NCBI GenBank assembly: GCA_015069695.1
Contig: JADCRZ010000007.1
Location: 1 to 64,000 of the forward strand
DNA: 64,000 nucleotides
Source of the DNA: Williamsia sp.
GTDB taxonomy: Bacteria; Bacteroidota; Bacteroidia; Chitinophagales; Chitinophagaceae
Reading direction: 5' to 3'
A model generated the notes under the pieces. The model was not told where the DNA came from. It saw only the letters and a list, made by a program, of their open reading frames with translations, and did not search any database. Positions 1 through 64,000 of the stretch are shown here, in pieces (the stretch's first letter is position 1; each line of letters opens with the position of its first letter). The position numbers and the translations under genes were made by a program.

Positions 1-10
1 GCCCCCTCAC

Positions 11-60
11 ATCAACCCTCAATCCTGCGAATCCCATCAATCCTGTAAATCATGGTTCAA
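11..60. repeat. Degenerate short tandem-like intergenic sequence
   Basis: Fifty bases downstream of the serine dehydratase stop contain two near copies of a 12-mer, AATCCTGCGAAT and AATCCTGTAAAT, and end in ATCATGGTTCAAGACAG. Intergenic sequences of this style recur in Bacteroidota genomes, but only one instance lies in this window, so its repeat nature is inferred. Confidence 0.3.
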
Positions 61-67
61 GACAGCA

Positions 68-1495
68 CTAGCACTCGCTTAAATTAATAGGTATGTTGAC
101 TGCCAAGCCGCCTTCGGAGGTTTCTTTGAATTTGCTGGACATGTCGAGGGCGGTGTCCCACATGGTTTTGATGACGGCATCGAGGGAGACTTTGGCGTAG
201 TCGGGGGTGCTTTGGAGGGCCAGCTGGGAGGCAGTGATGGCTTTGATAGCGCCCATGGTGTTGCGTTCGATGCAGGGGATCTGGACCAGTCCGCCGATGG
301 GATCGCAGGTGAGACCCAGGTGGTGTTCCATGGCTATTTCGGAAGCCATCAGCACCTGGCGCTGCGTGCCGCCCAAGGTTTCGGTTAATGCGGCGGCGGC
401 CATGGCGGAAGAAACACCGATCTCTGCCTGGCATCCGCCCATAGCTGCAGAAATGGTGGATCCTTTTTTAAAGATGCTCCCTACCTCGGCAGCGGTGAGC
501 AGGAACTGCACAATCTTGTCATCGTTGTTCCCGTCGCAAAAAAGAATAAAGTATTGCAATACGGCCGGGATCACCCCTGCGGCCCCATTGGTGGGCGCCG
601 TTACCACCCGGCCAAAAGAAGCATTTTCCTCGTTTACAGCCAAGGCAAAACAACTGACCCAATCCAGGATATACTTAAAACTGCTGCCCCCGGAGCGGAT
701 GGCCTGTAGCCAGGAAACATAATCTGTATAAGTTTTGTTGCCCAATAAACGCTTGTTCAGAGAAGCGGCCCTTCTTTTTACATTCAGTCCACCTGGCAGC
801 ATGCCTTCCTCATGACAGCCCCGGTAAATGCAGGCTGCCATGGTATCCCATATGCGTAGCAAGCCCTGTTTCACCTCGGCCTCGTTGCGCCAGGAGAGCT
901 CATTTTCCATGACCACTTCGCTTACCGAGAGCCCTGTCTTGATGCACCAGTGCAGCAGGTCATCTGCTTCGTTGATCGGAAACGGCAAGGCTACCTGCGA
1001 GGTTGCAGCTGCTTCTTCCCCTTCTTCTTTTACAAATCCCCCGCCTACCGAATAGTAAGTGCGGCTGATCTGCCTTCCGCTCTTCAGGATAGCTGTAAAA
1101 GTAAGCGCGTTGGGATGATAAGGCAGGAGTTCATTGAAGAGAAAATCAATGTCTTCCTGCGGGTCAAAATCAATCTCATGGCGGCCGGCCAGCACCAGCT
1201 TCTTCATAGCCCTGATGTCGTTGATGCGGGGCTGTATCCAGTTTACATCAAAGGTCACCGGATCTTCACCGCAAAGACCCAGCTGTACAGCTACATCGGT
1301 TCCATGGCCGATACCGGTTTTCGCCAATGAGCCATAAAGAAGCACTTCTATGGATACGACCTCGTAAAAAAGTCCGGAAGCCTGGAGCACATCCAGAAAA
1401 CGCAGGGCAGCTTTCCAGGGGCCCAGGGTATGTGAGCTGGATGGACCGACCCCGATCTTGAACATATCAAATACGGAAATAGCTTCGTGTGGCAC
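68..1495 (-). CDS. sdaA: L-serine ammonia-lyase (serine dehydratase), single-chain, iron-sulfur type
   Basis: Cytosolic enzyme that deaminates L-serine to pyruvate and ammonia. The 475-residue chain joins the N-terminal beta domain ([15 protein letters not shown] near residues 9-23) to the C-terminal catalytic alpha domain, the usual single-chain arrangement. Cysteines in GGCQAEIG (about 353), LTCDPIGG (about 397) and IPCIERN (about 408) are the expected ligands of the labile [4Fe-4S] cluster that activates serine. Full length with normal ends. The nearest gene (FKBP lipoprotein) is about 100 bp away on the same strand and functionally unrelated. Family assignment is firm; regulation is not visible. 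Confidence 0.95.
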
Positions 1496-1601
1496 TGACA
1501 GCGGTTTATCGCATAAAAGTAATCAAAAGACTGGGTTGGTTCAGGCAGGTGTATGCAACAACGGCCACTTGCCTGGCATCAACCAACCAAGTGGGATAGA
1601 A

Positions 1602-2084
1602 TCAATATACACCCAACAGCTCTATGTCAAATACCAGGACAGAATTCGCAGGTATGCCTGTTCTGGGTGTTGAGCCGTAAGCCAGGGAGGGCGGGATGAT
1701 CAGCTTTATCTTGCCGCCTTTTTTGATCAGCGGCAGTCCCTTCTTCCAGCCCTGGATCAGGTCTATCAGGCTAAAAGAAACCGGTGCAGTGGTTTGATCG
1801 AATACCGCTCCGTTTGTCAGATAACCTTTGTAATTGATGGTAACGGTTGAACAAGGCGTGGTTTCAGCGCCGGAGCCTTCGGCCTGTATCTGGTAATATA
1901 ACCCGCTGCAATGTTTAACGGCAGTGATGTTATTGGCAGTTACATAAGCCTGCACCTGCTGAACTTCAGAATCGGGAGCTACAAGAGAACAAGCATCATA
2001 ATCACATCCGGACCTGTTGTTCTTTAGACATGCGGAAAAAAACAATGACGCAATGCAGATAAATCCAATCACAATTTTATTCAT
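1602..2084 (-). CDS. FKBP-type peptidyl-prolyl isomerase lipoprotein
   Basis: A 160-residue lipoprotein with a short signal peptide and lipobox (FFSACLKN, acylated Cys about residue 19). The FKBP fold covers roughly residues 70-160 and shows VTINYKGYLTNGAVFD, the central GWKKGLPLIKKGGK segment, the IPPSLAYG loop and a final FDIELL strand. It is expected to catalyse prolyl cis-trans isomerisation and assist folding of envelope proteins. The Cys-rich linker (CDYDACS, HCSGLYY) after the lipobox is variable in this family. It appears monocistronic. Confidence 0.92.
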   Translation of the reverse strand: MNKIVIGFICIASLFFSACLKNNRSGCDYDACSLVAPDSEVQQVQAYVTANNITAVKHCSGLYYQIQAEGSGAETTPCSTVTINYKGYLTNGAVFDQTTAPVSFSLIDLIQGWKKGLPLIKKGGKIKLIIPPSLAYGSTPRTGIPANSVLVFDIELLGVY

Positions 2085-2146
2085 AAGGTACTGAACATTT
2101 ACATATAACGACTGTTGCCATACTGCTTTCGCTGCTTGCGGCCAGA

Positions 2147-2482
2147 TTAATTATCTTCCCTTGCTTTCAACTCCCGGTAATGCTGCTCATTCATCTCCCA
2201 CTTATGGCGCTTTGAAAAAATAGCCACAAATGAAACAATCAGGATCAGCGCGATGATCAGGACCAGGGGATTGAACTCACCGTTTGCGATGTGGCTGTTC
2301 AAATCCATATTGGCCCTTTTGTACCAACCCGAAAATAAATTGATGAGGATGGGTATGCCAAACAGCAGACCCAGCGGGAGCCCCCTCAGCCAGAGCTTCA
2401 ACGTTTTCTTTTCTTTGTCGCGGTTGTGCTCCCAGTAAACAATAAAATTTTGTTCTTCTTCAGAAAGCATGCTTATACCCAT
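2147..2482 (-). CDS. Small two-helix membrane protein of unknown function
   Basis: A 111-residue protein with a charged N-terminus (SEEEQNFIVYWEHNRDKEKK), two predicted membrane helices (about residues 33-50 and 73-92) joined by a short loop, and a charged C-terminal tail. I do not recognise a named family; small proteins of this shape are common in Bacteroidota. A second in-frame ATG lies four codons in. It has its own intergenic spacers and no clear functional neighbour. Confidence 0.7.
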   Translation of the reverse strand: MGISMLSEEEQNFIVYWEHNRDKEKKTLKLWLRGLPLGLLFGIPILINLFSGWYKRANMDLNSHIANGEFNPLVLIIALILIVSFVAIFSKRHKWEMNEQHYRELKAREDN

Positions 2483-2601
2483 TCGGGCGCAAAATTAAGG
2501 GCTGGCCCCAAAAGAGCCTTTCTTATTTTTATCAGACAACCAGATCATTTTGCACCAGATCAGCTGAAATTATCTTTATTTTGTGGTGAAAATTTTTCAA
2601 T

Positions 2602-3561
2602 TTGAGATTTGACGTTTTACTCGCGCAATACCTGAATCAACACAAAAAGCTAAACTTGCCCGGCATCGGCACTTTCGAAACAGACAGCGCTACTGTATCC
2701 TGGGATGAAAATGGCAAGCAAAAAGGAACAGGCAATGGCATTGTTTTCCGCAATATTCCTGTATCCAAAGCTGATGATGACCTGATCGCATTTATATCTG
2801 AGCACACCGGCAAGATGAAACCGCTGGCCATCTCCGATCTTGAAAGCTATCTTACCCTGGGAAAACAGTTTCTCTATATCGGCAAGCCCTTCTACCTGGA
2901 AGGCATCGGTACGCTTCAATTTTCCAAAGCAGGCAGTTTTGACTTTATACCCGGTGAGTTTGTTACAACCAAATTGGAAGAGCCTGTATTTGAAAGGGTA
3001 GATGAAAGAAAAAAACCCTACGAAGAAGAAGAAAGACTGGCAGTTCCCGCCCGCAAAGGCTCCGGCAAAACCATCCTGATCTGGATCATTGTCCTGATCG
3101 CACTCGGACTGGCAGGCTGGGGCGGTTATTATTATTATACCAATTACTACCTGGCTGATTCTTCCCCAGCTGCAAAACAGGCGCTGGCAACAGATAGCAC
3201 CGCCGCTGAAAACAGTACGCTCACCGGTTCTGACTCTCTGAACCTGGCAGCCTCCAATACAGCAGGAGTCGATTCTGCGCGTCCAGACCGGCCGCTGGCA
3301 ACACAGGGAGATTCTTTCGACAAAAACACTTTCAAGAAATTTATTGTTGAAAGCACAACCGACAAACTGAGAGCGCTAAACCGCTTCCGCAAACTCAAAT
3401 CGTTTGGAAACGACATTGAACTGCAAACAACCGATTCTGTCAACTTCAGCCTGTTCTTTGTATTGCCCGCCACCAATGCAGATACCCTGCGTATTCGCGA
3501 TTCCCTGAACCGCTGGTATTATGGCAATGCCAAAACTATCCGCGTAAGGGTAGCGCCCTAA
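2602..3561 (+). CDS. HU-CCDC81/SPOR-type membrane-anchored protein
   Basis: 319 residues. The N-terminus (FDVLLAQYLNQHKKLNLPGIGTF) and a second similar block near residues 75-105 match the prokaryotic HU-CCDC81-like domains found in Bacteroidota. One membrane helix follows at about 154-178 (TILIWIIVLIALGLAGW), then a Thr/Ser/Ala-rich linker and a C-terminal domain of about 70 residues resembling a divergent SPOR domain. Expected role: anchored envelope or division-associated protein with peptidoglycan-binding C-terminus. An in-frame stop at 2587-2589 leaves TTG at 2602 as the only plausible start. The next gene begins 9 bp downstream. Confidence 0.8.
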   Translation: MRFDVLLAQYLNQHKKLNLPGIGTFETDSATVSWDENGKQKGTGNGIVFRNIPVSKADDDLIAFISEHTGKMKPLAISDLESYLTLGKQFLYIGKPFYLEGIGTLQFSKAGSFDFIPGEFVTTKLEEPVFERVDERKKPYEEEERLAVPARKGSGKTILIWIIVLIALGLAGWGGYYYYTNYYLADSSPAAKQALATDSTAAENSTLTGSDSLNLAASNTAGVDSARPDRPLATQGDSFDKNTFKKFIVESTTDKLRALNRFRKLKSFGNDIELQTTDSVNFSLFFVLPATNADTLRIRDSLNRWYYGNAKTIRVRVAP

Positions 3562-3570
3562 ACCCCTGCT

Positions 3571-4062
3571 ATGCACCCTTATCCGGCAGCCTACTGGATC
3601 GATCGCCTGCAGCTCACCAGCCATGTAGAAGGCGGTGCTTTCAGCGAATACTACCGTTCTTCCCTCCTGCTTGATATACCGGATGGGACCAGGCGGCACA
3701 GCAGCACCGGTATTTATTTTCTCCTGCAGAAGGGACAGTTCTCGGCTTTCCACCGCATTGCATCTGATGAGCTCTGGCATTTTTATTATGGTGATCCGCT
3801 GGAAGTTTTTGAACTGGACCAGGATGGCAGCTTGCGCATCCACCGGCTTGGCAACCAGCCCCAGCTGGATCAGCAGTTTCATTGCGTGATAAAAGCTGGC
3901 AACTGGTTTGCCTCTGCGCCTGCTGCGGGCAGCGAGTACAGCTTGTGCGGCTGTACGGTTTCGCCCGGTTTTGAATATGCTGATTTTGAACTGGCAGAAC
4001 GCTCCATACTGCTCAACGAGTTTCCGCAACACAGCCAATTGATCAGATCACTTACCCGCTGA
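3571..4062 (+). CDS. Cupin family protein (DUF985)
   Basis: A 163-residue single-domain cupin. EGGAFSEYYRSS, the STGIYFLLQKGQFSAFHRI strand pair, DELWHFYYGDPLEVFEL and the late PGFEYADFELA segment are all characteristic of DUF985 (cupin_5) proteins. The biochemical role is unproven; the fold suggests a small-molecule-binding or epimerase/isomerase-like function. It starts 9 bp after the preceding HU/SPOR-type gene and is probably cotranscribed. The convergent amidohydrolase ends 10 bp beyond it. Confidence 0.88.
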   Translation: MHPYPAAYWIDRLQLTSHVEGGAFSEYYRSSLLLDIPDGTRRHSSTGIYFLLQKGQFSAFHRIASDELWHFYYGDPLEVFELDQDGSLRIHRLGNQPQLDQQFHCVIKAGNWFASAPAAGSEYSLCGCTVSPGFEYADFELAERSILLNEFPQHSQLIRSLTR

Positions 4063-4072
4063 TCTATCCGGC

Positions 4073-5356
4073 TCAAGGCCGGTCTTCCCTTTTGTAAACA
4101 ATCCCGTTCTTCATTACAAACTTTACGCGCCTTACAGCAGAAATGTCTTTGGAAGGATCGCCTTCTACAGCCACTAAATCGGCCAGCAGTCCCCCTTTCA
4201 CACTCCCCAATTGCTGGTCTATGTGAAAGGCAGCGGCGTTCACCGAGGTAGCCGATTGCAGTACCTGCAAAGGTTGCATACCGTAATCTACCATCATTTC
4301 CATTTCACGGGCATTGTCGCCATGCGCGAATACGCCCACATCACCGCCCATGCAAATGGTTACACCTGCTCGCAGGGCTTCTGCAAAACTTTTGCGTTTT
4401 GCTTTGAGGCGGGCAGGTTCTTCGCGCCCCTTTGTCCATCCGGCGTATGCTGCAGTGGCAGCGCCGGCAGCCAGGGTCGGACAAAAAGCAATGCCTTTTT
4501 CTTTCATCATCCGGAAGATCTCATAGGTTCCGTCATCCCCGTGTTCGATCGTGGCAACGCCTGCTGCAATAGAGCGCCGCATGCCTTCTTCCGTAGAAGC
4601 ATGCACGGTTACTTGCCTGCCTGCCGATGCCGCTACCTCCACCGCCTTTTTCAGTTCTTCTGTTGTAAAAGTTGGCTGGGCATCTCCGTTGAGCCCCCAG
4701 CGGTAATCAGCGTACAGTTTAATCACGTCTGCACCATGCCCGATCTGGGTACGTACTTCCCTTGTCATCCCTTCTACGCCATCGGCCTCTGCCGCACCCC
4801 GGACAGATTCAAGATCATAACTCAGCACTCTGGGACCATAACTGCCAGTGGCAACAATAGCCCGGGTAGCTACCAGCATACGCGGACCGGGGATAACACC
4901 TTTTTGGATGGCTTGCTTTAAACCTACATCATCATAACCCGCTCCTTCTGTACCCAGGTCGCGCACGGTTGTAAAACCGGCCAACAGGGTCCTTTCGGCA
5001 TGTACGGTGGCGCGGGCTGTGCGTTCTGACCGGGATTCTCGCAGCACCTGGTCGTTCCATGGCACTTCATTGTATGGATGGAGAAACAAGTGGCTATGCC
5101 CTTCAATGAGCCCGGGCAGCAGCGTGCACCCTTTCAGCATTACTACGCCGGCTCCTGCAGGCACCTGTGACAACGGACCGGCCGACTCAATTTTATTTTT
5201 CCTGATCACCACCTGCCAGCCTGTGTGCATGTCGTGGCCATCAAATACCCGGTCAGGTTGCAGTACCCAAACAGAATCAGCAGCTGATTGGGAATAAATA
5301 AAAAACGGGATCAGCAAACAGCAGAAAAAGCAAATCGGTTTATGCAGGAATGACAT
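4073..5356 (-). CDS. Secreted metal-dependent amidohydrolase (imidazolonepropionase-like)
   Basis: A 427-residue periplasmic hydrolase with a hydrophobic signal peptide. The ATG at 5356 gives a compact signal; an ATG seven codons upstream is also possible. Metal-site motifs of the amidohydrolase superfamily are present in order: GHSHLFLH (HxH), the lysine in DVIKLYADY, VTVHAST, ATIEHGDDG and the catalytic aspartate in MGGDVGVFAHG. Residues 1-60 and the tail form the usual small beta sandwich. Secreted members often act on dipeptides or cyclic amides; the substrate cannot be read from the sequence. Confidence 0.9.
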   Translation of the reverse strand: MSFLHKPICFFCCLLIPFFIYSQSAADSVWVLQPDRVFDGHDMHTGWQVVIRKNKIESAGPLSQVPAGAGVVMLKGCTLLPGLIEGHSHLFLHPYNEVPWNDQVLRESRSERTARATVHAERTLLAGFTTVRDLGTEGAGYDDVGLKQAIQKGVIPGPRMLVATRAIVATGSYGPRVLSYDLESVRGAAEADGVEGMTREVRTQIGHGADVIKLYADYRWGLNGDAQPTFTTEELKKAVEVAASAGRQVTVHASTEEGMRRSIAAGVATIEHGDDGTYEIFRMMKEKGIAFCPTLAAGAATAAYAGWTKGREEPARLKAKRKSFAEALRAGVTICMGGDVGVFAHGDNAREMEMMVDYGMQPLQVLQSATSVNAAAFHIDQQLGSVKGGLLADLVAVEGDPSKDISAVRRVKFVMKNGIVYKREDRP

Positions 5357-5434
5357 GTTGATGTGGATTGATTCCAAACATAAACAAAAATGCCGGCCGC
5401 ATAACGGCCGGCAAAAAAGATTCTGTAGGTCCGG

Positions 5435-6340
5435 CTATTGAATGAACAAGGGAAGTGTTTGCTTTTTACCCTCGAGGGAGAACTGAACAAAGTAACTGCC
5501 CTTTCTCAGTTTGGGCAGGGGCATATGTGTTTGGTTGGCACCTTCCACAGCGGTGATGGGCATTGAAAAAAGTTTTCTGCCGGTTGTTTCAAAAATGGTG
5601 ATGTCTAACAGGCCGTTGTTTTCTGCATTAAAATCAAAATGCACATGATCACCGTTCGAGGCCGGATTGGGATACATCTTCTTTACAAAATTGGCTTCTC
5701 CGGCTTTAGGCAAATGAAGAAGAATAATGCTGGAGTACTGCTGTTTTCCGTCTTTGTCAACAGTGAGCACACGGAAGTAAAGGTAGGCAGCGCTGCCGGG
5801 CACATTGTTTACTGTATAGGAATACTTGAGAAGGGACTGGGAATTGCCCGCTGCTGCCACGGTTCCGATCTCTGTGAAGTTAATGCCATCGATGCTTTGC
5901 TGGATGGAAAAATGATCTGCATTTTCTTCACTGGCGGTCTGCCAGCTGATCTTTGCCTTACCCTCTACCAGTACACTTGCCAGATTGGTCATCTTTACCG
6001 GCGCAACAGATTGGACCACAAACTGGCCTACCATGCCCAGGGCTTCGTGCGGGACACAGATATAGTCGTAGGTACCCGGCACTGTGACCACATAATTGTA
6101 TACAAGGCTTGTTGCATTGAGGGGTTGATCCCAGGATGCAGCGCCGGCAGGAATGTTGGTGGAAGTGGTGGTGTGTGTGCCATTCACACGGGTAAACCGG
6201 ATGGTATCACCCACCTTCACTGTTTGAATGTTGTTGGGCGCAAAGGCAAAATTGGAAGTATTTACCACGTGAACCGTTTGCGAGAATGCGGGTACAGACA
6301 ACAAGGCTGCGCTAAAAAGCAATAAGTAGATTTTCTTCAT
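5435..6340 (-). CDS. Secreted plastocyanin-like type-1 copper protein with T9SS sorting domain
   Basis: 301 residues with a signal peptide (MKKIYLLLFSAALLSVPAFS). Residues about 22-110 are a cupredoxin with a complete type-1 copper site: His in NGTHTTTS, then Cys, His and Met in ICVPHEALGM. A fibronectin-like middle region (about 120-210) follows, then a type A T9SS C-terminal domain (KMYPNPASNGDHVHFDF onwards). It should be exported by the type IX system and act as an extracellular electron carrier or copper binder. It is chromosomal, well outside the copper island. Confidence 0.9.
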   Translation of the reverse strand: MKKIYLLLFSAALLSVPAFSQTVHVVNTSNFAFAPNNIQTVKVGDTIRFTRVNGTHTTTSTNIPAGAASWDQPLNATSLVYNYVVTVPGTYDYICVPHEALGMVGQFVVQSVAPVKMTNLASVLVEGKAKISWQTASEENADHFSIQQSIDGINFTEIGTVAAAGNSQSLLKYSYTVNNVPGSAAYLYFRVLTVDKDGKQQYSSIILLHLPKAGEANFVKKMYPNPASNGDHVHFDFNAENNGLLDITIFETTGRKLFSMPITAVEGANQTHMPLPKLRKGSYFVQFSLEGKKQTLPLFIQ

Positions 6341-6522
6341 GGTGGCTAAATAGTTTTACAGTTTAAAGATGTTTTGATGGTTTCTTTCAGTTATTTCAGG
6401 GCAATGCGCGGGCAAGGACACATGGGGAACGAAGGAGCTTCCGGGATGGTTGCCTAAGCGGAGAAAATCTTGTTGGCAATCAGTTTGTAGTAGTAAGTTG
6501 CATGACCCAAAATCCACGAACA

Positions 6523-7116
6523 ATGAAGAAAGAGATCAACATAGAAAAAGAAGAGACGCTCTCAGACAAAAAGTACATCTTAAAAAACTATACGTTCAAC
6601 CGGCAAAAAAAGGACGGGACCCTACTCCACAAAAAAGCAGAAGTGTATAATCCGGGAAATGCCGCGACCATCCTGCTTTACAACAAAGAAAAGGGAACCA
6701 TCATCCTTACCAGGCAGTTCAGGCTTCCTTCTTACCTGAATGGAAACCCGACAGGGATGCTCCTGGAAACCTGCGCCGGCAAAATAGAAAAGGAAAGTCC
6801 GGAAGAAGCCATCAGGCGGGAAGCCGAAGAAGAAGCAGGCTACAGAATCAAGGAGGTAAAAAAGATTTTTCAGTTGTATATGACTCCCGGCTCCGTAACA
6901 GAGCTGCTCCATTTTTATACTGCTTCCTACGACGAAAGCAGCCATGTGTCAGCAGGGGGCGGACTGGAAGATGAGCAGGAAGACATTGAAGTGGTAGAGC
7001 TGGAATTCCAACAAGCGTTGGACATGCTGGACCGGGGTGAGATCCAGGATGCCAAAACGGTTATATTGCTGCAGTACGCCCGGTTGCAGGGGTATTTTGC
7101 CCTTTCCCATCCATAG
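6523..7116 (+). CDS. nudK: NUDIX hydrolase, GDP-mannose pyrophosphatase type
   Basis: The start at 6523 gives 197 residues and aligns end to end with the NudK pattern (ETLSDKKYILKNYTF, KKDGTLLHKKAEVYNPGNAATILLYN). The NUDIX box is seen in CAGKIEKESPEEAIRREAEEEAGY (about residues 84-107), with the catalytic REAEEEAGY glutamates, and the following LYMTPGSVTELLHFY is typical of NudK. It cleaves GDP-mannose to mannose-1-phosphate and GMP. An in-frame ATG at 6502 would add seven residues. Its 3' end overlaps the convergent SGNH esterase gene by 56 bp. Confidence 0.9.
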   Translation: MKKEINIEKEETLSDKKYILKNYTFNRQKKDGTLLHKKAEVYNPGNAATILLYNKEKGTIILTRQFRLPSYLNGNPTGMLLETCAGKIEKESPEEAIRREAEEEAGYRIKEVKKIFQLYMTPGSVTELLHFYTASYDESSHVSAGGGLEDEQEDIEVVELEFQQALDMLDRGEIQDAKTVILLQYARLQGYFALSHP

Positions 7117-7855
7117 ATTGCTTCATGATGGCGGCCAGCAGCGCAGCCCATATCTTGTATTCCTTGGCTGAAAAATGAAGTCCGTCTGAGGCGATCAGGG
7201 CAGGATAGAGCGCAGCCTTGCGGCTTTCTTCTGTTACATTCAGGTAATGTACCCGGTAAGCGGCAGCCAGCTGTTTATTTACCCGGTTAAACTGGTTGAT
7301 TTCACGCGCGATCTTGTCCCGGTCGATGGGCCCGATCGCAAATGGCGTAACAGAATAATCCGGAATAGAAACGACCACAACCCTGTCTGGACGATTGCCC
7401 GCCAGCCGGATCGATTTGCGCAGCAACGCGGTAAACTCTGCCCGGTAACGGTCAACCGGCAATCCGCGAAACTGGTTGTTGACACCGATCAGCAGGCTGA
7501 CAAAATCGTAAGAGGCTGAGATGTCTTTTTCTTTCAGGGCCTGCAGCAAATTGCCGGTCGTCCAGCCCGTAGTGGCGATAATATCGGCGTCTGCCATGTT
7601 GTAACCCGCGCTGCGCATCATTGAAACAGTTTGCATAGGAAAGCGGTCATCTTTCCCGACTGACTGGCCGATCGTATAAGAATCACCAAGGGCCAGGTAG
7701 GTGACAGCAGGGGGGAGCGGCACATTGGGGGTATCACCGGAAGGTGAATAAGCATGGGGTACAGCCCGTTCCGTGCCAAACAAAAACAGCATGGCAAAGC
7801 CCACCAGGAGCGGGTTGATGAGCAAGAAATTGAACCAGGGGGTTTTACTTTTCAT
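7061..7855 (-). CDS. SGNH/GDSL-family esterase, membrane-anchored or secreted
   Basis: 264 residues from the ATG at 7855, which places a hydrophobic helix (FNFLLINPLLVGFAMLFLFG) at the N-terminus as signal or anchor. The longer frame upstream lacks signal-peptide character. SGNH blocks are present in order: ALGDSYTIG with the nucleophilic Ser, the Gly-containing TTGWTTGNLL, LIGVNNQ with Asn, and SDGLHFS with the Asp-His pair. Likely an acyl-ester or carbohydrate-ester hydrolase of the envelope; substrate unknown. The last 56 bp overlap the end of nudK on the other strand. Confidence 0.88.
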   Translation of the reverse strand: MKSKTPWFNFLLINPLLVGFAMLFLFGTERAVPHAYSPSGDTPNVPLPPAVTYLALGDSYTIGQSVGKDDRFPMQTVSMMRSAGYNMADADIIATTGWTTGNLLQALKEKDISASYDFVSLLIGVNNQFRGLPVDRYRAEFTALLRKSIRLAGNRPDRVVVVSIPDYSVTPFAIGPIDRDKIAREINQFNRVNKQLAAAYRVHYLNVTEESRKAALYPALIASDGLHFSAKEYKIWAALLAAIMKQSMDGKGQNTPATGRTAAI

Positions 7856-7980
7856 AACGTACGGTATAAGAGCAGCAGGGGTAAAGGTATCTTCTTCATA
7901 AACGCAGGCGGCAACACTTATTGCGCGGCCAGAAGATAATACTATTAATCTATACGAAAACACTTAGCACTTGGTTCAAC

Positions 7981-8017
7981 AAAAAAATCCCTGCTACCGC
8001 AATTGGTAGCAGGGATT
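7981..8017 (-). terminator. Rho-independent terminator of groES-groEL
   Basis: A perfect 13-bp inverted repeat (arms 7986-7998 and 8005-8017, loop 6 nt). On the minus strand it is followed by a run of seven T. It lies 49 bp past the groEL stop. Confidence 0.9.
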
Positions 8018-8065
8018 GAATACAATGGAAGCGGAAAGGATCCGCGTCCGGGCTCGAGATCCAAA

Positions 8066-9706
<1,641 letters not shown>

Positions 9707-9788
9707 TTAAATTTTTAGGTTTTAATATAAGTGTACGAACCAAATAAAAAAGATCTACCAGGCTGGTGCCCGATAAAAGGAGAACCAA

Positions 9789-10070
9789 TTAAACGATTGC
9801 TAAGATGTCGCTTTCCCGCATGATGAGAAAGTCTTGTCCGTCTACGCTGATTTCGGTGCCTGAATATTTGCCATACAGTACGGTATCGCCTGCTTTTACT
9901 GTTACAGGCTCATCTTTTTTACCGGGGCCGGCTGCCACTACTTCACCACGTTGGGGTTTTTCCTTTGCCGTATCCGGAATGATGATGCCGCCTGCTGTCT
10001 TTTCTTCTGCCGCAGCAGGTTTCACTACTACCCTGTCATGCAAAGGAGTAATGTTCAACTTGTTAGCCAT
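9789..10070 (-). CDS. groS: Co-chaperonin GroES (10 kDa)
   Basis: 93 residues from the ATG at 10070 ([18 protein letters not shown]), the normal GroES start; an in-frame extension further upstream is not part of the family. The mobile loop ([19 protein letters not shown]) and the [17 protein letters not shown] beta-barrel segment are intact. It caps the GroEL ring. First gene of groES-groEL. Confidence 0.98.
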
Positions 10071-10109
10071 AAATGATAGATTTTGATTTAGTGTAAAATA
10101 TTTGGCGTG

Positions 10110-10117
10110 CAAAGCTA
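10110..10117 (-). promoter_or_regulatory. Putative -7 element of the groES promoter
   Basis: On the minus strand the octamer reads TAGCTTTG, an exact match to the Bacteroidota TAnnTTTG -7 consensus, about 40 bp upstream of the groES ATG. I find no clear -33 TTTG at the standard spacing and no CIRCE-type inverted repeat. Confidence 0.5.
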
Positions 10118-10313
10118 AGCACATTCCATACCAAATGTTTTGTTAAAGCAAAACAGGAATTACTGACAGATTTTACGAGAAAACTGGCAGAGATCAGGAC
10201 TGTGGCCCGGTCATCTTACCACGTTATTGACAAATTTTCACCCGGCGCGGCAAGGCACGGAAAGGCGCAAAAGTTTTCATTATCTTCGCGGCCCAAAATA
10301 GTTCCGTCAAGCA

Positions 10314-11240
10314 ATGATCAGCAGAAGAAATATTCGTGTGAAGGTGATGCAGACGCTCTACAGCATAGAAACAGGTGAACTTGATACCAAAACGGAACAG
10401 GGGGTCAAGATGCTCCAGCGGCATTTTGACCAGAGCCGGCAGCTCTTTGTATACCTTCTTTATTTCCTGTCTGAAGTGGCCCGCTATGCCGAAAAAATGG
10501 CGGTGCTGCGCGCATCCAAACACCTCCCTACGGAAGAAGACCTGCATGTAAACATCAAGCTGGCAGGCAACGAGGTGATCTGGAAACTGATGGAAGACCC
10601 TTCCTACCAGAAAGCGCTCAAGGACGACAAACCGCACCTGCAAACTGACAAAGAGCTGATCAAAAAGATGTATCTCCAGCTGGTTGCCACTCCTGAATAC
10701 ACGGCTTATATTGGCGAGCAAAGCAGGGGCAAAAAAGAAGAAAAAGACATTCTGGTCTTTATCTTTCAGCATATCCTTCTTCCTGATGAAGCTTTTACCT
10801 ACCATATTGAAGAGCTGTTTACCAACTGGGATGACGACTGTGAAATGATCGATACGCTGGTAACCGGGTACCTGCAAAAACCAAATGGGTTCAACTTCCA
10901 GGAAATGCTCGGGAAAGAAAAATGGGAGTATGGCAGAAAGCTCCTGGAAACCGTGTTGGACAAAAAAGACATAACCATGGGCCTGATCCAGCCCAAGCTG
11001 ACCAACTGGGATGCGGAGCGCATTGCCACTCTCGACATGATCCTGATGCAGATGGGCGTTTGCGAATTCCTGTATTTTGAAACCATTCCCCCCAAGGTTA
11101 CCATCAACGAATACATCGACCTGGCCAAGGAATACAGCACGCCGCAAAGCGGACAATTCGTCAACGGCATCCTCGACAGCATTCACAAAGACATGCTAAA
11201 AAATGGAACACTCAACAAAGTAAGTTTCCGGAAACCATGA
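10314..11240 (+). CDS. nusB: Transcription antitermination factor NusB, long Bacteroidota form
   Basis: 308 residues, about twice the proteobacterial length but normal for Bacteroidota. It starts MISRRNIRVKVMQTLYSIE. The conserved NusB fold is in the C-terminal half, where LTNWDAERIATLDMILMQMGVCEFLY and PPKVTINEYIDLAKEYSTPQSGQFVNGILD are diagnostic. It acts in ribosomal RNA antitermination with NusA, NusE and NusG. Followed 39 bp later by a DUF1573 lipoprotein gene and then yajC, probably as one transcript. Confidence 0.95.
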   Translation: MISRRNIRVKVMQTLYSIETGELDTKTEQGVKMLQRHFDQSRQLFVYLLYFLSEVARYAEKMAVLRASKHLPTEEDLHVNIKLAGNEVIWKLMEDPSYQKALKDDKPHLQTDKELIKKMYLQLVATPEYTAYIGEQSRGKKEEKDILVFIFQHILLPDEAFTYHIEELFTNWDDDCEMIDTLVTGYLQKPNGFNFQEMLGKEKWEYGRKLLETVLDKKDITMGLIQPKLTNWDAERIATLDMILMQMGVCEFLYFETIPPKVTINEYIDLAKEYSTPQSGQFVNGILDSIHKDMLKNGTLNKVSFRKP

Positions 11241-11279
11241 GAAAATAGGCCAATGCGTACATTTGCAACAAATATTGTT

Positions 11280-11732
11280 ATGCGCCTTTATATTATCCTG
11301 CTTTTCCTGGGAACGACAATTCTTACCTCCTGCCAGCAATCCGGCGCAGCCGGGGACGGCAAAAAAGAAGGAACGCTTACCGGAGCAGGAAACAATGCTG
11401 CAAAGGGTCCGCTTACCACCATTGCGTGGAAAGAAAAAACAATCAATTACGGCAAGATCAAGGAAGGGGAAAAGCTCAATGTAGAGTTTAAATTTACAAA
11501 CACCGGCAAGCAGCCGCTTGTGATCAGCCGGGTTGAACCCAGCTGCGGCTGCACCGTAGCGGAAATTCCCAAAGAACCGATCCAACCTGGCAAAGAAGGC
11601 AGCATACACGGCTCGTTCGACAGCAACGGCCGCTCCCGTACCCAGCACAAAACCCTGTTGGTTTACTCCAATGCAGAAGGCGTGCAACCCTCCGAACTCA
11701 GCTTTGAGGTAGAGGTAGAACCAAAGAACTAA
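11280..11732 (+). CDS. DUF1573 lipoprotein
   Basis: 150 residues from the ATG at 11280, giving a signal peptide ending in the lipobox LTSCQQ; an in-frame ATG nine codons upstream is less likely. The DUF1573 immunoglobulin-like domain covers about residues 45-150 (INYGKIKEGEKLNVEFKFTNTG, VISRVEPSCGCTVAEIPKEPIQPG). Envelope-located in most Bacteroidota, often near yajC as here; function unproven. The CGC pair in PSCGCT is a conserved family feature. Confidence 0.9.
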   Translation: MRLYIILLFLGTTILTSCQQSGAAGDGKKEGTLTGAGNNAAKGPLTTIAWKEKTINYGKIKEGEKLNVEFKFTNTGKQPLVISRVEPSCGCTVAEIPKEPIQPGKEGSIHGSFDSNGRSRTQHKTLLVYSNAEGVQPSELSFEVEVEPKN

Positions 11733-11758
11733 TTATTTATTTAAAACAGCAACAGCAC

Positions 11759-12088
11759 ATGTACACTCACTTGTTCTTACAAGCCCCCGCCAACAACAAC
11801 AGCATGTTGTTTATCATGGGTGCGATGATACTTGTTTTTTATTTTTTTATGATCCGTCCGCAGGCGAAGAAAGCCAAAGACGCCAAGAAGTTCCAGGAAA
11901 ACCTGCAGAAAGGTGACCGCATCGTTACCATTGCCGGTATTCATGGCACGGTAAACAAGGTAAACGAAGACGGAACCATTTCACTTGAGATCAATCCCGG
12001 CAGCTACCTGAAAATAGAAAAAAGCGCGATCTCCATCGAATGGAGCCAACAAGCCAACAAAGCCCTGGCAGGAACAGAGAAGAAGTAA
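11759..12088 (+). CDS. yajC: Preprotein translocase accessory subunit YajC
   Basis: 109 residues with one N-terminal membrane helix (MLFIMGAMILVFYFFMIRPQ) immediately followed by the family signature RPQAKKAKDAKKFQENLQKGDRIVT and a small cytoplasmic domain (GIHGTVNKVNEDGTISLEI). YajC associates with SecDF and the SecYEG translocon. It lies 26 bp downstream of the DUF1573 gene and is followed by a small hairpin. Confidence 0.96.
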   Translation: MYTHLFLQAPANNNSMLFIMGAMILVFYFFMIRPQAKKAKDAKKFQENLQKGDRIVTIAGIHGTVNKVNEDGTISLEINPGSYLKIEKSAISIEWSQQANKALAGTEKK

Positions 12089-12121
12089 GAAAACTCCTGA
12101 TAAAATCTTCATAGAGCATTG

Positions 12122-12147
12122 GCCGCCCACGAGGCGGCTTTCTGCTT
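12122..12147 (+). terminator. Short GC-rich hairpin after yajC
   Basis: Arms GCCGCC (12122-12127) and GGCGGC (12133-12138) with a 5-nt loop, followed by a T-rich stretch (TTTCTGCTTT). Probable Rho-independent terminator of the nusB-yajC transcript; the stem is short. Confidence 0.5.
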
Positions 12148-12172
12148 TAATGCTGAAATTGTATATTTGGAT

Positions 12173-13420
12173 ATGTTTCGCCTGCTCAACATCATCGCCA
12201 CCAGCCTCAGAATGGCATTGGAAGAATTCAGGGCCAATAAGCTCCGGACCTTTCTCTCCCTGTTTGGCATCACCATCGGTATTTTTTGCATTATCGGCGT
12301 GCTGGCAACTGTCAACAGCCTTAAACACAATGTAGAAAATGACCTGAATGCGCTTGGTACAAATTCCGTGTATATAGACAAGTGGCAGTACGCTTCCAAA
12401 GGGGAAAACCAGTGGTGGAAGCTGATGAAACGGCCGCAGGTAACTTCCCTGGAAATGAAGCAGCTGAAACTGAAAGTACCCAGTGCGGAGAACATGGCTT
12501 TCAAAATCCAAACAAGCAACAGCATCGAATACCAGGACAACCTCCTGCGCGACATCAATTACCTGGGTATTTCAGAAGAATTCCCGCAGATCCAGAAAGT
12601 GGAAGTGGGCGTTGGCCGGCTTTTTCAGGCGTCCGATTACGATCATGCTGCCAACAATGTTGTACTGGGCTATGCAGTGGCCGAACAGCTGTTCGACAAA
12701 CCGGAGAATGCTGTCGGCAAAATGGTTAAGCTCAAAGACCGCAACGCCAATGTGATTGGATTGATCAAAAAACAGGGGCAGAACATGATCAATATATGGG
12801 ATTTTGACAATGCGATCCTGATGCCGGCCTCTTACCTGAAAACCATGGTGCTGGAGAAAAATGCCAGTCCGGTCATTATTGTAAAAGGCAAAGACGGTGT
12901 GCCCGTGGAAGAATTAAAAGATGAGCTGACAGCTGCCATGCGTTCTATCCGCAAGCTCAAACCCATGGAAGAAGACAATTATTCGCTGAACGACATCGAG
13001 CCGATGAAGGAAATCACAAACAGCATCTTCAGCGGCATCAACCAGGGAGGCTGGGCCATTGCGGCACTTTCGCTGCTGGTTGGCATGTTTGGCGTGGCCA
13101 ACATTATGTTTGTAACCGTACGGGAACGAACCGGTCAGATCGGGCTGAAAAAAGCCATTGGTGCCCGCCGTTCTACGATCCTGATGGAATTCCTGATGGA
13201 ATCAGCTTTCCTGTGCATCATGGGAGGCGCCATCGGATTGCTCCTGGTCTTTATCTTAACACAAATATTTTCTCACCTGCTCAATTTTCCCATCTTTATC
13301 TCTGTTGGTATTATGGGCGTTGCCGTATCTATTTGCATTGTGATCGGTATTCTCGCCGGCATTATCCCGGCATCGATGGCAGCCCGCATGGATCCTGTAG
13401 TGGCCATCCGTTCCAATTGA
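12173..13420 (+). CDS. MacB/FtsX-type ABC transporter permease
   Basis: 415 residues from the ATG at 12173 (MFRLLNIIATSLRMALEEFRANKLRTFLSLFGITIGI). The first membrane helix lies at about 30-50, followed by a MacB periplasmic core domain (about 55-260) and three C-terminal helices (about 290-310, 340-365, 375-400), with the FtsX signature GLKKAIGARRSTILMEFL between them. It needs a separate ATPase subunit, which is not adjacent here. Such permeases act in mechanotransmission or efflux rather than classical import. Its stop TGA overlaps an ATG that lies upstream of the TsaD start. Confidence 0.9.
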   Translation: MFRLLNIIATSLRMALEEFRANKLRTFLSLFGITIGIFCIIGVLATVNSLKHNVENDLNALGTNSVYIDKWQYASKGENQWWKLMKRPQVTSLEMKQLKLKVPSAENMAFKIQTSNSIEYQDNLLRDINYLGISEEFPQIQKVEVGVGRLFQASDYDHAANNVVLGYAVAEQLFDKPENAVGKMVKLKDRNANVIGLIKKQGQNMINIWDFDNAILMPASYLKTMVLEKNASPVIIVKGKDGVPVEELKDELTAAMRSIRKLKPMEEDNYSLNDIEPMKEITNSIFSGINQGGWAIAALSLLVGMFGVANIMFVTVRERTGQIGLKKAIGARRSTILMEFLMESAFLCIMGGAIGLLLVFILTQIFSHLLNFPIFISVGIMGVAVSICIVIGILAGIIPASMAARMDPVVAIRSN

Positions 13421-13458
13421 TGGAGGGGTTTATCAAAAAGCGCAGAACAAAATCTTTC

Positions 13459-14469
13459 ATGCCTGACAATTCTGAGCCTGTAACTATTTTAGCCATTGAA
13501 TCATCCTGTGATGATACGGCTGCTGCTGTTTGCCGGGACGGTGAAATGCTTTCGAACCTGGTTGCCGGCCAACAGGTTCACCTGAAATGGGGCGGTGTAG
13601 TACCGGAACTTGCCAGCAGGGCCCATATGCAGCACATGGTGCCTGTTGTAGATACCGCGTTAAAAGAAGCCGGTATCGGTTTGCCGGAAATAGACGCTAT
13701 TGCTTTTACCCGTTCGCCAGGCCTGATCGGATCGCTGCTGGTAGGCGCTGAATTTGCCAAATCACTGGCTTATGCGCTTGGTAAACCGCTGGTGGCTGTA
13801 GATCATATGCAGGCCCATGTGCTGGCCAACCTGATCGGTACACCCCGGCCCACCTTTCCTTTTCTTTGTCTTACGGTAAGTGGCGGACATACCCAGATCG
13901 TGGTTTGTCATTCGCCTGATCAACTTGAAGTGATCGGCAAAACAGGCGATGATGCAGCCGGGGAAGCTTTCGACAAAACAGCCAAGATACTGGGGCTCCC
14001 CTACCCTGGCGGACCGCTGATAGACCGGCATGGCAAACAGGGCAACGGGGAACGCTTCTTATTTCCCGAGCCGCAGATCCCTGGTCTGGATTTTAGCTTC
14101 AGCGGGTTAAAGACAGCCATCCTTTATTTTATTCAAAGGGAAACGGCCGCCAATCCCCATTTTGTAGCGGAGAATCTGGCCGACATCTGTGCCTCCGTAC
14201 AGCACCGGATTGTAACCATCCTGCTCAACAAATTAAAAAAGGCGGCTGTGCAAACAGGCATCAAAGAAGTATGCATTGCAGGCGGCGTTTCGGCCAATAG
14301 CCACTTGCGTACCGAGCTCACCCGTTTGGGAGAAGCGCTTGGATGGAATACTTATATCCCTGATTTTTCTTATTGTACAGACAATGCGGCGATGATCGCG
14401 ATTGCAGGTTATTACAAATACCTGGAACAAGATTTTAGTCCGCTTTCAGTCGTTCCTTCTGCGCGTTGA
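13459..14469 (+). CDS. tsaD: tRNA threonylcarbamoyladenosine transferase TsaD
   Basis: 336 residues from the ATG at 13459 (MPDNSEPVTILAIESSCDDTAAAV); an ATG at 13420, overlapping the previous stop, would add 13 residues. ASKHA-fold motifs are in place: IESSCDDT, the metal-binding HMQAH (about residue 116), SGGHTQIV and GGVSAN. It transfers the threonylcarbamoyl group to A37 of ANN-decoding tRNAs with TsaB and TsaE. trmN6, another tRNA modification gene, follows 2 bp after the stop. Confidence 0.97.
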   Translation: MPDNSEPVTILAIESSCDDTAAAVCRDGEMLSNLVAGQQVHLKWGGVVPELASRAHMQHMVPVVDTALKEAGIGLPEIDAIAFTRSPGLIGSLLVGAEFAKSLAYALGKPLVAVDHMQAHVLANLIGTPRPTFPFLCLTVSGGHTQIVVCHSPDQLEVIGKTGDDAAGEAFDKTAKILGLPYPGGPLIDRHGKQGNGERFLFPEPQIPGLDFSFSGLKTAILYFIQRETAANPHFVAENLADICASVQHRIVTILLNKLKKAAVQTGIKEVCIAGGVSANSHLRTELTRLGEALGWNTYIPDFSYCTDNAAMIAIAGYYKYLEQDFSPLSVVPSAR

Positions 14470-14471
14470 CG

Positions 14472-15194
14472 ATGAAAAATCCCTTTTTTCAGTTTAAGCA
14501 GTTCAGCGTGCAACAAGACCGGTGTGCGATGAAGGTGAGTACCGACAGCTGTTTGTTCGGGGCGTGGGTAGCCGAAAAGATGCAACAGTTAAAGCCGGAC
14601 TGCCGGCGCATCCTGGACATTGGCACCGGTACCGGGTTGCTTTCTCTTATGCTGGCGCAGAAAACGGCCGCACAGATAAATGCTGTTGAAATAGATCCGG
14701 CGGCCGCACAGCAGGCAACAGAAAATGGATTGGCCTCTCCCTGGAAACAGCGGATCCATGTGCAGCAGACAGACATCAAGGAGTATGCACCGCAGCACCT
14801 GTACGACCTGATCATTTCCAATCCACCATTTTACGAGAAGAGTCTTCTATCACCTGATGCAGCTACGAACCAGGCCAGGCACAGCAGCGACCTGACACTC
14901 GAACAACTCATACAGGCAGCAAGCAACCTCCTTGCAGAAGAGGGCCATTTTGCCGTTTTGCTTCCATACAACAGAATGGATGATTTCCTGGAAACGGCCG
15001 CCAACAAAGGTTTCAGTCCAATGAATAGCTTGCTTGTAAGCCATTCCACACAGCATGCTTTTTCGCGGACTTGCGTTTTGCTCAACCGCATTGCCGGTAG
15101 TGAAAAGCAACCGGAAGAACTTTATATAAAAGAAGGAAACCAGTACACAGGCAGGTTCTGCGGGTTGTTGAAGGATTATTACTTGTATCTGTAA
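14472..15194 (+). CDS. trmN6: tRNA1(Val) (adenine(37)-N6)-methyltransferase
   Basis: 240 residues from ATG 14472. SAM-binding motif I is ILDIGTGTGLLSLML (about residues 45-59), and the catalytic NPPF motif of N6-adenine methylases appears in LIISNPPFYEKSL (about 114-126). The N-terminus FFQFKQFSVQQDRCAMKVSTDSCLFGAW is typical of the YfiC/TrmN6 group. Cytosolic tRNA modification, cotranscribed with tsaD. Confidence 0.93.
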   Translation: MKNPFFQFKQFSVQQDRCAMKVSTDSCLFGAWVAEKMQQLKPDCRRILDIGTGTGLLSLMLAQKTAAQINAVEIDPAAAQQATENGLASPWKQRIHVQQTDIKEYAPQHLYDLIISNPPFYEKSLLSPDAATNQARHSSDLTLEQLIQAASNLLAEEGHFAVLLPYNRMDDFLETAANKGFSPMNSLLVSHSTQHAFSRTCVLLNRIAGSEKQPEELYIKEGNQYTGRFCGLLKDYYLYL

Positions 15195-15199
15195 AACAG

Positions 15200-16399
15200 C
15201 TATCTTCCAGCTGCATAATCCTGCAGATAGCTGAAATGCGGTGTGAGTTTACCCTGTCGGGCGATCGTGGCGCGTTCTATAATGGCGGAAGATCCGCTTA
15301 CCAGGTCGGGCAGGACCCATTTTATTAATTGCTCGCCAAAATAGCGCGACGCATCTTTGGGCAGTTCATTGGGCAGGTTGCTGACCGCCATCAGGTCTAC
15401 ACCAGCAGGCTGGTAAGGAAGAGTCTGGGTTCTGGTGATGGGGTCGATTCCGTACACCGGTTCCTGCAGGGTGCCATCGCCTAAGTTGCAGGGGATAGAA
15501 CCGTTGTAATCATCCGTTACGTCAGCAATCACCCGGATGCGAAAACGGGCGTCTGCCATGTCTTCCCAGGTAAAGAGGCGGGGAATGTCTCTATCCCAGT
15601 AAACGCCGTTCAGGAGGATGTCTGTTTGCTGTGTATAAGGTTGAAAAAGCGAACCGTAATCTGCCGGAGCTGCATGGAACTCTTCTCGGTTGTACTTGCC
15701 AGTTAGCTTGTGTTTGTAGAGGCCGGTGCTTTTGAGATGGACGTATACCGCATAGCTGAACTCACGCACTAGATACTCTTCCGGCTCTACTTCAATTACT
15801 CCCATGAGGTTCATGATCTCCAGGATGCCGCTGGCAACCCTGCCCGAGCCTGTTACGGCAATCTTTACGGGCGGCAGCCGCAATCCGAAATACGTATGCA
15901 TCAGCTGCCGCAGATCACTCGATTCATGAACCCTGTTGAGTTGGTACAAACGGCTTCTGTTTCCATAGGCCATCATGCCGTTGTGTGCGCCTACCAAGCC
16001 GGCAAAAAATCCAAAGCCGATGATGCGTTGGCCGTCTTCGTGTTCAAGGCATTCATAATCGATCAGGGTGATCCCTTTTTGAAGAACGGTTTGTAACAGG
16101 CGCTGGTTATGGGGTTGTTTTTTCTTGGTATGAGAAAAGAACAGGTAAGTTTTATTTGGCAGCAGCTGTTCAGGCGGCACTTCTTTGATGCCCAGGAGGA
16201 GGTCACATTCCTGCATGTCTTCCAGTACTTCCACGCCGGCTGCGCGGTATTCCCGGTCGGTGAAGCAGCGGCCCGGCGCGCTCTGCACTACGACCTTCAG
16301 GTGGGGCATGGCGCGGTGGATCCACCTGCATTGTGCAGGTATCAATGCAACCCGGTTATCAGCCGGCACCTTGTCTTCTCTGATCAGGCCAATTTTCAT
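15200..16399 (-). CDS. Saccharopine-dehydrogenase-like oxidoreductase (AlaDH/PNT N-terminal domain)
   Basis: 399 residues. The N-terminal domain (MKIGLIREDKVPADNRVALIP, LLGIKEVP, TYLFFSHTKKKQPHN, LIDYECLEHEDGQRIIGFGFFAG) has the lysine-ketoglutarate reductase style of the alanine dehydrogenase/transhydrogenase superfamily. A Rossmann nucleotide site follows (KIAVTGSGRVASGILEIMN, about residues 178-196). Most likely an NAD(P)-dependent saccharopine or lysine-pathway dehydrogenase; the exact substrate is not certain. It is convergent with trmN6 (5 bp between stops) and divergent from hscB. Confidence 0.8.
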   Translation of the reverse strand: MKIGLIREDKVPADNRVALIPAQCRWIHRAMPHLKVVVQSAPGRCFTDREYRAAGVEVLEDMQECDLLLGIKEVPPEQLLPNKTYLFFSHTKKKQPHNQRLLQTVLQKGITLIDYECLEHEDGQRIIGFGFFAGLVGAHNGMMAYGNRSRLYQLNRVHESSDLRQLMHTYFGLRLPPVKIAVTGSGRVASGILEIMNLMGVIEVEPEEYLVREFSYAVYVHLKSTGLYKHKLTGKYNREEFHAAPADYGSLFQPYTQQTDILLNGVYWDRDIPRLFTWEDMADARFRIRVIADVTDDYNGSIPCNLGDGTLQEPVYGIDPITRTQTLPYQPAGVDLMAVSNLPNELPKDASRYFGEQLIKWVLPDLVSGSSAIIERATIARQGKLTPHFSYLQDYAAGR

Positions 16400-16493
16400 G
16401 CAATCATTGATTTCTACGCTACCTTTGCTGCAAAGATTGTATAAAAAGGGCAGAGCAGAAAACCGTTGCCAGCCAAAACAGATGACCCAAACG

Positions 16494-17030
16494 ATGAATT
16501 ATTTTGAATTATACGACATACCGGTTTCTTTTCGCATAGACCAGGCCCTGCTGAAAAAGAAGTTCTATCTCCTCAGCAGGCAATACCATCCTGATTTTCA
16601 TACGCATCTCAGCGAGCCCGAGCAGGCAGCGATCCTGGAAAAATCATCCCAGGTAAACAAAGCTTACAAGATACTGAGCGATGAAGATGAAACCATCCGC
16701 TATGTATTGCAGGTAAAAAATCTGCTGGAGGAAGAAGGGAAGTACCAGCTTGATCCGGGCTTTTTGATGGAAGTGATGGACATCAACGAAGAGCTCATGG
16801 AATTGGAGCTGGACGAAAGCGGAGAGCAGCTGATGGATGTAGAGCACAAAGCAAATCATTTACTGTTAAAAACCTACGAAGATGTGGCAGCGTTGCTGGA
16901 AACTTATCAGGAAGGTGTTACTACCGAAGAAGAACTGTTGCAGGTAAAAGATTTTTATTACAAGAAAAAATACCTGCAGCGCATTTTGGACAAGATCAGG
17001 GGAATCCGTAATATTGCCTCCCCCAATTAA
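16494..17030 (+). CDS. hscB: Fe-S cluster assembly co-chaperone HscB
   Basis: 178 residues from ATG 16494 (MNYFELYDIPVSFRID); an ATG at 16482 would add four residues. The J-domain covers about 1-70 with the obligatory HPD (RQYHPDFH), and the C-terminal three-helix domain that binds IscU follows (LQVKNLLEEEGKYQLDPGFLMEVMDINEEL). It stimulates HscA in iron-sulfur cluster transfer. A tRNA-Leu gene starts 20 bp after its stop. Confidence 0.94.
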   Translation: MNYFELYDIPVSFRIDQALLKKKFYLLSRQYHPDFHTHLSEPEQAAILEKSSQVNKAYKILSDEDETIRYVLQVKNLLEEEGKYQLDPGFLMEVMDINEELMELELDESGEQLMDVEHKANHLLLKTYEDVAALLETYQEGVTTEEELLQVKDFYYKKKYLQRILDKIRGIRNIASPN

Positions 17031-17050
17031 AGCTCCTCGCATCAGATCAA

Positions 17051-17134
17051 GCCCGGGTGGCGGAATTGGTAGACGCAGCAGACTCAAAATCTGCCGCCCG
17101 CAAGGGTGTATCGGTTCGACTCCGATCCTGGGCA
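17051..17134 (+). tRNA. tRNA-Leu (anticodon CAA)
   Basis: An 84-nt class II tRNA. The acceptor stem pairs 17051-17057 with 17127-17133 (one G-U), with discriminator A at 17134. The anticodon stem GCAGA/TCTGC encloses the loop CTCAAAA, giving CAA. A long variable arm (CGCCCGCAAGGGTG region) and the GGTTCGACTCC T-arm are clear. CCA is not encoded. Its 3' end marks the left boundary of the conjugative element. Confidence 0.97.
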
Positions 17135-17152
17135 CTTGATTTTCAGTGAGAT

Positions 17153-17181
17153 AAAAAGGCCTACGTTAGTGGGCCTTTTTT
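17153..17181 (+). terminator. Terminator after tRNA-Leu
   Basis: Arms AAAAAGGCC (17153-17161) and GGCCTTTTT (17172-17180) with a 10-nt loop, followed by T-rich sequence. It ends the hscB/tRNA transcript. Confidence 0.85.
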
Positions 17182-17203
17182 ATTTGCAAACAATTTGCAA
17201 ACA
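17182..17203. repeat. Tandem 11-bp direct repeat near the ICE left end
   Basis: Two head-to-tail copies of ATTTGCAAACA (17182-17192, 17193-17203), each containing the palindrome TTTGCAAA. The position between the tRNA terminator and the first ICE gene suggests recombinase or excisionase binding sites, or the attachment-site edge. The rest of 17204-17343 shows no gene. Confidence 0.5.
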
Positions 17204-17343
17204 AAACACCGAATGCTTTACCAGAATTGATTTTCTGTTTGTTTGTAGTGAGAAAGAACGAATGTGACTGTAAGATACGAAAATACTGGCCTTAAAGGTT
17301 GATTTAAGCTGATTTTTAATGTCATCAGTTCCTGTGCACTGAT

Positions 17344-17369
17344 AAAAAAAGCCTGAATTTCTTCAGGCT
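17344..17369 (-). terminator. Terminator of the leftward ICE operon
   Basis: Arms AGCCTGAA (17350-17357) and TTCAGGCT (17362-17369) with a 4-nt loop, followed on the minus strand by seven T. It stands 14 bp past the last leftward ICE gene. Confidence 0.85.
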
Positions 17370-17383
17370 CTCACTAATTCCGC

Positions 17384-17707
17384 TCATGCGATTTCTTGCC
17401 TAAGATGGTGCAGTTTGGAACCTACTCCGCACTGCCGCATCTTCTTCTCCTTGATGTAGTCGAGTACCTCCTTTTTATCAAAATAGATCCGGCCGCCTTG
17501 CTTGTGGGAAGGCAGCCCTCGTTTCATCCAATCAGTTAGAGTGACCAAAGAAACCCGTAAAAACTTGGCTATCTCCTTCCTATTAAACAGATTTTGTTCG
17601 TCGTCTGCTTTCGTTTGGGCGGTTGCATGTTCTGCCAGATATTCCCGCACGGCTTCCTTAACCCATCTTTTGATGTCCGTTTCGGTTGGTATAAAAAGCG
17701 TCTCCAT
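17384..17707 (-). CDS. Helix-turn-helix DNA-binding protein (excisionase/HTH_17-like)
   Basis: 107 residues. The N-terminal helix (about 8-30) is followed by a MerR-like winged helix (about 42-92: FNRKEIAKFLRVSLVTLTDWMKRGLPSHKQGGRIYFDKKEVLDYI). This pattern is that of excisionase-type HTH_17 proteins encoded at the ends of Bacteroidota ICEs. Lying next to the tRNA, it may act as a recombination directionality factor or as a regulator. Last gene of the leftward operon; 6 bp separate it from the gene upstream. Confidence 0.85.
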   Translation of the reverse strand: METLFIPTETDIKRWVKEAVREYLAEHATAQTKADDEQNLFNRKEIAKFLRVSLVTLTDWMKRGLPSHKQGGRIYFDKKEVLDYIKEKKMRQCGVGSKLHHLRQEIA

Positions 17708-17713
17708 AGAATT

Positions 17714-18004
17714 TTACTGGATGGACTTTAAGTAAATGATGCTTTGCGTGAACGAGTTTGACGACGGCAAATATTTAATGTATCCGTAGTCTTGCAGGTT
17801 ATTCAAGCATTTGTTATAAGTTTTTCGGGCGCTGATTTTAGCCGTTCTCATCACAACATCCCGATCAATGGGAAATGGATTTCTACCGCCCAATAAGTTC
17901 CACTGTTGCATCAAAGCCATATACAGGCTGATGTGCGTTGAACTGATGCGAAGGTCCTCCGCAACGGCGCCATAAAACCCTGTGAGGGGCGGAAACAATT
18001 CCAT
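17714..18004 (-). CDS. Small winged-helix-like ICE protein
   Basis: 96 residues. The central part (TGFYGAVAEDLRISSTHISLYMALMQQW, then VVMRTAKISARKTYNKCLNNLQDYGYIKYLPS) looks like a winged helix with a recognition helix around residues 50-66, similar to RepA/RepL-style or ICE regulatory proteins. I cannot name a characterised family. It sits 11 bp downstream of the next accessory gene in one operon, so a role in element control or replication is plausible. Confidence 0.65.
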   Translation of the reverse strand: MELFPPLTGFYGAVAEDLRISSTHISLYMALMQQWNLLGGRNPFPIDRDVVMRTAKISARKTYNKCLNNLQDYGYIKYLPSSNSFTQSIIYLKSIQ

Positions 18005-18015
18005 AACTTATAGTT

Positions 18016-18786
18016 TTACTTTGAACGGTTTGCTTTGTTGCCGGTTCTTGGTCTGCCAGCCCTTCTTTTTCGGAGCAAGCCCGAACCTGATTGCGCTTCG
18101 TCTGTCGGCGCTTCATTGCTCCGGCCGGCCTCACCTGATCGCTTTCTATTGGCAAGCATTTCTTTTTCCAACTTTCTGTTCAGCAAAAAGCGATAGGCTT
18201 CATCAATTGAGATTAAGTTTTGTGCGTTTTGAGGATAAAACCGCTGACTGACTTCCGATTTGTCTCTTATTGTCGCAAGATTTACTGTCAAATGCAAGTG
18301 CGTAAGATTAGACCAATACTTGTGTTTCAGCCGTGCGGCAACCTGTTTGCCTTCTTCGGTTCCTTCCAGGCTGGTCAAGTGTGTTATGACCTTTTGCACT
18401 TGAGCTTCTTTTTCCCACGTTTTTTTATCATCCAGAACAATGGGTTTGTTTTCATCCAGATCAAAAGCGGTTTTCCAATCAATGCCTTTCATTTCCTTCT
18501 CTAAATCAAGGATGGACATGTCATTTAATGCACCGTCTTGCATTTGTGTTTCACCTGTAAGTATAACATCATAATAACGCAATACGTACTCAAAGCCGCT
18601 TTCAAGTTTTTGAAAAAAGAGTTGTAGGCTGATGGTATCGGTACCCTTATTCAGCGTTCTTTCCAACACAAATTTTTCCGGCAGAAAGCTGATACGCTTA
18701 ACCAAAGCCGACGTTGCGCTTTCCAAGCCAATGGCATCGAGTTGTTTGACAAGTGCCGCAATGTTCTCAATGTTCATGTCCCTCAA
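18016..18786 (-). CDS. Conserved-type ICE accessory protein of unknown function
   Basis: 256 residues, soluble, without a signal peptide. The first 200 residues are mixed helix/strand with no motif I recognise (FLPEKFVLERTLNKGTDTIS, YVLRYYDVILTGE). The last 45 are basic and low complexity and end in LLRKRRAGRPRTGNKANRSK, an AT-hook-like GRPR stretch suggesting nucleic-acid contact or a secretion tail. It lies between TraN/accessory genes and the small DNA-binding genes in the same leftward operon. Confidence 0.65.
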   Translation of the reverse strand: MRDMNIENIAALVKQLDAIGLESATSALVKRISFLPEKFVLERTLNKGTDTISLQLFFQKLESGFEYVLRYYDVILTGETQMQDGALNDMSILDLEKEMKGIDWKTAFDLDENKPIVLDDKKTWEKEAQVQKVITHLTSLEGTEEGKQVAARLKHKYWSNLTHLHLTVNLATIRDKSEVSQRFYPQNAQNLISIDEAYRFLLNRKLEKEMLANRKRSGEAGRSNEAPTDEAQSGSGLLRKRRAGRPRTGNKANRSK

Positions 18787-18817
18787 TTTTTCAAGCTGTA
18801 ATTGCTGCGTTAGGCTG

Positions 18818-20029
18818 TTACGCCATGCCCAGTCCTTTTTTAGTGCCTTCCCGCTTCTTCGGCAGCAGCCCGGCTTTCTTTTCCGGTTTCAGTGCTTCCG
18901 GTTTCTGCGCTACCTCTTTTTTTTTATCCTGACCGGCTTCCTGCTTTACGGCCTTTGAAGCAGCTTCTTTGCCCACGGACTGATATGCAGAAAGCGCCTC
19001 TTTTGTGATGAGTTTCATGTGTTCGTCGTACAGCTTGACGGTTTTATACCGGGGATCGGCTTCCATGAACATTTTGTGTGAGGCACCATCTTTTTCCAGC
19101 GTCACAGACTGTACGTTACCTTTTTGCAACGAAGCCATCAGCTTATCGGCTTTTTCGGTGTCTTTGAGTTCCGCAACCGGGAACTTGGCTACCGCTTGTT
19201 TTAAGTCGTAGCCGTACTTTTCATGAATTTGCTCCACCTTCATGTTGCCGTTCTTTTCTTTCTCCTCCGGGTTTAGCTGCAACCAGGCTTTGTAAGGCTG
19301 GCCTTCTTTCGTCACCAAATCTTTGTGCACTGCCCGGCCGTCCAGAAGGTTGAACGCTTCCTTGGCCGTTATTCCTTTGCCTTTATTGAGGTAAAACGTT
19401 TGTTCCGGCTTTGTGCCATCGTTCCGCTCCATGGAAGCCCGGTAATTGTTGAAAAAGTACATGTCGCTTGTTTCCGACTTGCGGAAATTCAGGATTGCCT
19501 CAAACGGCTTTTGATTGAACTCCGTTGAGAACCGCAATTGAAATTCCGGCTTGCCCTCGTACATCGCTTTTTCCAACGCCGATTTAAGGTCTTCGCCAAA
19601 GCCGGCATATTTGATGTTGTCGGCAAGGAAGTTGAAATTTTCTTGTTTCATGATGTCTGTTTTTTGAAGTAAGTCATATAAATCAAATTGTTGCTGGGCC
19701 ATCTTGTCCAAAACATCTTCAATGAAATCGTCTTCATCTAAATGATTTTGGTCTTTGCTCGCCGCACGGCTCTCTTGCCCTGCAACACTATTCGGTATTT
19801 GCCGCAGAATATCTTCCACCGTATTAAAGCGAATAAGCTCGTACTGGTGCTGAATGCCGTAATTGTTAATGATAAACTCAATGGCATCGTCCTTTGTTTT
19901 AAAAAACGACACATCCGGGCCTTCCAGCAAGAGTGAAGCATCGTTGTATGCCATCCACTTGTTTCCGTTGGCTAACGCAACAGTGGCGGCGTCAAGCACC
20001 TCCTCTGCTATGGGACGCGTTTCTGTCAT
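18818..20029 (-). CDS. ICE accessory protein, DUF3945/DUF4099-like, with basic C-terminal tail
   Basis: 403 residues, cytosolic. Residues about 130-210 (FNFLADNIKYAGFGEDLKSALEKAM, EFQLRFSTEF) and the repeat-like segments KGITAKEAFNLLDGRAVHKDL and YKAWLQLNPEEKEKNGNMK resemble the DUF3945-type proteins carried by Bacteroidota conjugative elements. The Lys/Glu/Pro-rich end closes with LLPKKREGTKKGLGMA, nearly shared with the large helicase at 31.2 kb. Function unknown. Its ATG overlaps the traN stop by 4 bp. Confidence 0.75.
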   Translation of the reverse strand: MTETRPIAEEVLDAATVALANGNKWMAYNDASLLLEGPDVSFFKTKDDAIEFIINNYGIQHQYELIRFNTVEDILRQIPNSVAGQESRAASKDQNHLDEDDFIEDVLDKMAQQQFDLYDLLQKTDIMKQENFNFLADNIKYAGFGEDLKSALEKAMYEGKPEFQLRFSTEFNQKPFEAILNFRKSETSDMYFFNNYRASMERNDGTKPEQTFYLNKGKGITAKEAFNLLDGRAVHKDLVTKEGQPYKAWLQLNPEEKEKNGNMKVEQIHEKYGYDLKQAVAKFPVAELKDTEKADKLMASLQKGNVQSVTLEKDGASHKMFMEADPRYKTVKLYDEHMKLITKEALSAYQSVGKEAASKAVKQEAGQDKKKEVAQKPEALKPEKKAGLLPKKREGTKKGLGMA

Positions 20030-20790
20030 TTTAAGTCGGGTAAAAGCGTGGCTTGCATCAATTTTCGATTACCAAGCTTTAGCAGTAAGTGTCGGCCGCC
20101 ATTCTTTTCTCTCACCTGCAAACCGAAATACTTTGCGTCGGGTATGGTAAACTTCTGAAGAGCAATCACAGCCACCGACTTTTCCATACCTTTTACGACA
20201 GAGACATTGCCAGCCGTGTATAATGGCTGTATATCCACTTCCTGAGCAGCGGTCCGCTTACTTTGTTTTTGGTCGGCAATAAAAAACCGGAGCCATTCCA
20301 CTTCATAATCTAGTGGGCTGTCATTCTCCAAACCCAACTGCAGGTACATTACGTCATTTTTGATGTAAATGCCCAAGACTTCCAATCGAATATTCCACTT
20401 GCTACTGTGTAACCCTTTCACGGTTTTGGGATTGTCCAAAATGCCGTTGGCATAGGTTTCCATGCTGGCTCTGTTTTGAATGGGCAGGTGAAAGCTGGTG
20501 CTGGTTGGGTTTGGGTCGTAGCAAACAGTAAAACAATAAATGCTGCCGTCTTCGGTGGCGACACTAAGGTTGGTTTCTGAAAATCCTTTAGCGCCTGCTT
20601 TTACAAGCAGCAAATTGGGAACATCTTTTACCTGCTGCGCCAAAACCGATGCAGTGCCACGGTCTACGTGTTTTATGGCAAACGGGAAAAGCAAGCTGGT
20701 AGTTTTGTCGGTGGAAAGGCAAAGGGAACTTTGTGCCGTCGAGTTGAGGCAAATGCAAGATAGCAGTGTAGCGAAAAGAAGTTGTTTCAT
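20026..20790 (-). CDS. traN: Conjugative transposon protein TraN (DUF4138, VirB9-like)
   Basis: 254 residues with a signal peptide (MKQLLFATLLSCICLNSTAQ). The beta-rich periplasmic protein of the mating-pair apparatus, recognised by the DUF4138 pattern: LLFPFAIKHVDRGT, VLAQQVKDVPNLLLVKAG, an LQLGLENDSPLDYEVEWLRFFI block and a C-terminal KYFGLQVREKNGGRHLLLKL. It is thought to form the outer part of the channel with TraM. It lies 30 bp after traM and overlaps the next gene by 4 bp. Confidence 0.93.
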   Translation of the reverse strand: MKQLLFATLLSCICLNSTAQSSLCLSTDKTTSLLFPFAIKHVDRGTASVLAQQVKDVPNLLLVKAGAKGFSETNLSVATEDGSIYCFTVCYDPNPTSTSFHLPIQNRASMETYANGILDNPKTVKGLHSSKWNIRLEVLGIYIKNDVMYLQLGLENDSPLDYEVEWLRFFIADQKQSKRTAAQEVDIQPLYTAGNVSVVKGMEKSVAVIALQKFTIPDAKYFGLQVREKNGGRHLLLKLGNRKLMQATLLPDLK

Positions 20791-20820
20791 AAAAACCGAT
20801 ATGGGGTTTTGAAAAAGTTG

Positions 20821-22086
20821 TTATTGAATGGATGTGTTTTTTAAAAGCACTTTGTAGCCTGCTTTCACAAATACTTTCACCTGTTTCACTTTGCGGCTCA
20901 ACAAGTTTTTTACGGAGCTAATGCCCGCCGAAGCCAATTGCGCCTTCATTGACGGGTCCATTGAGGAGAGTTCCAAAAGTTGAAGGCTGTTATCGGCCGA
21001 TTGTTTGGCTACATCGCGGGAAATGGCGCCGGGCACATACAAGCCTTGCAGGCCATCCATGTCATACACCGTGAGTTTCACCGGCATAATGGAGTTGCCG
21101 GTTCTGATGCTGCTGATTTCCACTTCCAGCCGCTCGTTATTTAGGGATGCCAGGCCATTGGCGTACGTACCCTTTGGAACAAGCTTCCCGTTGATGTACA
21201 CCGAAGTCAGAAGGCGCAACCGCAAAACCGAACCATTGGTGATGGTTTGAGAAGTAAGAACTTCGGCTTCAATCCCGACATCCTCCACCGTGTCCTTTGT
21301 TTCCTGCTCCAGTGACAGGAACCCATTGCCGCTTGGCCTATTTTGGAACCCGAACAAACTGACGCTGGATTTCTGGGATGATTTGCTTACCGGATAGGTA
21401 AGACTTTTTTTGTCGGAGGTAGCTTCCTTTAGCCGGTTCTTGACACGCTCTGGATGCTGTATGTCCAGTATTTTGTCGAGTGTCGTGCCTATTTGTTTCA
21501 TTTCCCCATCTTCGCTGTCGGATGCCTGCATGCCTTCCATCATGCTTTGCAGCCGGTTCATTTGTTCCGTCATTGCTGCATCGCTCTCCTGTTGTTCATC
21601 TGCTTTGGAGGCTGCTTTTTCCACGGCAGGCTTATCCAACTCTTTTTGCAACGTAGCCAGCTTCTGCATTAGCTTTTGTTCTGGTGGTGTGGCGCCTGTT
21701 TCATACGGCGATGAATTAAGCGGCTGATTGTACTTCGCCGAGGTTTGCTCCGTGATTTGCTGCAAGGCGTTTGGCACCGGCGCCTGATTGGTATCTACAC
21801 GAGCTTTGTAATACGGGTCGTTTCGCATCCACTCTTCCAACTTCGCCGAGTCTCGGCGAGCTTTGTCATAAAAACTTAGCTTGTTGTCGTCTTTGTCATC
21901 ACTTATTTTAGATGCTGGCAAATTCAGGTTCAATCCCTGCGAGGCGACAGGTGTTTTATCAGGCGATGCGGTGCCACCGCCCAGGGCCCAAAAAGCCATC
22001 GTTAAAAATGGAATGACCAATAAGGGCAACACCAATAGCATCTTGCGTTTTCGCAGAAACGCCTGCGAACGGTTCTCACTTTTCAT
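20821..22086 (-). CDS. traM: Conjugative transposon protein TraM (VirB10-like)
   Basis: 421 residues with one N-terminal membrane helix (LLVLPLLVIPFLTMAFWALGGG, about 17-38), a long Gln/Glu-rich coiled linker (about 110-240) and a C-terminal TraM domain (VLTSQTITNGSVLRLRLLTSVYINGKLVPKGTYANGLASL, LTVYDMDGLQGLYVPGAI). It spans the periplasm as the VirB10 analogue of the type IV system. It overlaps the upstream TraL-like gene by 11 bp, indicating translational coupling. Confidence 0.93.
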   Translation of the reverse strand: MKSENRSQAFLRKRKMLLVLPLLVIPFLTMAFWALGGGTASPDKTPVASQGLNLNLPASKISDDKDDNKLSFYDKARRDSAKLEEWMRNDPYYKARVDTNQAPVPNALQQITEQTSAKYNQPLNSSPYETGATPPEQKLMQKLATLQKELDKPAVEKAASKADEQQESDAAMTEQMNRLQSMMEGMQASDSEDGEMKQIGTTLDKILDIQHPERVKNRLKEATSDKKSLTYPVSKSSQKSSVSLFGFQNRPSGNGFLSLEQETKDTVEDVGIEAEVLTSQTITNGSVLRLRLLTSVYINGKLVPKGTYANGLASLNNERLEVEISSIRTGNSIMPVKLTVYDMDGLQGLYVPGAISRDVAKQSADNSLQLLELSSMDPSMKAQLASAGISSVKNLLSRKVKQVKVFVKAGYKVLLKNTSIQ

Positions 22087-22576
22087 ACACTCTATTTTGT
22101 TTTTGTAATTGATAGATTTCTTCCAGCATCCGAATACTGTCCATCAGCATGGGTCTTTGAAAAAGTATGCTGTCATGGCTTTGTGTGTTTTTCACTCGTA
22201 AGCTGTCCATGTACCGTTTAAAAGCTTGTATTTTTTGAAACGTGGCTTCGCTTACATAATCAACGCCTTCCTGAATTTCAGAGCCGGTTTTGTCAACGTG
22301 CTGCGGCTTACGGATTGGCTCCACTCGAATGTTCGTTTGGTCTCCATCCTTCAGAACGGCTGTTGCCAATACAAACAAGCTGTAACCGCCACCTAAGAGA
22401 AAGAACAAGACCACAACCACCTTTAACCTTTTGGTTTCCATTCGCTCGACTTGCTTATTCATTTGCGTAGCAAAACCACGCTGCAATCGTTGCACGCCCT
22501 GGCTGATTTTCTGCGCCATTTTATCCGAAGCTGTTGCAGGCCCTTCTTCTGTCCGTATTTTCCGCTTGTTCAACAT
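22076..22576 (-). CDS. TraL-position inner-membrane protein of the conjugation operon
   Basis: 166 residues with a basic cytoplasmic N-terminus, one membrane helix (about 51-72, LKVVVVLFFLLGGGYSLFVLA) and a periplasmic domain rich in short helices. By position (between TraK and TraM) it corresponds to TraL of CTnDOT-type systems, but it is longer and I do not see the DUF3989 pattern clearly, so no symbol is given. It starts 1 bp after the traK stop. Confidence 0.75.
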   Translation of the reverse strand: MLNKRKIRTEEGPATASDKMAQKISQGVQRLQRGFATQMNKQVERMETKRLKVVVVLFFLLGGGYSLFVLATAVLKDGDQTNIRVEPIRKPQHVDKTGSEIQEGVDYVSEATFQKIQAFKRYMDSLRVKNTQSHDSILFQRPMLMDSIRMLEEIYQLQKQNRVYEK

Positions 22577-22577
22577 T

Positions 22578-23183
22578 TTACCGGTTTTGAGTTTTTATAT
22601 CGCTGTTGTCCAGCGTTCGCCATTTTTCAATCAAGAAACCATGTGGGTTATTATCGGACCTCGTTACGTTTCGCAGGTACCCTTCAGTTACAAGGTTGCG
22701 GGTAACGATGGTGGCCGGGCGGATGATGCGTTGCTGGCCTTTGAAGCGGAAGTAAAACGGATAAACCGACGTGTTGATCTCTATGCTGTCGGCTTGTATT
22801 TCCTGGCTGATGTTGCCGGCAATCATGTTTGAGTAATAGCCGTTTTCTTTCAGGTTGTCGTACTGTTGTTTGGCCGAAGCGTCGGCGAGGTAAAGGGCTT
22901 TGGTAATGTTTGTTTGAATTACTTTTTCATCTGGATCAAGCGAAAAGAAATAGTAATGAAACATTTTTACGTGGTCGCGGGCTTCCACAGGAATGTTGTC
23001 TTTTCTATCGGCTGAATAGGCTTCCAGAGCCTTACCATTGGCCAAGATGAAAATCTTTTGCTGCGACTGGGAAGCGAGTTGGTAGCTTTTGTAGGAGATG
23101 AAAACCGCTATGCTCAAACTGCCCAATAGAAAGAAAAGTGAAAACAGCCGGATATACCGGAAGGAAGTATCAATATTTTTCAT
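22578..23183 (-). CDS. traK: Conjugative transposon protein TraK
   Basis: 201 residues from ATG 23183 (MKNIDTSFRYIRLFSLFFLLGS); two upstream ATGs would add up to five residues. The N-terminal helix is followed by the TraK signature YQLASQSQQKIFILANGKALEAY, then VEARDHVKMFHYYFFSLDPDEKVI and a C-terminal IRPATIVTRNLVTEGYLRNV. VirB8-like bitopic component of the inner-membrane complex. An 88-bp spacer without an obvious gene separates it from traJ. Confidence 0.94.
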   Translation of the reverse strand: MKNIDTSFRYIRLFSLFFLLGSLSIAVFISYKSYQLASQSQQKIFILANGKALEAYSADRKDNIPVEARDHVKMFHYYFFSLDPDEKVIQTNITKALYLADASAKQQYDNLKENGYYSNMIAGNISQEIQADSIEINTSVYPFYFRFKGQQRIIRPATIVTRNLVTEGYLRNVTRSDNNPHGFLIEKWRTLDNSDIKTQNR

Positions 23184-23286
23184 TTTCTGAAACATCACAC
23201 ATCACGTTTTCGGGTTCACACACTGTTTCAAAATCCAGCAGTACAAAATGACTGCTATTAAACTTTTTCAAAAGCCCATATCCCAT

Positions 23287-24534
23287 TCACACTTGCGCAC
23301 CGCCGCCTGCATTGGATTTTTCACTTCCGTTGCCCGATGAGGGCGTTTCACCGGATAGCTTTTCTTTCATGTAGTTGTTTGTAGTTCCACCACCGCCATC
23401 TTTGAAGTAGCCATTAGAACTGCCAAACGAAGCCATGCTGCTGGTCATCTGGTTGTAGGTACTTCCCAATACGTCTTTTACCATTGAAGCACTGCTATTC
23501 ATCGTGGTTTGGCCGGAGCTGCTCATTAGGTTCGTTACCTTGTACAGCAGGGTATTTCCACCGCCTGCGTGAATGATGTAGTTTGCCACCGAAGGCACCG
23601 TGAAATAACCTACAATGCCGATGACCATGAATATGAGATAGGCTGTATCGGTGGTGGAGAAAAATGTATCGCCGTTAGAGGCAATCTGCTGCAAGTCCAC
23701 CTTCAGCATATTCTCCTGAATTTTTCCCATGATGCCGCCAAAAATGTTGGCGACGGGCAACCACAAAAAAATATTCAGGTAACGGGCAATCCAAACAGTA
23801 AGGGTGTGTTGAAAGCCGTCAAATACCGCAATGCCGAAAACAAGAGGACCAAGAATAGCCAGCACAATCAGGTAAAACGTTCGGATGGTGTTGATACAAA
23901 GCGCTGCCGCTTCAAATAAGATTTTGAGTATTTCGGACATCCATTGCTTGATGGCGTTGCGAAAATTATACGAGGCTTTTGCCATGGCAAACTTGATGTC
24001 GTTGCCAATGCCATCGAAGAAACCTTCTTCTTCATTGCCATAGTTGTACTTGTACCATTTATCACGGTCGCCGCTACCGGAAGGTCCTACATACATTTCC
24101 CAATACGGCGTCTTCTTTATGGCTTCTTCTTTCATCTTTAGAAGTTGCGCCACGGCTTCATCGGAGTTTTTCACAACGGATGCTGTTGCCGTAACGGTTG
24201 GCTTCATTACACCGTTAATCATGGCAATGACGGAAGGAAAAATAAGAACGGCAAAGCCCAAGACAAAGGGCCGGAACAGCGGATAAAAATCCACCGGCTC
24301 CGCTCGTGCTATGTGCCCCCACACCCGGGCCGCAATGTACCAGGTGGCAGCAAAGCCGGCAATGCCCCGGCCCACACCAATCAACTGGCTGCAAAGCGGC
24401 AGCATGTCCGTGTAAAGTGTATCCAACACTTCTTGCAGGCTTCTAATCTTGTCTGCAACGTTTTGGGCGTTTGCTGCTGCCGGTAACAGAAAGGCAGGCA
24501 GCAGCAATGCGATAAGTTTCACACACGATTTCAT
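23287..24534 (-). CDS. traJ: Conjugative transposon protein TraJ (VirB6-like)
   Basis: 415 residues from ATG 24534, with an N-terminal signal sequence and six to seven hydrophobic segments. TraJ-family blocks are ADKIRSLQEVLDTLYTDMLPLCSQLIGVGRGIAG, the FYPLFRPFVLGFAVLIFP helix, LAILGPLVFGIAVFDGF, YLNIFLWLPVANIFG and VPSVANYIIHAGGG. The Ser/Gly/Asn-rich tail is disordered. Polytopic inner-membrane component of the transfer channel. It follows the TraI-like genes after about 30 bp. Confidence 0.94.
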   Translation of the reverse strand: MKSCVKLIALLLPAFLLPAAANAQNVADKIRSLQEVLDTLYTDMLPLCSQLIGVGRGIAGFAATWYIAARVWGHIARAEPVDFYPLFRPFVLGFAVLIFPSVIAMINGVMKPTVTATASVVKNSDEAVAQLLKMKEEAIKKTPYWEMYVGPSGSGDRDKWYKYNYGNEEEGFFDGIGNDIKFAMAKASYNFRNAIKQWMSEILKILFEAAALCINTIRTFYLIVLAILGPLVFGIAVFDGFQHTLTVWIARYLNIFLWLPVANIFGGIMGKIQENMLKVDLQQIASNGDTFFSTTDTAYLIFMVIGIVGYFTVPSVANYIIHAGGGNTLLYKVTNLMSSSGQTTMNSSASMVKDVLGSTYNQMTSSMASFGSSNGYFKDGGGGTTNNYMKEKLSGETPSSGNGSEKSNAGGGAQV

Positions 24535-24563
24535 ACACACAAATTCATTTTATCACAAAATCT

Positions 24564-25187
24564 CTATCTCACACCGGCAATCTTTCGCGACACATCTACG
24601 TTTGCCTGCTCCGCTTTTCGTTGCAAGGCTAACAACGCCGTATTGTTGTTGAATTCTTTCAAGAATGAAAATTGTTCCACCACAGCGGTATAGATGCGGT
24701 CAACGGCTTGTAAGCGTTCGTCATCACTCATCCGGAGTTTACCTGCGGTTATGACCATCAGCAGTTCGTCAACGCTCTTCGTTGTTTGCTTCAGCAACGC
24801 CCCATATATTTTTACTAAGTGAGCGATTTCGTCAGGTGTGAACTGTTTTTCTTGCTTAAAGCGGTTGAAAGCAGCTTTGTATTCTTTTACAATTTGTACC
24901 TGATAACTAATGATATCAGCAATGCGCTGATACTTCCGGACACCGGGGCTTACTTCAAATAACGCATCCAGAAAATTCTTGTGCAGGTTGAAATTTCCCT
25001 CGGAAATGTCCTTAACGGCTGTGTAACCTTTGTACAGAATTTTATAGCCGTCGTACATGTTTTGCAGGATTTTTTTGAACTGGGCGAGTTTTTCAACATT
25101 AAGCAAAAGTTGCTGTGCTTCTTCGCCTTGAGCCTTCACCACCAATGAACTTGCACACAGCCACAGCACTACCAGAAGCTTTTTCAT
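24564..25187 (-). CDS. TraI/VirB5-like secreted protein, copy 3
   Basis: 207 residues, signal peptide (MKKLLVVLWLCASSLVVKAQ), then an almost all-helical protein. GNFNLHKNFLDALFEVSPGVRKYQRIADIISYQVQIVKEYKAAF and the C-terminal LLALQRKAEQANVDVSRKIAGVR are shared with the next gene upstream. VirB5-type helical proteins are minor pilus or adhesion components; that role here is inferred from fold, signal peptide and place between TraG and TraJ. The ATG overlaps the previous stop by 4 bp. Confidence 0.8.
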   Translation of the reverse strand: MKKLLVVLWLCASSLVVKAQGEEAQQLLLNVEKLAQFKKILQNMYDGYKILYKGYTAVKDISEGNFNLHKNFLDALFEVSPGVRKYQRIADIISYQVQIVKEYKAAFNRFKQEKQFTPDEIAHLVKIYGALLKQTTKSVDELLMVITAGKLRMSDDERLQAVDRIYTAVVEQFSFLKEFNNNTALLALQRKAEQANVDVSRKIAGVR

Positions 25188-25828
25188 TTTATACCGTTTA
25201 TGGCTCTTGAAATATTAATTTCGGTCTGCGCACGTGAACGCTGCACCGATAGCAAATGCAGTTCGTTAATGTAAGATGAACTGAAAGCGAACTTGCTTTG
25301 CATATCGGCATAAAGTGCATCAATGCGCTTTATCCGTTCATCGTCTTTCATTTCATAGTCACCCGAAGTAATAAGGTGGATTAGAACATCTATCGTTTCC
25401 AAACAATCTGCAAGAAGGAAGTCGAAAACACTTTTGCAATGCTCCAATTCTTTGGGTGTGAACTGTTGGGACTGACCAACGCCTTGAAGCGCCGCCTTCG
25501 TAGCCTTTACAATACGCATTTGGTAAGCAATAATCTCAGCCACCTTTGCATATTTGCGGATAGCAGGATTAATTTCTGCCAAGGAGTTAAAAAAATCACG
25601 GTGCAAGTTGAAATCTCCGTCCTTGATGTGCCGAACGGTTTTGATCCCTTTGCCGGCGATCTCGTACCCTTTTTTTGCATAGCCGAGGTAAACCTGCAGC
25701 GCCGCAATTTGTTGCAGCAGGTATTTTTTCTGCGTTTTCTTTTGTTGAAACCATTCGCTCCAGGTTTGTGCCTGGCTGCTTTGTTCAACAAACAGCAGTA
25801 TTCCTACAATGAAAGCAAACTTTATCAT
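25184..25828 (-). CDS. TraI/VirB5-like secreted protein, copy 2
   Basis: 214 residues with a signal peptide and an all-helical mature part. DGDFNLHRDFFNSLAEINPAIRKYAKVAEIIAYQMRIVKATKAA and LLSVQRSRAQTEINISRAINGIK align without gaps to the corresponding segments of the adjacent copy, so the two are tandem paralogues that have diverged strongly. Periplasmic or pilus-associated component of the conjugation system by context. Followed with a 4-bp overlap by copy 3. Confidence 0.8.
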   Translation of the reverse strand: MIKFAFIVGILLFVEQSSQAQTWSEWFQQKKTQKKYLLQQIAALQVYLGYAKKGYEIAGKGIKTVRHIKDGDFNLHRDFFNSLAEINPAIRKYAKVAEIIAYQMRIVKATKAALQGVGQSQQFTPKELEHCKSVFDFLLADCLETIDVLIHLITSGDYEMKDDERIKRIDALYADMQSKFAFSSSYINELHLLSVQRSRAQTEINISRAINGIK

Positions 25829-25861
25829 AACACACGATTTCCTTCTTCACGAATTAAAACT

Positions 25862-26542
25862 TCACAAGCCGAGGCCATATAGCCTTCTTACGTATTCAAT
25901 CTCGCCTTTGGCGACTGCCCGTTGCAGGCTAATCATTTTGTTTTGGTTGTTGAAGTCTTTAATGTCCACGTACTGTTGCTCCATGTTATCGGCCACAGTG
26001 TTGATAATTTCCAGCCGCTTGGCATCCGTCATCTGCGTGATGAAAGCATTCACCACCAAAAACAGTTGGTCAACATTTTTGCCGCTCTCCTCCATCATGC
26101 CGGCATAGATGTTGAACATATAGTCAAGCTCCTCTTTTGTAAAGTTCTTGTCTTGCCGGAACAGGGCCCAAGCCCCTTTGTACTCGGCCACAATCTGCAC
26201 TTGCCGCTGCACGATGTCTTTCACCCGCTGATAGTAGGCCAGAACCGTTTTCACCTGCCGCAACTCCTGAAAATAATCATCGTACAGTTTGCGTTGCTTT
26301 TCCACCCAATCCTTGATCTCGTCGAGCTTCAACTGCGACATTTTGTTTTCCAGCGTCTTTTGCGCATTCTGCAGCCAGATGGTTTTGTTTTGCAGCCGCT
26401 GAATTTTGAGGTCCACAGCCTTGATGACTTTAATGACCGCCTGTTTGATGATTTCCATGATCGGGTCTTGCGCCTTGGCTTCTTGCTGCGGCAGCACCAA
26501 ACAGCACATAATCAGTCCCACGCTTGCCAACAACTTTTTCAT
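25862..26542 (-). CDS. traI: Conjugative transfer protein TraI (VirB5-like), copy 1
   Basis: 226 residues, signal peptide, then long helices with coiled-coil character (IQRLQNKTIWLQNAQKTLENKMSQL). The central YDDYFQELRQVKTVLAYYQRVKDIVQRQVQIVAEYKGAWALF and C-terminal MISLQRAVAKGEIEYVRRLYGLGL fit the DUF4141/TraI family of CTnDOT-like elements and resemble the two following proteins. The best of the three for the canonical TraI name. It follows a small lipoprotein gene by 7 bp. Confidence 0.85.
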   Translation of the reverse strand: MKKLLASVGLIMCCLVLPQQEAKAQDPIMEIIKQAVIKVIKAVDLKIQRLQNKTIWLQNAQKTLENKMSQLKLDEIKDWVEKQRKLYDDYFQELRQVKTVLAYYQRVKDIVQRQVQIVAEYKGAWALFRQDKNFTKEELDYMFNIYAGMMEESGKNVDQLFLVVNAFITQMTDAKRLEIINTVADNMEQQYVDIKDFNNQNKMISLQRAVAKGEIEYVRRLYGLGL

Positions 26543-26549
26543 ATTCGCT

Positions 26550-26930
26550 CTATTTTAATTTTTCAAATTTGTTAGCGCCGGAAAACAAAACACCGCTTTT
26601 GGGGTCAAACGTGTAAATCTTGCCCGAGCGGGCCTCTTGCAACTTTTTGCCCTGCGCATCGTAGATGGCGGCTGTCGTGGTAACCTTATACTCGGGCTCT
26701 TGTGGTTGTCCGGCTAATACCCGCTCGTATCGCCAACGCCGGGTCAATTGGTATTGGTTTGCCGTAGCATTTTGCAACTCGATAGCCAGCGTATCCCATT
26801 CCTTGCCATACTCATGTTGGGATACATGAACGTATGTACCGGGTATAAACGCTTGCACATCGTCGGCCGGAGCCGAATTGCAACTGGCGAAGAAGGTCAA
26901 AAAGCCCAAAATGGCGATAACAGGTTTCAT
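26550..26930 (-). CDS. Small lipoprotein of the conjugation operon
   Basis: 126 residues with a signal peptide and lipobox (FFASCNSA, Cys about 17). The mature part is beta-rich (FIPGTYVHVSQHEYGKEWDTLAIELQNATANQYQLTRRWRYER) and ends KSGVLFSGANKFEKLK. I know no functional assignment; by position between TraG and TraI it may be the VirB7-like lipoprotein or an entry-exclusion factor. It lies 5 bp downstream of traG. Confidence 0.75.
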   Translation of the reverse strand: MKPVIAILGFLTFFASCNSAPADDVQAFIPGTYVHVSQHEYGKEWDTLAIELQNATANQYQLTRRWRYERVLAGQPQEPEYKVTTTAAIYDAQGKKLQEARSGKIYTFDPKSGVLFSGANKFEKLK

Positions 26931-26935
26931 ATTCT

Positions 26936-29377
26936 TTAGTTTTTGGATTGACTAAATTCTTCGGCTAATGCCCGGATGCCTTTTTCTATATCGCCACCAT
27001 ATCGCTGTGCATACGTCTGCACCTTCATCTTTTCCTTTTCTTCAGTAGTGTAAGCCAGATATTCTTCCGGCGACACTTCGGTGCGGTACACCTTGGACAA
27101 CACGCCACCCAGGCTAATAAACACCTCTTTGTATTTTTTCGTAGGATCGTTGGCTTTGTTGATGCTCAACACCAATGTCTTTTCCTTTTCCGTCAGTCCG
27201 AGTAACTCTTGTATTTGCCCAAATTTGTTCTGGTACTTGCTTTGGTCGAGCAGGATTTTGCAATCGCTATTGTTGATGATGGCCTGTTTGACTACGGGCG
27301 AGGAAATAATGTCTTCCACTTCCTGCGTTACCACCACCGCTTCGCCAAAGAACTTCCGTACGGTTTTGAACAGATACTTGATGTATTCGGCCATTCCTTC
27401 CTTCGCTATTGCCTTCCAGGCTTCCTCAATAAGTATCATTTTCCGAATACCCTTTAACTTCCGCATCTTGGAGATAAAAACTTCCATGATGATAATGGTG
27501 ACGACGGGAAACAAAATCGGGTGGTCTTTGATGTTGTCCAGTTCAAAAACGATAAACCGCTGCTGAAGTAAATCCAAGTTCTCCTTGGCATTCAAAAGGT
27601 AGTCGAATTCACCGCCGCTGTAATAAGGCCGGAGCACATAGAGAAAGTTGGAAACATCGAAGTCCTTGTCTTTAACGTTATCGCCTTTCAGCACGGTAAC
27701 AAAGTCATCTTTTAGAAAATCATAGAAACTATTAAAGCACGGAAAAATGGCTCTGTCATTTGCTAATTTATCAAAATAAAGTTGCAACGCATTGCTCAAG
27801 GCCACGTACTCGCTTCGGTTGTAGTTTTCATTGTCCTTTTTCCAGAGGGCAAGAAGCAGGGTTTTGATGCTTTCCTTTTTTTCGGTGTCCAGAATGTCGC
27901 CTTCACCAATGTAAAATGGATTGAACCGGATAGGCTCTCTTTCCGAATAGGTAAAGTAGTAGCCTTTCACCATATCGCACAAACCCTTGTAGCTGTGACC
28001 AACATCCACCAGCACAATGTGTGTTCCTTGTTCATAATACGAACGCACCATGTGGTTGGTAAAAAACGACTTGCCGCTGCCCGATGGGCCTAAAATGAAT
28101 TTGTTGCGGTTTGTGATAATGCCTTTTTGCATTGGCTCGTCGGAAATATCCACATGGATAGGCTTACCGGTCAGGCGGTCGCCCAGGCGCAATCCGGTTG
28201 GACTAATCGAGGAGCGGTAGGCCGTTTCTAAGTTGAAGAAACAGCATGCTTGCGGCGAGAACGTGTCAAACGTGTCATTCATGGGAAAATCAGCCGCATT
28301 GCCGGGAATGCCCGCCCAATAGATTTGGGCAACGCCATCGCTTTCCAGTTTCGGCGTGGCATCCATTTGTGCCAGCGCCGAGGAACAGTTGTTACGAATG
28401 ACCTTTAATTCTTCCCGGTTGTCGGTCCAGGCCAAAATGTTGAAGTGTGCTTTCACCGGCAACCGCTGTTCGGAGATGGCTTCGTTCAAAAAGGCATCCG
28501 TAGCTTGTTTGGAGATGGCGTTTTCCCGGCTGTAAGCGGACAGTGATTGCAGCCGCAGCTTTTTGCTTTCCAGTTTCTGCAACGTCTTTTGCACGTCTTC
28601 AATAAATACGTACTGGCTGTAAATGTGGTTGCAGGCCAGCAGTTGTCCCACCGGCGAAGCAAAACCCACACTGAACTTTGTTTTGTCGGTACTGTACTTA
28701 TCGTAATTGATGCGGGAACCACAAAGCGCCGGCACAAATTCGGCGTCAGCCATCGTGTAGAGTTGGCAGTAATTTTCGCCAATCTTTAGTTCCTCTTTGA
28801 ACTGAATATCCCGGATTAAGGCTCCGCCATCCTGAAAGTTCAGGTAGCGGGTAATCAATTCAAAAAGTTCGCTACCCCGCAAACGTTTCATCGAAATAAG
28901 TCCACCGTCGCAAAGTATTTTTTCAAATTGGCCGACATGGTTTAAAAACTCATGGAAGTGTTTTGGGTTAAGCGTTTCTTCCGGCACCAGGCTTCTGCGC
29001 AACAAACTTGAAAAAGCGGATGTAGAAATTTTGCGGTTTACCGGCTTTTTGGTGAGCATTATGTAGCACCGATGGTCAAGAAAAGGCCGCTCGTTAAAGA
29101 ACCGTTCGCTGCTATGGCTTAGAAAGCTGGCCGCCTTTTCAAAATCAGGCTTGTAGGCCCCTTCTGTAAACCAGTCTTGCTTGTAGAGAATGGAGTGAAC
29201 GGGCAACACCTTGATGGCTTTTATCCAAGTGTGATGAAAGGCTTCATAGTCTTCATTGCTTAACGAAAAAAGTTCGGGCAAGGTTACTTCAAAGACAACG
29301 GTTACATCGCCCATTTTGGAAAGAATGGCGTCGTGCTCAATGCCATAAATAGGCAGTATGTCAAAAAGGTTTTTCAT
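26936..29377 (-). CDS. traG: Conjugation ATPase TraG (VirB4-like)
   Basis: 813 residues. The N-terminal TraG/VirB4 domain (IYGIEHDAILSKMGDVTVVFEVTLPELFSLS) leads to Walker A in ILGPSGSGKSFFTNHMV (about residue 440) and Walker B in MILIEEAWKAIA (about 650). VVTQEVEDI and the LDQSKYQNKFGQIQELLGL tail are typical. Cytosolic hexameric ATPase that drives pilus assembly and substrate transfer. Its ATG overlaps the traF stop by 4 bp. Confidence 0.96.
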   Translation of the reverse strand: MKNLFDILPIYGIEHDAILSKMGDVTVVFEVTLPELFSLSNEDYEAFHHTWIKAIKVLPVHSILYKQDWFTEGAYKPDFEKAASFLSHSSERFFNERPFLDHRCYIMLTKKPVNRKISTSAFSSLLRRSLVPEETLNPKHFHEFLNHVGQFEKILCDGGLISMKRLRGSELFELITRYLNFQDGGALIRDIQFKEELKIGENYCQLYTMADAEFVPALCGSRINYDKYSTDKTKFSVGFASPVGQLLACNHIYSQYVFIEDVQKTLQKLESKKLRLQSLSAYSRENAISKQATDAFLNEAISEQRLPVKAHFNILAWTDNREELKVIRNNCSSALAQMDATPKLESDGVAQIYWAGIPGNAADFPMNDTFDTFSPQACCFFNLETAYRSSISPTGLRLGDRLTGKPIHVDISDEPMQKGIITNRNKFILGPSGSGKSFFTNHMVRSYYEQGTHIVLVDVGHSYKGLCDMVKGYYFTYSEREPIRFNPFYIGEGDILDTEKKESIKTLLLALWKKDNENYNRSEYVALSNALQLYFDKLANDRAIFPCFNSFYDFLKDDFVTVLKGDNVKDKDFDVSNFLYVLRPYYSGGEFDYLLNAKENLDLLQQRFIVFELDNIKDHPILFPVVTIIIMEVFISKMRKLKGIRKMILIEEAWKAIAKEGMAEYIKYLFKTVRKFFGEAVVVTQEVEDIISSPVVKQAIINNSDCKILLDQSKYQNKFGQIQELLGLTEKEKTLVLSINKANDPTKKYKEVFISLGGVLSKVYRTEVSPEEYLAYTTEEKEKMKVQTYAQRYGGDIEKGIRALAEEFSQSKN

Positions 29378-29697
29378 TTCAGCAAGGCCTTTTTAAGTTT
29401 TTGGATGGAGTAGCTCTTTACCACCCGTGGTACAGCTTTACGGGCCAACTTTTTCATAAGCCCATGTTCGCCATGTGTGCGGCTTAGCTTATACACAAAC
29501 ATGAACAGCCCGGCCCCGAAAGAAAAAATAATGGCCAGGCAAAAGAAGATGTGCACACCGGCGATATAGAGGATGGCAAACAACACCAGCAAGGATACAA
29601 GCCCGCCGCCCAAGTACCAGATGTATTGCGCCTTCAACCCTTTAAATTCAACAGGCTTGTTGATGCCTTTATTGATTTGGTAAATGCTGTTTGCCAT
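29374..29697 (-). CDS. traF: Conjugative protein TraF (DUF4133, VirB3-like)
   Basis: 107 residues: IYQINKGINKPVEFKGLKAQYIWYLGGGL at the start, two adjacent membrane helices (about 25-45 and 48-69) and a basic tail. This is the DUF4133 pattern of TraF in Bacteroidota elements. Inner-membrane partner of the TraG ATPase. First gene of the second leftward operon; the conserved promoter-proximal element begins about 20 bp upstream. Confidence 0.92.
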   Translation of the reverse strand: MANSIYQINKGINKPVEFKGLKAQYIWYLGGGLVSLLVLFAILYIAGVHIFFCLAIIFSFGAGLFMFVYKLSRTHGEHGLMKKLARKAVPRVVKSYSIQKLKKALLK

Positions 29698-29718
29698 GAC
29701 TGATTACGTGCCAATAAT

Positions 29719-29786
29719 GAAGCAAAGCTTTATCCAAAGTGGAGACATCAAGGGGTAAACGAGGTAGGACAACCTCCGACAAACGG
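29719..29786 (-). promoter_or_regulatory. Conserved conjugation-operon promoter element, copy A (upstream of traF)
   Basis: Read on the minus strand it holds a GTCCTACnnCGTTTACCCC block, then a -33-like TTG, 18 nt, and a -7-like AAGCTTTG (29723-29730), about 26 bp before the traF ATG. It aligns without gaps to 38059-38126 (offset 8,340). Nearby, ACAAACG (29779-29785) and CGTTTGT (29800-29806) form an inverted repeat. The stretch 29807-30100 shows no convincing gene. Confidence 0.6.
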
Positions 29787-30110
29787 GTTGATAATCTTGC
29801 GTTTGTATCTACCAATTTTGGCAGAAAGCTGGGTGAGAGAAAGTCGAGAATGTTCAACTTGTTTTCACAGACTGTTTTCACATTAGCTTTAACCGTATGA
29901 ACTGTATTAAATGATTTACCGACAGAAATGTAGAAAGGCTGACGATAAAGTATAACCACTGTAAAGAACCGACCGACAAGCTGAGTGCTTTGTTAACCTG
30001 CATAATGAATTTGGCAAAAGTTAAGTATGCTTGTTGTTACACTAAGCGGTTTTGTTATGTAAGCCCTTACCCTTTTGAATTGTAATCCACCGTAAAGCCA
30101 GCTTTGAAGA

Positions 30111-30125
30111 CTTGTTTGAAACAAG
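30111..30125. promoter_or_regulatory. 15-bp palindrome before the orphan gene at 30158
   Basis: CTTGTTTGAAACAAG is a perfect palindrome around a central G, 32 bp upstream of the ATG. It has operator-like size and position; no regulator can be assigned. Confidence 0.4.
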
Positions 30126-30157
30126 GCAAATTTTCAATCATAAAAAACAAGACCATT

Positions 30158-31072
30158 ATGAGAGTTCTACTTTTGATTTTATCATTACTGCTTGTGCGCT
30201 TCTCCAATGGACAAGAAATGGCGTATAAGTTTGGACACCTTTTCAAGCGCTCATTGTCGAGCAAAGGAACTCTGTACGTAGTGCAAGAGGGCACAGCTAC
30301 TCGAACAGATATTGTTGGAAAGATCAATGCTAACGAACTAATACTCATAAGCCCTGCTGATGCCAGTCAGACGTTGAGAAACAGCACCGATATCTTGCTT
30401 AGAAACCAAGCCGCCGTTGAAACGAAAACCTACACTCCGAAAACAATCAACAGCAAGCTCAAAGGCGTCATCCAAAAACGAAGCAAGGACGGCAACAACG
30501 ACACATTATTGATCCGATTTTGGGATATTACAAATGAACTGGCAACCTTTACAGCCAATGCAGCTATCGTGAACTCGACCAACAATGGACAAGACTTTAT
30601 TTTTGTTATCAATCCCACCTACTGGGCTACTCACAGGGTTTTGCAAATACCGTATAGGACTTGGCAGTTCACTGCCACAAATCTTCCATTCAGGATACTC
30701 ACAAAGACTGGAGACTTAGAAGCTGAATTCCTCAACGCAAACGTTTCGTTTATCAAAACATTTGGACATACCAAGATTTATCAAAGTGAATTTGTTGAGC
30801 CTCGCAACTGGTCTTTGTCAGTTGGCCCATACCTTGGACTGACCGCGATTGACAATCCTTCTGCTACCAACGACAACAAAAAAGAATTTGGATTAAACTA
30901 TGGGTTGAACGGCATCTACGCTGTGCAAAATTTTAATATCACAGCAGCATTTGGTTTTCAAAATGGTTTTAAGGAGCAAACCAGATCGGTACAGCCTTAT
31001 ATTGGTTTCGGAGTGGGTTTTAAACTTGTCGAATTTTTTACTCCAGAAATCAAAGACAAAGAAAAGGATTGA
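30158..31072 (+). CDS. Secreted or outer-membrane protein of unknown function
   Basis: 304 residues from ATG 30158, chosen because it starts a clean signal peptide (MRVLLLILSLLLVRFSNGQE). The middle resembles no family I know. The last 110 residues alternate hydrophobic and polar positions and carry barrel-like strands (SLSVGPYLGLTAI, FGLNYGLNGIYAVQNFNITAAFGFQNG, QPYIGFGVGFKLVEFF), so a small outer-membrane barrel is plausible. It is the only rightward gene between two leftward transfer operons; surface exclusion or accessory cargo are possibilities, not shown. Confidence 0.7.
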   Translation: MRVLLLILSLLLVRFSNGQEMAYKFGHLFKRSLSSKGTLYVVQEGTATRTDIVGKINANELILISPADASQTLRNSTDILLRNQAAVETKTYTPKTINSKLKGVIQKRSKDGNNDTLLIRFWDITNELATFTANAAIVNSTNNGQDFIFVINPTYWATHRVLQIPYRTWQFTATNLPFRILTKTGDLEAEFLNANVSFIKTFGHTKIYQSEFVEPRNWSLSVGPYLGLTAIDNPSATNDNKKEFGLNYGLNGIYAVQNFNITAAFGFQNGFKEQTRSVQPYIGFGVGFKLVEFFTPEIKDKEKD

Positions 31073-31152
31073 CTAAAGAAGTCACAGCCATTAACTGTCT
31101 GGTCAGGTGTAAATACCATTTCTTGAAAACCTAATCGCAGAGAGCATGGAGT

Positions 31153-34100
31153 TTACACTCCCATACCTCTGGAAGTCTTTTTACATTCCACTTTTTTTGG
31201 CAGCAAAGATTTTTCAGTTTTGTCAACAGTCTTGCCATTTTGCCCGTTTGTTTCAGCCAGTTGATTTTTCTGAATTTTGATGGTAATCTCTCTTTCCAGC
31301 CGGGCCACTTCCGTCTTCAGGTGCGTTAGCTCAGTCTCTTTGTCAAAAGGCTTGTGTGCGATTTGGTGTAAGATGGGAATATTCGCTTCAAGTTCCTGCA
31401 AGGTCTTTTGGTATTTCTCCCTGGTTGCTTCCACCCGGTCAACTGCATTTAAAAAGTACCGGGCAGCCAGCTTAGGATTATCGGCATTCAGGTGCCCACC
31501 GTTCCAAAAGTATTTTAGCCCGGTTTCCTTGCTTTGGGTGTAAAACACGTTTTTCAGATAATATTCAAACATGTCTTTGTCCTCGTAGGTTTCCCGTTGT
31601 TGGCGGATGTAGAGGTCAAATCCATATAGGGTTCCAATGACCTGTTCATTTTCAGCCCCCGGCTCCGGCTTCCAATTTTGGGACAGACCGATTAAATAAT
31701 GACCGATGGCTTCTGCGTCACTCAACGAAAAGCCATGCAGCCGGATAGGGTTTTCCTTTGTGCCGTCTTTATCGTAACGCAGGTTTGCCCCGTATGTTGC
31801 TTCGTCCACGTTCAGCTTGCCAAGCGTCTGCAGGGTGCTTTCTTTTTCACCTTGCAATTCGTCCAACTTAAACCGTGACCGGACAATTTCCTTGTGATGT
31901 GCATTGCGCAGGCTTTCCAGTACGGCAATCTTTTTCTCCAGCTTCGATTTTTCCAGTAGCGTTGTATCGCCGGATAGAATTGCGATGTATTCCGAGAAAT
32001 TCATCCCACTTTTTTCGTCAATGCTACCTTCATCAATGGTACGGACGTTCAGTTCGCAGTTCTTCATTTGGCTGATGAAGGTTTGCTTGTTCTTGAGCAA
32101 ATTAAACTTGTAGTTGTCCAAGGACTGCTCGACGGCATAAATGAAGTTCCTTACCTTGTTGCCAAAGGCTGTTTTTGCCAACACATTTCCCTGGCGGGAG
32201 CCACGGCCATTTCGCTGCTCCAGTTCCGATGGTTTCCATGGAATATCGAGGTGGTGCATAGCTACTACTTTGGCTTGTACATTCAAGCCCGTGCCTGCCT
32301 TTTCGGTACTACCAATCAATATGCGGATTTCGCCCCGGTTCATCTTACGAAACAGTTCCGGCTTTTGCTTGTCGTTCCAATCGTGGATGAAGGTGATGGC
32401 ATGGGCTGGCAAGTTGAAATCCCGAACCAGTTTTTCCTTTAGAGCGTCGTAAACATTAAACTCACCGGGCTTTGGGGTACCAATGTCACAAAAAACGATT
32501 TGCGTGCCCTGATGCTCTGCACTTTCCTTGTAGATGTGGGCTACGCTTCGGGCACAAACGTTCACCTTGTTATTCGGATGGTCACCATAAACAAACGGAT
32601 CAATCAACCGCATGTCGGCAGCCATTTTCTTAGCATAGTTGGTGGCAATCAACATGCGTCCTTTGTCCTCGGCATCTGTGAGCGGCGGCCGGCCGATCAA
32701 TGCACCGTCGCCGGTTTTGGCAAAGGCCATTAGCTTTTTAATAAAAACTTCTTGTTCGGGCGTCGGTTTGATGTTGACAAGCTGCTCGTCCAGTTCTGGT
32801 TTGTCAAGGTTGATGTGCTTTGCCGTTTTATAGTCGGTGATTTCGTTGTAGAACAGCGCCAGTTCGGGCACTTTGATGAAATGGCGGAACCGCTCTTTTG
32901 CAATGATTTCGTTGGTTACGGAAAATTCAAAGTCCACCGTTTTTTTCGCAAACACGGCCGCCCAACCGTCAAAGTTTTCGATGCGCTGCCGTTCCATTTC
33001 CTTTGGCCGCAGGTATTTAAACAGCAAGTACATCTCCGTAAGACTGTTGGAGATGGGAGTACCGGACAAAAAAGTGACACAGAGGTCTGCATTGAATTTG
33101 GCCTGCAGCTCCCGTATCGCAAAAAGCATGTTCAATGCCTTTTGGCTTCCTTCCTGGTTGCCAAGACCCGCAACTCTGTCGTGGCGGGTGGTAAAGGTTA
33201 GGTTTTTAAACTTGTGCGCTTCATCCACAAACAAGTGATCAATGCCCAATTCCTTGAAATTGATGCCGGTGTCTTTCTTTTCGGCAATATCTCTTGCAAT
33301 GCTTTTTAGCTTGATAGCAAGATTGTTCTTCCGGATTTCCAATCCCTTCAACATGCGCCGAGAGATTTCCCCGCCCATATTTTTTAGCGTGCCCAGGTCA
33401 CGCTCCACATTATCCAATTCCGATTGGAAGATTTGTATTTGGATGTCCGGTGACTGCGGTATTTTCCCGAATTGGTCATGTGTAAGGATGATGCAATCCC
33501 AATTGTTGTTCTTGATTTCGTTGAAAAGCCGCATCCGTTTAGCCGGTGTAAAATCAGTTTCACCCGGAGCCAATACCTTGGCGGCCGGATACGCTTTACG
33601 GTAGGTTTCGGCAATCTGGTTCACATTTGCTTTCAGCGCAAGTATCATGGGCTTTTTTATAATGCCCAATCGCTTCATTTCATATGAAGCTACCACCATC
33701 GTGAGCGTCTTGCCTAAGCCCACCTCATGGTCTATCAAGGCACCACGATTTTGAACGATACGCCAAACAGAAGCTTTTTGAGAACTGTATAGATCGTCTA
33801 TGCCCAGCCGCTTCCGGTCCAAGCCGGGAAAAAGCAAATGGCTGCCGTCATACTGGCGCAGCACATAGCAGTTAAAGGTGTTGTTATACAACGTCTCTAA
33901 TTCTTTCTTCTCACCCGGCGGCAGCTCCTTCAACCATTCGGTGAACCGTTGCCGGATGGCTTCTATTTTCTGATGCGCCAGTTGAATAGCATCGTTATCC
34001 GGAACCCGAACGGTGCGGTCCCCCAAATCCACTTCGTAGGTGTAAAAGGGTGTGGTGTTTTCCAACGCATGTTCAAGCAGCGTGTGCCCGTACGATGTTT

Positions 34101-36624
34101 TTCCGCTTTTAGGAGTAATGGCAAACTCCTGGTTCGTTTTCGCATTGCTTGTGGTCGTCTTTACCTTGAAAGCATCTACGGAAGAAAAGAAGCTTACCTC
34201 TGTAGGAATTTCAAAAAGATCGCTGGCAAAGCGGTTATAGAGGTGAAGCGGTATCCAGCGTTCCCCCAAATTGAAATCAAGCAGCTCAAAAGGAACCTTT
34301 TCGGGCTGCACCTTTTGCAAGGCTTCAAAACTTTTTTGCAATTGCAGGTTATCGGGCTGACTGTCTGCCGCTGCTTGTGCTACGGCCAGCTTTTGAACGA
34401 CATTGCCACTCAAAAATTGGTCAGCCGTCTCCCAGGCATCTGTAGCTGGATCGAGGTAAATGTGGTGCCCTAACGCCTGTATTACTTCTGCATCCGTGGT
34501 GCCCGTGGCTGCGGCGATGAATGCTATATCCACCCGCCCTTTTTCGTTCAGGCTTCGGGCCAACGCTTCCAAGGGATCATCGGTATGAAACGCTTCTTTC
34601 TTGGTCAATAAAGAGCCGGCAAGGAAATCCGACTTTACAAAGCTGTCGCCTTCCCGGCGCTCTAGCGAGGAAAGCATGGTCAGGCCAAAGGTTTCATCTT
34701 TTAATAAGCGTTGCCGATTGATTGATGCGTTGAGCAGGCCATATTCTTTTATCAGCGCATTGTATTTTTCATTTAGGCGCAGCCGCAGTTCGGGAGGTTC
34801 TACGCCTTCGGCTGTTTCTTTCTCATAAAGCAATAGGTAACTATCCCGAACATCGGTGTATCGTTCATAGAAGTGTAAGTCTTTTTTATCATTGATGGCA
34901 GGAATAAACCCGGGATATTTCTCGTTGCCAGCGGCATAGGACAAAAAACCAATACGGTTATTATGCACAATCAATGTCCCTTCTCGATGAAGTGGGTTCG
35001 GTTCTTTTATCAGCTCTGTCTCTTTCTCCCGGTTCAGGTTTACGTAAAAAGCGCCTTCGCCTTCGTTGTAAAAGCGATGGTCAAAGTCCTGAAGCTTTTC
35101 GGGCAGTTTGGCTATCTCTTTGTAGAACGCCGAAGCATTCATCCAATTGGCGGGAAACCGGAGTTCTTCCACATTGGCATACAGCTTATACACGTAATAC
35201 TTCTGCGCCAGGGCTTTGGCCACAACCATTACGATGGGTTCGTGTTCGGGTTTGTCGGCCGTGCGAACGATATTGAGAATGCGGGCCGATTTTTTATCTA
35301 CTACAGTCCGGTCAAGGTCATTGATGTAAGCGGCGGCCCTGTTGCTTGTCTCTGCCGGTACCATATCAAACAAGCCTAACTGAAACGATGGCGTGTCGGC
35401 CGCGGACTGTGGCAGAGGCAAGTAAGTAAGCTGCTTCTTTTGCGGCGCTTCTGCGTGCTGTAGAAATAAGCCGAAACGTTCACGGTTGATGCGTTGGGTA
35501 ATGCCCTGCGTGAGTACGTTAGCCAATGGTTGCTGCAGGTTCGCCATCTCGCCGCGCTGCCAAATCACTTGGTGGGCTTTGCCATACTGGTTTTTTCCGG
35601 CAGCAATCTCGTCGCCTGTAATTGTTTCCGGATGATTGAACAGGAATTGATTTAGCGGAAATTCACCGAACGAATTGCTTTGCGTTACCGTTTCTACCAA
35701 TTGCCGTTCTTCGTCCGAAAGGCTTTGCTTATCGCTGTTTTTCTGAACAACCAACAGGTGTGACGGCGCTTCCGTGTTGCCCGTGTCCTTCATCAAATTG
35801 TCGGGCAATACGACAACCGAAATAAAATCAGCGGATGAGAAGAGATATTCTCTCGCTTCTTTGTTGGATGGTGAATTTAAAAACGCATCAGTCGTGATAA
35901 AAGCAAGCAAGCCGCCTTCCCGCAACTTCTCCAAGCCTTTTGCAAAAAAGTAATTGTGAATTTTCCCGGTAATGCTTTCGTGATAGGCTTTATCAAGCAC
36001 ACGAAAATTGCCAAAGGGAATGTTGCTGGCAATGAGGTCATAGGTATCGTTGTCTTTGTTGGTGGACTGTTCAAAAGGTGTTATCTGAACATTTGTTGAA
36101 ACAGAAAGTGAACTGGCCAAAGCCGTCAGCACTTTGCCGGACAGAAAATCTTTTTCAACAGCCGTCACCGTTTTAAGACTACTAAACCCTTGCGCCGCTT
36201 CTGTGATGAACACACCGGCACCGCTCGATGGCTCATATAGCCGCTGCGGTTGGAGGTCTAACTTTTTCAAAACCCCATATAACGTTTGCGGCACAACAGG
36301 CGGCGTGTAATAAGCTGTAAGAATACTGTTGCGGATGGAAGCAATTGCCTCTTTGTATTCTTGTTCTGCTAAGAAGTTTTTCAAAACTCCATGTAGCTCC
36401 ATTACTCTTGGATAAAGACTCAAGTCTTCAGTAGAAGCATTGAGCCGCATCCATTCTTCTTTTGGCGCATCGGGAAACAACACCGCTTTTAAACCGCCAA
36501 ATCCAGAGTAGCCTTTTAACACTTCGATCTCTTCTGGGGAAAGGCCCCGTTCCTTCTTCCACGTCAAGGCTACCCGGATGGCGGCAATGTTTGCGTCTAA
36601 TTTTTGGCGGCTGTTGTATGCCAT
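31153..36624 (-). CDS. Giant N6-adenine methylase / SNF2-type helicase fusion protein
   Basis: 1823 residues. An N-terminal methylase-like domain (about 50-330) has [15 protein letters not shown] (SAM motif I) and SNIPFGNF in place of the usual NPPF. The helicase half (about 940-1600) has EVGLGKTL (Walker A), [11 protein letters not shown] (DEAH box), LSGTPISNS and, as motif [15 protein letters not shown]. Coiled segments and the tail [17 protein letters not shown] follow. Such proteins are typical of Bacteroidota ICEs and probably protect or remodel the transferred DNA; activity is untested. It lies 28 bp inside the start of the DUF1896 gene. Confidence 0.9.
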
Positions 36625-37091
36625 GATAATTTCCCTTCTTCCGCTGCAAGGCTCTTGTCAAAATATTCCGAGATGGCGCCGGCGATAGCGTAATACAGCA
36701 GCTTGCTTTGTTCCTTTGTTTCTGAAAAGTGCATAGCATCGAAAAGCTCCTGGCAGAAGACTATGAGGTTGACGGCTTCGTACTTTAATGTGCCTGCTTC
36801 TATCAGCAGCCGGTAGGTGGCACTGAATTCCTCTTCCAGCACTTCGCGGATATAGTTATACTTGGACGGCCGCAAGTCCTGGGTAAGAGCCAACATACAC
36901 CGTTCTTCCAGGATGTATTCTGGCTCCGTAGCATGAGCCTTTAGGACCGCATCTATGCTTGCAATCTTTTCATGCAGATAAGGCGTTACCCCCCGTTCTT
37001 CTTCCAATTGAAACAGCAGATCGGGGTTGTTGTCGCAGATGTAATCAAACAGTTTGTAGATAAGCCGTTCCTGCAGGGCGTTTGAGGCCAT
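36597..37091 (-). CDS. DUF1896 family protein
   Basis: 164 residues, soluble and helical: [29 protein letters not shown], then [24 protein letters not shown] and a C-terminal [21 protein letters not shown]. This is the DUF1896 pattern, a family almost always encoded directly upstream of the large ICE helicase, as here, where the genes overlap by 28 bp. Function unknown; a partner protein of the helicase is the natural guess. Confidence 0.88.
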
Positions 37092-37116
37092 AGGTTTTGT
37101 TTTAGGCGTATTGGAT

Positions 37117-37449
37117 TTAAATACCGAAGAAGGCTCGGATGACAGTAGCCACCACTACCAAGAACACGCAGGAGCCGAACCACGCGGCGGCGACTTTGCC
37201 GGTATCGTGATCGCCGCTGTTCCACTTCTGGTACACTTTGATGGCGCCAATCAATCCGACAATAGCGCCGATGGCATACATCAGGTTTAAGCCTGCGGAA
37301 AAATAGCTGCGCACTTTTTGGTTGGCATCGTTGATACCGGCCGTTCCATCTTGTGCCGATGCAGCAAGGCTGTTCAAGAAGTACCACGACATTACAATAA
37401 ATGAAATCAACTGCCGTTGAACGGTTTTTTTGTCCTTCGCACTACGCAT
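37117..37449 (-). CDS. traE: Conjugative protein TraE (DUF4134, pilin-like)
   Basis: 110 residues with an N-terminal signal segment and two membrane helices. GINDANQKVRSYFSAGLNLMYAIGAIVGLIGAIKVYQKWNSGD and the closing VVVATVIRAFFGI are the DUF4134 signature. VirB2-like pilus subunit candidate. In CTnDOT-type clusters it normally sits next to traF; here it is separated from it by the DUF1896 and helicase genes and the orphan at 30.2 kb. Confidence 0.93.
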   Translation of the reverse strand: MRSAKDKKTVQRQLISFIVMSWYFLNSLAASAQDGTAGINDANQKVRSYFSAGLNLMYAIGAIVGLIGAIKVYQKWNSGDHDTGKVAAAWFGSCVFLVVVATVIRAFFGI

Positions 37450-37548
37450 AACTCACATTTGTTTTAGATGAGAAAATAAGGAAATGCTCCACCCTGTTTG
37501 TCTTATTGCACTTGGTTCTCCTGCCGCAACAGCAGTGGAGCAAATGAT

Positions 37549-38013
37549 TTATCTAAAGAGGTAAGATTTTACTTCATCGGCGGTGAACACACCTGAAAAA
37601 TGCTGGTTGATGATGTCATGAACAGCACTTGCGAGAGTGTCTTTGTAATCGGAGTTGGCAAGCACCGGATAACGGGCCGAAATTTTCTGCAGTGCATACA
37701 GCACTTCTTGTTTGGCAGCATTTTCGGTCTTGGCTTGCTCCAGATATGAGCCTATCTCCAAAAGAAAGCCTTGCACAACCGGCGTAATATCTATATCAGT
37801 AGAGGTATTGGTTTGGTTATTTTCCTGTTCCCAGAGATGATTTGCCTCAAAATTGGCAGCCGAAATGTTGCCGCCATCTGATTGATACCTTACAATGCCG
37901 ACAAGACCTAACAACTCGCGTCGAAAAAAGAAGTACCCAACAGCGATGTAGTAAATGACAAGCAAAAACATAAGCGTAGAGAAGTAGTCGCCCCAGGAAA
38001 TGAACTTAAGCAT
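37549..38013 (-). CDS. Small membrane protein opening the first conjugation operon
   Basis: 154 residues from ATG 38013 (MLKFISWGDYFSTLMFLLVIYYIAVGYFFFRREL). One N-terminal helix (about 9-29), then a soluble region of about 110 residues that is mainly helical. No family recognised, though position ahead of TraE suggests an assembly role. In-frame sequence upstream of 38013 lies in the conserved promoter element and is unlikely to be translated. Confidence 0.75.
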   Translation of the reverse strand: MLKFISWGDYFSTLMFLLVIYYIAVGYFFFRRELLGLVGIVRYQSDGGNISAANFEANHLWEQENNQTNTSTDIDITPVVQGFLLEIGSYLEQAKTENAAKQEVLYALQKISARYPVLANSDYKDTLASAVHDIINQHFSGVFTADEVKSYLFR

Positions 38014-38058
38014 AAAGGATTTTTTAGTATTGCTTTTAAAAATTGGTCTGATGAAATG

Positions 38059-38126
38059 GGAGCAAATACAAATCCAGTTGTGCCAAACGAAGGGGTAAAC
38101 GCAGTAGGACAATCCCCCACAAACCC
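38059..38126 (-). promoter_or_regulatory. Conserved conjugation-operon promoter element, copy B
   Basis: The minus strand shows GTCCTACTGCGTTTACCCC followed by a -7-like TGTATTTG (38063-38070), 50 bp before the start at 38013. It is the gapless counterpart of copy A. A CGTTTGT further upstream (about 38207-38213) also has a counterpart in copy A, but at a different distance. Confidence 0.6.
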
Positions 38127-38254
38127 ATTGGAAATGATTGAAAAGCGAACGACAATTTTTAGGTTAGCGAAGTTTTTTCCTGATAGAGAAAGCCTCTATA
38201 AACCGGCGTTTGTGTCTATCAACATGAACCGATACGCATTTTAGGCCAGCATTT

Positions 38255-38262
38255 TATTTTTG
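38255..38262 (+). promoter_or_regulatory. -7 promoter element of the AraC-type regulator
   Basis: TATTTTTG matches TAnnTTTG exactly and ends three bases before the preferred ATG at 38266, so the transcript would be leaderless or nearly so. Confidence 0.5.
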
Positions 38263-38265
38263 CAG

Positions 38266-38826
38266 ATGCAAATAATGATAAAGAACATGGTTTGTAACCG
38301 CTGCATCATGGTTGTCCGGCAGGAGTTTGAAAAGGCGGGCATCAATCCCGTTGCCGTTACCATGGGCGAAGTGGAGTTATCAAAGCCGCTTACCGACGAG
38401 GAGTTAAATGACATGGACGAGCGGCTTGCCAACTTGGGCTTTGAAATATTGAATGATAAAAACAGGAAGCTTATTGAGAAAATAAAAACCTTGCTTATCA
38501 AGCGGGTGCAAAGTGGTGAGGTAGAAGAACACTTTAGTCTATCCGAATTTCTGTCAAACCACCTGCACAAGGAATACACTCAAATCAGCCGCTTGTTTTC
38601 CGAAGTGGAAGGCATTACGTTGGAACAGTTTTTCATTCTGCAAAAAATTGAAAAGGTGAAAGAGTGGTTGGTGTACGATGAACTAACCCTTAGTGAAATT
38701 TCTTACAAACTCGGATACAGCAGCGTTGCCCATTTATCTGCACAGTTTAAAAAAATTACCGGTCTTACGCCAAGCTATTTCAAAAAATTTGGCAACACGC
38801 ACCGGAAGTCATTAGATCAACTATAA
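38266..38826 (+). CDS. AraC-family regulator with HMA-like metal-binding N-terminus
   Basis: 186 residues from ATG 38266 (a TTG two codons upstream is the other option). Residues 1-65 look like a heavy-metal-associated domain: beta strand MQIMIKNM, then the VCNRCIMVV CxxC loop, helix, and GEVELSKPLTDEELNDMDERLANLGFEIL. Residues about 85-180 are a normal AraC double HTH (FLSNHLHKEYTQISRLFSEVEGITLEQFF; LTLSEISYKLGYSSVAHLSAQFKKITGLTPSYFKK). First gene of the copper island, 3 bp upstream of the BNR lipoprotein. Probably the sensor that activates the copper promoters. Confidence 0.88.
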   Translation: MQIMIKNMVCNRCIMVVRQEFEKAGINPVAVTMGEVELSKPLTDEELNDMDERLANLGFEILNDKNRKLIEKIKTLLIKRVQSGEVEEHFSLSEFLSNHLHKEYTQISRLFSEVEGITLEQFFILQKIEKVKEWLVYDELTLSEISYKLGYSSVAHLSAQFKKITGLTPSYFKKFGNTHRKSLDQL

Positions 38827-38829
38827 GTT

Positions 38830-39881
38830 ATGAAAACAGCCGTATATCTCCTGCTTGTATCCTTCCTTGTAACAGCTTGCAAAGAACAAACCTCTTTGAA
38901 AGGCTCCGACACGGTTATTGCTCAAGGACAAATGCCGAACCTCGTTAAAGATGGAGCCAAAGATCTGCATTTGGTTTATGGAACCGGCGACAGCATCATG
39001 TATTCCTACTCGACCGATGATGGCATGTCTTTTTCTGAACCCTCCTTAGTATCAGCACTTCCGCTATTGGCTGCCTCCCATACAAGAGGGCCACAAATTG
39101 CCGCAACCGATAAAGGTTTGCTTGTGACAGCCTGCAACAACTCGGGCAACATCTATTCTTTTGTAAAAGAGGCTACCGGCAAATGGTCCCAAACGGCACA
39201 GGTAAATGATGTAGATACTGTAGCGAAGGAAAATTTAATGGCCTTGGCTGCCGACGGTGAAAATGCCTTTGCGGTATGGCTTGACTTACGGGACAAGCAC
39301 AATAAAATTTTCGGGTCTAAATCAAGCGACGGTGGCAGAACATGGTCGAAGAATATTTTGATATATGCTTCTCCCGATACAACTGTTTGCGAATGCTGCA
39401 AACCTTCCGTTGCCATGAGCGGAACCAACGTTTATGTAATGTTCCGCAATTGGATTGACGGCAACCGGGATTTGTATCTTGTTCATTCCACCGATAGCGG
39501 TGCCTCGTTTGGGCAGGCACAAAATTGGGAAATGGAAGCTGGGCATTGAATGGCTGCCCGATGGATGGAGGAGCAGTCGTGGTTGATAAGAACGGCAAAC
39601 CGCAAACGGTTTGGAACCGAAAAGGAACCATCTATTCCTGTGAGCCCGGAATGGAGGAAAAAAAATTAGGGACGGGGCGAGGCTGCACGATGGCAACGAT
39701 CAATGGGAAGAATGTGTATGCGTGGGTTGAAAATGGCGATGTTGTGGTATTGAAACCGCAAGGGATAAAAAAGATCGTTGGCAAAGGTCAACTCCCCGTA
39801 CTCAAAGCCATCAATAATGAGCATGTAGTATGCATATGGGAGAGTGAAAAGATAATACATGAAGCCATTTTAGAACTATAG
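38830..39881 (+). pseudogene. BNR/sialidase-like lipoprotein, split by a one-base frameshift
   Basis: The first part (38830-39549) starts with a lipobox (FLVTACKEQ) and contains BNR-type repeats (YSTDDGMSFSEPS, SKSSDGGRTWSKN, HSTDSGASFG). At the A-run 39521-39524 the frame is lost and a stop follows at 39549. The remaining sequence continues in the +1 frame from codon 39522 (KLGNGSWALNGCPMDGG) to 39881. Adding one A would restore a protein of about 350 residues. A degraded gene, phase-variable tract or sequencing error are all possible. BNR lipoproteins of this kind are often beside Bacteroidota copper genes. Confidence 0.8.
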
Positions 39882-39922
39882 TTTTACTTTTTGCCTGGGC
39901 TTTTCCCAAAAGTGCAAATAAG

Positions 39923-39978
39923 TGTAACACTTTCCTAAAATCCTGTAACAAATCGCCCTGTAAGGCGTCCGAACTTTG
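39923..39978 (+). promoter_or_regulatory. copA promoter with 21-bp-period direct repeat
   Basis: Two perfect copies of TGTAACA at 39923-39929 and 39944-39950 (period 21 bp), then 20 bp, then the -7-like GAACTTTG at 39971-39978. No -33 TTTG is present, which fits activator-dependent transcription. The first copy also lies inside the near-palindrome AAGTGTAACACTT. Confidence 0.65.
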
Positions 39979-39998
39979 CGGTCTCTAAACAGATAATT

Positions 39999-42425
39999 AT
40001 GGATACCAAAGACGATGTTTTAGAATTGCCCCTTTCAGGCGTTGAGAGCGAACATTGTGCTCTCATCGTGGACAATGGGCTTGGAAAGGTTCCCGGCATC
40101 ACTTCCCATAAAGTAGAGCTTAACAATCACAAGGCAGTAATTACCGCCAAAGATAGTGAAGCCATTCCACAAGCTGTAACTGCTATTCGTGATTTGGGCT
40201 ATGACGTAGAAACCGTAAAACAAACCTTTCCCGTGACCGGAATGAGCTGCGCCTCTTGCGCTTCCAGTGCGGAAAGTATCGTGGTGGCGCAACCGGGTGT
40301 AGTGAAGGCTACCGTAAATTTTGCTAACACGTCCTTGCAGGTAGAATATGTGCCGACTATCACCACAGCGGAGAAATTGAAATCTGCCGTACAGGGTGTT
40401 GGCTATAATTTGATAATTGAGGATACCAAGGAAGCAAAACAAGCGTTGGAGGATTTACACAAGGAAAAACTTCAATCGCTTAAGAAAAAAACGATTTGGT
40501 CTATTTCTTTATCTGTCCCGCTCGTGTTGATTGGAATGTTTTTCATGGACATGCCTTATGCCAACTATATAATGTGGGCATTAGCTACACCGGTAGTGCT
40601 TGTGTATGGGCGACAGTTCTTTGTGAATGCGTGGAAGCAAGCGAAGCACCGTTCGGCCAACATGGACACACTGGTTGCCTTGAGTACGGGCATCGCTTAC
40701 ATCTTCAGCGTTTTCAATACGGTTTATCCGCAGTTCTGGCATTCCAAAGGCTTACATGCCCACGTTTATTTTGAAGCGGCAGCGGTTGTCATCGCCTTTA
40801 TCCTCTTGGGCAAGCTGCTGGAAGAAAGAGCAAAGGCTTCTACTTCGTCCGCCATAAAGAAATTGATTGGCTTGCAGCCAAACACCGTAACCGTGGTGCA
40901 CGACGGCGGGCACATGATGGAAATGCCAATCGAAAAAGTAAAGGTTAGCGATACGCTGCTTGTCAAACCGGGTGAGAAGATTGCCGTTGACGGTGTGGTT
41001 ACGTCGGGTTCTTCCTTTGTGGATGAAAGCATGATTAGCGGCGAGCCGGTGGCCGTAGAAAAAGCAAGCGGTGCAAAAGTCTTTGCCGGAACCATCAACC
41101 AAAAAGGCAGCTTTCAATACAAAGCCGAAAAAGTGGGCAGCGATACCCTGCTTGCACACATCATCAAGATGGTGCAGGAAGCGCAAGGTTCCAAAGCGCC
41201 GGTGCAAAAGTTGGTGGATAAGATTGCGGGCATATTTGTTCCGGTGGTCATTGGCATCGCTTTGCTTGCTTTTATTGCATGGATCGTGCTTGGTGGTGAA
41301 AATGGAATGACACAAGGTTTACTGGCCCTTGTAACTGTGTTGGTCATTGCCTGCCCTTGTGCGTTGGGATTGGCTACGCCAACGGCGATTATGGTAGGTG
41401 TAGGCAAAGGTGCTGAAAATGGAATATTGATTAAGGATGCCGAAAGCCTTGAGCTGGCACACAAGGTCAATGCCATTGTATTGGATAAAACAGGAACCAT
41501 TACAAAAGGAAAGCCCGAAGTAGTTGGTGTCAAATGGAAAGACGGAGCCGGTGTGGAAGAATTATCCAACCTTCTTTTCACTATAGAGCAGCAATCTGAA
41601 CATCCGTTGGCAGAAGCAGTAGTGAATTACTACAAATCAAAGGGAGTTTCCTTAGTACAATTAGAACATTTTGAAAGTATAACCGGGAAGGGCGTTTCGG
41701 TATTGTTCGATGGCAACACTTATTTCCTGGGCAGCCCCAAGTTAATGAAGCATGAAGGCATCGTCACCGATGATAGTTTACAGGCACAAGCCGATGCATG
41801 GTTAGCACAGGCATACACCGTTATTTTTCTTGCCGACCGTGAAAATTCTTTAGCGGTAATTGGTATTGCCGACCAGATTAAGGACACGTCATTAACTGCT
41901 ATTCGGGAATTAAACAGTTTGGGAGTTGATGTGTATATGCTTACCGGCGATAATGCAAAAACAGCCGAAGCCGTTGCTGCCAAAACAGGGATAAAAAACT
42001 TCAAGGCAGAAATTTTACCGCAAGACAAAGCAGCTTTCGTAAAAGAGTTACAAGCAAAGAAGAAAACGGTGGCCATGGTAGGCGACGGCATCAACGACAG
42101 CCAGGCGTTGGCGCAGGCCGACGTAAGCATCGCCATGGGCAAAGGCTCTGACATTGCTATGGACGTGGCTAAAATGACGCTCATCAGTTCCGATCTTGCC
42201 CGCATTCCTGCGGCTATTAAACTTTCCCGAAGCACGGTCAGAACCATACGCCAAAACCTCTTTTGGGCCTTTATCTATAATCTGATTGGCATTCCTATTG
42301 CCGCTGGTTTGCTTTATCCTATCAACGGTTTTTTATTAAATCCAATGATTGCCGGTGCAGCAATGGCGTTGAGTAGCATAAGTGTAGTGACCAACAGCCT
42401 CCGCCTGAAATGGTTGAAATTGTAA
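39999..42425 (+). CDS. copA: Cu(I)-exporting P1B-type ATPase
   Basis: 808 residues. N-terminal HMA-like domain 1 (about 8-72) keeps only one Cys; HMA domain 2 (about 75-140) has the GMSCASC metal site. Then eight membrane helices with CPCALG in helix 6 (about 450), YN in helix 7 and MALSS in helix 8, the P1B-1 (Cu+/Ag+) signature. The phosphorylation site is DKTGTIT (Asp about 495), the hinge GDGIND is near 700, and the HP dipeptide is in SEHPLAEA. It exports Cu(I) from cytosol to periplasm. Followed by copZ; both share the same operator type. Confidence 0.96.
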   Translation: MDTKDDVLELPLSGVESEHCALIVDNGLGKVPGITSHKVELNNHKAVITAKDSEAIPQAVTAIRDLGYDVETVKQTFPVTGMSCASCASSAESIVVAQPGVVKATVNFANTSLQVEYVPTITTAEKLKSAVQGVGYNLIIEDTKEAKQALEDLHKEKLQSLKKKTIWSISLSVPLVLIGMFFMDMPYANYIMWALATPVVLVYGRQFFVNAWKQAKHRSANMDTLVALSTGIAYIFSVFNTVYPQFWHSKGLHAHVYFEAAAVVIAFILLGKLLEERAKASTSSAIKKLIGLQPNTVTVVHDGGHMMEMPIEKVKVSDTLLVKPGEKIAVDGVVTSGSSFVDESMISGEPVAVEKASGAKVFAGTINQKGSFQYKAEKVGSDTLLAHIIKMVQEAQGSKAPVQKLVDKIAGIFVPVVIGIALLAFIAWIVLGGENGMTQGLLALVTVLVIACPCALGLATPTAIMVGVGKGAENGILIKDAESLELAHKVNAIVLDKTGTITKGKPEVVGVKWKDGAGVEELSNLLFTIEQQSEHPLAEAVVNYYKSKGVSLVQLEHFESITGKGVSVLFDGNTYFLGSPKLMKHEGIVTDDSLQAQADAWLAQAYTVIFLADRENSLAVIGIADQIKDTSLTAIRELNSLGVDVYMLTGDNAKTAEAVAAKTGIKNFKAEILPQDKAAFVKELQAKKKTVAMVGDGINDSQALAQADVSIAMGKGSDIAMDVAKMTLISSDLARIPAAIKLSRSTVRTIRQNLFWAFIYNLIGIPIAAGLLYPINGFLLNPMIAGAAMALSSISVVTNSLRLKWLKL

Positions 42426-42434
42426 ACAAAATTC

Positions 42435-42490
42435 TGTAACAGAAAATCAAAATGCTGTAAAAAACCGAGCGATGCAGATAATTAATTTTG
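42435..42490 (+). promoter_or_regulatory. copZ promoter with 21-bp-period direct repeat
   Basis: TGTAACA (42435-42441) and TGTAAAA (42456-42462), period 21 bp, then exactly 20 bp, then TAATTTTG (42483-42490), an exact TAnnTTTG match. Same geometry as at copA. Confidence 0.65.
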
Positions 42491-42509
42491 AACTCTAAAA
42501 TCAACAATC

Positions 42510-42722
42510 ATGAAGCAGTATCAGTTTAAGACGAATATTAATTGCGGTGGTTGCGTAGCCAAGGTTACGCCGAAGCTGAATGAAAACCCCGATATACAAG
42601 AATGGAACGTGGATACAACAAATCCGGCCAAAATCCTGACTGTGAAAACAGATAACCTCGCTGCCGATGAAGTTAAGAGCATCGTAGCAAGCGCTGGATT
42701 TAAGGCAGAAGTAGTAGATTAA
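42510..42722 (+). CDS. copZ: CopZ-like copper chaperone (HMA domain)
   Basis: 70 residues forming a single HMA domain: KTNINCGGCVAKVTPKL holds the CxxC Cu(I) site, then alpha/beta to ILTVKTDNLAADEVKSIVASAGFKAEVV. No signal peptide, so cytosolic. Expected to ferry Cu(I) to the ATPase encoded 85 bp upstream. It has its own promoter and a strong terminator right after the stop, so it can be expressed in large excess over the ATPase. Confidence 0.93.
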   Translation: MKQYQFKTNINCGGCVAKVTPKLNENPDIQEWNVDTTNPAKILTVKTDNLAADEVKSIVASAGFKAEVVD

Positions 42723-42729
42723 CGAAACC

Positions 42730-42757
42730 AAAAGGATGGCTTGCTGCCATCCTTTTT
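42730..42757 (+). terminator. Terminator after copZ
   Basis: Perfect 11-bp arms AAAAGGATGGC (42730-42740) and GCCATCCTTTT (42746-42756), loop 5 nt, T-rich tail. The region 42758-42930 that follows contains no recognisable gene. Confidence 0.9.
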
Positions 42758-42938
42758 AATTTTACCGCATGATCATTGTTCAAAAAATAGGCAGGATACT
42801 TCTTCAAATTTTGAAGGCCATCTTCGTGCGAAAAAAGGATTGCTGCAGATGACATGTTGCCTGCTTCTACCAAGATTATATAAGCACCTTACCAATTAAA
42901 TATAAAAATCAACAATTCTCATTTTTCTTTCCGTTTTC

Positions 42939-43007
42939 CGTAAAGCCAATTCCCAATTCCGTAAGAAAACACACGGCGCTTTCAAACACTTTCGCCCCAT
43001 AAAGTGT
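42939..43007 (+). promoter_or_regulatory. TonB-receptor promoter with 21-bp-period repeat and hairpin
   Basis: CGTAA repeats at 42939-42943 and 42960-42964 have the same 21-bp period as the copA/copZ sites. At the expected distance the -7-like CACTTTCG (42987-42994) is weak. ACACTTT (42986-42992) and AAAGTGT (43001-43007) form an inverted repeat just before the ATG at 43016, which could fold over the ribosome-binding region. Confidence 0.45.
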
Positions 43008-43015
43008 AGAACTAA

Positions 43016-45232
43016 ATGAGAAAATTCTTGATAGCCGGTTTTGTATTCAGCAATACTGTTTCATTTGCACAGGCAGAAAAACAAGGCAAGACCGCAGACA
43101 CCATCCCTGCAAAATATTTATCCGAGATAACCGTCGTTGGCCGTGGAAGTAAAAGCGATTACCAGCAAATGCCGGAAGTTGTAGGCACCAATATCTATGC
43201 AGGAAAGAAAAATGCCCTCATTGTTTTGGACAATGTGCAAGGCAACGTTGTAACAAATACCATGCGACAGGTCCTTGCCAAAATACCGGGCATTCAAATC
43301 TGGGAAAGTGACCCAAGTGGAATACAGATCGGCATTGCGGCAAGAGGATTAAGCCCTAATCGTAGCTGGGAGTTCAATGTGCGGCAGAATGGCTATGACA
43401 TTGCAGCCGACCCCTTTGGCTACCCCGAAGCGTATTACAATCCGCAATTGCAAGGTGTGCAACGGATAGAAATTGTGCGTGGCGCCGGCTCATTGCAGTA
43501 CGGTCCGCAGTTTGGCGGCATGGTTAATTATATCCTTCGCAACGGCAGCGACATGACGAAAAAGTTTGAGGCTGAAACCCAGCAAACCGTGGGAAGCAAT
43601 GCGCTGTTTAACAGCTACAATGCCATCGGCGGGAAAACAGATAAAATAAATTACTACGCCTTTTTTGACCATCGCAACGGCGATGGCTGGCGGCAAAACA
43701 GCCGTTATTATACCAATGCAGGCTTTGCGACATTCACCTATTATCTGTCGCCTAAATTTTCGCTGACCGCCGAAATCATGCGCTCCCATATACGCAGCCA
43801 GCAGCCCGGCGGGTTAGCAGATAGTCTTGTTTATAACAATGCGCAGTCAAGCAACAGAAGCCGTAATTGGTTCGACCTGACATGGACAACGCCGGCACTG
43901 ATAGCCAACTACCAGCTGAATGAAAAAACCCATTGGAACACGAAGTTGTTTGCCACCATCGGTGACAGGAATAGCGTTGGCTTTCTTCAATCAATTTTGG
44001 TGAAAGACAGCATCAATAATTCAACCGGCGAGTACAACAAGCGTGTACTGAATATTGACCAATACCGAAACTATGCTTTGGAAAGTCGCATGATTACCGG
44101 TTATCGCGTAGGCAAAACGAACAACACACTATCCGGTGGCATTCGTCTTTACACGGGCGAAACGTACCGGCGGGCCGATGGCAAAGGAACAACGGGTACA
44201 GATTATGACATGAGCGTGATTGGTAACTATCCACGTGACATCCGTTTTAAGTCTAACAACATTGCTGCCTTTGTAGAAAATATTTTCCGTTTATCCAGCA
44301 AGCTGCTCGTCATTCCGGGTGTCCGTTATGAATGGTTAAAAGGTTCTGCATCTGGTCGCAACGGGTTTGCGTCTAACGGCGCGGAAATCATTCTTCAAAA
44401 CATCAGCCGCAGCCGTAGCTTTGTTTTGGTGGGGGTTGGTGCCGAATATCATATTACCCAGCAAACAGAATTTTACGCCAACTACACACAGGCCTACCGC
44501 CCCATACAATTTGCCAACCTGCAGGCGCCACCCACAACCGATGTTGTGGATCCAAACCTGAAAGACGCAAAAGGATATAATGCTGATTTAGGCTATCGTG
44601 GCAAGGTGAAAAACTTCATTCAATTTGACGTAAGTGGATTTTACTTGCAATACAACAACCGTGTGGGCACCATTACTGTTACCAATCCCGCAGGTGTTAC
44701 GCCAGCTACCTACAGGCTCATCACGAATGTAGGAGCAAGCACCAGTAAAGGGTTTGAAGGGTATATTGAATTTAATCCGGTAAGGGCCTTTTCAAAAAAC
44801 ACAAATGCTGACTTGATTGTCTTTGGTTCGTATAGCTATCTTGATGCAAAGTACAGTGGCGACCACAAAGATGCTGCAACGAAAGGAAAGAAGGTGGAAA
44901 ATGCACCATCCACTATTTTCCGTGGCGGCCTGTCGGCGGGCTACAAAAATGTTTTGGTCACGGGGCAATTGAGCTATGTCGGCGAAACCTTCAGCGATGC
45001 AAACAATACACTACAGCCTACTGCTAATGCTCAAAATGGCTTAATTCCATCTTATACCGTAGCAGATTTAACGGCTACCTATAAATTTTCAAAGGCATTG
45101 AACATTAAAGCCGGTATAAATAATTTGTTTGATGAACGCTACTTTACCCGCCGAGCCGGTGGTTATCCCGGCCCCGGTGCTTTGCCGGCTGATGGACGGA
45201 CATTCTTTTTAAGCGCAGGTGCAAAACTGTAA
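43016..45232 (+). CDS. TonB-dependent outer-membrane receptor (FecA-like)
   Basis: 738 residues with a signal peptide (MRKFLIAGFVFSNTVSFAQA). The plug domain spans about 40-170 (VLAKIPGIQIWESDPSGIQIGIAARGLSPNRSWEFNVRQNG, IEIVRGAGSLQYGPQFGGMVNYI) and a 22-strand barrel follows, ending in the aromatic-poor but typical FFLSAGAKL; the C-terminal TonB box FNNLFDERYF is present. No SusD partner and no carboxypeptidase-like extension. The barrel resembles ferric-citrate/siderophore receptors. In this island it may move a copper or other metal complex, or secure iron under copper stress. Confidence 0.9.
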   Translation: MRKFLIAGFVFSNTVSFAQAEKQGKTADTIPAKYLSEITVVGRGSKSDYQQMPEVVGTNIYAGKKNALIVLDNVQGNVVTNTMRQVLAKIPGIQIWESDPSGIQIGIAARGLSPNRSWEFNVRQNGYDIAADPFGYPEAYYNPQLQGVQRIEIVRGAGSLQYGPQFGGMVNYILRNGSDMTKKFEAETQQTVGSNALFNSYNAIGGKTDKINYYAFFDHRNGDGWRQNSRYYTNAGFATFTYYLSPKFSLTAEIMRSHIRSQQPGGLADSLVYNNAQSSNRSRNWFDLTWTTPALIANYQLNEKTHWNTKLFATIGDRNSVGFLQSILVKDSINNSTGEYNKRVLNIDQYRNYALESRMITGYRVGKTNNTLSGGIRLYTGETYRRADGKGTTGTDYDMSVIGNYPRDIRFKSNNIAAFVENIFRLSSKLLVIPGVRYEWLKGSASGRNGFASNGAEIILQNISRSRSFVLVGVGAEYHITQQTEFYANYTQAYRPIQFANLQAPPTTDVVDPNLKDAKGYNADLGYRGKVKNFIQFDVSGFYLQYNNRVGTITVTNPAGVTPATYRLITNVGASTSKGFEGYIEFNPVRAFSKNTNADLIVFGSYSYLDAKYSGDHKDAATKGKKVENAPSTIFRGGLSAGYKNVLVTGQLSYVGETFSDANNTLQPTANAQNGLIPSYTVADLTATYKFSKALNIKAGINNLFDERYFTRRAGGYPGPGALPADGRTFFLSAGAKL

Positions 45233-45307
45233 ATCAACCTTTCATTGTACAAGTCCCGAAACAAACGAAGCCCTTATTTTATCTTGCATCTGCATAACGT
45301 CTTGTTC

Positions 45308-45871
45308 ATGAAAAAGCTATTTTTTGCAACCATCCTTTTAATGATTTTTGCTTCGGGGTTTTCGCAAGCGCAAAAACAAGAAGAAGTTTGCTACAATCCT
45401 AACCTTGTAAAAGACACGAGCAAGAAAAGCATCAAAGCGCTGGCCATTGGTGTAATTGGGAACGACAGCGTGAAAATCAGCTACCATTCTCCCGGTGTAC
45501 GTGGACGAATTATTTGGGGCGGCCTTGTGCCGTTGGGTGAGGTGTGGGTGACAGGTGCCCATGATGCAACCAACATCAGCATAGATAGGCCTTTTGAGGT
45601 TAACGGAAAGGAGATACCAGCAGGTAAATACGCACTATTCACCATTCCCGGAAAGAGCGAGTGGACGGTTATTATCAACAAACGGTGGAACCAACACTTG
45701 GCCAATGAATATGACGAGAAAGAGGACGTAGTAAGGGTGCGAGTAAAGCCAAAGAAAAACAACCATACCGAGCGGCTTCAATATTTTGTTGATGTTAAAA
45801 ATGCTAACCAGGGCTTGGTTGCGATGCAATGGGAAAGGGTTCGCATTGAATTGCCCATAACAATTAAATAA
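45308..45871 (+). CDS. DUF2911 secreted protein
   Basis: 187 residues from ATG 45308 (MKKLFFATILLMIFASGFSQA signal peptide); an in-frame start 21 codons earlier lacks signal character. VKISYHSPGVRGRIIWGGLVPLGEVWVTGAHDATNIS, EIPAGKYALFTIPGKSEWTVIINK and the C-terminal FVDVKNANQGLVAMQWERVRIELPI are the DUF2911 pattern. Periplasmic, function unknown. Its stop codon overlaps the ATG of the methyltransferase gene by 1 bp, so the two are coupled. Confidence 0.9.
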   Translation: MKKLFFATILLMIFASGFSQAQKQEEVCYNPNLVKDTSKKSIKALAIGVIGNDSVKISYHSPGVRGRIIWGGLVPLGEVWVTGAHDATNISIDRPFEVNGKEIPAGKYALFTIPGKSEWTVIINKRWNQHLANEYDEKEDVVRVRVKPKKNNHTERLQYFVDVKNANQGLVAMQWERVRIELPITIK

Positions 45872-46506
45872 TGGCACCCTCGTACATACCGGCACTGCGT
45901 TACAACTGGCTCACCCGGTTCTACGACTTTTTTCTCTCTCTTACCTTTCCCGAGCGAAAAATCAAGCAGCGGTTAATAAGCCAGCTCAAACTCCAAGGCA
46001 ATGAGAATATCCTCGACTTTGGTGTAGGGACGGCAACGCTTTCATTGATGATTAAAACACAGTACCCTACAGTTCAAATAACCGGAATAGATGTGGACGA
46101 AAAAATTCTCTCCATTGCCCGACAGAAGGCGGATAATACTATACAGCTTTTGCGGTACGATGGCTCAACCCTACCCTTTGAAACAGGCAGCTTTGATGTG
46201 GTAGTGTCTTCGCTGGTGTTTCATCATCTACCGACAGACGTGAAAAAAACTGTCTTGAATGAGTTGCATCAGGTGCTCAAAAGAACAGGCATACTTCACA
46301 TTGCCGATTTTGGCAAGCCGGCAAGTGTGTATGCAAGACTTGCCTTTGGCATTTTCAGGCGGTTTGACGGGGAGGAAAATACACGTGTAAATGCACGAGG
46401 CGCCCTTCCTTCTTTCTTAGAGAAAGCCGGGTTTGTGTCGGTTAAGGAGCCTGCCCATTTTAATACAGCATTCGGTACTGTGCGGGTCATTTCGGCGGGA
46501 AAATAA
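45871..46506 (+). CDS. Class I SAM-dependent methyltransferase
   Basis: 211 residues. After an N-terminal helix (LTRFYDFFLSLTFPERKIKQRL), motif I is NILDFGVGTATLSLMI (about 48-63), followed by ITGIDVDEKIL and FDVVVSSLVFHHL, the UbiE/Methyltransf_11 style. Acceptor unknown; in this position a role in metallophore or quinone methylation is conceivable but unsupported. Co-transcribed with the DUF2911 gene. Confidence 0.88.
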   Translation: MAPSYIPALRYNWLTRFYDFFLSLTFPERKIKQRLISQLKLQGNENILDFGVGTATLSLMIKTQYPTVQITGIDVDEKILSIARQKADNTIQLLRYDGSTLPFETGSFDVVVSSLVFHHLPTDVKKTVLNELHQVLKRTGILHIADFGKPASVYARLAFGIFRRFDGEENTRVNARGALPSFLEKAGFVSVKEPAHFNTAFGTVRVISAGK

Positions 46507-46573
46507 TCAGCGATGAAAGTGTCTTACAGCTTATAATTTTTCTATATTGAGCGGTCAGAAGCATTGGTTTAAA

Positions 46574-47821
46574 ATGGAAACAAATTTTCACCCGCTCATT
46601 CAACAATACAAAGCCGACAGTCAATCCGTTTACAACACCTGGTTCATCAACAATGAAGACCGCCTAAAAGCCTTCCGTTCCATCCGTCGTGGCGTGATGC
46701 AGGTAATCGAGGACATCAAATGCAAACGCTTCCCAAACGATTTCAAAGGTTCTTCGCTTGAGTTTGTACTTACTTGCATCACAGAACAAAAGCAGGTATT
46801 CGAAGGTGCTTCTCATCCATTTTATTGGAAGCCAAAGTTGCGCATACCGGACATTTACGAGAACGAAACCAACAAGCAAGCCTTTGGACAATTTCTGGAA
46901 AACTGCTTGAACGCAAAATCAGAGGAACAAATCATTAAAGAAATTATCAAGCTGGATAGCCTCAAAATAAAGGGCTTGGGACCCGCCGTTGCCAGCATCA
47001 TTTATTTCCTTCATCCTACTATAATTCCACCCTTCAATACAGCCATCATTAACGGATTTAACTTCTTGTTCAAGGATAAAAAGAAGCTGGGAAGCTGGAG
47101 CGAATACCTGAAGCTACGAGAGGTGCTTATTAATACCAATAATCAACATCGTTCTCAATTGTCCTCTGACCTGGGGGCAATTGCCGGACTGCTTTTTGAA
47201 ATCGGTATGCAGAAGCTGGTGCTGGGCGGTGATGAGTATCTGTCGGAGGCCGAACGTACAAAATTGGAAAAGCTAATAGAGAAACGGCATGAAGAAGTAA
47301 GGACGGAAAAAGAAGAAGAAAACCTTCATACTGAAATGCAATTTCATTTACTTAAAATCGGCAAAGCTTTGGGATACGATGTCATTCCGGCTTCAAATGA
47401 TAAATCTAAGTCTTACAACGGGCATAATTTTTCTTTCATCTGCCTGTCACAGTTTCCGTCGTTTGATTTGGACAAGGAAACCCTCAACACGGTAAAGCTG
47501 ATTGATGTGCTTTGGTTTGAAAAAGGAACCAATAATGTAATTGCCGCATTTGAGGTGGAAAAAAGCACCAGCATTTATTCTGGTATTTTACGGCTAACTG
47601 ATTTGAGCTATACGATTGCCGATGGTGACGAAATTTTTTATTTGATTGTACCAGACAAACGAGAAAAGGATGTGGTGGTTCAATTGTCCCGTCCGGCCAT
47701 TAAAAAAAATAGTACAGAAATAAAGTACATCCTCTTCTCCGAACTCCGGCAGCACTGCGATGCAATGTGTAAATTCGGGGACAGTCACCGGATAATGGAT
47801 AAGATTGCAAAATCCGTGTGA
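46574..47821 (+). CDS. Candidate PD-(D/E)XK restriction-type endonuclease with HhH-like domain
   Basis: 415 residues from ATG 46574 (a TTG nine codons earlier is weaker). The middle (about 130-160) resembles a helix-hairpin-helix DNA-glycosylase-like motif: LKIKGLGPAVASIIYFLHPTIIPPFNTAIINGF. A charged coiled segment (about 228-250) leads to a C-terminal nuclease-like core: LIDVLWF (Asp), then IAAFEVEKSTSIYSGILRLTDL, where E-x-E-K fits the PD-(D/E)XK site. No methyltransferase partner adjoins it. Likely a defence or modification-dependent nuclease; the assignment rests on motifs only. Confidence 0.6.
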   Translation: METNFHPLIQQYKADSQSVYNTWFINNEDRLKAFRSIRRGVMQVIEDIKCKRFPNDFKGSSLEFVLTCITEQKQVFEGASHPFYWKPKLRIPDIYENETNKQAFGQFLENCLNAKSEEQIIKEIIKLDSLKIKGLGPAVASIIYFLHPTIIPPFNTAIINGFNFLFKDKKKLGSWSEYLKLREVLINTNNQHRSQLSSDLGAIAGLLFEIGMQKLVLGGDEYLSEAERTKLEKLIEKRHEEVRTEKEEENLHTEMQFHLLKIGKALGYDVIPASNDKSKSYNGHNFSFICLSQFPSFDLDKETLNTVKLIDVLWFEKGTNNVIAAFEVEKSTSIYSGILRLTDLSYTIADGDEIFYLIVPDKREKDVVVQLSRPAIKKNSTEIKYILFSELRQHCDAMCKFGDSHRIMDKIAKSV

Positions 47822-47842
47822 TCGGCCCTTTTTCCATTTAAC

Positions 47843-47870
47843 TATAACGTTCTATCGCTAAAATGTAACT
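47843..47870 (+). promoter_or_regulatory. Weak copy of the 21-bp-period repeat before the first DUF305 gene
   Basis: TATAACG (47843-47849) and TGTAACT (47864-47870) have the 21-bp period, but no good -7 element follows at 20 bp. Confidence 0.3.
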
Positions 47871-47924
47871 CTTTGATAATAAAGGGAAATGGCATGATTT
47901 TTACGACCGGTTAAAGAAAAACAA

Positions 47925-48680
47925 ATGAAACGGCTTTTCATACTTGCATGTCTTAGCTCAACTATATTGGCTGCCTGTAACGGGAACAATTCAAATAGCA
48001 CAACGTCCACGGATAGCAGTACGGCAACTAACCAAAGCTCAACGGCCGAGAACACAACGGCTACTTCGCCTTCCACAAACAATGCTGTTGCTTCCGCTAC
48101 CTTCAAAGAGGCAATGGATAAAATGATGAGTGATATGCACACCATGCAAATGTCCGGTGACCCGGATCATGATTTTGCCACCATGATGAAGCAACACCAC
48201 CAGGGCGCCATTGATATGGCCAACATCGAAATCGCTAAAGGAAGCAACGCCGAGTTAAAACAAGTGGCGCAAAAAATCATTGACGACAGCCAAAAAGACA
48301 ACAGTGATTTGACTGCGTTTCTTGGTAGCCACCAGCCTTCCAAGAAAACCGATTTCGGCAAAAACCAGATGGACAAGATGATGAAGTCAATGAACATGAA
48401 TATGAACATGACAGGAGATGTGGACAAGGATTTTGCTATGATGATGAGTATGCACCACCAAGACGGTATTCAGATGGCGAAAGACTACCTGAAAGTGGCT
48501 TCTGCCGAAGAAGCAAAGAAAGTAGCCAACAATACCATCAAGTCCAATGGCGAGGACTTAAAGGTATTGAAGGCGCATAGTGGCATGGATATGTCCGGCC
48601 ACCACGACATGAAGGGTATGGATATGAAGGTCAGTAAGAAGGATAGTTCAAATGCGACAGACCATTCCCAACATAAATAA
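47925..48680 (+). CDS. DUF305 lipoprotein with tandem Met/His-rich modules
   Basis: 251 residues with a lipobox (LAACNGNN), a Ser/Thr/Asn-rich linker, and two DUF305 units: DFATMMKQHHQGAIDMANIEIAKGS (about 85) and DFAMMMSMHHQDGIQMAKDYLKVAS (about 170). The MMxxHHxxxIxMA core of each could bind Cu(I)/Cu(II) through Met and His. The tail (GMDMSGHHDMKGMDMK) is again Met/His-rich. Likely a periplasmic copper buffer. It opens a run of secreted metal-binding genes; the HYC-CC-PP-type gene starts 21 bp later. Confidence 0.9.
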   Translation: MKRLFILACLSSTILAACNGNNSNSTTSTDSSTATNQSSTAENTTATSPSTNNAVASATFKEAMDKMMSDMHTMQMSGDPDHDFATMMKQHHQGAIDMANIEIAKGSNAELKQVAQKIIDDSQKDNSDLTAFLGSHQPSKKTDFGKNQMDKMMKSMNMNMNMTGDVDKDFAMMMSMHHQDGIQMAKDYLKVASAEEAKKVANNTIKSNGEDLKVLKAHSGMDMSGHHDMKGMDMKVSKKDSSNATDHSQHK

Positions 48681-48701
48681 ATAATATCACCAACTGTTTT
48701 C

Positions 48702-49091
48702 ATGAAGAAGCTTGCAGCCAGTTTGTTACTTGTGCTCTACTTCGCTTTTAGTGCGGGTGCCACCGTTCACCTTCACTATTGCATGGGAGAGTATGCAGGC
48801 TTCTCTCTCACAGGCCAATACAAAAATACTTGCAGCAAGTGCGGCATGGACCGCCATGAAAAAGAAAGTGACTGCTGCAAGGACGTTCAGGTTACAAAAA
48901 AAATATCTGATCCGCACAACTTCATTAGTGCGGTCTTCAACACAGCCGTGCCCTGCATTGAGCCCCCAACATTTTATTTAGCGACCGATGAAAACCCATC
49001 GGCGCAAATTCATACTCCTGTTGTGAGGGGCAATCCACCACCTGGCATTCTTCTTCCTCTTTTTCTCCGCAACAGAAACTTGCGTATCTGA
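48702..49091 (+). CDS. Small secreted Cys/His protein (HYC_CC_PP type), copy 1
   Basis: 129 residues. The signal peptide runs into ATVHLHYCMGEYAGFSL, then CSKCGMDRHEKESDCCKDVQ (CxxC plus CC), a hydrophobic middle and a Pro-rich end closing with LLPLFLRNRNLRI. This HYC...CxxC...CC...PP layout defines a small Bacteroidota family and is shared by genes at 55573 and 59145. Metal binding by Cys/His is inferred; copper-related by context. Confidence 0.85.
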   Translation: MKKLAASLLLVLYFAFSAGATVHLHYCMGEYAGFSLTGQYKNTCSKCGMDRHEKESDCCKDVQVTKKISDPHNFISAVFNTAVPCIEPPTFYLATDENPSAQIHTPVVRGNPPPGILLPLFLRNRNLRI

Positions 49092-49168
49092 CATAGGTAC
49101 ATCGTCGCAAGGCAGATGCATTGAAGGAGTTATCAATTAACAACCTTCAACATGCTTCGTTGCCTATG
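49092..49168. repeat. Imperfect long inverted repeat between cargo genes
   Basis: The outer ends CATAGG (49092-49097) and CCTATG (49163-49168) and the inner ends TGAAGG/CCTTCA pair around a 16-nt AT-rich loop; the left arm carries about 11 unpaired extra bases. It begins 1 bp after the preceding stop. It could be a transcript-end structure or a remnant of a small mobile element. The remaining bases to 49256 show nothing further. Confidence 0.35.
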
Positions 49169-49256
49169 TTCCGGCAAGCACCTCACGCTTGCTTTTTGAA
49201 AGATGTATCCGATCCCTTAAGCAAGTACCAGCGACCCTTAACTCGTTAAAAACAAA

Positions 49257-49874
49257 ATGATGAAAAATGCCCTTTTTCTGCTCGTAGCAGCAATACTTAT
49301 TTCATGGCTTTCTGCCTGCAACAAAGACAACGACGGCCTTCAATTACAAAGCCACGATGCAAACCGCATGATGGACAGCCTTCATGCCATGATGAGCCGG
49401 ATGGAGGCTATGCCCATGACCAACGACCCGGAAATTGATTTTGCCAAAATGATGATAATGCATCATCAGGGTGCTATCAACATGAGTACCGTGCAAAAAG
49501 GAGAAGGCAGCAGCGACACGTTGAAACGCTTTTCCCAAAAAGTGATTGCGGCGCAAACGATGGAAATTCAGGAATTGAATGCTATCCTGGCCACTGAAAC
49601 AGTAAACAATTCGGTGCCCGCACACACCATGGAAAACATGGCGCACATGCAGAAGATGGACCAGATGGCTGATGTGCAACTCATCACAGGCGATCTGGAC
49701 AACGATTATGCCACCCTACTCATCCTGCACCACAACAGTGCAATTGAAAATGCCGAAGCTTACCTGATGTACGGCAACAACACGCAGCTAAAGGCAATGG
49801 CGCAAAAGATGATTGACGACCAAAAAATGGAAATCCAAGAGTTGAGCAATTGGCTTAAGGCGAACAAACGATGA
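49257..49874 (+). CDS. DUF305 lipoprotein, second copy
   Basis: 205 residues with a lipobox (WLSACNKD). Two DUF305 units: DFAKMMIMHHQGAINMSTVQKGEGS (about 60) and NDYATLLILHHNSAIENAEAYLMYGN (about 157), separated by a Met/His stretch (HTMENMAHMQKMDQM). Similar in plan to the protein at 47925 but lacking its Met-rich tail. Envelope copper or silver binding is inferred from the Met/His pattern and the neighbourhood. Confidence 0.9.
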   Translation: MMKNALFLLVAAILISWLSACNKDNDGLQLQSHDANRMMDSLHAMMSRMEAMPMTNDPEIDFAKMMIMHHQGAINMSTVQKGEGSSDTLKRFSQKVIAAQTMEIQELNAILATETVNNSVPAHTMENMAHMQKMDQMADVQLITGDLDNDYATLLILHHNSAIENAEAYLMYGNNTQLKAMAQKMIDDQKMEIQELSNWLKANKR

Positions 49875-50015
49875 GAAACACCGGGCTTTCTCGAGCGCTA
49901 ACAATTATTGGTGCGCACCCGTATTTAGTCCGTATGACTATAAATCCGTCGTTATGAAACAGACAATATTGCTGCCCAATGGAGACCTATTTTTTAACCA
50001 TTTAAAAGAAACGTT

Positions 50016-50366
50016 ATGGCTCACAATCCAGAACATCAAGCGTGTATAGACGCTTGCTTTGACTGTGTCTCAGTCTGTAATCATTGCGCTTCGGCTTGCT
50101 TGCAAGAGGAAGACGTAAAGATGCTAAGCCGTTGTATCCAATTGGACCTTCAATGTGCTATCGTATGCAACGCTGCAGGGCAACTCATGAGCTTAGGCGG
50201 GGAGCATGCCACTCACCTTTGCCAAGAGTGCGCAGAAATCTGCGACGCTTGTGCCGAGGAATGCGAAAAGCACGCCCAGCACGGCATGGAACATTGCCGC
50301 GAGTGTGCCGAAGTTTGTCGCCGTTGCGCTGACGAATGCCGAAAAATGGTTGGCGCTGCCGCGTAG
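50016..50366 (+). CDS. Four-helix-bundle copper storage protein (Csp-like)
   Basis: 116 residues with 17 cysteines lining helices: ACIDACFDCVSVCNHCASAC, CIQLDLQCAIVC, CQECAEICDACAEECEKH and CRECAEVCRRCADECRK. No signal peptide, so cytosolic like Csp3-type proteins, which hold many Cu(I) ions inside a tetrameric bundle. Complete, with its own upstream spacer and a terminator at 50382. It acts as a cytosolic sink beside CopZ and the ATPase. Confidence 0.93.
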   Translation: MAHNPEHQACIDACFDCVSVCNHCASACLQEEDVKMLSRCIQLDLQCAIVCNAAGQLMSLGGEHATHLCQECAEICDACAEECEKHAQHGMEHCRECAEVCRRCADECRKMVGAAA

Positions 50367-50381
50367 CAGTTGTAGTTTTTA

Positions 50382-50412
50382 AAGGGCAAGAGCGTTTCTC
50401 TTGCCCTTCTTA
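50382..50412 (+). terminator. Terminator after the Csp-like gene
   Basis: Perfect 11-bp arms AAGGGCAAGAG (50382-50392) and CTCTTGCCCTT (50398-50408), loop 5 nt, T-containing tail. Confidence 0.85.
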
Positions 50413-50427
50413 GCTTAATAGTTATTT

Positions 50428-53418
50428 ATGAACAAGAGATTTTTCATTGGGAGTTGGTTACTCGTAGCCTGCTTCGTCGCTCGTGCACAACACGAACAAC
50501 ATAACATCACTTCCGGCGACAATAATCAGAACCGTTCGCAGCAACGAAGCGCACGGCGCATTGGGCCCGTGGTGGAATACGACTTATATGTAAAAGACAC
50601 GACGGTAAATTTCACCGGTAAACGACGAAAAGCTTTGGCCATTAATGGCCAGATACCTGCCCCGACACTTCGTTTTATTGAGGGTGACAGTGCAGTTATC
50701 CATGTGCACAATCTTTTAAAAGAAGAGGTTTCTATACATTGGCACGGCGTACTGTTGCCCAACGATCAAGACGGTGTTCCCTACCTCACTACACGTCCCA
50801 TTCACGCAGGCGATACGTACACCTTCCGTTTCCGAATTATCCAGAACGGAACCCTATGGTATCACTCACACACAGGTATGCAGGAACAAAAAGGATTATA
50901 TGGCCCACTGGTTTTTTACCCGGCCGTGCAGGAGCCAGAAAGCGGTAAAATGGAAGAAGTGTTGCAAATTACCGATTGGCGGGATGAGAAAGGCGGCAGT
51001 ATTCTTCGTTCTCTTCGCCGCCGCTCCGAGTGGTATGCCATCAAGAAAGGAGCCGTACAAAGCTGGGGCGAAGCCTTGGTGAAGGGTCATTTCAACGACA
51101 AAGTGCAAATGGAATGGACACGCATGCCCGGCGCTGACTTGAGCGACATCTATTACCAAAAATTTTTAATGCACGGCAAGCCCGTGCAAGTCTTCGAGAA
51201 ATACAAAAAAGGCGACAGTGTGCTGTTAAGAGTGATTAACGGGGCAGCAGGTTCTTATTTCTGGTTGCAGTATTCGGGTGGCAAAATGCGGGTACAAGCC
51301 GCAGACGGCAACGATGTAAAGCCAGTTGAAGTAGATAAGCTTCTAATTGCCACCGCCGAGACTTACGAAATCATGATTAAAATCCCCGATGACAAGCAGT
51401 ACGAGCTTCGGGCTACTGCCCAGGATATTACCGGTTACACATCGGCTTTTTTCGGGTCCGGTCCGCAGGTAAAAGCAAAAGACATCCCCAAACTGGATTA
51501 CATGGTGCTGATGAATGAAATGAACAAGATGACCTGGATGATGAAGGGCACGGGCATGAAAATGAAAATGGGCCTGTACATGAAAATGCCCGAGATGGAC
51601 ATGAATAACATGAATGGCATGCAAGGAATGGAGAACATGGACAACATGAATATGGAAGACATGGACATGAACAACATGCCCATGAACCACAGCATGGCAG
51701 ATACAACCATGAATATGGACAGTGTGCAGCAAGGGAATATGGAAATGGATACTATGCAGCACAACATGGACAGCATGAAGAACATGGACATGGGAAACAT
51801 GGATCACGCAAGCATGCCGGGCATGCAAAAAAAGCCAGCATCCAAGAAAACACCAGCTAAAAAGCCTGCTTCTGTAACGGCGCCCATGAAAGGCATGGAC
51901 CACAGTAAAATGAACATGGGAACTCCTAAAAAAATTCCGGCAAAAAAAACAGCGCCTAACAAAAAGCCTGCCCCGAAGAAGAAAGATGCAATGGACGGAA
52001 TGGACCACAGCAAGATGCCGGGCATGAAAATGAAAACAGGTTTTCGGCCGATACCTTCCAATGCTTCTGCTTCACCTGCGCTTGTCACCAGTCTTTACAG
52101 TGCCAATGCTGCCATTGTCCTTTCAAAAAATACAATGACCGATACGGTCCCGGATAAAAACAAACAGCAACCCATGAACATGCAAGGCCATGATATGCAC
52201 AACATGCGAATGGATACGGTGCCAAAGAACAAAGAGCAGCAGAACAAGCAAGATGTGAATATGCAGGGCATGCAGCACGGCAACATGAAAGGCAATAATA
52301 TGGGTGGAATGCAGGGGGGTATGCAAGCGAATAACCGGCAGCGTGACACAAGCCGTAGCTACATGTTGCAGACCATGATGCCGAAAACGCCAATGACTGG
52401 TTTTGACTTTCCTCCTGGCAATGGCAATGACGTGGTGCTTTCATACGATATGTTACGTTCTGATACAATGACGGCCTTACCCAAAGACCGACCCTGGCGG
52501 GAAATCAACATCAACCTTTCGGGCAATATGCAGCGCTACATCTGGTCTATCAATGGAAAAACACTGTCAGAGCAAGACCAGAAATTTCTTATCCGCAAAG
52601 GCGAAAATGTAAGAGTAGTGTTTACCAATGCCACCATGATGGAACATCCCATGCACCTGCACGGACACTTCTTTCGGGTCATTAACAATAAAGGTGCTTA
52701 TGCACCCATGAAGCACACCTTCAACATCAACGCCATGGCCACGCAGGTCATTGAATTTGCTGCCACGGAAGAAAAGGATTGGTTTCTGCATTGTCACACG
52801 CTTTCACACATGATAAACGGAATGGCTACTATTTTCAGTTACGAAGGCACAACGTCTGCCGTGCAGCAGGAATTTGCGAAGGAGTTTGTCCAGTTCAAAC
52901 GAGAGCACGGCGGCCAGTATTACCCGTGGGCAAACGCTGCTTTTCACAGCCAAGGCACCTTTGGCACACTTGTAGTAGCTGGCCGAAAACTGCAATTTGA
53001 TGGCGACTGGCGTTGGGATTATAAAGTCAACTACGAATTGGAACCCAGACTACAATACTTTTTAGACAAACGTCAATATTTCTCGGCCTTCATCGGTGGG
53101 GAGTTTCAGCATTTTGATAAAGTCGTGAACAAGATACCGAAGCACATTGAAAACCTGCACGTCGCTACAGCCGGTCTCATTTACACCTTACCATTCTTTA
53201 TTAATGCCGAAGGACGAATTGACACCAAAGGAAGGACCCGCCTACAGTTACGCCGGGAAGATATTCCCCTCACCACAAGAACACGGCTTGACTTCTTTTG
53301 GAATACCGACAAAGAGTATGGCGTGACGGCAAGGTATATTGTCTCAAGATACCTTGCTATTTCGGGCAACTATGACAATGAATTCGGATGGGGAGCAGGC
53401 ATATCCATTATCTATTAG
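50428..53418 (+). CDS. Multicopper oxidase fused to an outer-membrane-barrel-like domain, with giant Met-rich insert
   Basis: 996 residues. Signal peptide 1-20; cupredoxin 1 (about 48-165) with HWHG and WYHSHTG; cupredoxin 2 (about 180-345); a Met/Lys-rich low-complexity insert (about 357-640); cupredoxin 3 (about 675-815) with HPMHLHGHFF and the T1/T3 site WFLHCHTLSHM. The last 150 residues form amphipathic strands (YFLDKRQYFSAFIGGEFQ, TRLDFFWNTDKEYGVTARYI) ending GISIIY, like a CopB-type barrel. CopA/PcoA-type Cu(I) oxidase activity is expected; the fusion would tether it to the outer membrane. Confidence 0.92.
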   Translation: MNKRFFIGSWLLVACFVARAQHEQHNITSGDNNQNRSQQRSARRIGPVVEYDLYVKDTTVNFTGKRRKALAINGQIPAPTLRFIEGDSAVIHVHNLLKEEVSIHWHGVLLPNDQDGVPYLTTRPIHAGDTYTFRFRIIQNGTLWYHSHTGMQEQKGLYGPLVFYPAVQEPESGKMEEVLQITDWRDEKGGSILRSLRRRSEWYAIKKGAVQSWGEALVKGHFNDKVQMEWTRMPGADLSDIYYQKFLMHGKPVQVFEKYKKGDSVLLRVINGAAGSYFWLQYSGGKMRVQAADGNDVKPVEVDKLLIATAETYEIMIKIPDDKQYELRATAQDITGYTSAFFGSGPQVKAKDIPKLDYMVLMNEMNKMTWMMKGTGMKMKMGLYMKMPEMDMNNMNGMQGMENMDNMNMEDMDMNNMPMNHSMADTTMNMDSVQQGNMEMDTMQHNMDSMKNMDMGNMDHASMPGMQKKPASKKTPAKKPASVTAPMKGMDHSKMNMGTPKKIPAKKTAPNKKPAPKKKDAMDGMDHSKMPGMKMKTGFRPIPSNASASPALVTSLYSANAAIVLSKNTMTDTVPDKNKQQPMNMQGHDMHNMRMDTVPKNKEQQNKQDVNMQGMQHGNMKGNNMGGMQGGMQANNRQRDTSRSYMLQTMMPKTPMTGFDFPPGNGNDVVLSYDMLRSDTMTALPKDRPWREININLSGNMQRYIWSINGKTLSEQDQKFLIRKGENVRVVFTNATMMEHPMHLHGHFFRVINNKGAYAPMKHTFNINAMATQVIEFAATEEKDWFLHCHTLSHMINGMATIFSYEGTTSAVQQEFAKEFVQFKREHGGQYYPWANAAFHSQGTFGTLVVAGRKLQFDGDWRWDYKVNYELEPRLQYFLDKRQYFSAFIGGEFQHFDKVVNKIPKHIENLHVATAGLIYTLPFFINAEGRIDTKGRTRLQLRREDIPLTTRTRLDFFWNTDKEYGVTARYIVSRYLAISGNYDNEFGWGAGISIIY

Positions 53419-53477
53419 AAGTCTATGAAAAAGGGAGTAGTTACCCACTGTTTTCTTTTTACAACTAAAGCGTAGAA

Positions 53478-53948
53478 ATGAAGAGAAAGTTGAAACGGAT
53501 TTTCTTGGTTCTATTGATTGCTTTTGCACTCATCCAATTCATCAGGCCTGCCAAGAACCTTGGCAATGCCGAAGCAACAACTGACATCTTCCATGCCGTT
53601 ATGGTGCCCGACAGCGTGAAAGGCATACTGAAAATGTCGTGCTACGATTGCCATTCAAACAGCACCCGGTATCCTTGGTATGCAGAAGTAGCCCCGGCAA
53701 GTTGGCTTTTGGCCAGTCATGTAAAAAATGGAAAAAAGGAATTGAATTTCACCGAATTCTCGCAACTCTCGCCCAGGCGAATGAAGAGTAAACTAAAATC
53801 CATTGCAGAACAAGTGCAAAAGGGAGAAATGCCGTTAAAGTCTTATACCCTTATTCATAAAAATGCTGTCCTCACCGAAGCACAGGTGAGAACGATAAAA
53901 GCTTGGGCCGATGCGGCCACCCAGGAACTCAATGCTAAAAATCAATGA
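53478..53948 (+). CDS. Haem-binding domain protein (membrane-anchored c-type)
   Basis: 156 residues: N-terminal membrane helix (FLVLLIAFALIQFIRP), then the single CxxCH haem site in KMSCYDCHSNSTRYPWYAEVAPASWLLASHV (about 57), the haem_bd pattern common in Bacteroidota. Periplasmic domain with a helical rest (LSPRRMKSKLKSIAEQVQKGEMPLKSYTLIH). Probably an electron carrier; beside a multicopper oxidase it could accept or deliver electrons, though this is only context. Confidence 0.88.
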   Translation: MKRKLKRIFLVLLIAFALIQFIRPAKNLGNAEATTDIFHAVMVPDSVKGILKMSCYDCHSNSTRYPWYAEVAPASWLLASHVKNGKKELNFTEFSQLSPRRMKSKLKSIAEQVQKGEMPLKSYTLIHKNAVLTEAQVRTIKAWADAATQELNAKNQ

Positions 53949-54011
53949 GCACCGCTCATGAGTTGAATGGATTTGTTTAGAGACATAAATAAACACAAAA
54001 CCCTACAGGCT

Positions 54012-54515
54012 ATGAACAATGAACATTCGCACAACAACGCTTTGCAAGATATGCAGGCAATGCACAAGAAGCACTACAAAAAGTTGGCAATTATGGCCAT
54101 TCTTTCCTTTATCAGCATGTACATCCTGATGTATTCAATGGTGGATAAGCTTGCCAATGTTGTTCCCAACATCAACCAGTTTTACATGGCGGGACTGATG
54201 ACCATGCCCATGATTGTTATTGAAGTATTGCTGATGCGCAGCATGTACATGAACCGAAAATGGAACACCGGCATCATTGCCGTTTCGGTGGTTCTCCTAC
54301 TTGGCTTTTTCCTTGCCATTCGCCAGCAGGCTGCCGTGGCCGACCGCCAATTTTTACGAGGCATGATACCCCACCATGCCGCCGCCATCCTGATGAGCAA
54401 AAAATCTCCGTCGCAAGACCCGGAGATACAAAAGCTGCAGCAGGAAATCATCTCCAGCCAGGAAAAAGAAATTGCACAGATGAGGGCTATACTGGCAAGA
54501 GGTACAAAGGATTGA
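54012..54515 (+). CDS. Membrane-anchored DUF305 protein, third copy
   Basis: 167 residues from ATG 54012 (MNNEHSHNNALQDMQAMHKKH, His/Met-rich). Three membrane helices (about 27-45, 55-73, 80-98) precede a single DUF305 unit at the end: QFLRGMIPHHAAAILMSKKS, then SSQEKEIAQMRAIL. Unlike the two lipoprotein copies it is an integral membrane protein. An in-frame start at 53967 would add 15 residues. 6 bp separate it from lgt. Confidence 0.88.
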   Translation: MNNEHSHNNALQDMQAMHKKHYKKLAIMAILSFISMYILMYSMVDKLANVVPNINQFYMAGLMTMPMIVIEVLLMRSMYMNRKWNTGIIAVSVVLLLGFFLAIRQQAAVADRQFLRGMIPHHAAAILMSKKSPSQDPEIQKLQQEIISSQEKEIAQMRAILARGTKD

Positions 54516-54521
54516 CTGGTT

Positions 54522-55358
54522 ATGCCGCTGATTTACATTCAATGGAGTGCAAGTCCTTTTATCATCCGTATTGGCGGGTTCGAGCTTCGGTATTACTCGC
54601 TGCTCTTTGCCGTTGCGTTTTGGTTGGGCTATGTGCTAGTTAAAAAGATGTTTCAGAAGGAGCACAAGCCCGAAGAGCTTCTTACCCCATTAATCATTTA
54701 CATCATTGCGGGAACCGTTATTGGAGCACGGCTGGGGCAAACACTCTTTTATGAGTTTGGTTATTTTAAAAACCATCCCTTGGAAATAGTTCTCCCGTTT
54801 CGGATTTCAAGCGGCGGCTTTGAATGGACCGGCTACCAAGGATTGGCAAGCCACGGTGGTGCCATAGGGATATTACCATCGCTAGCTTTTTATTGCAGAA
54901 AATACAAGCAGGACTTCCTGCAAACGATTGATAAATTGGTTATAGCTGTAGCACTGGCGGGCTTTTTTATCAGGTTGGGCAATTTCTTCAATTCCGAGAT
55001 TATAGGCATGCCCACAACCCTGCCGTGGGGAGTTGTCTTTTCCAGGGTGGATAACATCCCACGGCATCCGGCACAGCTCTACGAAGCACTCGCTTACTTG
55101 TCTATTTTTGTTTGGTTATGGTCGCTGTACAAACAGCATAGTATTCAATTAAGAAAAGGTTTTTTGTTTGGGCTATTTCTTGTACTCGTTTTCACTGCCC
55201 GCTTTCTTATTGAATTCATAAAAGAAGATCAGGAAGCCTTTGAAAAAGGATGGCTGTTGAACATGGGTCAGCTACTAAGCATTCCGTTTATTGTTGCCGG
55301 TATCTATTTTATGACACGGCGCAATAAGCACAAAGCGGACATTTATACCATCGAGTGA
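54522..55358 (+). CDS. lgt: Prolipoprotein diacylglyceryl transferase (extra, island-borne)
   Basis: 278 residues with seven membrane helices. The Lgt signature is intact: LASHGGAIGI (catalytic/phospholipid-binding His), IRLGNFFNSEIIG with Arg and Asn, and HPAQLYEAL. It attaches diacylglyceryl to the lipobox Cys of preprolipoproteins in the inner membrane. The host certainly has a housekeeping copy elsewhere; this one sits among the island's DUF305 and DUF3347 lipoproteins, 6 bp after a DUF305 gene, so it is part of that operon. Confidence 0.94.
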   Translation: MPLIYIQWSASPFIIRIGGFELRYYSLLFAVAFWLGYVLVKKMFQKEHKPEELLTPLIIYIIAGTVIGARLGQTLFYEFGYFKNHPLEIVLPFRISSGGFEWTGYQGLASHGGAIGILPSLAFYCRKYKQDFLQTIDKLVIAVALAGFFIRLGNFFNSEIIGMPTTLPWGVVFSRVDNIPRHPAQLYEALAYLSIFVWLWSLYKQHSIQLRKGFLFGLFLVLVFTARFLIEFIKEDQEAFEKGWLLNMGQLLSIPFIVAGIYFMTRRNKHKADIYTIE

Positions 55359-55559
55359 TGAAGCAAAGAAAAATTTAGCGACACGACTTGTATTTTCTGA
55401 AAGATGTGATGAATAGGTAAACAGGGCATATAATTCCAAGACAGCAGAAAATAGCCATAACGCCTAAATAATGCTGTGCAAAACCAAACGTACATTTAAA
55501 GTGTGGTTGTAGCCTTGTTAAAGTCGTTTAGGGCGAAAACGGTAGCGACATACATAACG

Positions 55560-55567
55560 TAATTTTG
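55560..55567 (+). promoter_or_regulatory. -7 promoter element before the His-rich small protein
   Basis: TAATTTTG, an exact TAnnTTTG match, ends 5 bp before the ATG at 55573, implying a leaderless or near-leaderless transcript. The 200 bp between lgt and this site contain no gene. Confidence 0.5.
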
Positions 55568-55572
55568 TCGTG

Positions 55573-55974
55573 ATGAAACGCTTCCTCGCTGTCTTTCTCT
55601 TGATGGTTTACGGGTTCACCTCCTTAGGTGCATCCGTTACCGTTCATCAGTGCAACACAAAGCAGGAAACTACTCATCACCACAAAGGAAATCACCATCA
55701 TTCATCTTCTTCCTGCAGTCATCAGGCAGCGCATAACACTCCCGATTGTTGTTCCGGCAATGTAGATACCTGCACAGCCAAAACGGATGACACGGTTACA
55801 GAGCCTGTTGTTTCCAAACCACTGAATTTACAGCCAGTCTTTTTTGAGACATATTATGCCGATGGCTCCTCTTTGCCTGTTGCACAAAGGGACATAACAC
55901 AGCCTCTTGCGCAAACGTCATCGGTTCTTCATAAACTACGACTGCATTTACACAACCGCATTTTGTTGATTTAA
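55573..55974 (+). CDS. Small secreted His/Cys-rich protein (HYC_CC_PP-like), copy 2
   Basis: 133 residues. Signal peptide (MKRFLAVFLLMVYGFTSLGAS), then VTVHQCNTKQETTHHHKGNHHHSSSSCSHQAAHNTPDCCSG, a His-cluster replacing the HYC/CxxC spacing of its relatives but keeping CC, and a C-terminal LRLHLHNRILLI that matches the ends of copies 1 and 3. Strong metal-binding potential. It sits upstream of a DUF3347 gene, the same pairing seen at 59145-60264. Confidence 0.8.
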   Translation: MKRFLAVFLLMVYGFTSLGASVTVHQCNTKQETTHHHKGNHHHSSSSCSHQAAHNTPDCCSGNVDTCTAKTDDTVTEPVVSKPLNLQPVFFETYYADGSSLPVAQRDITQPLAQTSSVLHKLRLHLHNRILLI

Positions 55975-56067
55975 GATTGGATACTTGTGCAGCTTGTGCA
56001 CAGCCGGTTATCCAGTTTCTACGGAAACCGCAGCTTCTCTATTGTTCAATCATTAAATCAATTTAAA

Positions 56068-56595
56068 ATGAAAACCTTCTTATTTGCCACCCTTGTTTCT
56101 TTATTTACAGTAGCCGCTAATGCGCAACACGACCACAGCTCGCATTCGCCTGCTGCCACTACTTCTTCGACCCAAACTTCCCTTACGCAACTATTGCCGC
56201 TTTACTATGACATCAAAAATGCCTTGGTAAACGGCGATGCGGCCACCGCTTCTGCGAAAGCCGACGCCTTCGCAAAGGCCGTGAACGGCGCAGACATGAG
56301 CACCTTGGCCGGAAATGAAATGGATGTCTTTATGGCTTCGCAGAAAAAGCTGGCTGCTGATGCCGGACAAATAGCGGCAGTAAAGGACATTCAAAAGCAG
56401 CGGGATGTGTTTGCTACTTTGTCTGCTGATATGGCAACGTTGGCCAAAGGCGTGAAACTTTCTTCCGCTCCGGTTTATGTGGCTACCTGCCCCATGAAAA
56501 AAGCAACATGGCTAAGCAGCGAAGCGGCAATCAAGAACCCGTATTACGGCAAACAAATGCTGAGCTGCGGAAAAGTAACAGAAACCATAAAGTAG
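56068..56595 (+). CDS. DUF3347 secreted protein, copy 1
   Basis: 175 residues from ATG 56068, the start that gives a signal peptide (MKTFLFATLVSLFTVAANAQ). A His-rich stretch (HDHSSHS) precedes the DUF3347 helical domain (LLPLYYDIKNALVNGDAATASAKADAFAKAV), and the end CPMKKATWLSSEAAIKNPYYGKQMLSCGKV carries a Cys...Cys pair with Met, as in metal-binding tails of efflux adaptor proteins. Probably a soluble periplasmic copper binder. Terminator at 56619. Confidence 0.9.
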   Translation: MKTFLFATLVSLFTVAANAQHDHSSHSPAATTSSTQTSLTQLLPLYYDIKNALVNGDAATASAKADAFAKAVNGADMSTLAGNEMDVFMASQKKLAADAGQIAAVKDIQKQRDVFATLSADMATLAKGVKLSSAPVYVATCPMKKATWLSSEAAIKNPYYGKQMLSCGKVTETIK

Positions 56596-56618
56596 GCTTC
56601 AATGGTGGTTTCAAACGA

Positions 56619-56659
56619 CCACAGGCGTGGGAAGCGCCTGTGGTTCCTTTCCTTTTTTT
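56619..56659 (+). terminator. Terminator between DUF3347 copy 1 and the second oxidase
   Basis: Perfect 9-bp arms CCACAGGCG (56619-56627) and CGCCTGTGG (56635-56643), loop 7 nt, then a T-rich tail with seven T. It excludes the longer upstream start for the next gene. Confidence 0.88.
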
Positions 56660-56692
56660 ACACTAAACGAGAACAGTTTCTCAACGAGATAC

Positions 56693-59023
56693 ATGAAAAA
56701 GATTTTCTTTTTTCTGCTGACGCTTGCTGCGTTTGGCAACGCCATTGCCCAAACTGGGCACAGTAGTCATAGCATGTCTATGCCGACTATGCCTGCTCAA
56801 TCAGGCATGGAAAAAACGAATGCTGTGCAGGTTGTCGGCGGTGCCAGCAATTACAAAAGCCGACCGGCCAAGCTGGTTCGCTACGATTTATATATTGGAG
56901 ACACCACCGTGACTTTTGCCGGAAAGAAAAGGCCGGCGCTTGCCATCAACGGTTCCATTCCGGCACCTACGCTCAATTTTATCGAAGGCGACACGGCCGA
57001 AATTTATGTTCACAACACACTGAAAACGGAAACGTCCATCCACTGGCACGGCTTAATTCTGCCGAACGAGGAAGACGGTGTACCCAACCTAACCACGGCA
57101 CCTATAAAAGCAGGAACCACGCACAAGTTTCGTTTTCCCATTGTTCAAAACGGTACCTATTGGTATCACTCACATACCGGTGTGCAGGAGCAATTGGGCA
57201 TGTACGGGGCCTTTGTCATCCACAAGCGGAATGAAGCACCGATGAAGGAATACACAGTAGTGGTAAGCGACTGGATTAACGAAAATCCCCACCAGGTAGA
57301 ACGTTCACTTCACAATGCTACCGATTGGTATGGTATAAAGAAAGGCAGTACGCAGAATTATGCGGAAGCCATTGAAAAAGGGCAGGTGAAAACTAAACTC
57401 ACTAACGAATGGAAACGCATGCTGGCAATGGACGTGTCCGATGTGGCTTACGACAAGTTCTTAGTAAACGGACAGGACATAGCCGAAGCGCCACAGTTCA
57501 AAGCCGGCGACAAAGTACGGTTGCGCATCATCGATGCCGGTTCATCTTCCTATTTCTGGTTGCGTTATGCCGGTGGCAAGTTATCTGTTGTAGCCAACGA
57601 CGGCGCTGATGTAGAGCCGACAGAAGTGGACCGGATGATTATTGCCGTGGCCGAAACATACGACGTTGTGGTTACCATCCCAGAAAACAAAAGCTATGAA
57701 TTTCAGGCAACGTCGGAAGACCGCACGAAAAGCGCTTCCCTGTTCTTGGGCAGTGGCCCCAAAATGGCGATGGCTCCCATGCCAAAGCTGAAATATTTCG
57801 AAGGGATGAAGATGATGAACGACATGATGACCGTGGGTGGCAAGATGAAGCCGATGGAAGGAATGGAAATGGCCAACCAAACAATGGACATGAACACGGT
57901 GATGTATCCGGAAATTACCGGCGAAGAGCATCCCTCTCATTCAGCAAACACCGACAGCAGCAGTACAGCAACCGAACAAGATATTGTTACCTTGAATTAC
58001 GGCATGTTGCGTTCGCCGGTAAAGACGGCTCTACCCGGGGGACCTGTGAAAACCATTCGCTTCAACCTGACAGGCAACATGAACCGCTATGTGTGGAGCA
58101 TAGACAACAAAGTGCTTTCAGAGGCGGATAAAATCCTGATTAAAAAAGGCGAAAATGTTCGTATTATTTTGTACAACGGAACCATGATGCGCCACCCTAT
58201 GCACCTGCATGGGCATTTCTTTCGTTTGGTTAATGGCAACGGCGACTATTCGCCAATAAAAACGGTAGCGGACATTATGCCCATGGAAACCGATACTCTG
58301 GAGTTTACCGCGACGGACCGTGGCGATTGGTTTTTTCACTGCCACATTCTGTATCACATGATGGCGGGCATGGGCCGGGTATTTACCATCGAAAACTCAC
58401 CGCCTAATGAGCAATTGCCTGATCCCAAAAAGGCTTGGCGCAAGCTGGCGGGCGAAGACCGCAGAGCGCATCCGATGGCCAGAGTGGGTTTGGAAAGCAA
58501 CGGTTCGGACGGAGAGCTAATGTTTGCCAACACCCGCTGGCGTTTTTCCACCGAATGGCGCATTGGCATAAACAACGCAATGGGCTACGAAACCGAGAGC
58601 CATTTCGGACGCTATTTTGGACAGAACCAATGGTTGTTGCCATACATCGGTTGGGATTTTCGCAAGCGGGAAATTGACCCTTTAGAGAAAAATCTTTTCG
58701 GGCAAAACATGGCGTTGCCGGGAAAAAATCTCTTTGGTCAGACCAACACCAAAAATTTCCGCCGGGCGTTGCACCTGGGTGTGCAATACACGCTCCCATC
58801 ACTGGTGGTGGCCGATGCCTCTATTGATAGCGATAAAAAGCTCCGCTTTCAATTGTCACGTGAAGACCTGGCGCTAACCAGCCGGTTGCGGTTCAGTTTC
58901 CTTGCCAATACCGACAAAGAGTACGCAGCAGGCCTGCGGTATATTATGACCAAGCACTTTTCCTTGTCCACGCACTACGATAGCGACATGGGGTATGGCG
59001 CCGGAATAACGTTGACCTATTAA
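56693..59023 (+). CDS. Multicopper oxidase fused to an outer-membrane-barrel-like domain, second copy
   Basis: 776 residues from ATG 56693 (MKKIFFFLLTLAAFGNAIAQ). Same plan as the 996-residue oxidase: HWHG (about 116) and WYHSHTG, a middle cupredoxin, only a short Met-rich loop (about 365-410), HPMHLHGHFF (about 500), WFFHCHILYHM (about 549), then a barrel-like C-terminus (about 610-776) ending GITLTY. Probable periplasmic Cu(I) oxidase tethered to the outer membrane. The two genes are clearly diverged duplicates; compared with its partner this one lacks the large insert. Confidence 0.93.
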   Translation: MKKIFFFLLTLAAFGNAIAQTGHSSHSMSMPTMPAQSGMEKTNAVQVVGGASNYKSRPAKLVRYDLYIGDTTVTFAGKKRPALAINGSIPAPTLNFIEGDTAEIYVHNTLKTETSIHWHGLILPNEEDGVPNLTTAPIKAGTTHKFRFPIVQNGTYWYHSHTGVQEQLGMYGAFVIHKRNEAPMKEYTVVVSDWINENPHQVERSLHNATDWYGIKKGSTQNYAEAIEKGQVKTKLTNEWKRMLAMDVSDVAYDKFLVNGQDIAEAPQFKAGDKVRLRIIDAGSSSYFWLRYAGGKLSVVANDGADVEPTEVDRMIIAVAETYDVVVTIPENKSYEFQATSEDRTKSASLFLGSGPKMAMAPMPKLKYFEGMKMMNDMMTVGGKMKPMEGMEMANQTMDMNTVMYPEITGEEHPSHSANTDSSSTATEQDIVTLNYGMLRSPVKTALPGGPVKTIRFNLTGNMNRYVWSIDNKVLSEADKILIKKGENVRIILYNGTMMRHPMHLHGHFFRLVNGNGDYSPIKTVADIMPMETDTLEFTATDRGDWFFHCHILYHMMAGMGRVFTIENSPPNEQLPDPKKAWRKLAGEDRRAHPMARVGLESNGSDGELMFANTRWRFSTEWRIGINNAMGYETESHFGRYFGQNQWLLPYIGWDFRKREIDPLEKNLFGQNMALPGKNLFGQTNTKNFRRALHLGVQYTLPSLVVADASIDSDKKLRFQLSREDLALTSRLRFSFLANTDKEYAAGLRYIMTKHFSLSTHYDSDMGYGAGITLTY

Positions 59024-59100
59024 TGCAGTTCTTTGCCTGGCGATAAAACAACTTTAATGTCAGTCGGAGGTTTTTTTTGCGGCGCCTGATTTTGGTTGTC

Positions 59101-59130
59101 TTTGTTACCGAAAAAATGTTTATACATTTG
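59101..59130 (+). promoter_or_regulatory. Constitutive-type promoter before the third HYC_CC_PP gene
   Basis: TTTG (59101-59104), 18 nt, then TACATTTG (59123-59130): both Bacteroidota promoter elements at near-standard spacing, 14 bp before the TTG start at 59145. Confidence 0.65.
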
Positions 59131-59144
59131 TGTCCCATCTCATT

Positions 59145-59540
59145 TTGAAAAAGGCCGTTATTCTCATATTATCCTTTGTTTACCTCACCAGCACCGTTGG
59201 CGCTACCGTGCATTTGCATTATTGCATGGACAAGCTGGTTGGTTGGGGTTTGTTTTCGCACGAGGAGGAACAAGGATGCAGCAACTGCGGCATGCAAAAA
59301 AAAGACGCCAACAAGTGTTGCAAAGATGAGCACAAACAAGTCAAACTAAAGGTTGACCAGAAGACCCCGCAGGCTGTAAAAATATTGCTACAGCCTGTTT
59401 CCATCGCCCCATTTGTCCTGGCCGACTTCCCGCAAAACGACTTGCTTTCTTCAAGCAAGAACTTGCATCCGGCAAGCCATGCCCCGCCTTTCCGGGAGGG
59501 CGTTCCGGTTTTCCTTCGCAATTGCGTTTTCCTGATTTAA
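59145..59540 (+). CDS. Small secreted Cys/His protein (HYC_CC_PP type), copy 3
   Basis: 131 residues from a TTG at 59145 (MKKAVILILSFVYLTSTVGA), preferred over the GTG at 59130 because it lines up with the MKK start of copy 1 and the GTG overlaps the -7 element. ATVHLHYCMDKL, CSNCGMQKKDANKCCKDEHKQ and the end VFLRNCVFLI match copy 1 closely. Inferred periplasmic copper ligand. It precedes a DUF3347 gene. Confidence 0.83.
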   Translation: MKKAVILILSFVYLTSTVGATVHLHYCMDKLVGWGLFSHEEEQGCSNCGMQKKDANKCCKDEHKQVKLKVDQKTPQAVKILLQPVSIAPFVLADFPQNDLLSSSKNLHPASHAPPFREGVPVFLRNCVFLI

Positions 59541-59547
59541 AACATCT

Positions 59548-59580
59548 ATAGCCTGACCTTCTGTTGGGCTATTCTTATTT
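59548..59580 (+). terminator. Possible terminator after the third HYC_CC_PP gene
   Basis: ATAGCC (59548-59553) and GGCTAT (59567-59572) with a 13-nt loop, followed by TCTTATTT. Short stem. Confidence 0.4.
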
Positions 59581-59640
59581 GCTTCCTTCCCCGAAGCACA
59601 CGGCTTTTCCTGTCTATTACTTAACCTTTAATACAGCAAA

Positions 59641-60264
59641 ATGAAAACAATGTTTTTCACCATTTTGGTGGCATCCACTGCCATCCTATTTGAGGCTTGC
59701 GGCAACAACAACGACACAGCCAAAAGCACCACTTCCACAACTGATAATTCAGAAACTTCTTCACCGGCAACAACCACGGACGCCAATACGGCAAAACCGG
59801 CCCTTGCCAACGTGGACCCGAAAGTATCATCCTCTATCAATGAGGTCGTTGACCACTACCTGCACGTAAAGAACGGGCTTGCAAACGACAACGGTTCTGA
59901 AGCGGCGTCCGGCGCTAAAATGCTGATAGAAGCCATGAACAAAGTGGACCAATCAGCATTGACCGCAGACCAGAAAAAAGTTTATACCGATGTGGCCGAC
60001 GACCTGAAAGAAATGGCCGAGCACACGGCCGAAAATGCGGACAAAATAGACCACCAGCGGGAACACTTCGTAATGATGAGCGACGACGTGTATGACCTGG
60101 TGAAAAACTTTGGCTATAGCAAACCCCTTTACGTGGATCATTGCCCAATGGCAAACGACAACAAAGGCGCAAACTGGATTAGTGAGCAGGAAGCGATCTC
60201 CAATCCTTACATGGGTAAGAAAATGCCTACTTGTGGCAAGGTGGAGAAAGTTATCAAACAGTAA
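59641..60264 (+). CDS. DUF3347 lipoprotein, copy 2
   Basis: 207 residues with a lipobox (LFEACGNN), a Thr/Ser/Asn-rich linker and a DUF3347 domain (SINEVVDHYLHVKNGLANDNGSEAASGAKMLIEAMNKVDQ). The C-terminal block VDHCPMANDNKGANWISEQEAISNPYMGKKMPTCGKV parallels copy 1, with the same Cys...Cys/Met pattern. Envelope-anchored copper binder by inference. The next gene (HMA) begins 52 bp later. Confidence 0.9.
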   Translation: MKTMFFTILVASTAILFEACGNNNDTAKSTTSTTDNSETSSPATTTDANTAKPALANVDPKVSSSINEVVDHYLHVKNGLANDNGSEAASGAKMLIEAMNKVDQSALTADQKKVYTDVADDLKEMAEHTAENADKIDHQREHFVMMSDDVYDLVKNFGYSKPLYVDHCPMANDNKGANWISEQEAISNPYMGKKMPTCGKVEKVIKQ

Positions 60265-60316
60265 CATCTCACTACGGGAAACTACCCCATAGGCTTGAGC
60301 AGAAAATTCCTGAACA

Positions 60317-60682
60317 ATGAAAAAATGGTTTTTGAATTTCATGCTGCTGTTGGCAACGGGCAATCCTCTTTTTGCCCAAGATGCCAAACTACGCATCAGA
60401 GACTTTACACCGCGGTTTACAATCAAAGAGTTTCATGTGTCTGGCGTTTGTGGCCAGTGTACCCGGCGCATCCTAAATGCCTTGAACGTAACGGGTGTAA
60501 AGTCTGCCTATTGGGACAAAGAAGAACAACGGTTAGTCATTCAATACGAGGAAAAGAAAATCGGCTTGGTGCAGGTACATACCTTGATAGCGGCCGCCGG
60601 GCACGATACCGAAACGGTAAAAGCGCCTGATGAAGCTTATGCAAAACTTCCCTCTTGTTGCCATTACCGCAAAACCAATTAA
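60317..60682 (+). CDS. Secreted HMA-domain protein with CCHY tail, copy 1
   Basis: 121 residues: signal peptide (MKKWFLNFMLLLATGNPLFAQ), an N-terminal spacer, HMA domain (about 36-100) with FHVSGVCGQCTRRILNALNV (CxxC) and LIAAAGHDTETVKAPDEAY, and the end KLPSCCHYRK. HMA domains are normally cytosolic chaperones; secretion points to periplasmic Cu(I) relay. The same HMA-GHDTE-LPxCCHY plan recurs at 62283. Confidence 0.88.
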   Translation: MKKWFLNFMLLLATGNPLFAQDAKLRIRDFTPRFTIKEFHVSGVCGQCTRRILNALNVTGVKSAYWDKEEQRLVIQYEEKKIGLVQVHTLIAAAGHDTETVKAPDEAYAKLPSCCHYRKTN

Positions 60683-60704
60683 CAAACTGAAAAATCAAAC
60701 CTAA

Positions 60705-61790
60705 ATGAGCAAGCAACTATCCACCTTATTACTAACAGCCGTCTTTGTAACGGCTACTGCTACCCTCGTTTCATCCTGCCGCAAACACGATATGAGCAGC
60801 ATGAACAACATGGAAAAAAACATCAACTACCCGGCAGCCTATGTGGTAAACGGGGAAAGCAATACCGTATCAGTTATCCGGCTATCGGACAATACGGTAG
60901 CTGAAACCATTGACTTAATGAGCAACGGCATGAGCGGCATGGCCATGTGGCCGCACCATATTTATCACAGCGTAAATGCCAATACCCACCAATTAGCTGT
61001 AGCCATGCCAGGGATGGATTTAAGCGCCGGGCATACGGGCAGCATGGCTGGCATGAAAGGAAAAGTCATGGTAATTGATGCTGTAAAAGGAACCACCATC
61101 AAAGATTTGGACGTTCCCGGCATGAACCACAATGCTGTGTATTCGCCAGATGGCAGCGAAATATGGACGTCGCAAATGGGCGATAAAAAAGTGCTGGTAC
61201 TTGACGCTGCAACCTATGCGGTGAAGAACACCATCACTGTGGGCATGGAGCCGGCAGAAGTCACGTTTTCGGCTGATGGTAGCAAAGCATACGTGGCAAA
61301 CGGCGGCGACGATAACGTAACGGTAATCAATCCCGCTACCAAGGCCGTCATCACAACGATAGCGGTTGGGGATAATCCCGTAGCTGCATGGGTTGGCAAT
61401 GACGGCAAAATGTACGTTGACAACGAAGACGGCAAAACCGTTAGCGTGATTGACGTTAGCACGAATACGGTAGTGCAGACCATCAACCTCGGTTTTATGC
61501 CGGGCAGCGTGGCGCATAACAGCCAAAAGAGAGAACTGTGGGTTACAGATCCTGAAAACGGAAAAGTGCATTATTGGACTTGGGACGCCACTGCTAACGC
61601 CTGGATGCACGGTGGCGCCTTTAATGCTGCGGACGGCGCACACGCCACGGCTTTCACCAACGATGGCAACACCGCCTACGTTACCAACCAGTTGGCGCAG
61701 AGTGTTTCTGTTTTCAACGTGACCAATCATACCAAGACAAAGGACATCCCGGTAGGGAAAAAGCCTAACGGCATTGTCCTCAAATATTAA
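60705..61790 (+). CDS. YVTN/YncE-type beta-propeller protein
   Basis: 361 residues with a lipobox-like end to the signal peptide (TLVSSCRKHDMSSMNNMEKN, then Met-rich). Repeated propeller blades: VVNGESNTVSVIRLSDNTVAETI, EIWTSQMGDKKVLVLDAATYAVKNTITVG, AYVANGGDDNVTVINPATKAVITTIAVGDNP, VSVIDVSTNTVVQTINLG. Surface or periplasmic; YVTN propellers bind ligands or support electron or metal handling. Met-rich loops (MSNGMSGMAMWPHH, MPGMDLSAGHTGSMAGM) suit copper contact. Confidence 0.88.
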   Translation: MSKQLSTLLLTAVFVTATATLVSSCRKHDMSSMNNMEKNINYPAAYVVNGESNTVSVIRLSDNTVAETIDLMSNGMSGMAMWPHHIYHSVNANTHQLAVAMPGMDLSAGHTGSMAGMKGKVMVIDAVKGTTIKDLDVPGMNHNAVYSPDGSEIWTSQMGDKKVLVLDAATYAVKNTITVGMEPAEVTFSADGSKAYVANGGDDNVTVINPATKAVITTIAVGDNPVAAWVGNDGKMYVDNEDGKTVSVIDVSTNTVVQTINLGFMPGSVAHNSQKRELWVTDPENGKVHYWTWDATANAWMHGGAFNAADGAHATAFTNDGNTAYVTNQLAQSVSVFNVTNHTKTKDIPVGKKPNGIVLKY

Positions 61791-61808
61791 TCACCAACGA
61801 AGTCTGTT

Positions 61809-62258
61809 ATGCAAAAAATTTTATTGACTTTGTTTGTAATGGCTCTATGCTTGAAAGGCCAGGCACAAACCAATAATGAAAGGGCCGTGAAAGCCGTGCT
61901 GAAGGCTTACAAAGACAAGCTTGAAAAGCTGGACACATCCGGTGTGTCGTCGCTTTTTACAACTGGCGCAAAGTTGTACGAAGGTGGCAGCGATGAAGGT
62001 GGAATTTCAGGCTACCTCAATCACCACCTCGGACCTGAATTAAAGGCTTTCAAGTCCTTTACGTTCTCCGATTACAAAGTGGATGTAACGCTGAACGGTG
62101 ATTATGCATACTCCGAAGAAACTTATGGCTACACCATTGTGCTGGCGAAGGATGACAGCCAAATCAAGAGCAAAGGCGTGTCAACATCTGTTTTGCGCCG
62201 AACCAAAGACGGATGGAAGATCGAAATGACACATACTTCGTTCCGCCGGGTCAAATAA
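61809..62258 (+). CDS. NTF2/SnoaL-like (DUF4440-type) secreted protein
   Basis: 149 residues with a signal peptide (MQKILLTLFVMALCLKGQAQ) and a single NTF2-like fold: helix NERAVKAVLKAYKDKLEKLDTSGVSSLF, then strands ending VLRRTKDGWKIEMTHTSFRR. No catalytic motif can be picked. It lies 18 bp after the propeller gene and shortly before an HMA gene; its specific job in the island is unknown. Confidence 0.85.
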   Translation: MQKILLTLFVMALCLKGQAQTNNERAVKAVLKAYKDKLEKLDTSGVSSLFTTGAKLYEGGSDEGGISGYLNHHLGPELKAFKSFTFSDYKVDVTLNGDYAYSEETYGYTIVLAKDDSQIKSKGVSTSVLRRTKDGWKIEMTHTSFRRVK

Positions 62259-62282
62259 TTTTTAAAACCAAATCAATACAAA

Positions 62283-62675
62283 ATGAAACAAGTCAAACTT
62301 TTCCTGCTGGCTGCTTTTTCACTTCTCTCGGTGTCGGTTTTTGCTCACGACCGAACCGACAGCATAAAAGTGTACGGCGAATGCGGCATGTGCAAAAAGC
62401 GAATTGAAAAAGCCGCCGCCATAGACGGCGTAAAAAAAGTGGACTGGAATGTGGATACCAAAATGCTGGTTGTTACCTACAATTCGGAAAAAACAACACT
62501 GGATGCCATTCAGCAAAAGATTACTGCCGTAGGGCACGACACCGAAAAGTACACAGCAAATGATAATGTGTACAACAAGCTTCCGGGCTGTTGCCATTAT
62601 GATCGCAAGCCGGCGGCTGATGGTCAAAAAAAATCTGATGCAGGAAGTAAAGAAGCGGCACACAATCACAACTAA
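62283..62675 (+). CDS. Secreted HMA-domain protein with CCHY tail, copy 2
   Basis: 130 residues: signal peptide, HMA domain SIKVYGECGMCKKRIEKAAAIDGVKKVDWNVDTKMLVVTY (CxxC about 36-39), AVGHDTEKYTANDNVYNKLPGCCHYDRK, and a His/Asn tail (AAHNHN). It is directly followed by the RND pump gene, so handing Cu(I) to the pump is an attractive inference. A weak hairpin (62682-62709) separates the two genes. Confidence 0.88.
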   Translation: MKQVKLFLLAAFSLLSVSVFAHDRTDSIKVYGECGMCKKRIEKAAAIDGVKKVDWNVDTKMLVVTYNSEKTTLDAIQQKITAVGHDTEKYTANDNVYNKLPGCCHYDRKPAADGQKKSDAGSKEAAHNHN

Positions 62676-62728
62676 CCTGATGCGGCGAGAGCAGAGGTGT
62701 TCTCTCCGCTTTAATGTTTTTGAAATAA

Positions 62729-64000
62729 ATGGTACATCGAATTATTGAATGGTCATTGCGAAACCGGTTTATTGTGCTGGCGCTGGCGGCCGGGCTTTTT
62801 GTATGGGGCCTGATTAGCGTGAAAAAAAATCCCATTGACGCAATTCCCGACTTGTCGGAAAATCAAGTGATTGTTTTTACAGAGTGGATGGGTCGTGCCC
62901 CGCAGTTGATTGAGGACCAAATTACCTATCCGTTGGTAACAAACCTGCAGGGACTGCCTCGCATCAAATACGTGAGGGGAACGTCCATGTTCGGCATGAG
63001 CTTTATCTACATCATTTTTGAAGACGACGTAGATATCTATTGGGCCCGCTCCCGGGTGCTGGAGCGATTGAGCACTCTTGCGCAAACCTTGCCGCAAGGC
63101 ATTTCTCCCAGGTTAGGTCCCGATGGTACAGGCGTAGGCCACATACTTTGGTACACGCTTGATGCACCCAATCTTGATTTGGGTGAACAACGGGCCATTC
63201 AGGACTGGTACGTAAAGTTTGCTCTGCAAAATGTACCCGGCGTTAGTGAAATCGCTTCGTTCGGTGGTTTTCAAAAACAATATTCTATTACCCTTGACCC
63301 GAACAAACTTCTGTATTACAAACTGTCAGTACCCAATGTGATTGCGGCGGTGCGAAGCAACAACAACGAGGCAGGCGGACGAAAATTTGAGATGAGCGAC
63401 ATTGGTTACATCATCAAAACCACAGGCTACTTGCAATCCATTGATCAGATCCAAAACATTCCTGTAAAGAACGAAGGCGGTGTGCCGGTGCGGGTGGCTG
63501 ATCTTGGTACGGTGCAAATGACTGGCGAAACAAGATTGGGCATATTTGATCAAAATGGCGAAGGCGAAAGAGTGGGCGGCATTGTGGTGATGCGCTACGG
63601 GCAGAATGCCGATGCCGTCATAAATGGAATTAAGGCAAAAATGTTGGAAGTCGCTAAAGGGCTGCCCGAAGGCGTAAAGTTTGACATTGTTTATGACAGG
63701 GGAAAATTAATTGAACAGTCGGTAGCGTCCATCAAGCATACATTGATCGAAGAAATGATAACCGTTTCCATCATCGTTATCATTTTTCTTTTCAATTGGC
63801 GCAGTGCAGTAAGCATTGTCATTCAAATTCCCATTACGTTGGCTATTTCCTTTATCCTGCTCAACGCATTTGGCATTTCATCAAACATCATGTCGCTGAC
63901 AGGCATAGCGCTGGCCATTGGGGTGATTGTGGACAATGGCATCATCATGAGCGAGAATGCCTATAAGAACCTGGCGGAACGATATGCCGTTTGGCAAAAG
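62729..64000 (+). CDS. CusA/CzcA-type heavy-metal RND efflux pump (5' part, runs off the window)
   Basis: 424 codons are present from ATG 62729 (MVHRIIEWSLRNRFIVLALAAG). Typical RND features: first membrane helix (about 13-30), KKNPIDAIPDLSENQVIVFTEW, the porter domain with YVRGTSMFGMSFIYIIFEDDVDIYWAR, then helices 2-4 ending IALAIGVIVDNGIIMSENAY, where the aspartate of the proton relay lies. IDAIPDLSE points to the Cu/Ag (HME) rather than drug class. The coding frame remains open at the end; CusB and CusC homologues should follow. Confidence 0.93.
   Translation, partial: MVHRIIEWSLRNRFIVLALAAGLFVWGLISVKKNPIDAIPDLSENQVIVFTEWMGRAPQLIEDQITYPLVTNLQGLPRIKYVRGTSMFGMSFIYIIFEDDVDIYWARSRVLERLSTLAQTLPQGISPRLGPDGTGVGHILWYTLDAPNLDLGEQRAIQDWYVKFALQNVPGVSEIASFGGFQKQYSITLDPNKLLYYKLSVPNVIAAVRSNNNEAGGRKFEMSDIGYIIKTTGYLQSIDQIQNIPVKNEGGVPVRVADLGTVQMTGETRLGIFDQNGEGERVGGIVVMRYGQNADAVINGIKAKMLEVAKGLPEGVKFDIVYDRGKLIEQSVASIKHTLIEEMITVSIIVIIFLFNWRSAVSIVIQIPITLAISFILLNAFGISSNIMSLTGIALAIGVIVDNGIIMSENAYKNLAERYAVWQK

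Follow-up and report, generated by a model that had tools for sequence, protein, structure and literature searches.

An AraC-type regulator with an HMA-type sensor domain and its probable tandem operator suggest a copper switch in Bacteroidota

The locus described here lies in a window of 64 kb (the whole stretch of DNA that was analyzed) and comprises, on one strand, a short regulator gene, an adjoining BNR-repeat gene, the copper pump gene copA, the copper chaperone gene copZ and a gene for a TonB-dependent receptor, the last three of which are each preceded by a tandem repeat (Table 1). The first piece (38830-39549) of the frameshift-split BNR gene matches BNR_2 with E 4.1e-11, and the gene belongs to a cluster (c12) with 10 members in 10 loci and a median length of 357 aa. 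The receptor scores 180.6 bits against TonB-siderophor, below the cut-off of 223.5.

Table 1. Genes, domains and sites of the copper locus (window coordinates)
Feature	Position	Strand	Basis
HMA-AraC regulator P0001, 186 aa	38266..38826	+	Pfam HTH_18 and HTH_AraC
HMA-type sensor domain, residues 1-65, C10-x-R12-C13	38266..38460	+	Profile, fold, invariant motif
AraC-type double helix-turn-helix domain, residues 96-174	38551..38787	+	Pfam HTH_18, Foldseek
BNR-repeat secreted-type gene adjoining the regulator	38830..39881	+	ORFs; frameshift-split, 38830-39549 and 39525-39881
copA operator TGTAACACTTTCCTAAAATCCTGTAACA	39923..39950	+	Top-scoring site of the window, 28.9 bits
-7 element GAACTTTG of copA	39971..39978	+	TTTG 52 bp from operator start
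copA, Cu(I) P1B-type ATPase, two HMA stretches	39999..42425	+	TIGR01511, 607.1 bits (cut-off 397)
copZ operator candidate TGTAACAGAAAATCAAAATGCTGTAAAA, weak	42435..42462	+	Perfect repeat, TTCC block missing
-7 element TAATTTTG of copZ	42483..42490	+	TTTG at 52
copZ, HMA copper chaperone	42510..42722	+	Pfam HMA, E 7.5e-7
Sister operator CGTAAAGCCAATTCCCAATTCCGTAAGA before TonB receptor, unassigned to the HMA-AraC regulator	42939..42966	+	TonB-type matrix
TonB-dependent receptor	43016..45232	+	TonB_dep_Rec_b-barrel, E 3.4e-42

The regulator carries a C-terminal double helix-turn-helix that places it in the AraC/XylS family, with HTH_18 (E 1.5e-15, 57.7 bits, cut-off 33.6) and HTH_AraC (E 7.9e-9, 35.9 bits, cut-off 26.6) both above their curated cut-offs. 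Both models match all 58 relatives in our regulator alignment (58 of the 81 named-plus-window regulators), and AraC-type DNA-binding domains are the top Foldseek matches of the AlphaFold2 model (mean pLDDT 90.9). Pfam sees the protein only as an AraC-type helix-turn-helix protein: the HMA model (PF00403) finds nothing at E≤0.1 or E≤1 in the window regulator alone, short of its gathering score, while 21 of the 58 relatives match it at E≤1 (best E 0.0033).

The earlier note had assigned an HMA-like N-terminus to this AraC regulator, and profile, fold and motif all bear this out. A family profile of residues 1-65 retrieved ATP7B (E 7.4e-16) and CopZ (2qif, E 5.6e-5) among PDB chains, with copper HMA proteins at the top of 42 rows at E≤1. 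Structure prediction of the same residues, as the note had proposed, yielded the beta-alpha-beta-beta-alpha-beta arrangement of HMA domains; the HMA chains among the best 30 fold matches have TM scores (by query) of 0.54-0.75, and the fold search gave zero matches beyond E 0.001. N7, M8, V9, C10, R12 and C13 (NMVCxRC) are invariant in 58 of 58 relatives, so that family profile, ferredoxin-like fold and CxxC agree on homology to HMA domains. Since a direct comparison with the CopZ profile reached E 0.00017 at a probability of merely 49.7, the HMA identity rests on the PDB-chain profile and fold matches.

The repeats fall where the earlier note had placed them: TGTAACA at 39923 and 39944 before copA, TGTAACA and TGTAAAA at 42435 and 42456 before copZ, and CGTAA at 42939 and 42960 before the TonB receptor. 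The single word TGTAACA was discarded as a signal, since it is not enriched in the window (10 occurrences, 7.65 expected). The pair TGTAAMA-N14-TGTAAMA, by contrast, occurs without mismatch at two places in the 64 kb, the copA and copZ sites, and in none of 300 first-order Markov windows. Across the family, the operator before copA spans 28 bp and reads TRTAAM-TCTTTTCCA-WAAT-NN-TGTAACA, with a further conserved block, TTTTCCA-WAAT, between the two repeat copies; the window copA site retains this block in part (CTTTCCTAAAAT) and the copZ site scarcely (AAAATCAAAAT).

A matrix trained on 25 copA-upstream stretches, the window among them (which qualifies the 28.9 bits of its own copA site), found 82 sites scoring ≥15 bits when run over 116 loci and the stretch from the window, against a single site in one block-shuffled copy of the same sequences. 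Locus L001 duplicates the window; it was dropped from the 82 sites and the offset counts and kept in the shuffled control and the leave-one-out analysis. Model R1, trained without the window, ranks the copA operator as the best site in its own genome (E 1.4e-6); three matches in that genome, two of them below E 1e-5 and the third with E 0.0475, are the window copA site and sites beside two regulator paralogues. Sites persist in L107 and L085, whose regulators share only 44-48% identity with the window regulator. Among culturable relatives, Lacibacter cauensis (L052) and Taibaiella chishuiensis (L107) possess the regulator gene together with the site, and the Spirosoma loci L093, L098 and L104 show the operator variant TGTAAAA in place of TGTAACA. 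One further site, at 25022 on the + strand (11.4 bits, TTTG at 52), falls within a gene on the opposite strand and was therefore taken as chance.

The spacing between operator and promoter is similarly constant. In the window, 20 bp separate each repeat from an 8-mer ending in TTTG (39951-39970 for copA, 42463-42482 for copZ), as had been noted earlier, and family-wide the operator lies 19-20 bp upstream of a lone -7 element. The TTTG begins 52 bp from the operator start in 49 of the 82 sites and 51 bp in 23 (72/82 together), with at most three sites at any other offset, and it stands at 51 or 52 in 44 of 50 sites from non-training loci. For composition we used an alignment of 40 sites (named loci only, ≥17 bits, sites more than 90% alike removed); since TTTG at 51/52 was required for entry, its presence in this alignment and in model R1 reflects selection. 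The -33 box is indeed absent, with TTG in the -33 zone of 4 of the 40 sites, roughly the chance level, and the -7 element is degenerate, with G at its first position in 25 of the 40 sites and T in 9. Spacer columns 29-47 carry almost no information and conservation returns at the -7 element. The proximal half-site thus covers the place of the missing box in the 40-site alignment, the position typical of an activator.

The copZ site of the window is a weaker candidate. It scores 7.6 bits, ranks sixth on the + strand of the window and goes unreported by R1 in its own genome at E≤10, and better-scoring copZ sites are present in several other loci. Two ideas about the regulator's own promoter were abandoned: none of the 82 sites was assigned to the regulator gene as next gene, which disfavors autoregulation through the operator, and a conserved -7 element shortly upstream of the regulator start is no general feature of the relatives.

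To link site and regulator, we predicted sites leave-one-out at a threshold of 12 bits with all regulators of ≥70% ungapped identity removed from training. Sites were recovered where copA (31/35), HMA-MauE (26/28) or copZ (1/1) is the next gene, and poorly for c7 (3/8), Csp (0/3), c25 (0/6), BNR (0/3, two being the same place in the window and L001), other genes (1/28) and no gene (0/2). The identities of genes downstream of sites, and the name HMA-MauE, are readings of the sequences and not family searches; so read, these genes are copper export, chaperone and other HMA genes. Five of ten site loci with no regulator seen within 1.5 kb (own-genome locus L121 excluded) precede no recognizable copper gene.

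The co-occurrence survey suggested by the earlier note covered 395 Bacteroidota genomes. Relatives of the regulator (E≤1e-25) are present in 181 of them and operator matches (E≤0.01) in 73, of which 71 also carry the regulator; at E≤0.001 the figure is 39 of 39. Only 2 of 214 regulator-less genomes have an operator match, and CopA-like pumps (E≤1e-120) are found in 335 of the 395 genomes, hence in at least 154 of the regulator-less ones. The 110 of 181 regulator-bearing genomes without a match at E≤0.01 are explained in part by the strictness of the search and the divergence of subfamilies. Because loci and genomes are related, with some loci near-duplicates, these counts and the Fisher values overstate independence, and some sampled genomes may coincide with those of training loci. 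Adjacency under leave-one-out and genome-wide co-occurrence together support the repeat as the probable operator of this regulator. Had it been missing upstream of copA and copZ near the regulator, that assignment would have suffered; 31 of 35 copA genes keep it and copZ has it in several other loci, although the window copZ site is weak.

The proposed copper regulon is supported for copA, copZ (with the same reservation in the window) and other HMA genes, but not for the TonB receptor, which we dropped as a member on account of its distinct operator and another AraC type nearby. The CGTAA repeat before it is real and conserved, with the same period, but its consensus, CGTAAA..TTTCCC..CGTAA, differs from the copA operator. 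It scores 27.5 bits with a TonB-type matrix trained with it and 11.0 with the copA matrix, and sites at ≥23 bits precede the receptor in 15 of 24 orthologue loci, the window included. Among 24 non-window TonB-upstream stretches, only L180 (8.0 bits) reached 8 bits with the copA matrix and exceeded its 20 shuffles. The sequence has CTTTC instead of CTTTG where the -7 element would fall, and an AraC protein of another type (318-362 aa) lies nearby in three of seven enlarged TonB regions. This sister operator is probably read by another AraC protein.

On this sequence evidence we consider it likely that the protein of 186 aa senses Cu(I) in the cytoplasm as a one-component regulator, binding the tandem operator and activating copper genes as a class II activator. 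Its N-terminal CopZ/Atx1-type HMA domain probably binds Cu(I) via C10 and C13, and its C-terminal domain probably binds the 28-bp tandem site as a dimer. Since the proximal half-site occupies the -33 place, with 19-20 bp between it and the degenerate -7 element, the copper-loaded protein would most likely recruit or hold RNA polymerase at this position and thereby activate copA, further copper genes and probably also copZ. We infer, as the most likely explanation of the data, that the regulator binds this site as a dimer, responds to Cu(I) and acts by activating transcription. The HMA-AraC switch beside its site is probably how many Bacteroidota sense excess copper.

It is conceivable, albeit improbable in our estimation, that the protein acts as a repressor or dual regulator, the apo-form occupying the promoter until Cu(I) releases it or converts it to an activator. 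A protein bound over the -33 region might obstruct polymerase just as it might recruit it, and MerR-type copper regulators work in this manner. However, since the -33 box is missing (TTG 4/40) and the -7 element degenerate (G 25/40, T 9/40), site-bearing promoters look weak unaided, and fixed spacing (72/82) is needed by activation, not by repression. We give a similarly low chance to a sensor for another soft metal (Ag(I), Au(I) or Hg(II)) or for thiol stress such as that from oxidants. Several soft metals are ligands of HMA CxxC domains, and MerP and GolB are among the best 30 fold matches of the sensor domain; on the other side, the genes behind the sites look like copper exporters and chaperones, copA belongs with the copper pumps of TIGR01511, and the best profile matches of the sensor domain are copper HMA domains.

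Less probable again is a genuine, copper-linked operator whose reader is a different AraC protein, with the HMA-AraC gene merely traveling along. The same layout of the sister operator, seemingly that of another AraC type, indicates that several AraC proteins may share it; yet the HMA-AraC regulator itself is present in 71 of the 73 genomes with a site, and the site follows its gene in most copA and HMA-MauE loci, divergent relatives included. That the repeats are chance or a leftover of recent shared ancestry seems scarcely credible despite the unremarkable frequency of single TGTAACA in the window, for the site is kept with regulators only 44-48% identical (L107, L085) while spacer columns 29-47 are nearly uninformative, the shuffled control yielded 1 site against 82, and leave-one-out recovery and the fixed TTTG offset already contradict it.

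The CsoR family (PF02583) occurs in 72 of 238 Bacteroidota genomes, only 8 of which also carry an HMA-AraC gene; in the window's own genome PF02583 finds nothing at E≤1e-5. None of the 238 Bacteroidota genomes exceeds the cut-off of the CueR model TIGR02044, against 1 of 14 control genomes, and weaker CueR-like matches (E≤1e-25) occur in 27 Bacteroidota genomes, 14 of them with an HMA-AraC gene. A bolder proposal, which we offer tentatively as possible but not probable, is that much of Bacteroidota relies mainly on HMA-AraC proteins for cytoplasmic Cu(I) sensing, above all in place of CsoR, that these proteins operate through chaperone chemistry, with CopZ-type docking delivering Cu(I) to the HMA domain, and that Cu(I) bridging two HMA domains creates a dimer fitting the 21-bp tandem operator and replacing the contact of the Bacteroidota sigma factor at -33.

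With this family, the known copper sensors would gain an AraC/HMA class, and a promoter architecture would emerge in which a tandem AraC site stands where the -33 box is missing; the family's sharp operator, which predicts targets, would make the copper regulon of environmental Bacteroidota readable. A 2024 copper-gene inventory of the flavobacterium Bizionia argentinensis reports MerR and CopY-family homologues without known copper sites, lists two ArsR-family proteins for cytoplasmic regulation, and describes copA genes that are not beside a regulator and chaperone, unlike those of other Gram-negative bacteria (PMC11213822).

The sensor domain shares fold and CxxC with the CopZ/Atx1 chaperones and the HMA domains of CopA and ATP7B; unlike these, it is fused to a DNA-binding domain and has an invariant Arg in CxRC. 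At araBAD, E. coli AraC occupies two tandem half-sites with a spacing of 21 bp, of which the one nearer the promoter overlaps the -35 region; this layout is common to both, whereas AraC has a sugar-binding cupin domain and no metal. CueR (MerR family) and CsoR are cytoplasmic Cu(I) sensors that control copA and copZ, but their folds are unrelated to that of the HMA-AraC protein. CueR-type regulators combine a MerR DNA-binding domain with a palindrome within a 19-bp -35/-10 spacer; here the protein is AraC-type and the site a tandem repeat that lies ahead of the -7 element, and the regulator has no CsoR/RcnR domain (PF02583) among its Pfam matches. Among the matches listed from open-licence PubMed Central papers, none describes an HMA-AraC copper regulator. 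One similar system there is YbtA of the Yersinia high-pathogenicity island, an AraC-family activator in a copper response whose CXXC pair C206/C209 is needed for activity and is assigned by the authors to a ligand-binding domain, N-terminal and rich in cysteine; its signal is the Cu(II)-yersiniabactin complex and its targets are siderophore genes (PMC8725597). Measured against this description of YbtA, the present regulator has 186 aa, its CxxC at residues 10-13 and no long ligand-binding domain. The two proteins thus have AraC family, copper and CXXC in common, and differ in their targets and in the position of the motif, C206/C209 in YbtA and HMA residues 10-13 here.

The repeat that the earlier note had placed before copA, copZ and the TonB receptor is real, and all of its coordinates were correct on recheck; it is not the complete site, only part of a longer operator with a conserved middle block. 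Perfect copies of TGTAAMA-N14-TGTAAMA occur exactly twice in the 64-kb window, before copA and copZ, whereas 300 windows simulated with a first-order Markov model contained no copy. In each case the second copy ends 20 bp before an 8-mer whose last four letters are TTTG. A third repeat, of CGTAA, is also there, with CTTTC at the position equivalent to TTTG.

Training on 25 stretches upstream of copA, one of them from the window, gave a 28-bp matrix with the consensus TATAACTCTTTTCCAAAATAATGTAACA. Across 116 loci plus a 14-kb stretch of the window (about 1.06 Mb, both strands) it found 82 sites of at least 15 bits, not all independent since some loci are near-duplicates, and one site in one block-shuffled copy. 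Although the matrix carries no promoter information, TTTG starts 52 bp from the operator start in 49 sites and 51 bp in 23, any other offset occurring in at most three. The 51/52 offset is kept in 44 of the 50 sites from loci outside training; ten of the 82 sites do without it, with CTTTA at the same place in four and ATTCG in two. In a 40-site alignment, where TTTG is present by selection, both half-sites are conserved and so is the middle block TTTTCCA-WAAT; information falls to almost nothing over columns 29-47 and returns after this spacer with an A three places before TTTG (1.83 bits). As to the missing -33 box noticed earlier, TTG falls in the -33 zone in 4 of the 40 sites.

Features of the copper island and related loci
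Feature	Location	Strand	Remark
Conjugation-like run	23287-38112	-	before the island
HMA-AraC regulator (P0001)	38266-38826	+	186 aa
BNR-repeat gene	38830-39881		split by frameshift
copA repeat	39923		first copy
copA	39999-42425
copZ repeat	42435		first copy
copZ	42510-42722
CGTAA repeat	42939, 42960		sister operator 42939-42966
TonB receptor	43016-45232
Regulator paralogues	C179:74437-76738		L003, L005, L176; about 10 kb past the window
HMA-MauE-like gene (example)	L061:6645-7383		cluster c4

In a held-out test at 114 loci, regulators at least 70% identical (ungapped, about 165 residues) were removed from training and the 260 bp after each regulator were scanned. The operator, whose absence before copA genes with the regulator nearby would have told against the proposal, was present at 12 bits or more in 31 of the 35 loci with copA next (27 with TTTG in place), in 26 of 28 with an HMA-MauE-like gene next (26 with TTTG), at the single copZ locus, at 3 of 8 with cluster c7 next and at 1 of 28 with another gene. 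No such site followed the regulator where a Csp gene (0/3), cluster c25 (0/6), a BNR gene (0/3) or no gene (0/2) came next; the window and its duplicate L001 stand in the BNR row, their operator lying after that gene. Among the shuffled controls, the best of 20 exceeded 12 bits only at L055 (12.8). Six loci of the copA and HMA-MauE rows were missed: at L041, L044 and L107 a strong site overlaps the regulator gene end, outside the scanned stretch, and the remaining three (L060, L073, L080) score 7.3-9.4 bits with TTTG in place. The canonical site is mostly absent in the Spirosoma and Aquiflexum-type regulator subfamilies. Besides copA, the HMA-MauE-like cluster, named by reading its HMA domain and membrane part, is the commonest next gene (28 versus 35 of 114 loci), with the operator in 26 of its 28 loci.

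Relatives of the regulator (E<=1e-25) occur in 181 of 395 Bacteroidota genomes; by title, all 80 named loci read as Bacteroidota, and most of the nearest belong to the Chitinophagaceae or Chitinophagales. R1, a sequence-only model of the 40 aligned sites trained without the window, matched 73 of the 395 genomes at E<=0.01, of which 71 carry the regulator, as do 39 of 39 at E<=0.001. No match at E<=0.01 was found in 110 of the 181 regulator-bearing genomes. A CopA-like pump is encoded in 335 of the 395, hence in at least 154 of the 214 regulator-less genomes, and the operator in only 2 of the 214; Fisher values for this co-occurrence are overstated since the genomes are related. Within the family to which the window belongs, R1 matched 71 of 147 genomes at E<=0.003.

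Downstream genes, read at the best 30 of a longer R1 list from the 395 genomes and at 25 new loci of the own family (L151-L175), are mainly copA, copZ, HMA-MauE and other HMA proteins. Ten of the best 30 (own genome's L121 left out) had no regulator found within 1.5 kb, although at L129 one lies about 1.4 kb off, cut by the locus end. Among these ten, the gene after the site is copA at L124 and L129, copZ at L138 and one for a small, Cys-rich secreted protein at L141 and L150; at the other five (L134, L135, L136, L137 and L144) the next genes do not look copper-like. Eight of the 25 new loci lack a nearby regulator, their sites preceding two CopA, two HMA-ATPase-like, one HMA-MauE and one CPMHPE protein, an unrelated gene (L167) and a gene that was not placed (L164). 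In the own genome (E<=10), R1 matched best before the window's copA (E 1.4e-6), then beside regulator paralogues on contigs C157 (E 7.8e-6), upstream of a Cys-rich frame resembling a four-helix copper-storage protein, and C167 (E 0.0475), before an HMA-MauE-like gene; a fourth match is weak (E 1.84), and neither the copZ nor the TonB site of the window was matched. Two further paralogues, on C179, flank a weaker site of 11.0 bits with GAACTTTG in place, which precedes a Cys-rich frame of 100 aa; around these paralogues lie genes of RND type and others that contain CPMHP.

Inclusion of the TonB receptor in this regulon was not borne out. A matrix learned at 24 loci that carry the receptor or a relative of it within the family (counting the window; upstream DNA is short or missing at two) has a distinct consensus, CGTAAATCnATTTCCCnATTnCGTAAnn, with the same 21-bp period as the copA operator. 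Scored on its own training set, it reached at least 23 bits at 15 of the 24 loci (best shuffle for these, 7.0), 11 of the 15 having TTTG at 51 or 52. The window's TonB site scores 27.5 bits by this matrix versus 11.0 by the copA matrix, and its copA site -10.6 versus 28.9. An AraC protein of another type (318-362 aa), sought by similarity to P0001, lies 0.1-5.4 kb from the receptor in at least 3 of 7 enlarged regions. Given the distinct matrix and this neighbor, another, larger AraC protein probably reads the TonB repeat, and Bacteroidota may commonly place tandem AraC sites this far from the -7 element. The sister operator, CGTAAA..TTTCCC..CGTAA, is likewise seen at L180-L187, L189-L193 and L200.

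The HMA-like N-terminus proposed for the regulator held up. Residues 1-65 are an HMA domain and residues 96-174 the AraC DNA-binding domain. N7, M8, V9, C10, R12 and C13 are invariant in 58 relatives, whose N-terminal profile matches the copper HMA domains of ATP7B (7.4e-16), CopA and CopZ (5.6e-5) among PDB sequences. Structure prediction gives a beta-alpha-beta-beta-alpha-beta fold (pLDDT 94.0); HMA-type chains, by title, make up 27 of the best 30 fold matches listed, none passing E 0.001 (best 0.011). The Pfam HMA model does not match the window protein and reaches 21 of the 58 relatives at E<=1.

No protein in 238 Bacteroidota genomes passed the cut-off of the CueR model, which was exceeded in 1 of 14 control genomes; weaker MerR matches (E<=1e-10) occur in 51. 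CueR-like matches at E<=1e-25 were found in 27 genomes, 14 of which also have the HMA-AraC gene, so the latter does not exclude them; in some genomes lacking it (G003, G008, G050, G058, G155) a CueR-like gene adjoins a CopA-like pump. The CsoR family (72 of 238 genomes; 6 of 14 controls) is distributed as if it and HMA-AraC stood in for each other, only 8 of the 72 carrying both, a separation that is in good part phylogeny since family f18 supplies 52 of the 72; the Fisher test assumes that the 238 are G000-G237, 116 with the regulator.

Relatives of the BNR gene, grouped as cluster c12 from 10 loci with a median of 357 aa, also lie near the regulator elsewhere; the copy in the window shares a CECC stretch with L098, the one relative that was read. 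The genes of the minus-strand run read like conjugation genes, and its clusters c33 and c39 are found again next to the regulator at L046 and L054, which suggests that a conjugative element may carry the copper island.

Bacteroidota promoters have a -33 TTTG and a -7 TAnnTTTG, 19-21 bp apart, and AraC adopts a class II arrangement at araBAD. Here the second half-site falls on the -33 position, and by this analogy we favor activation by the copper-loaded regulator. Beside the observed site, spacing, association and domain homology, we infer that a dimer would bind the operator, with copper as the metal and activation as the sign. No regulator of this kind was described among the open-licence PubMed Central papers listed, and the table of candidate copper regulators of a flavobacterium shown in PMC11213822 contains no AraC protein; PMC9948745 did not bear on the question. 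Within the literature searched, the nearest known system is YbtA (PMC8725597).
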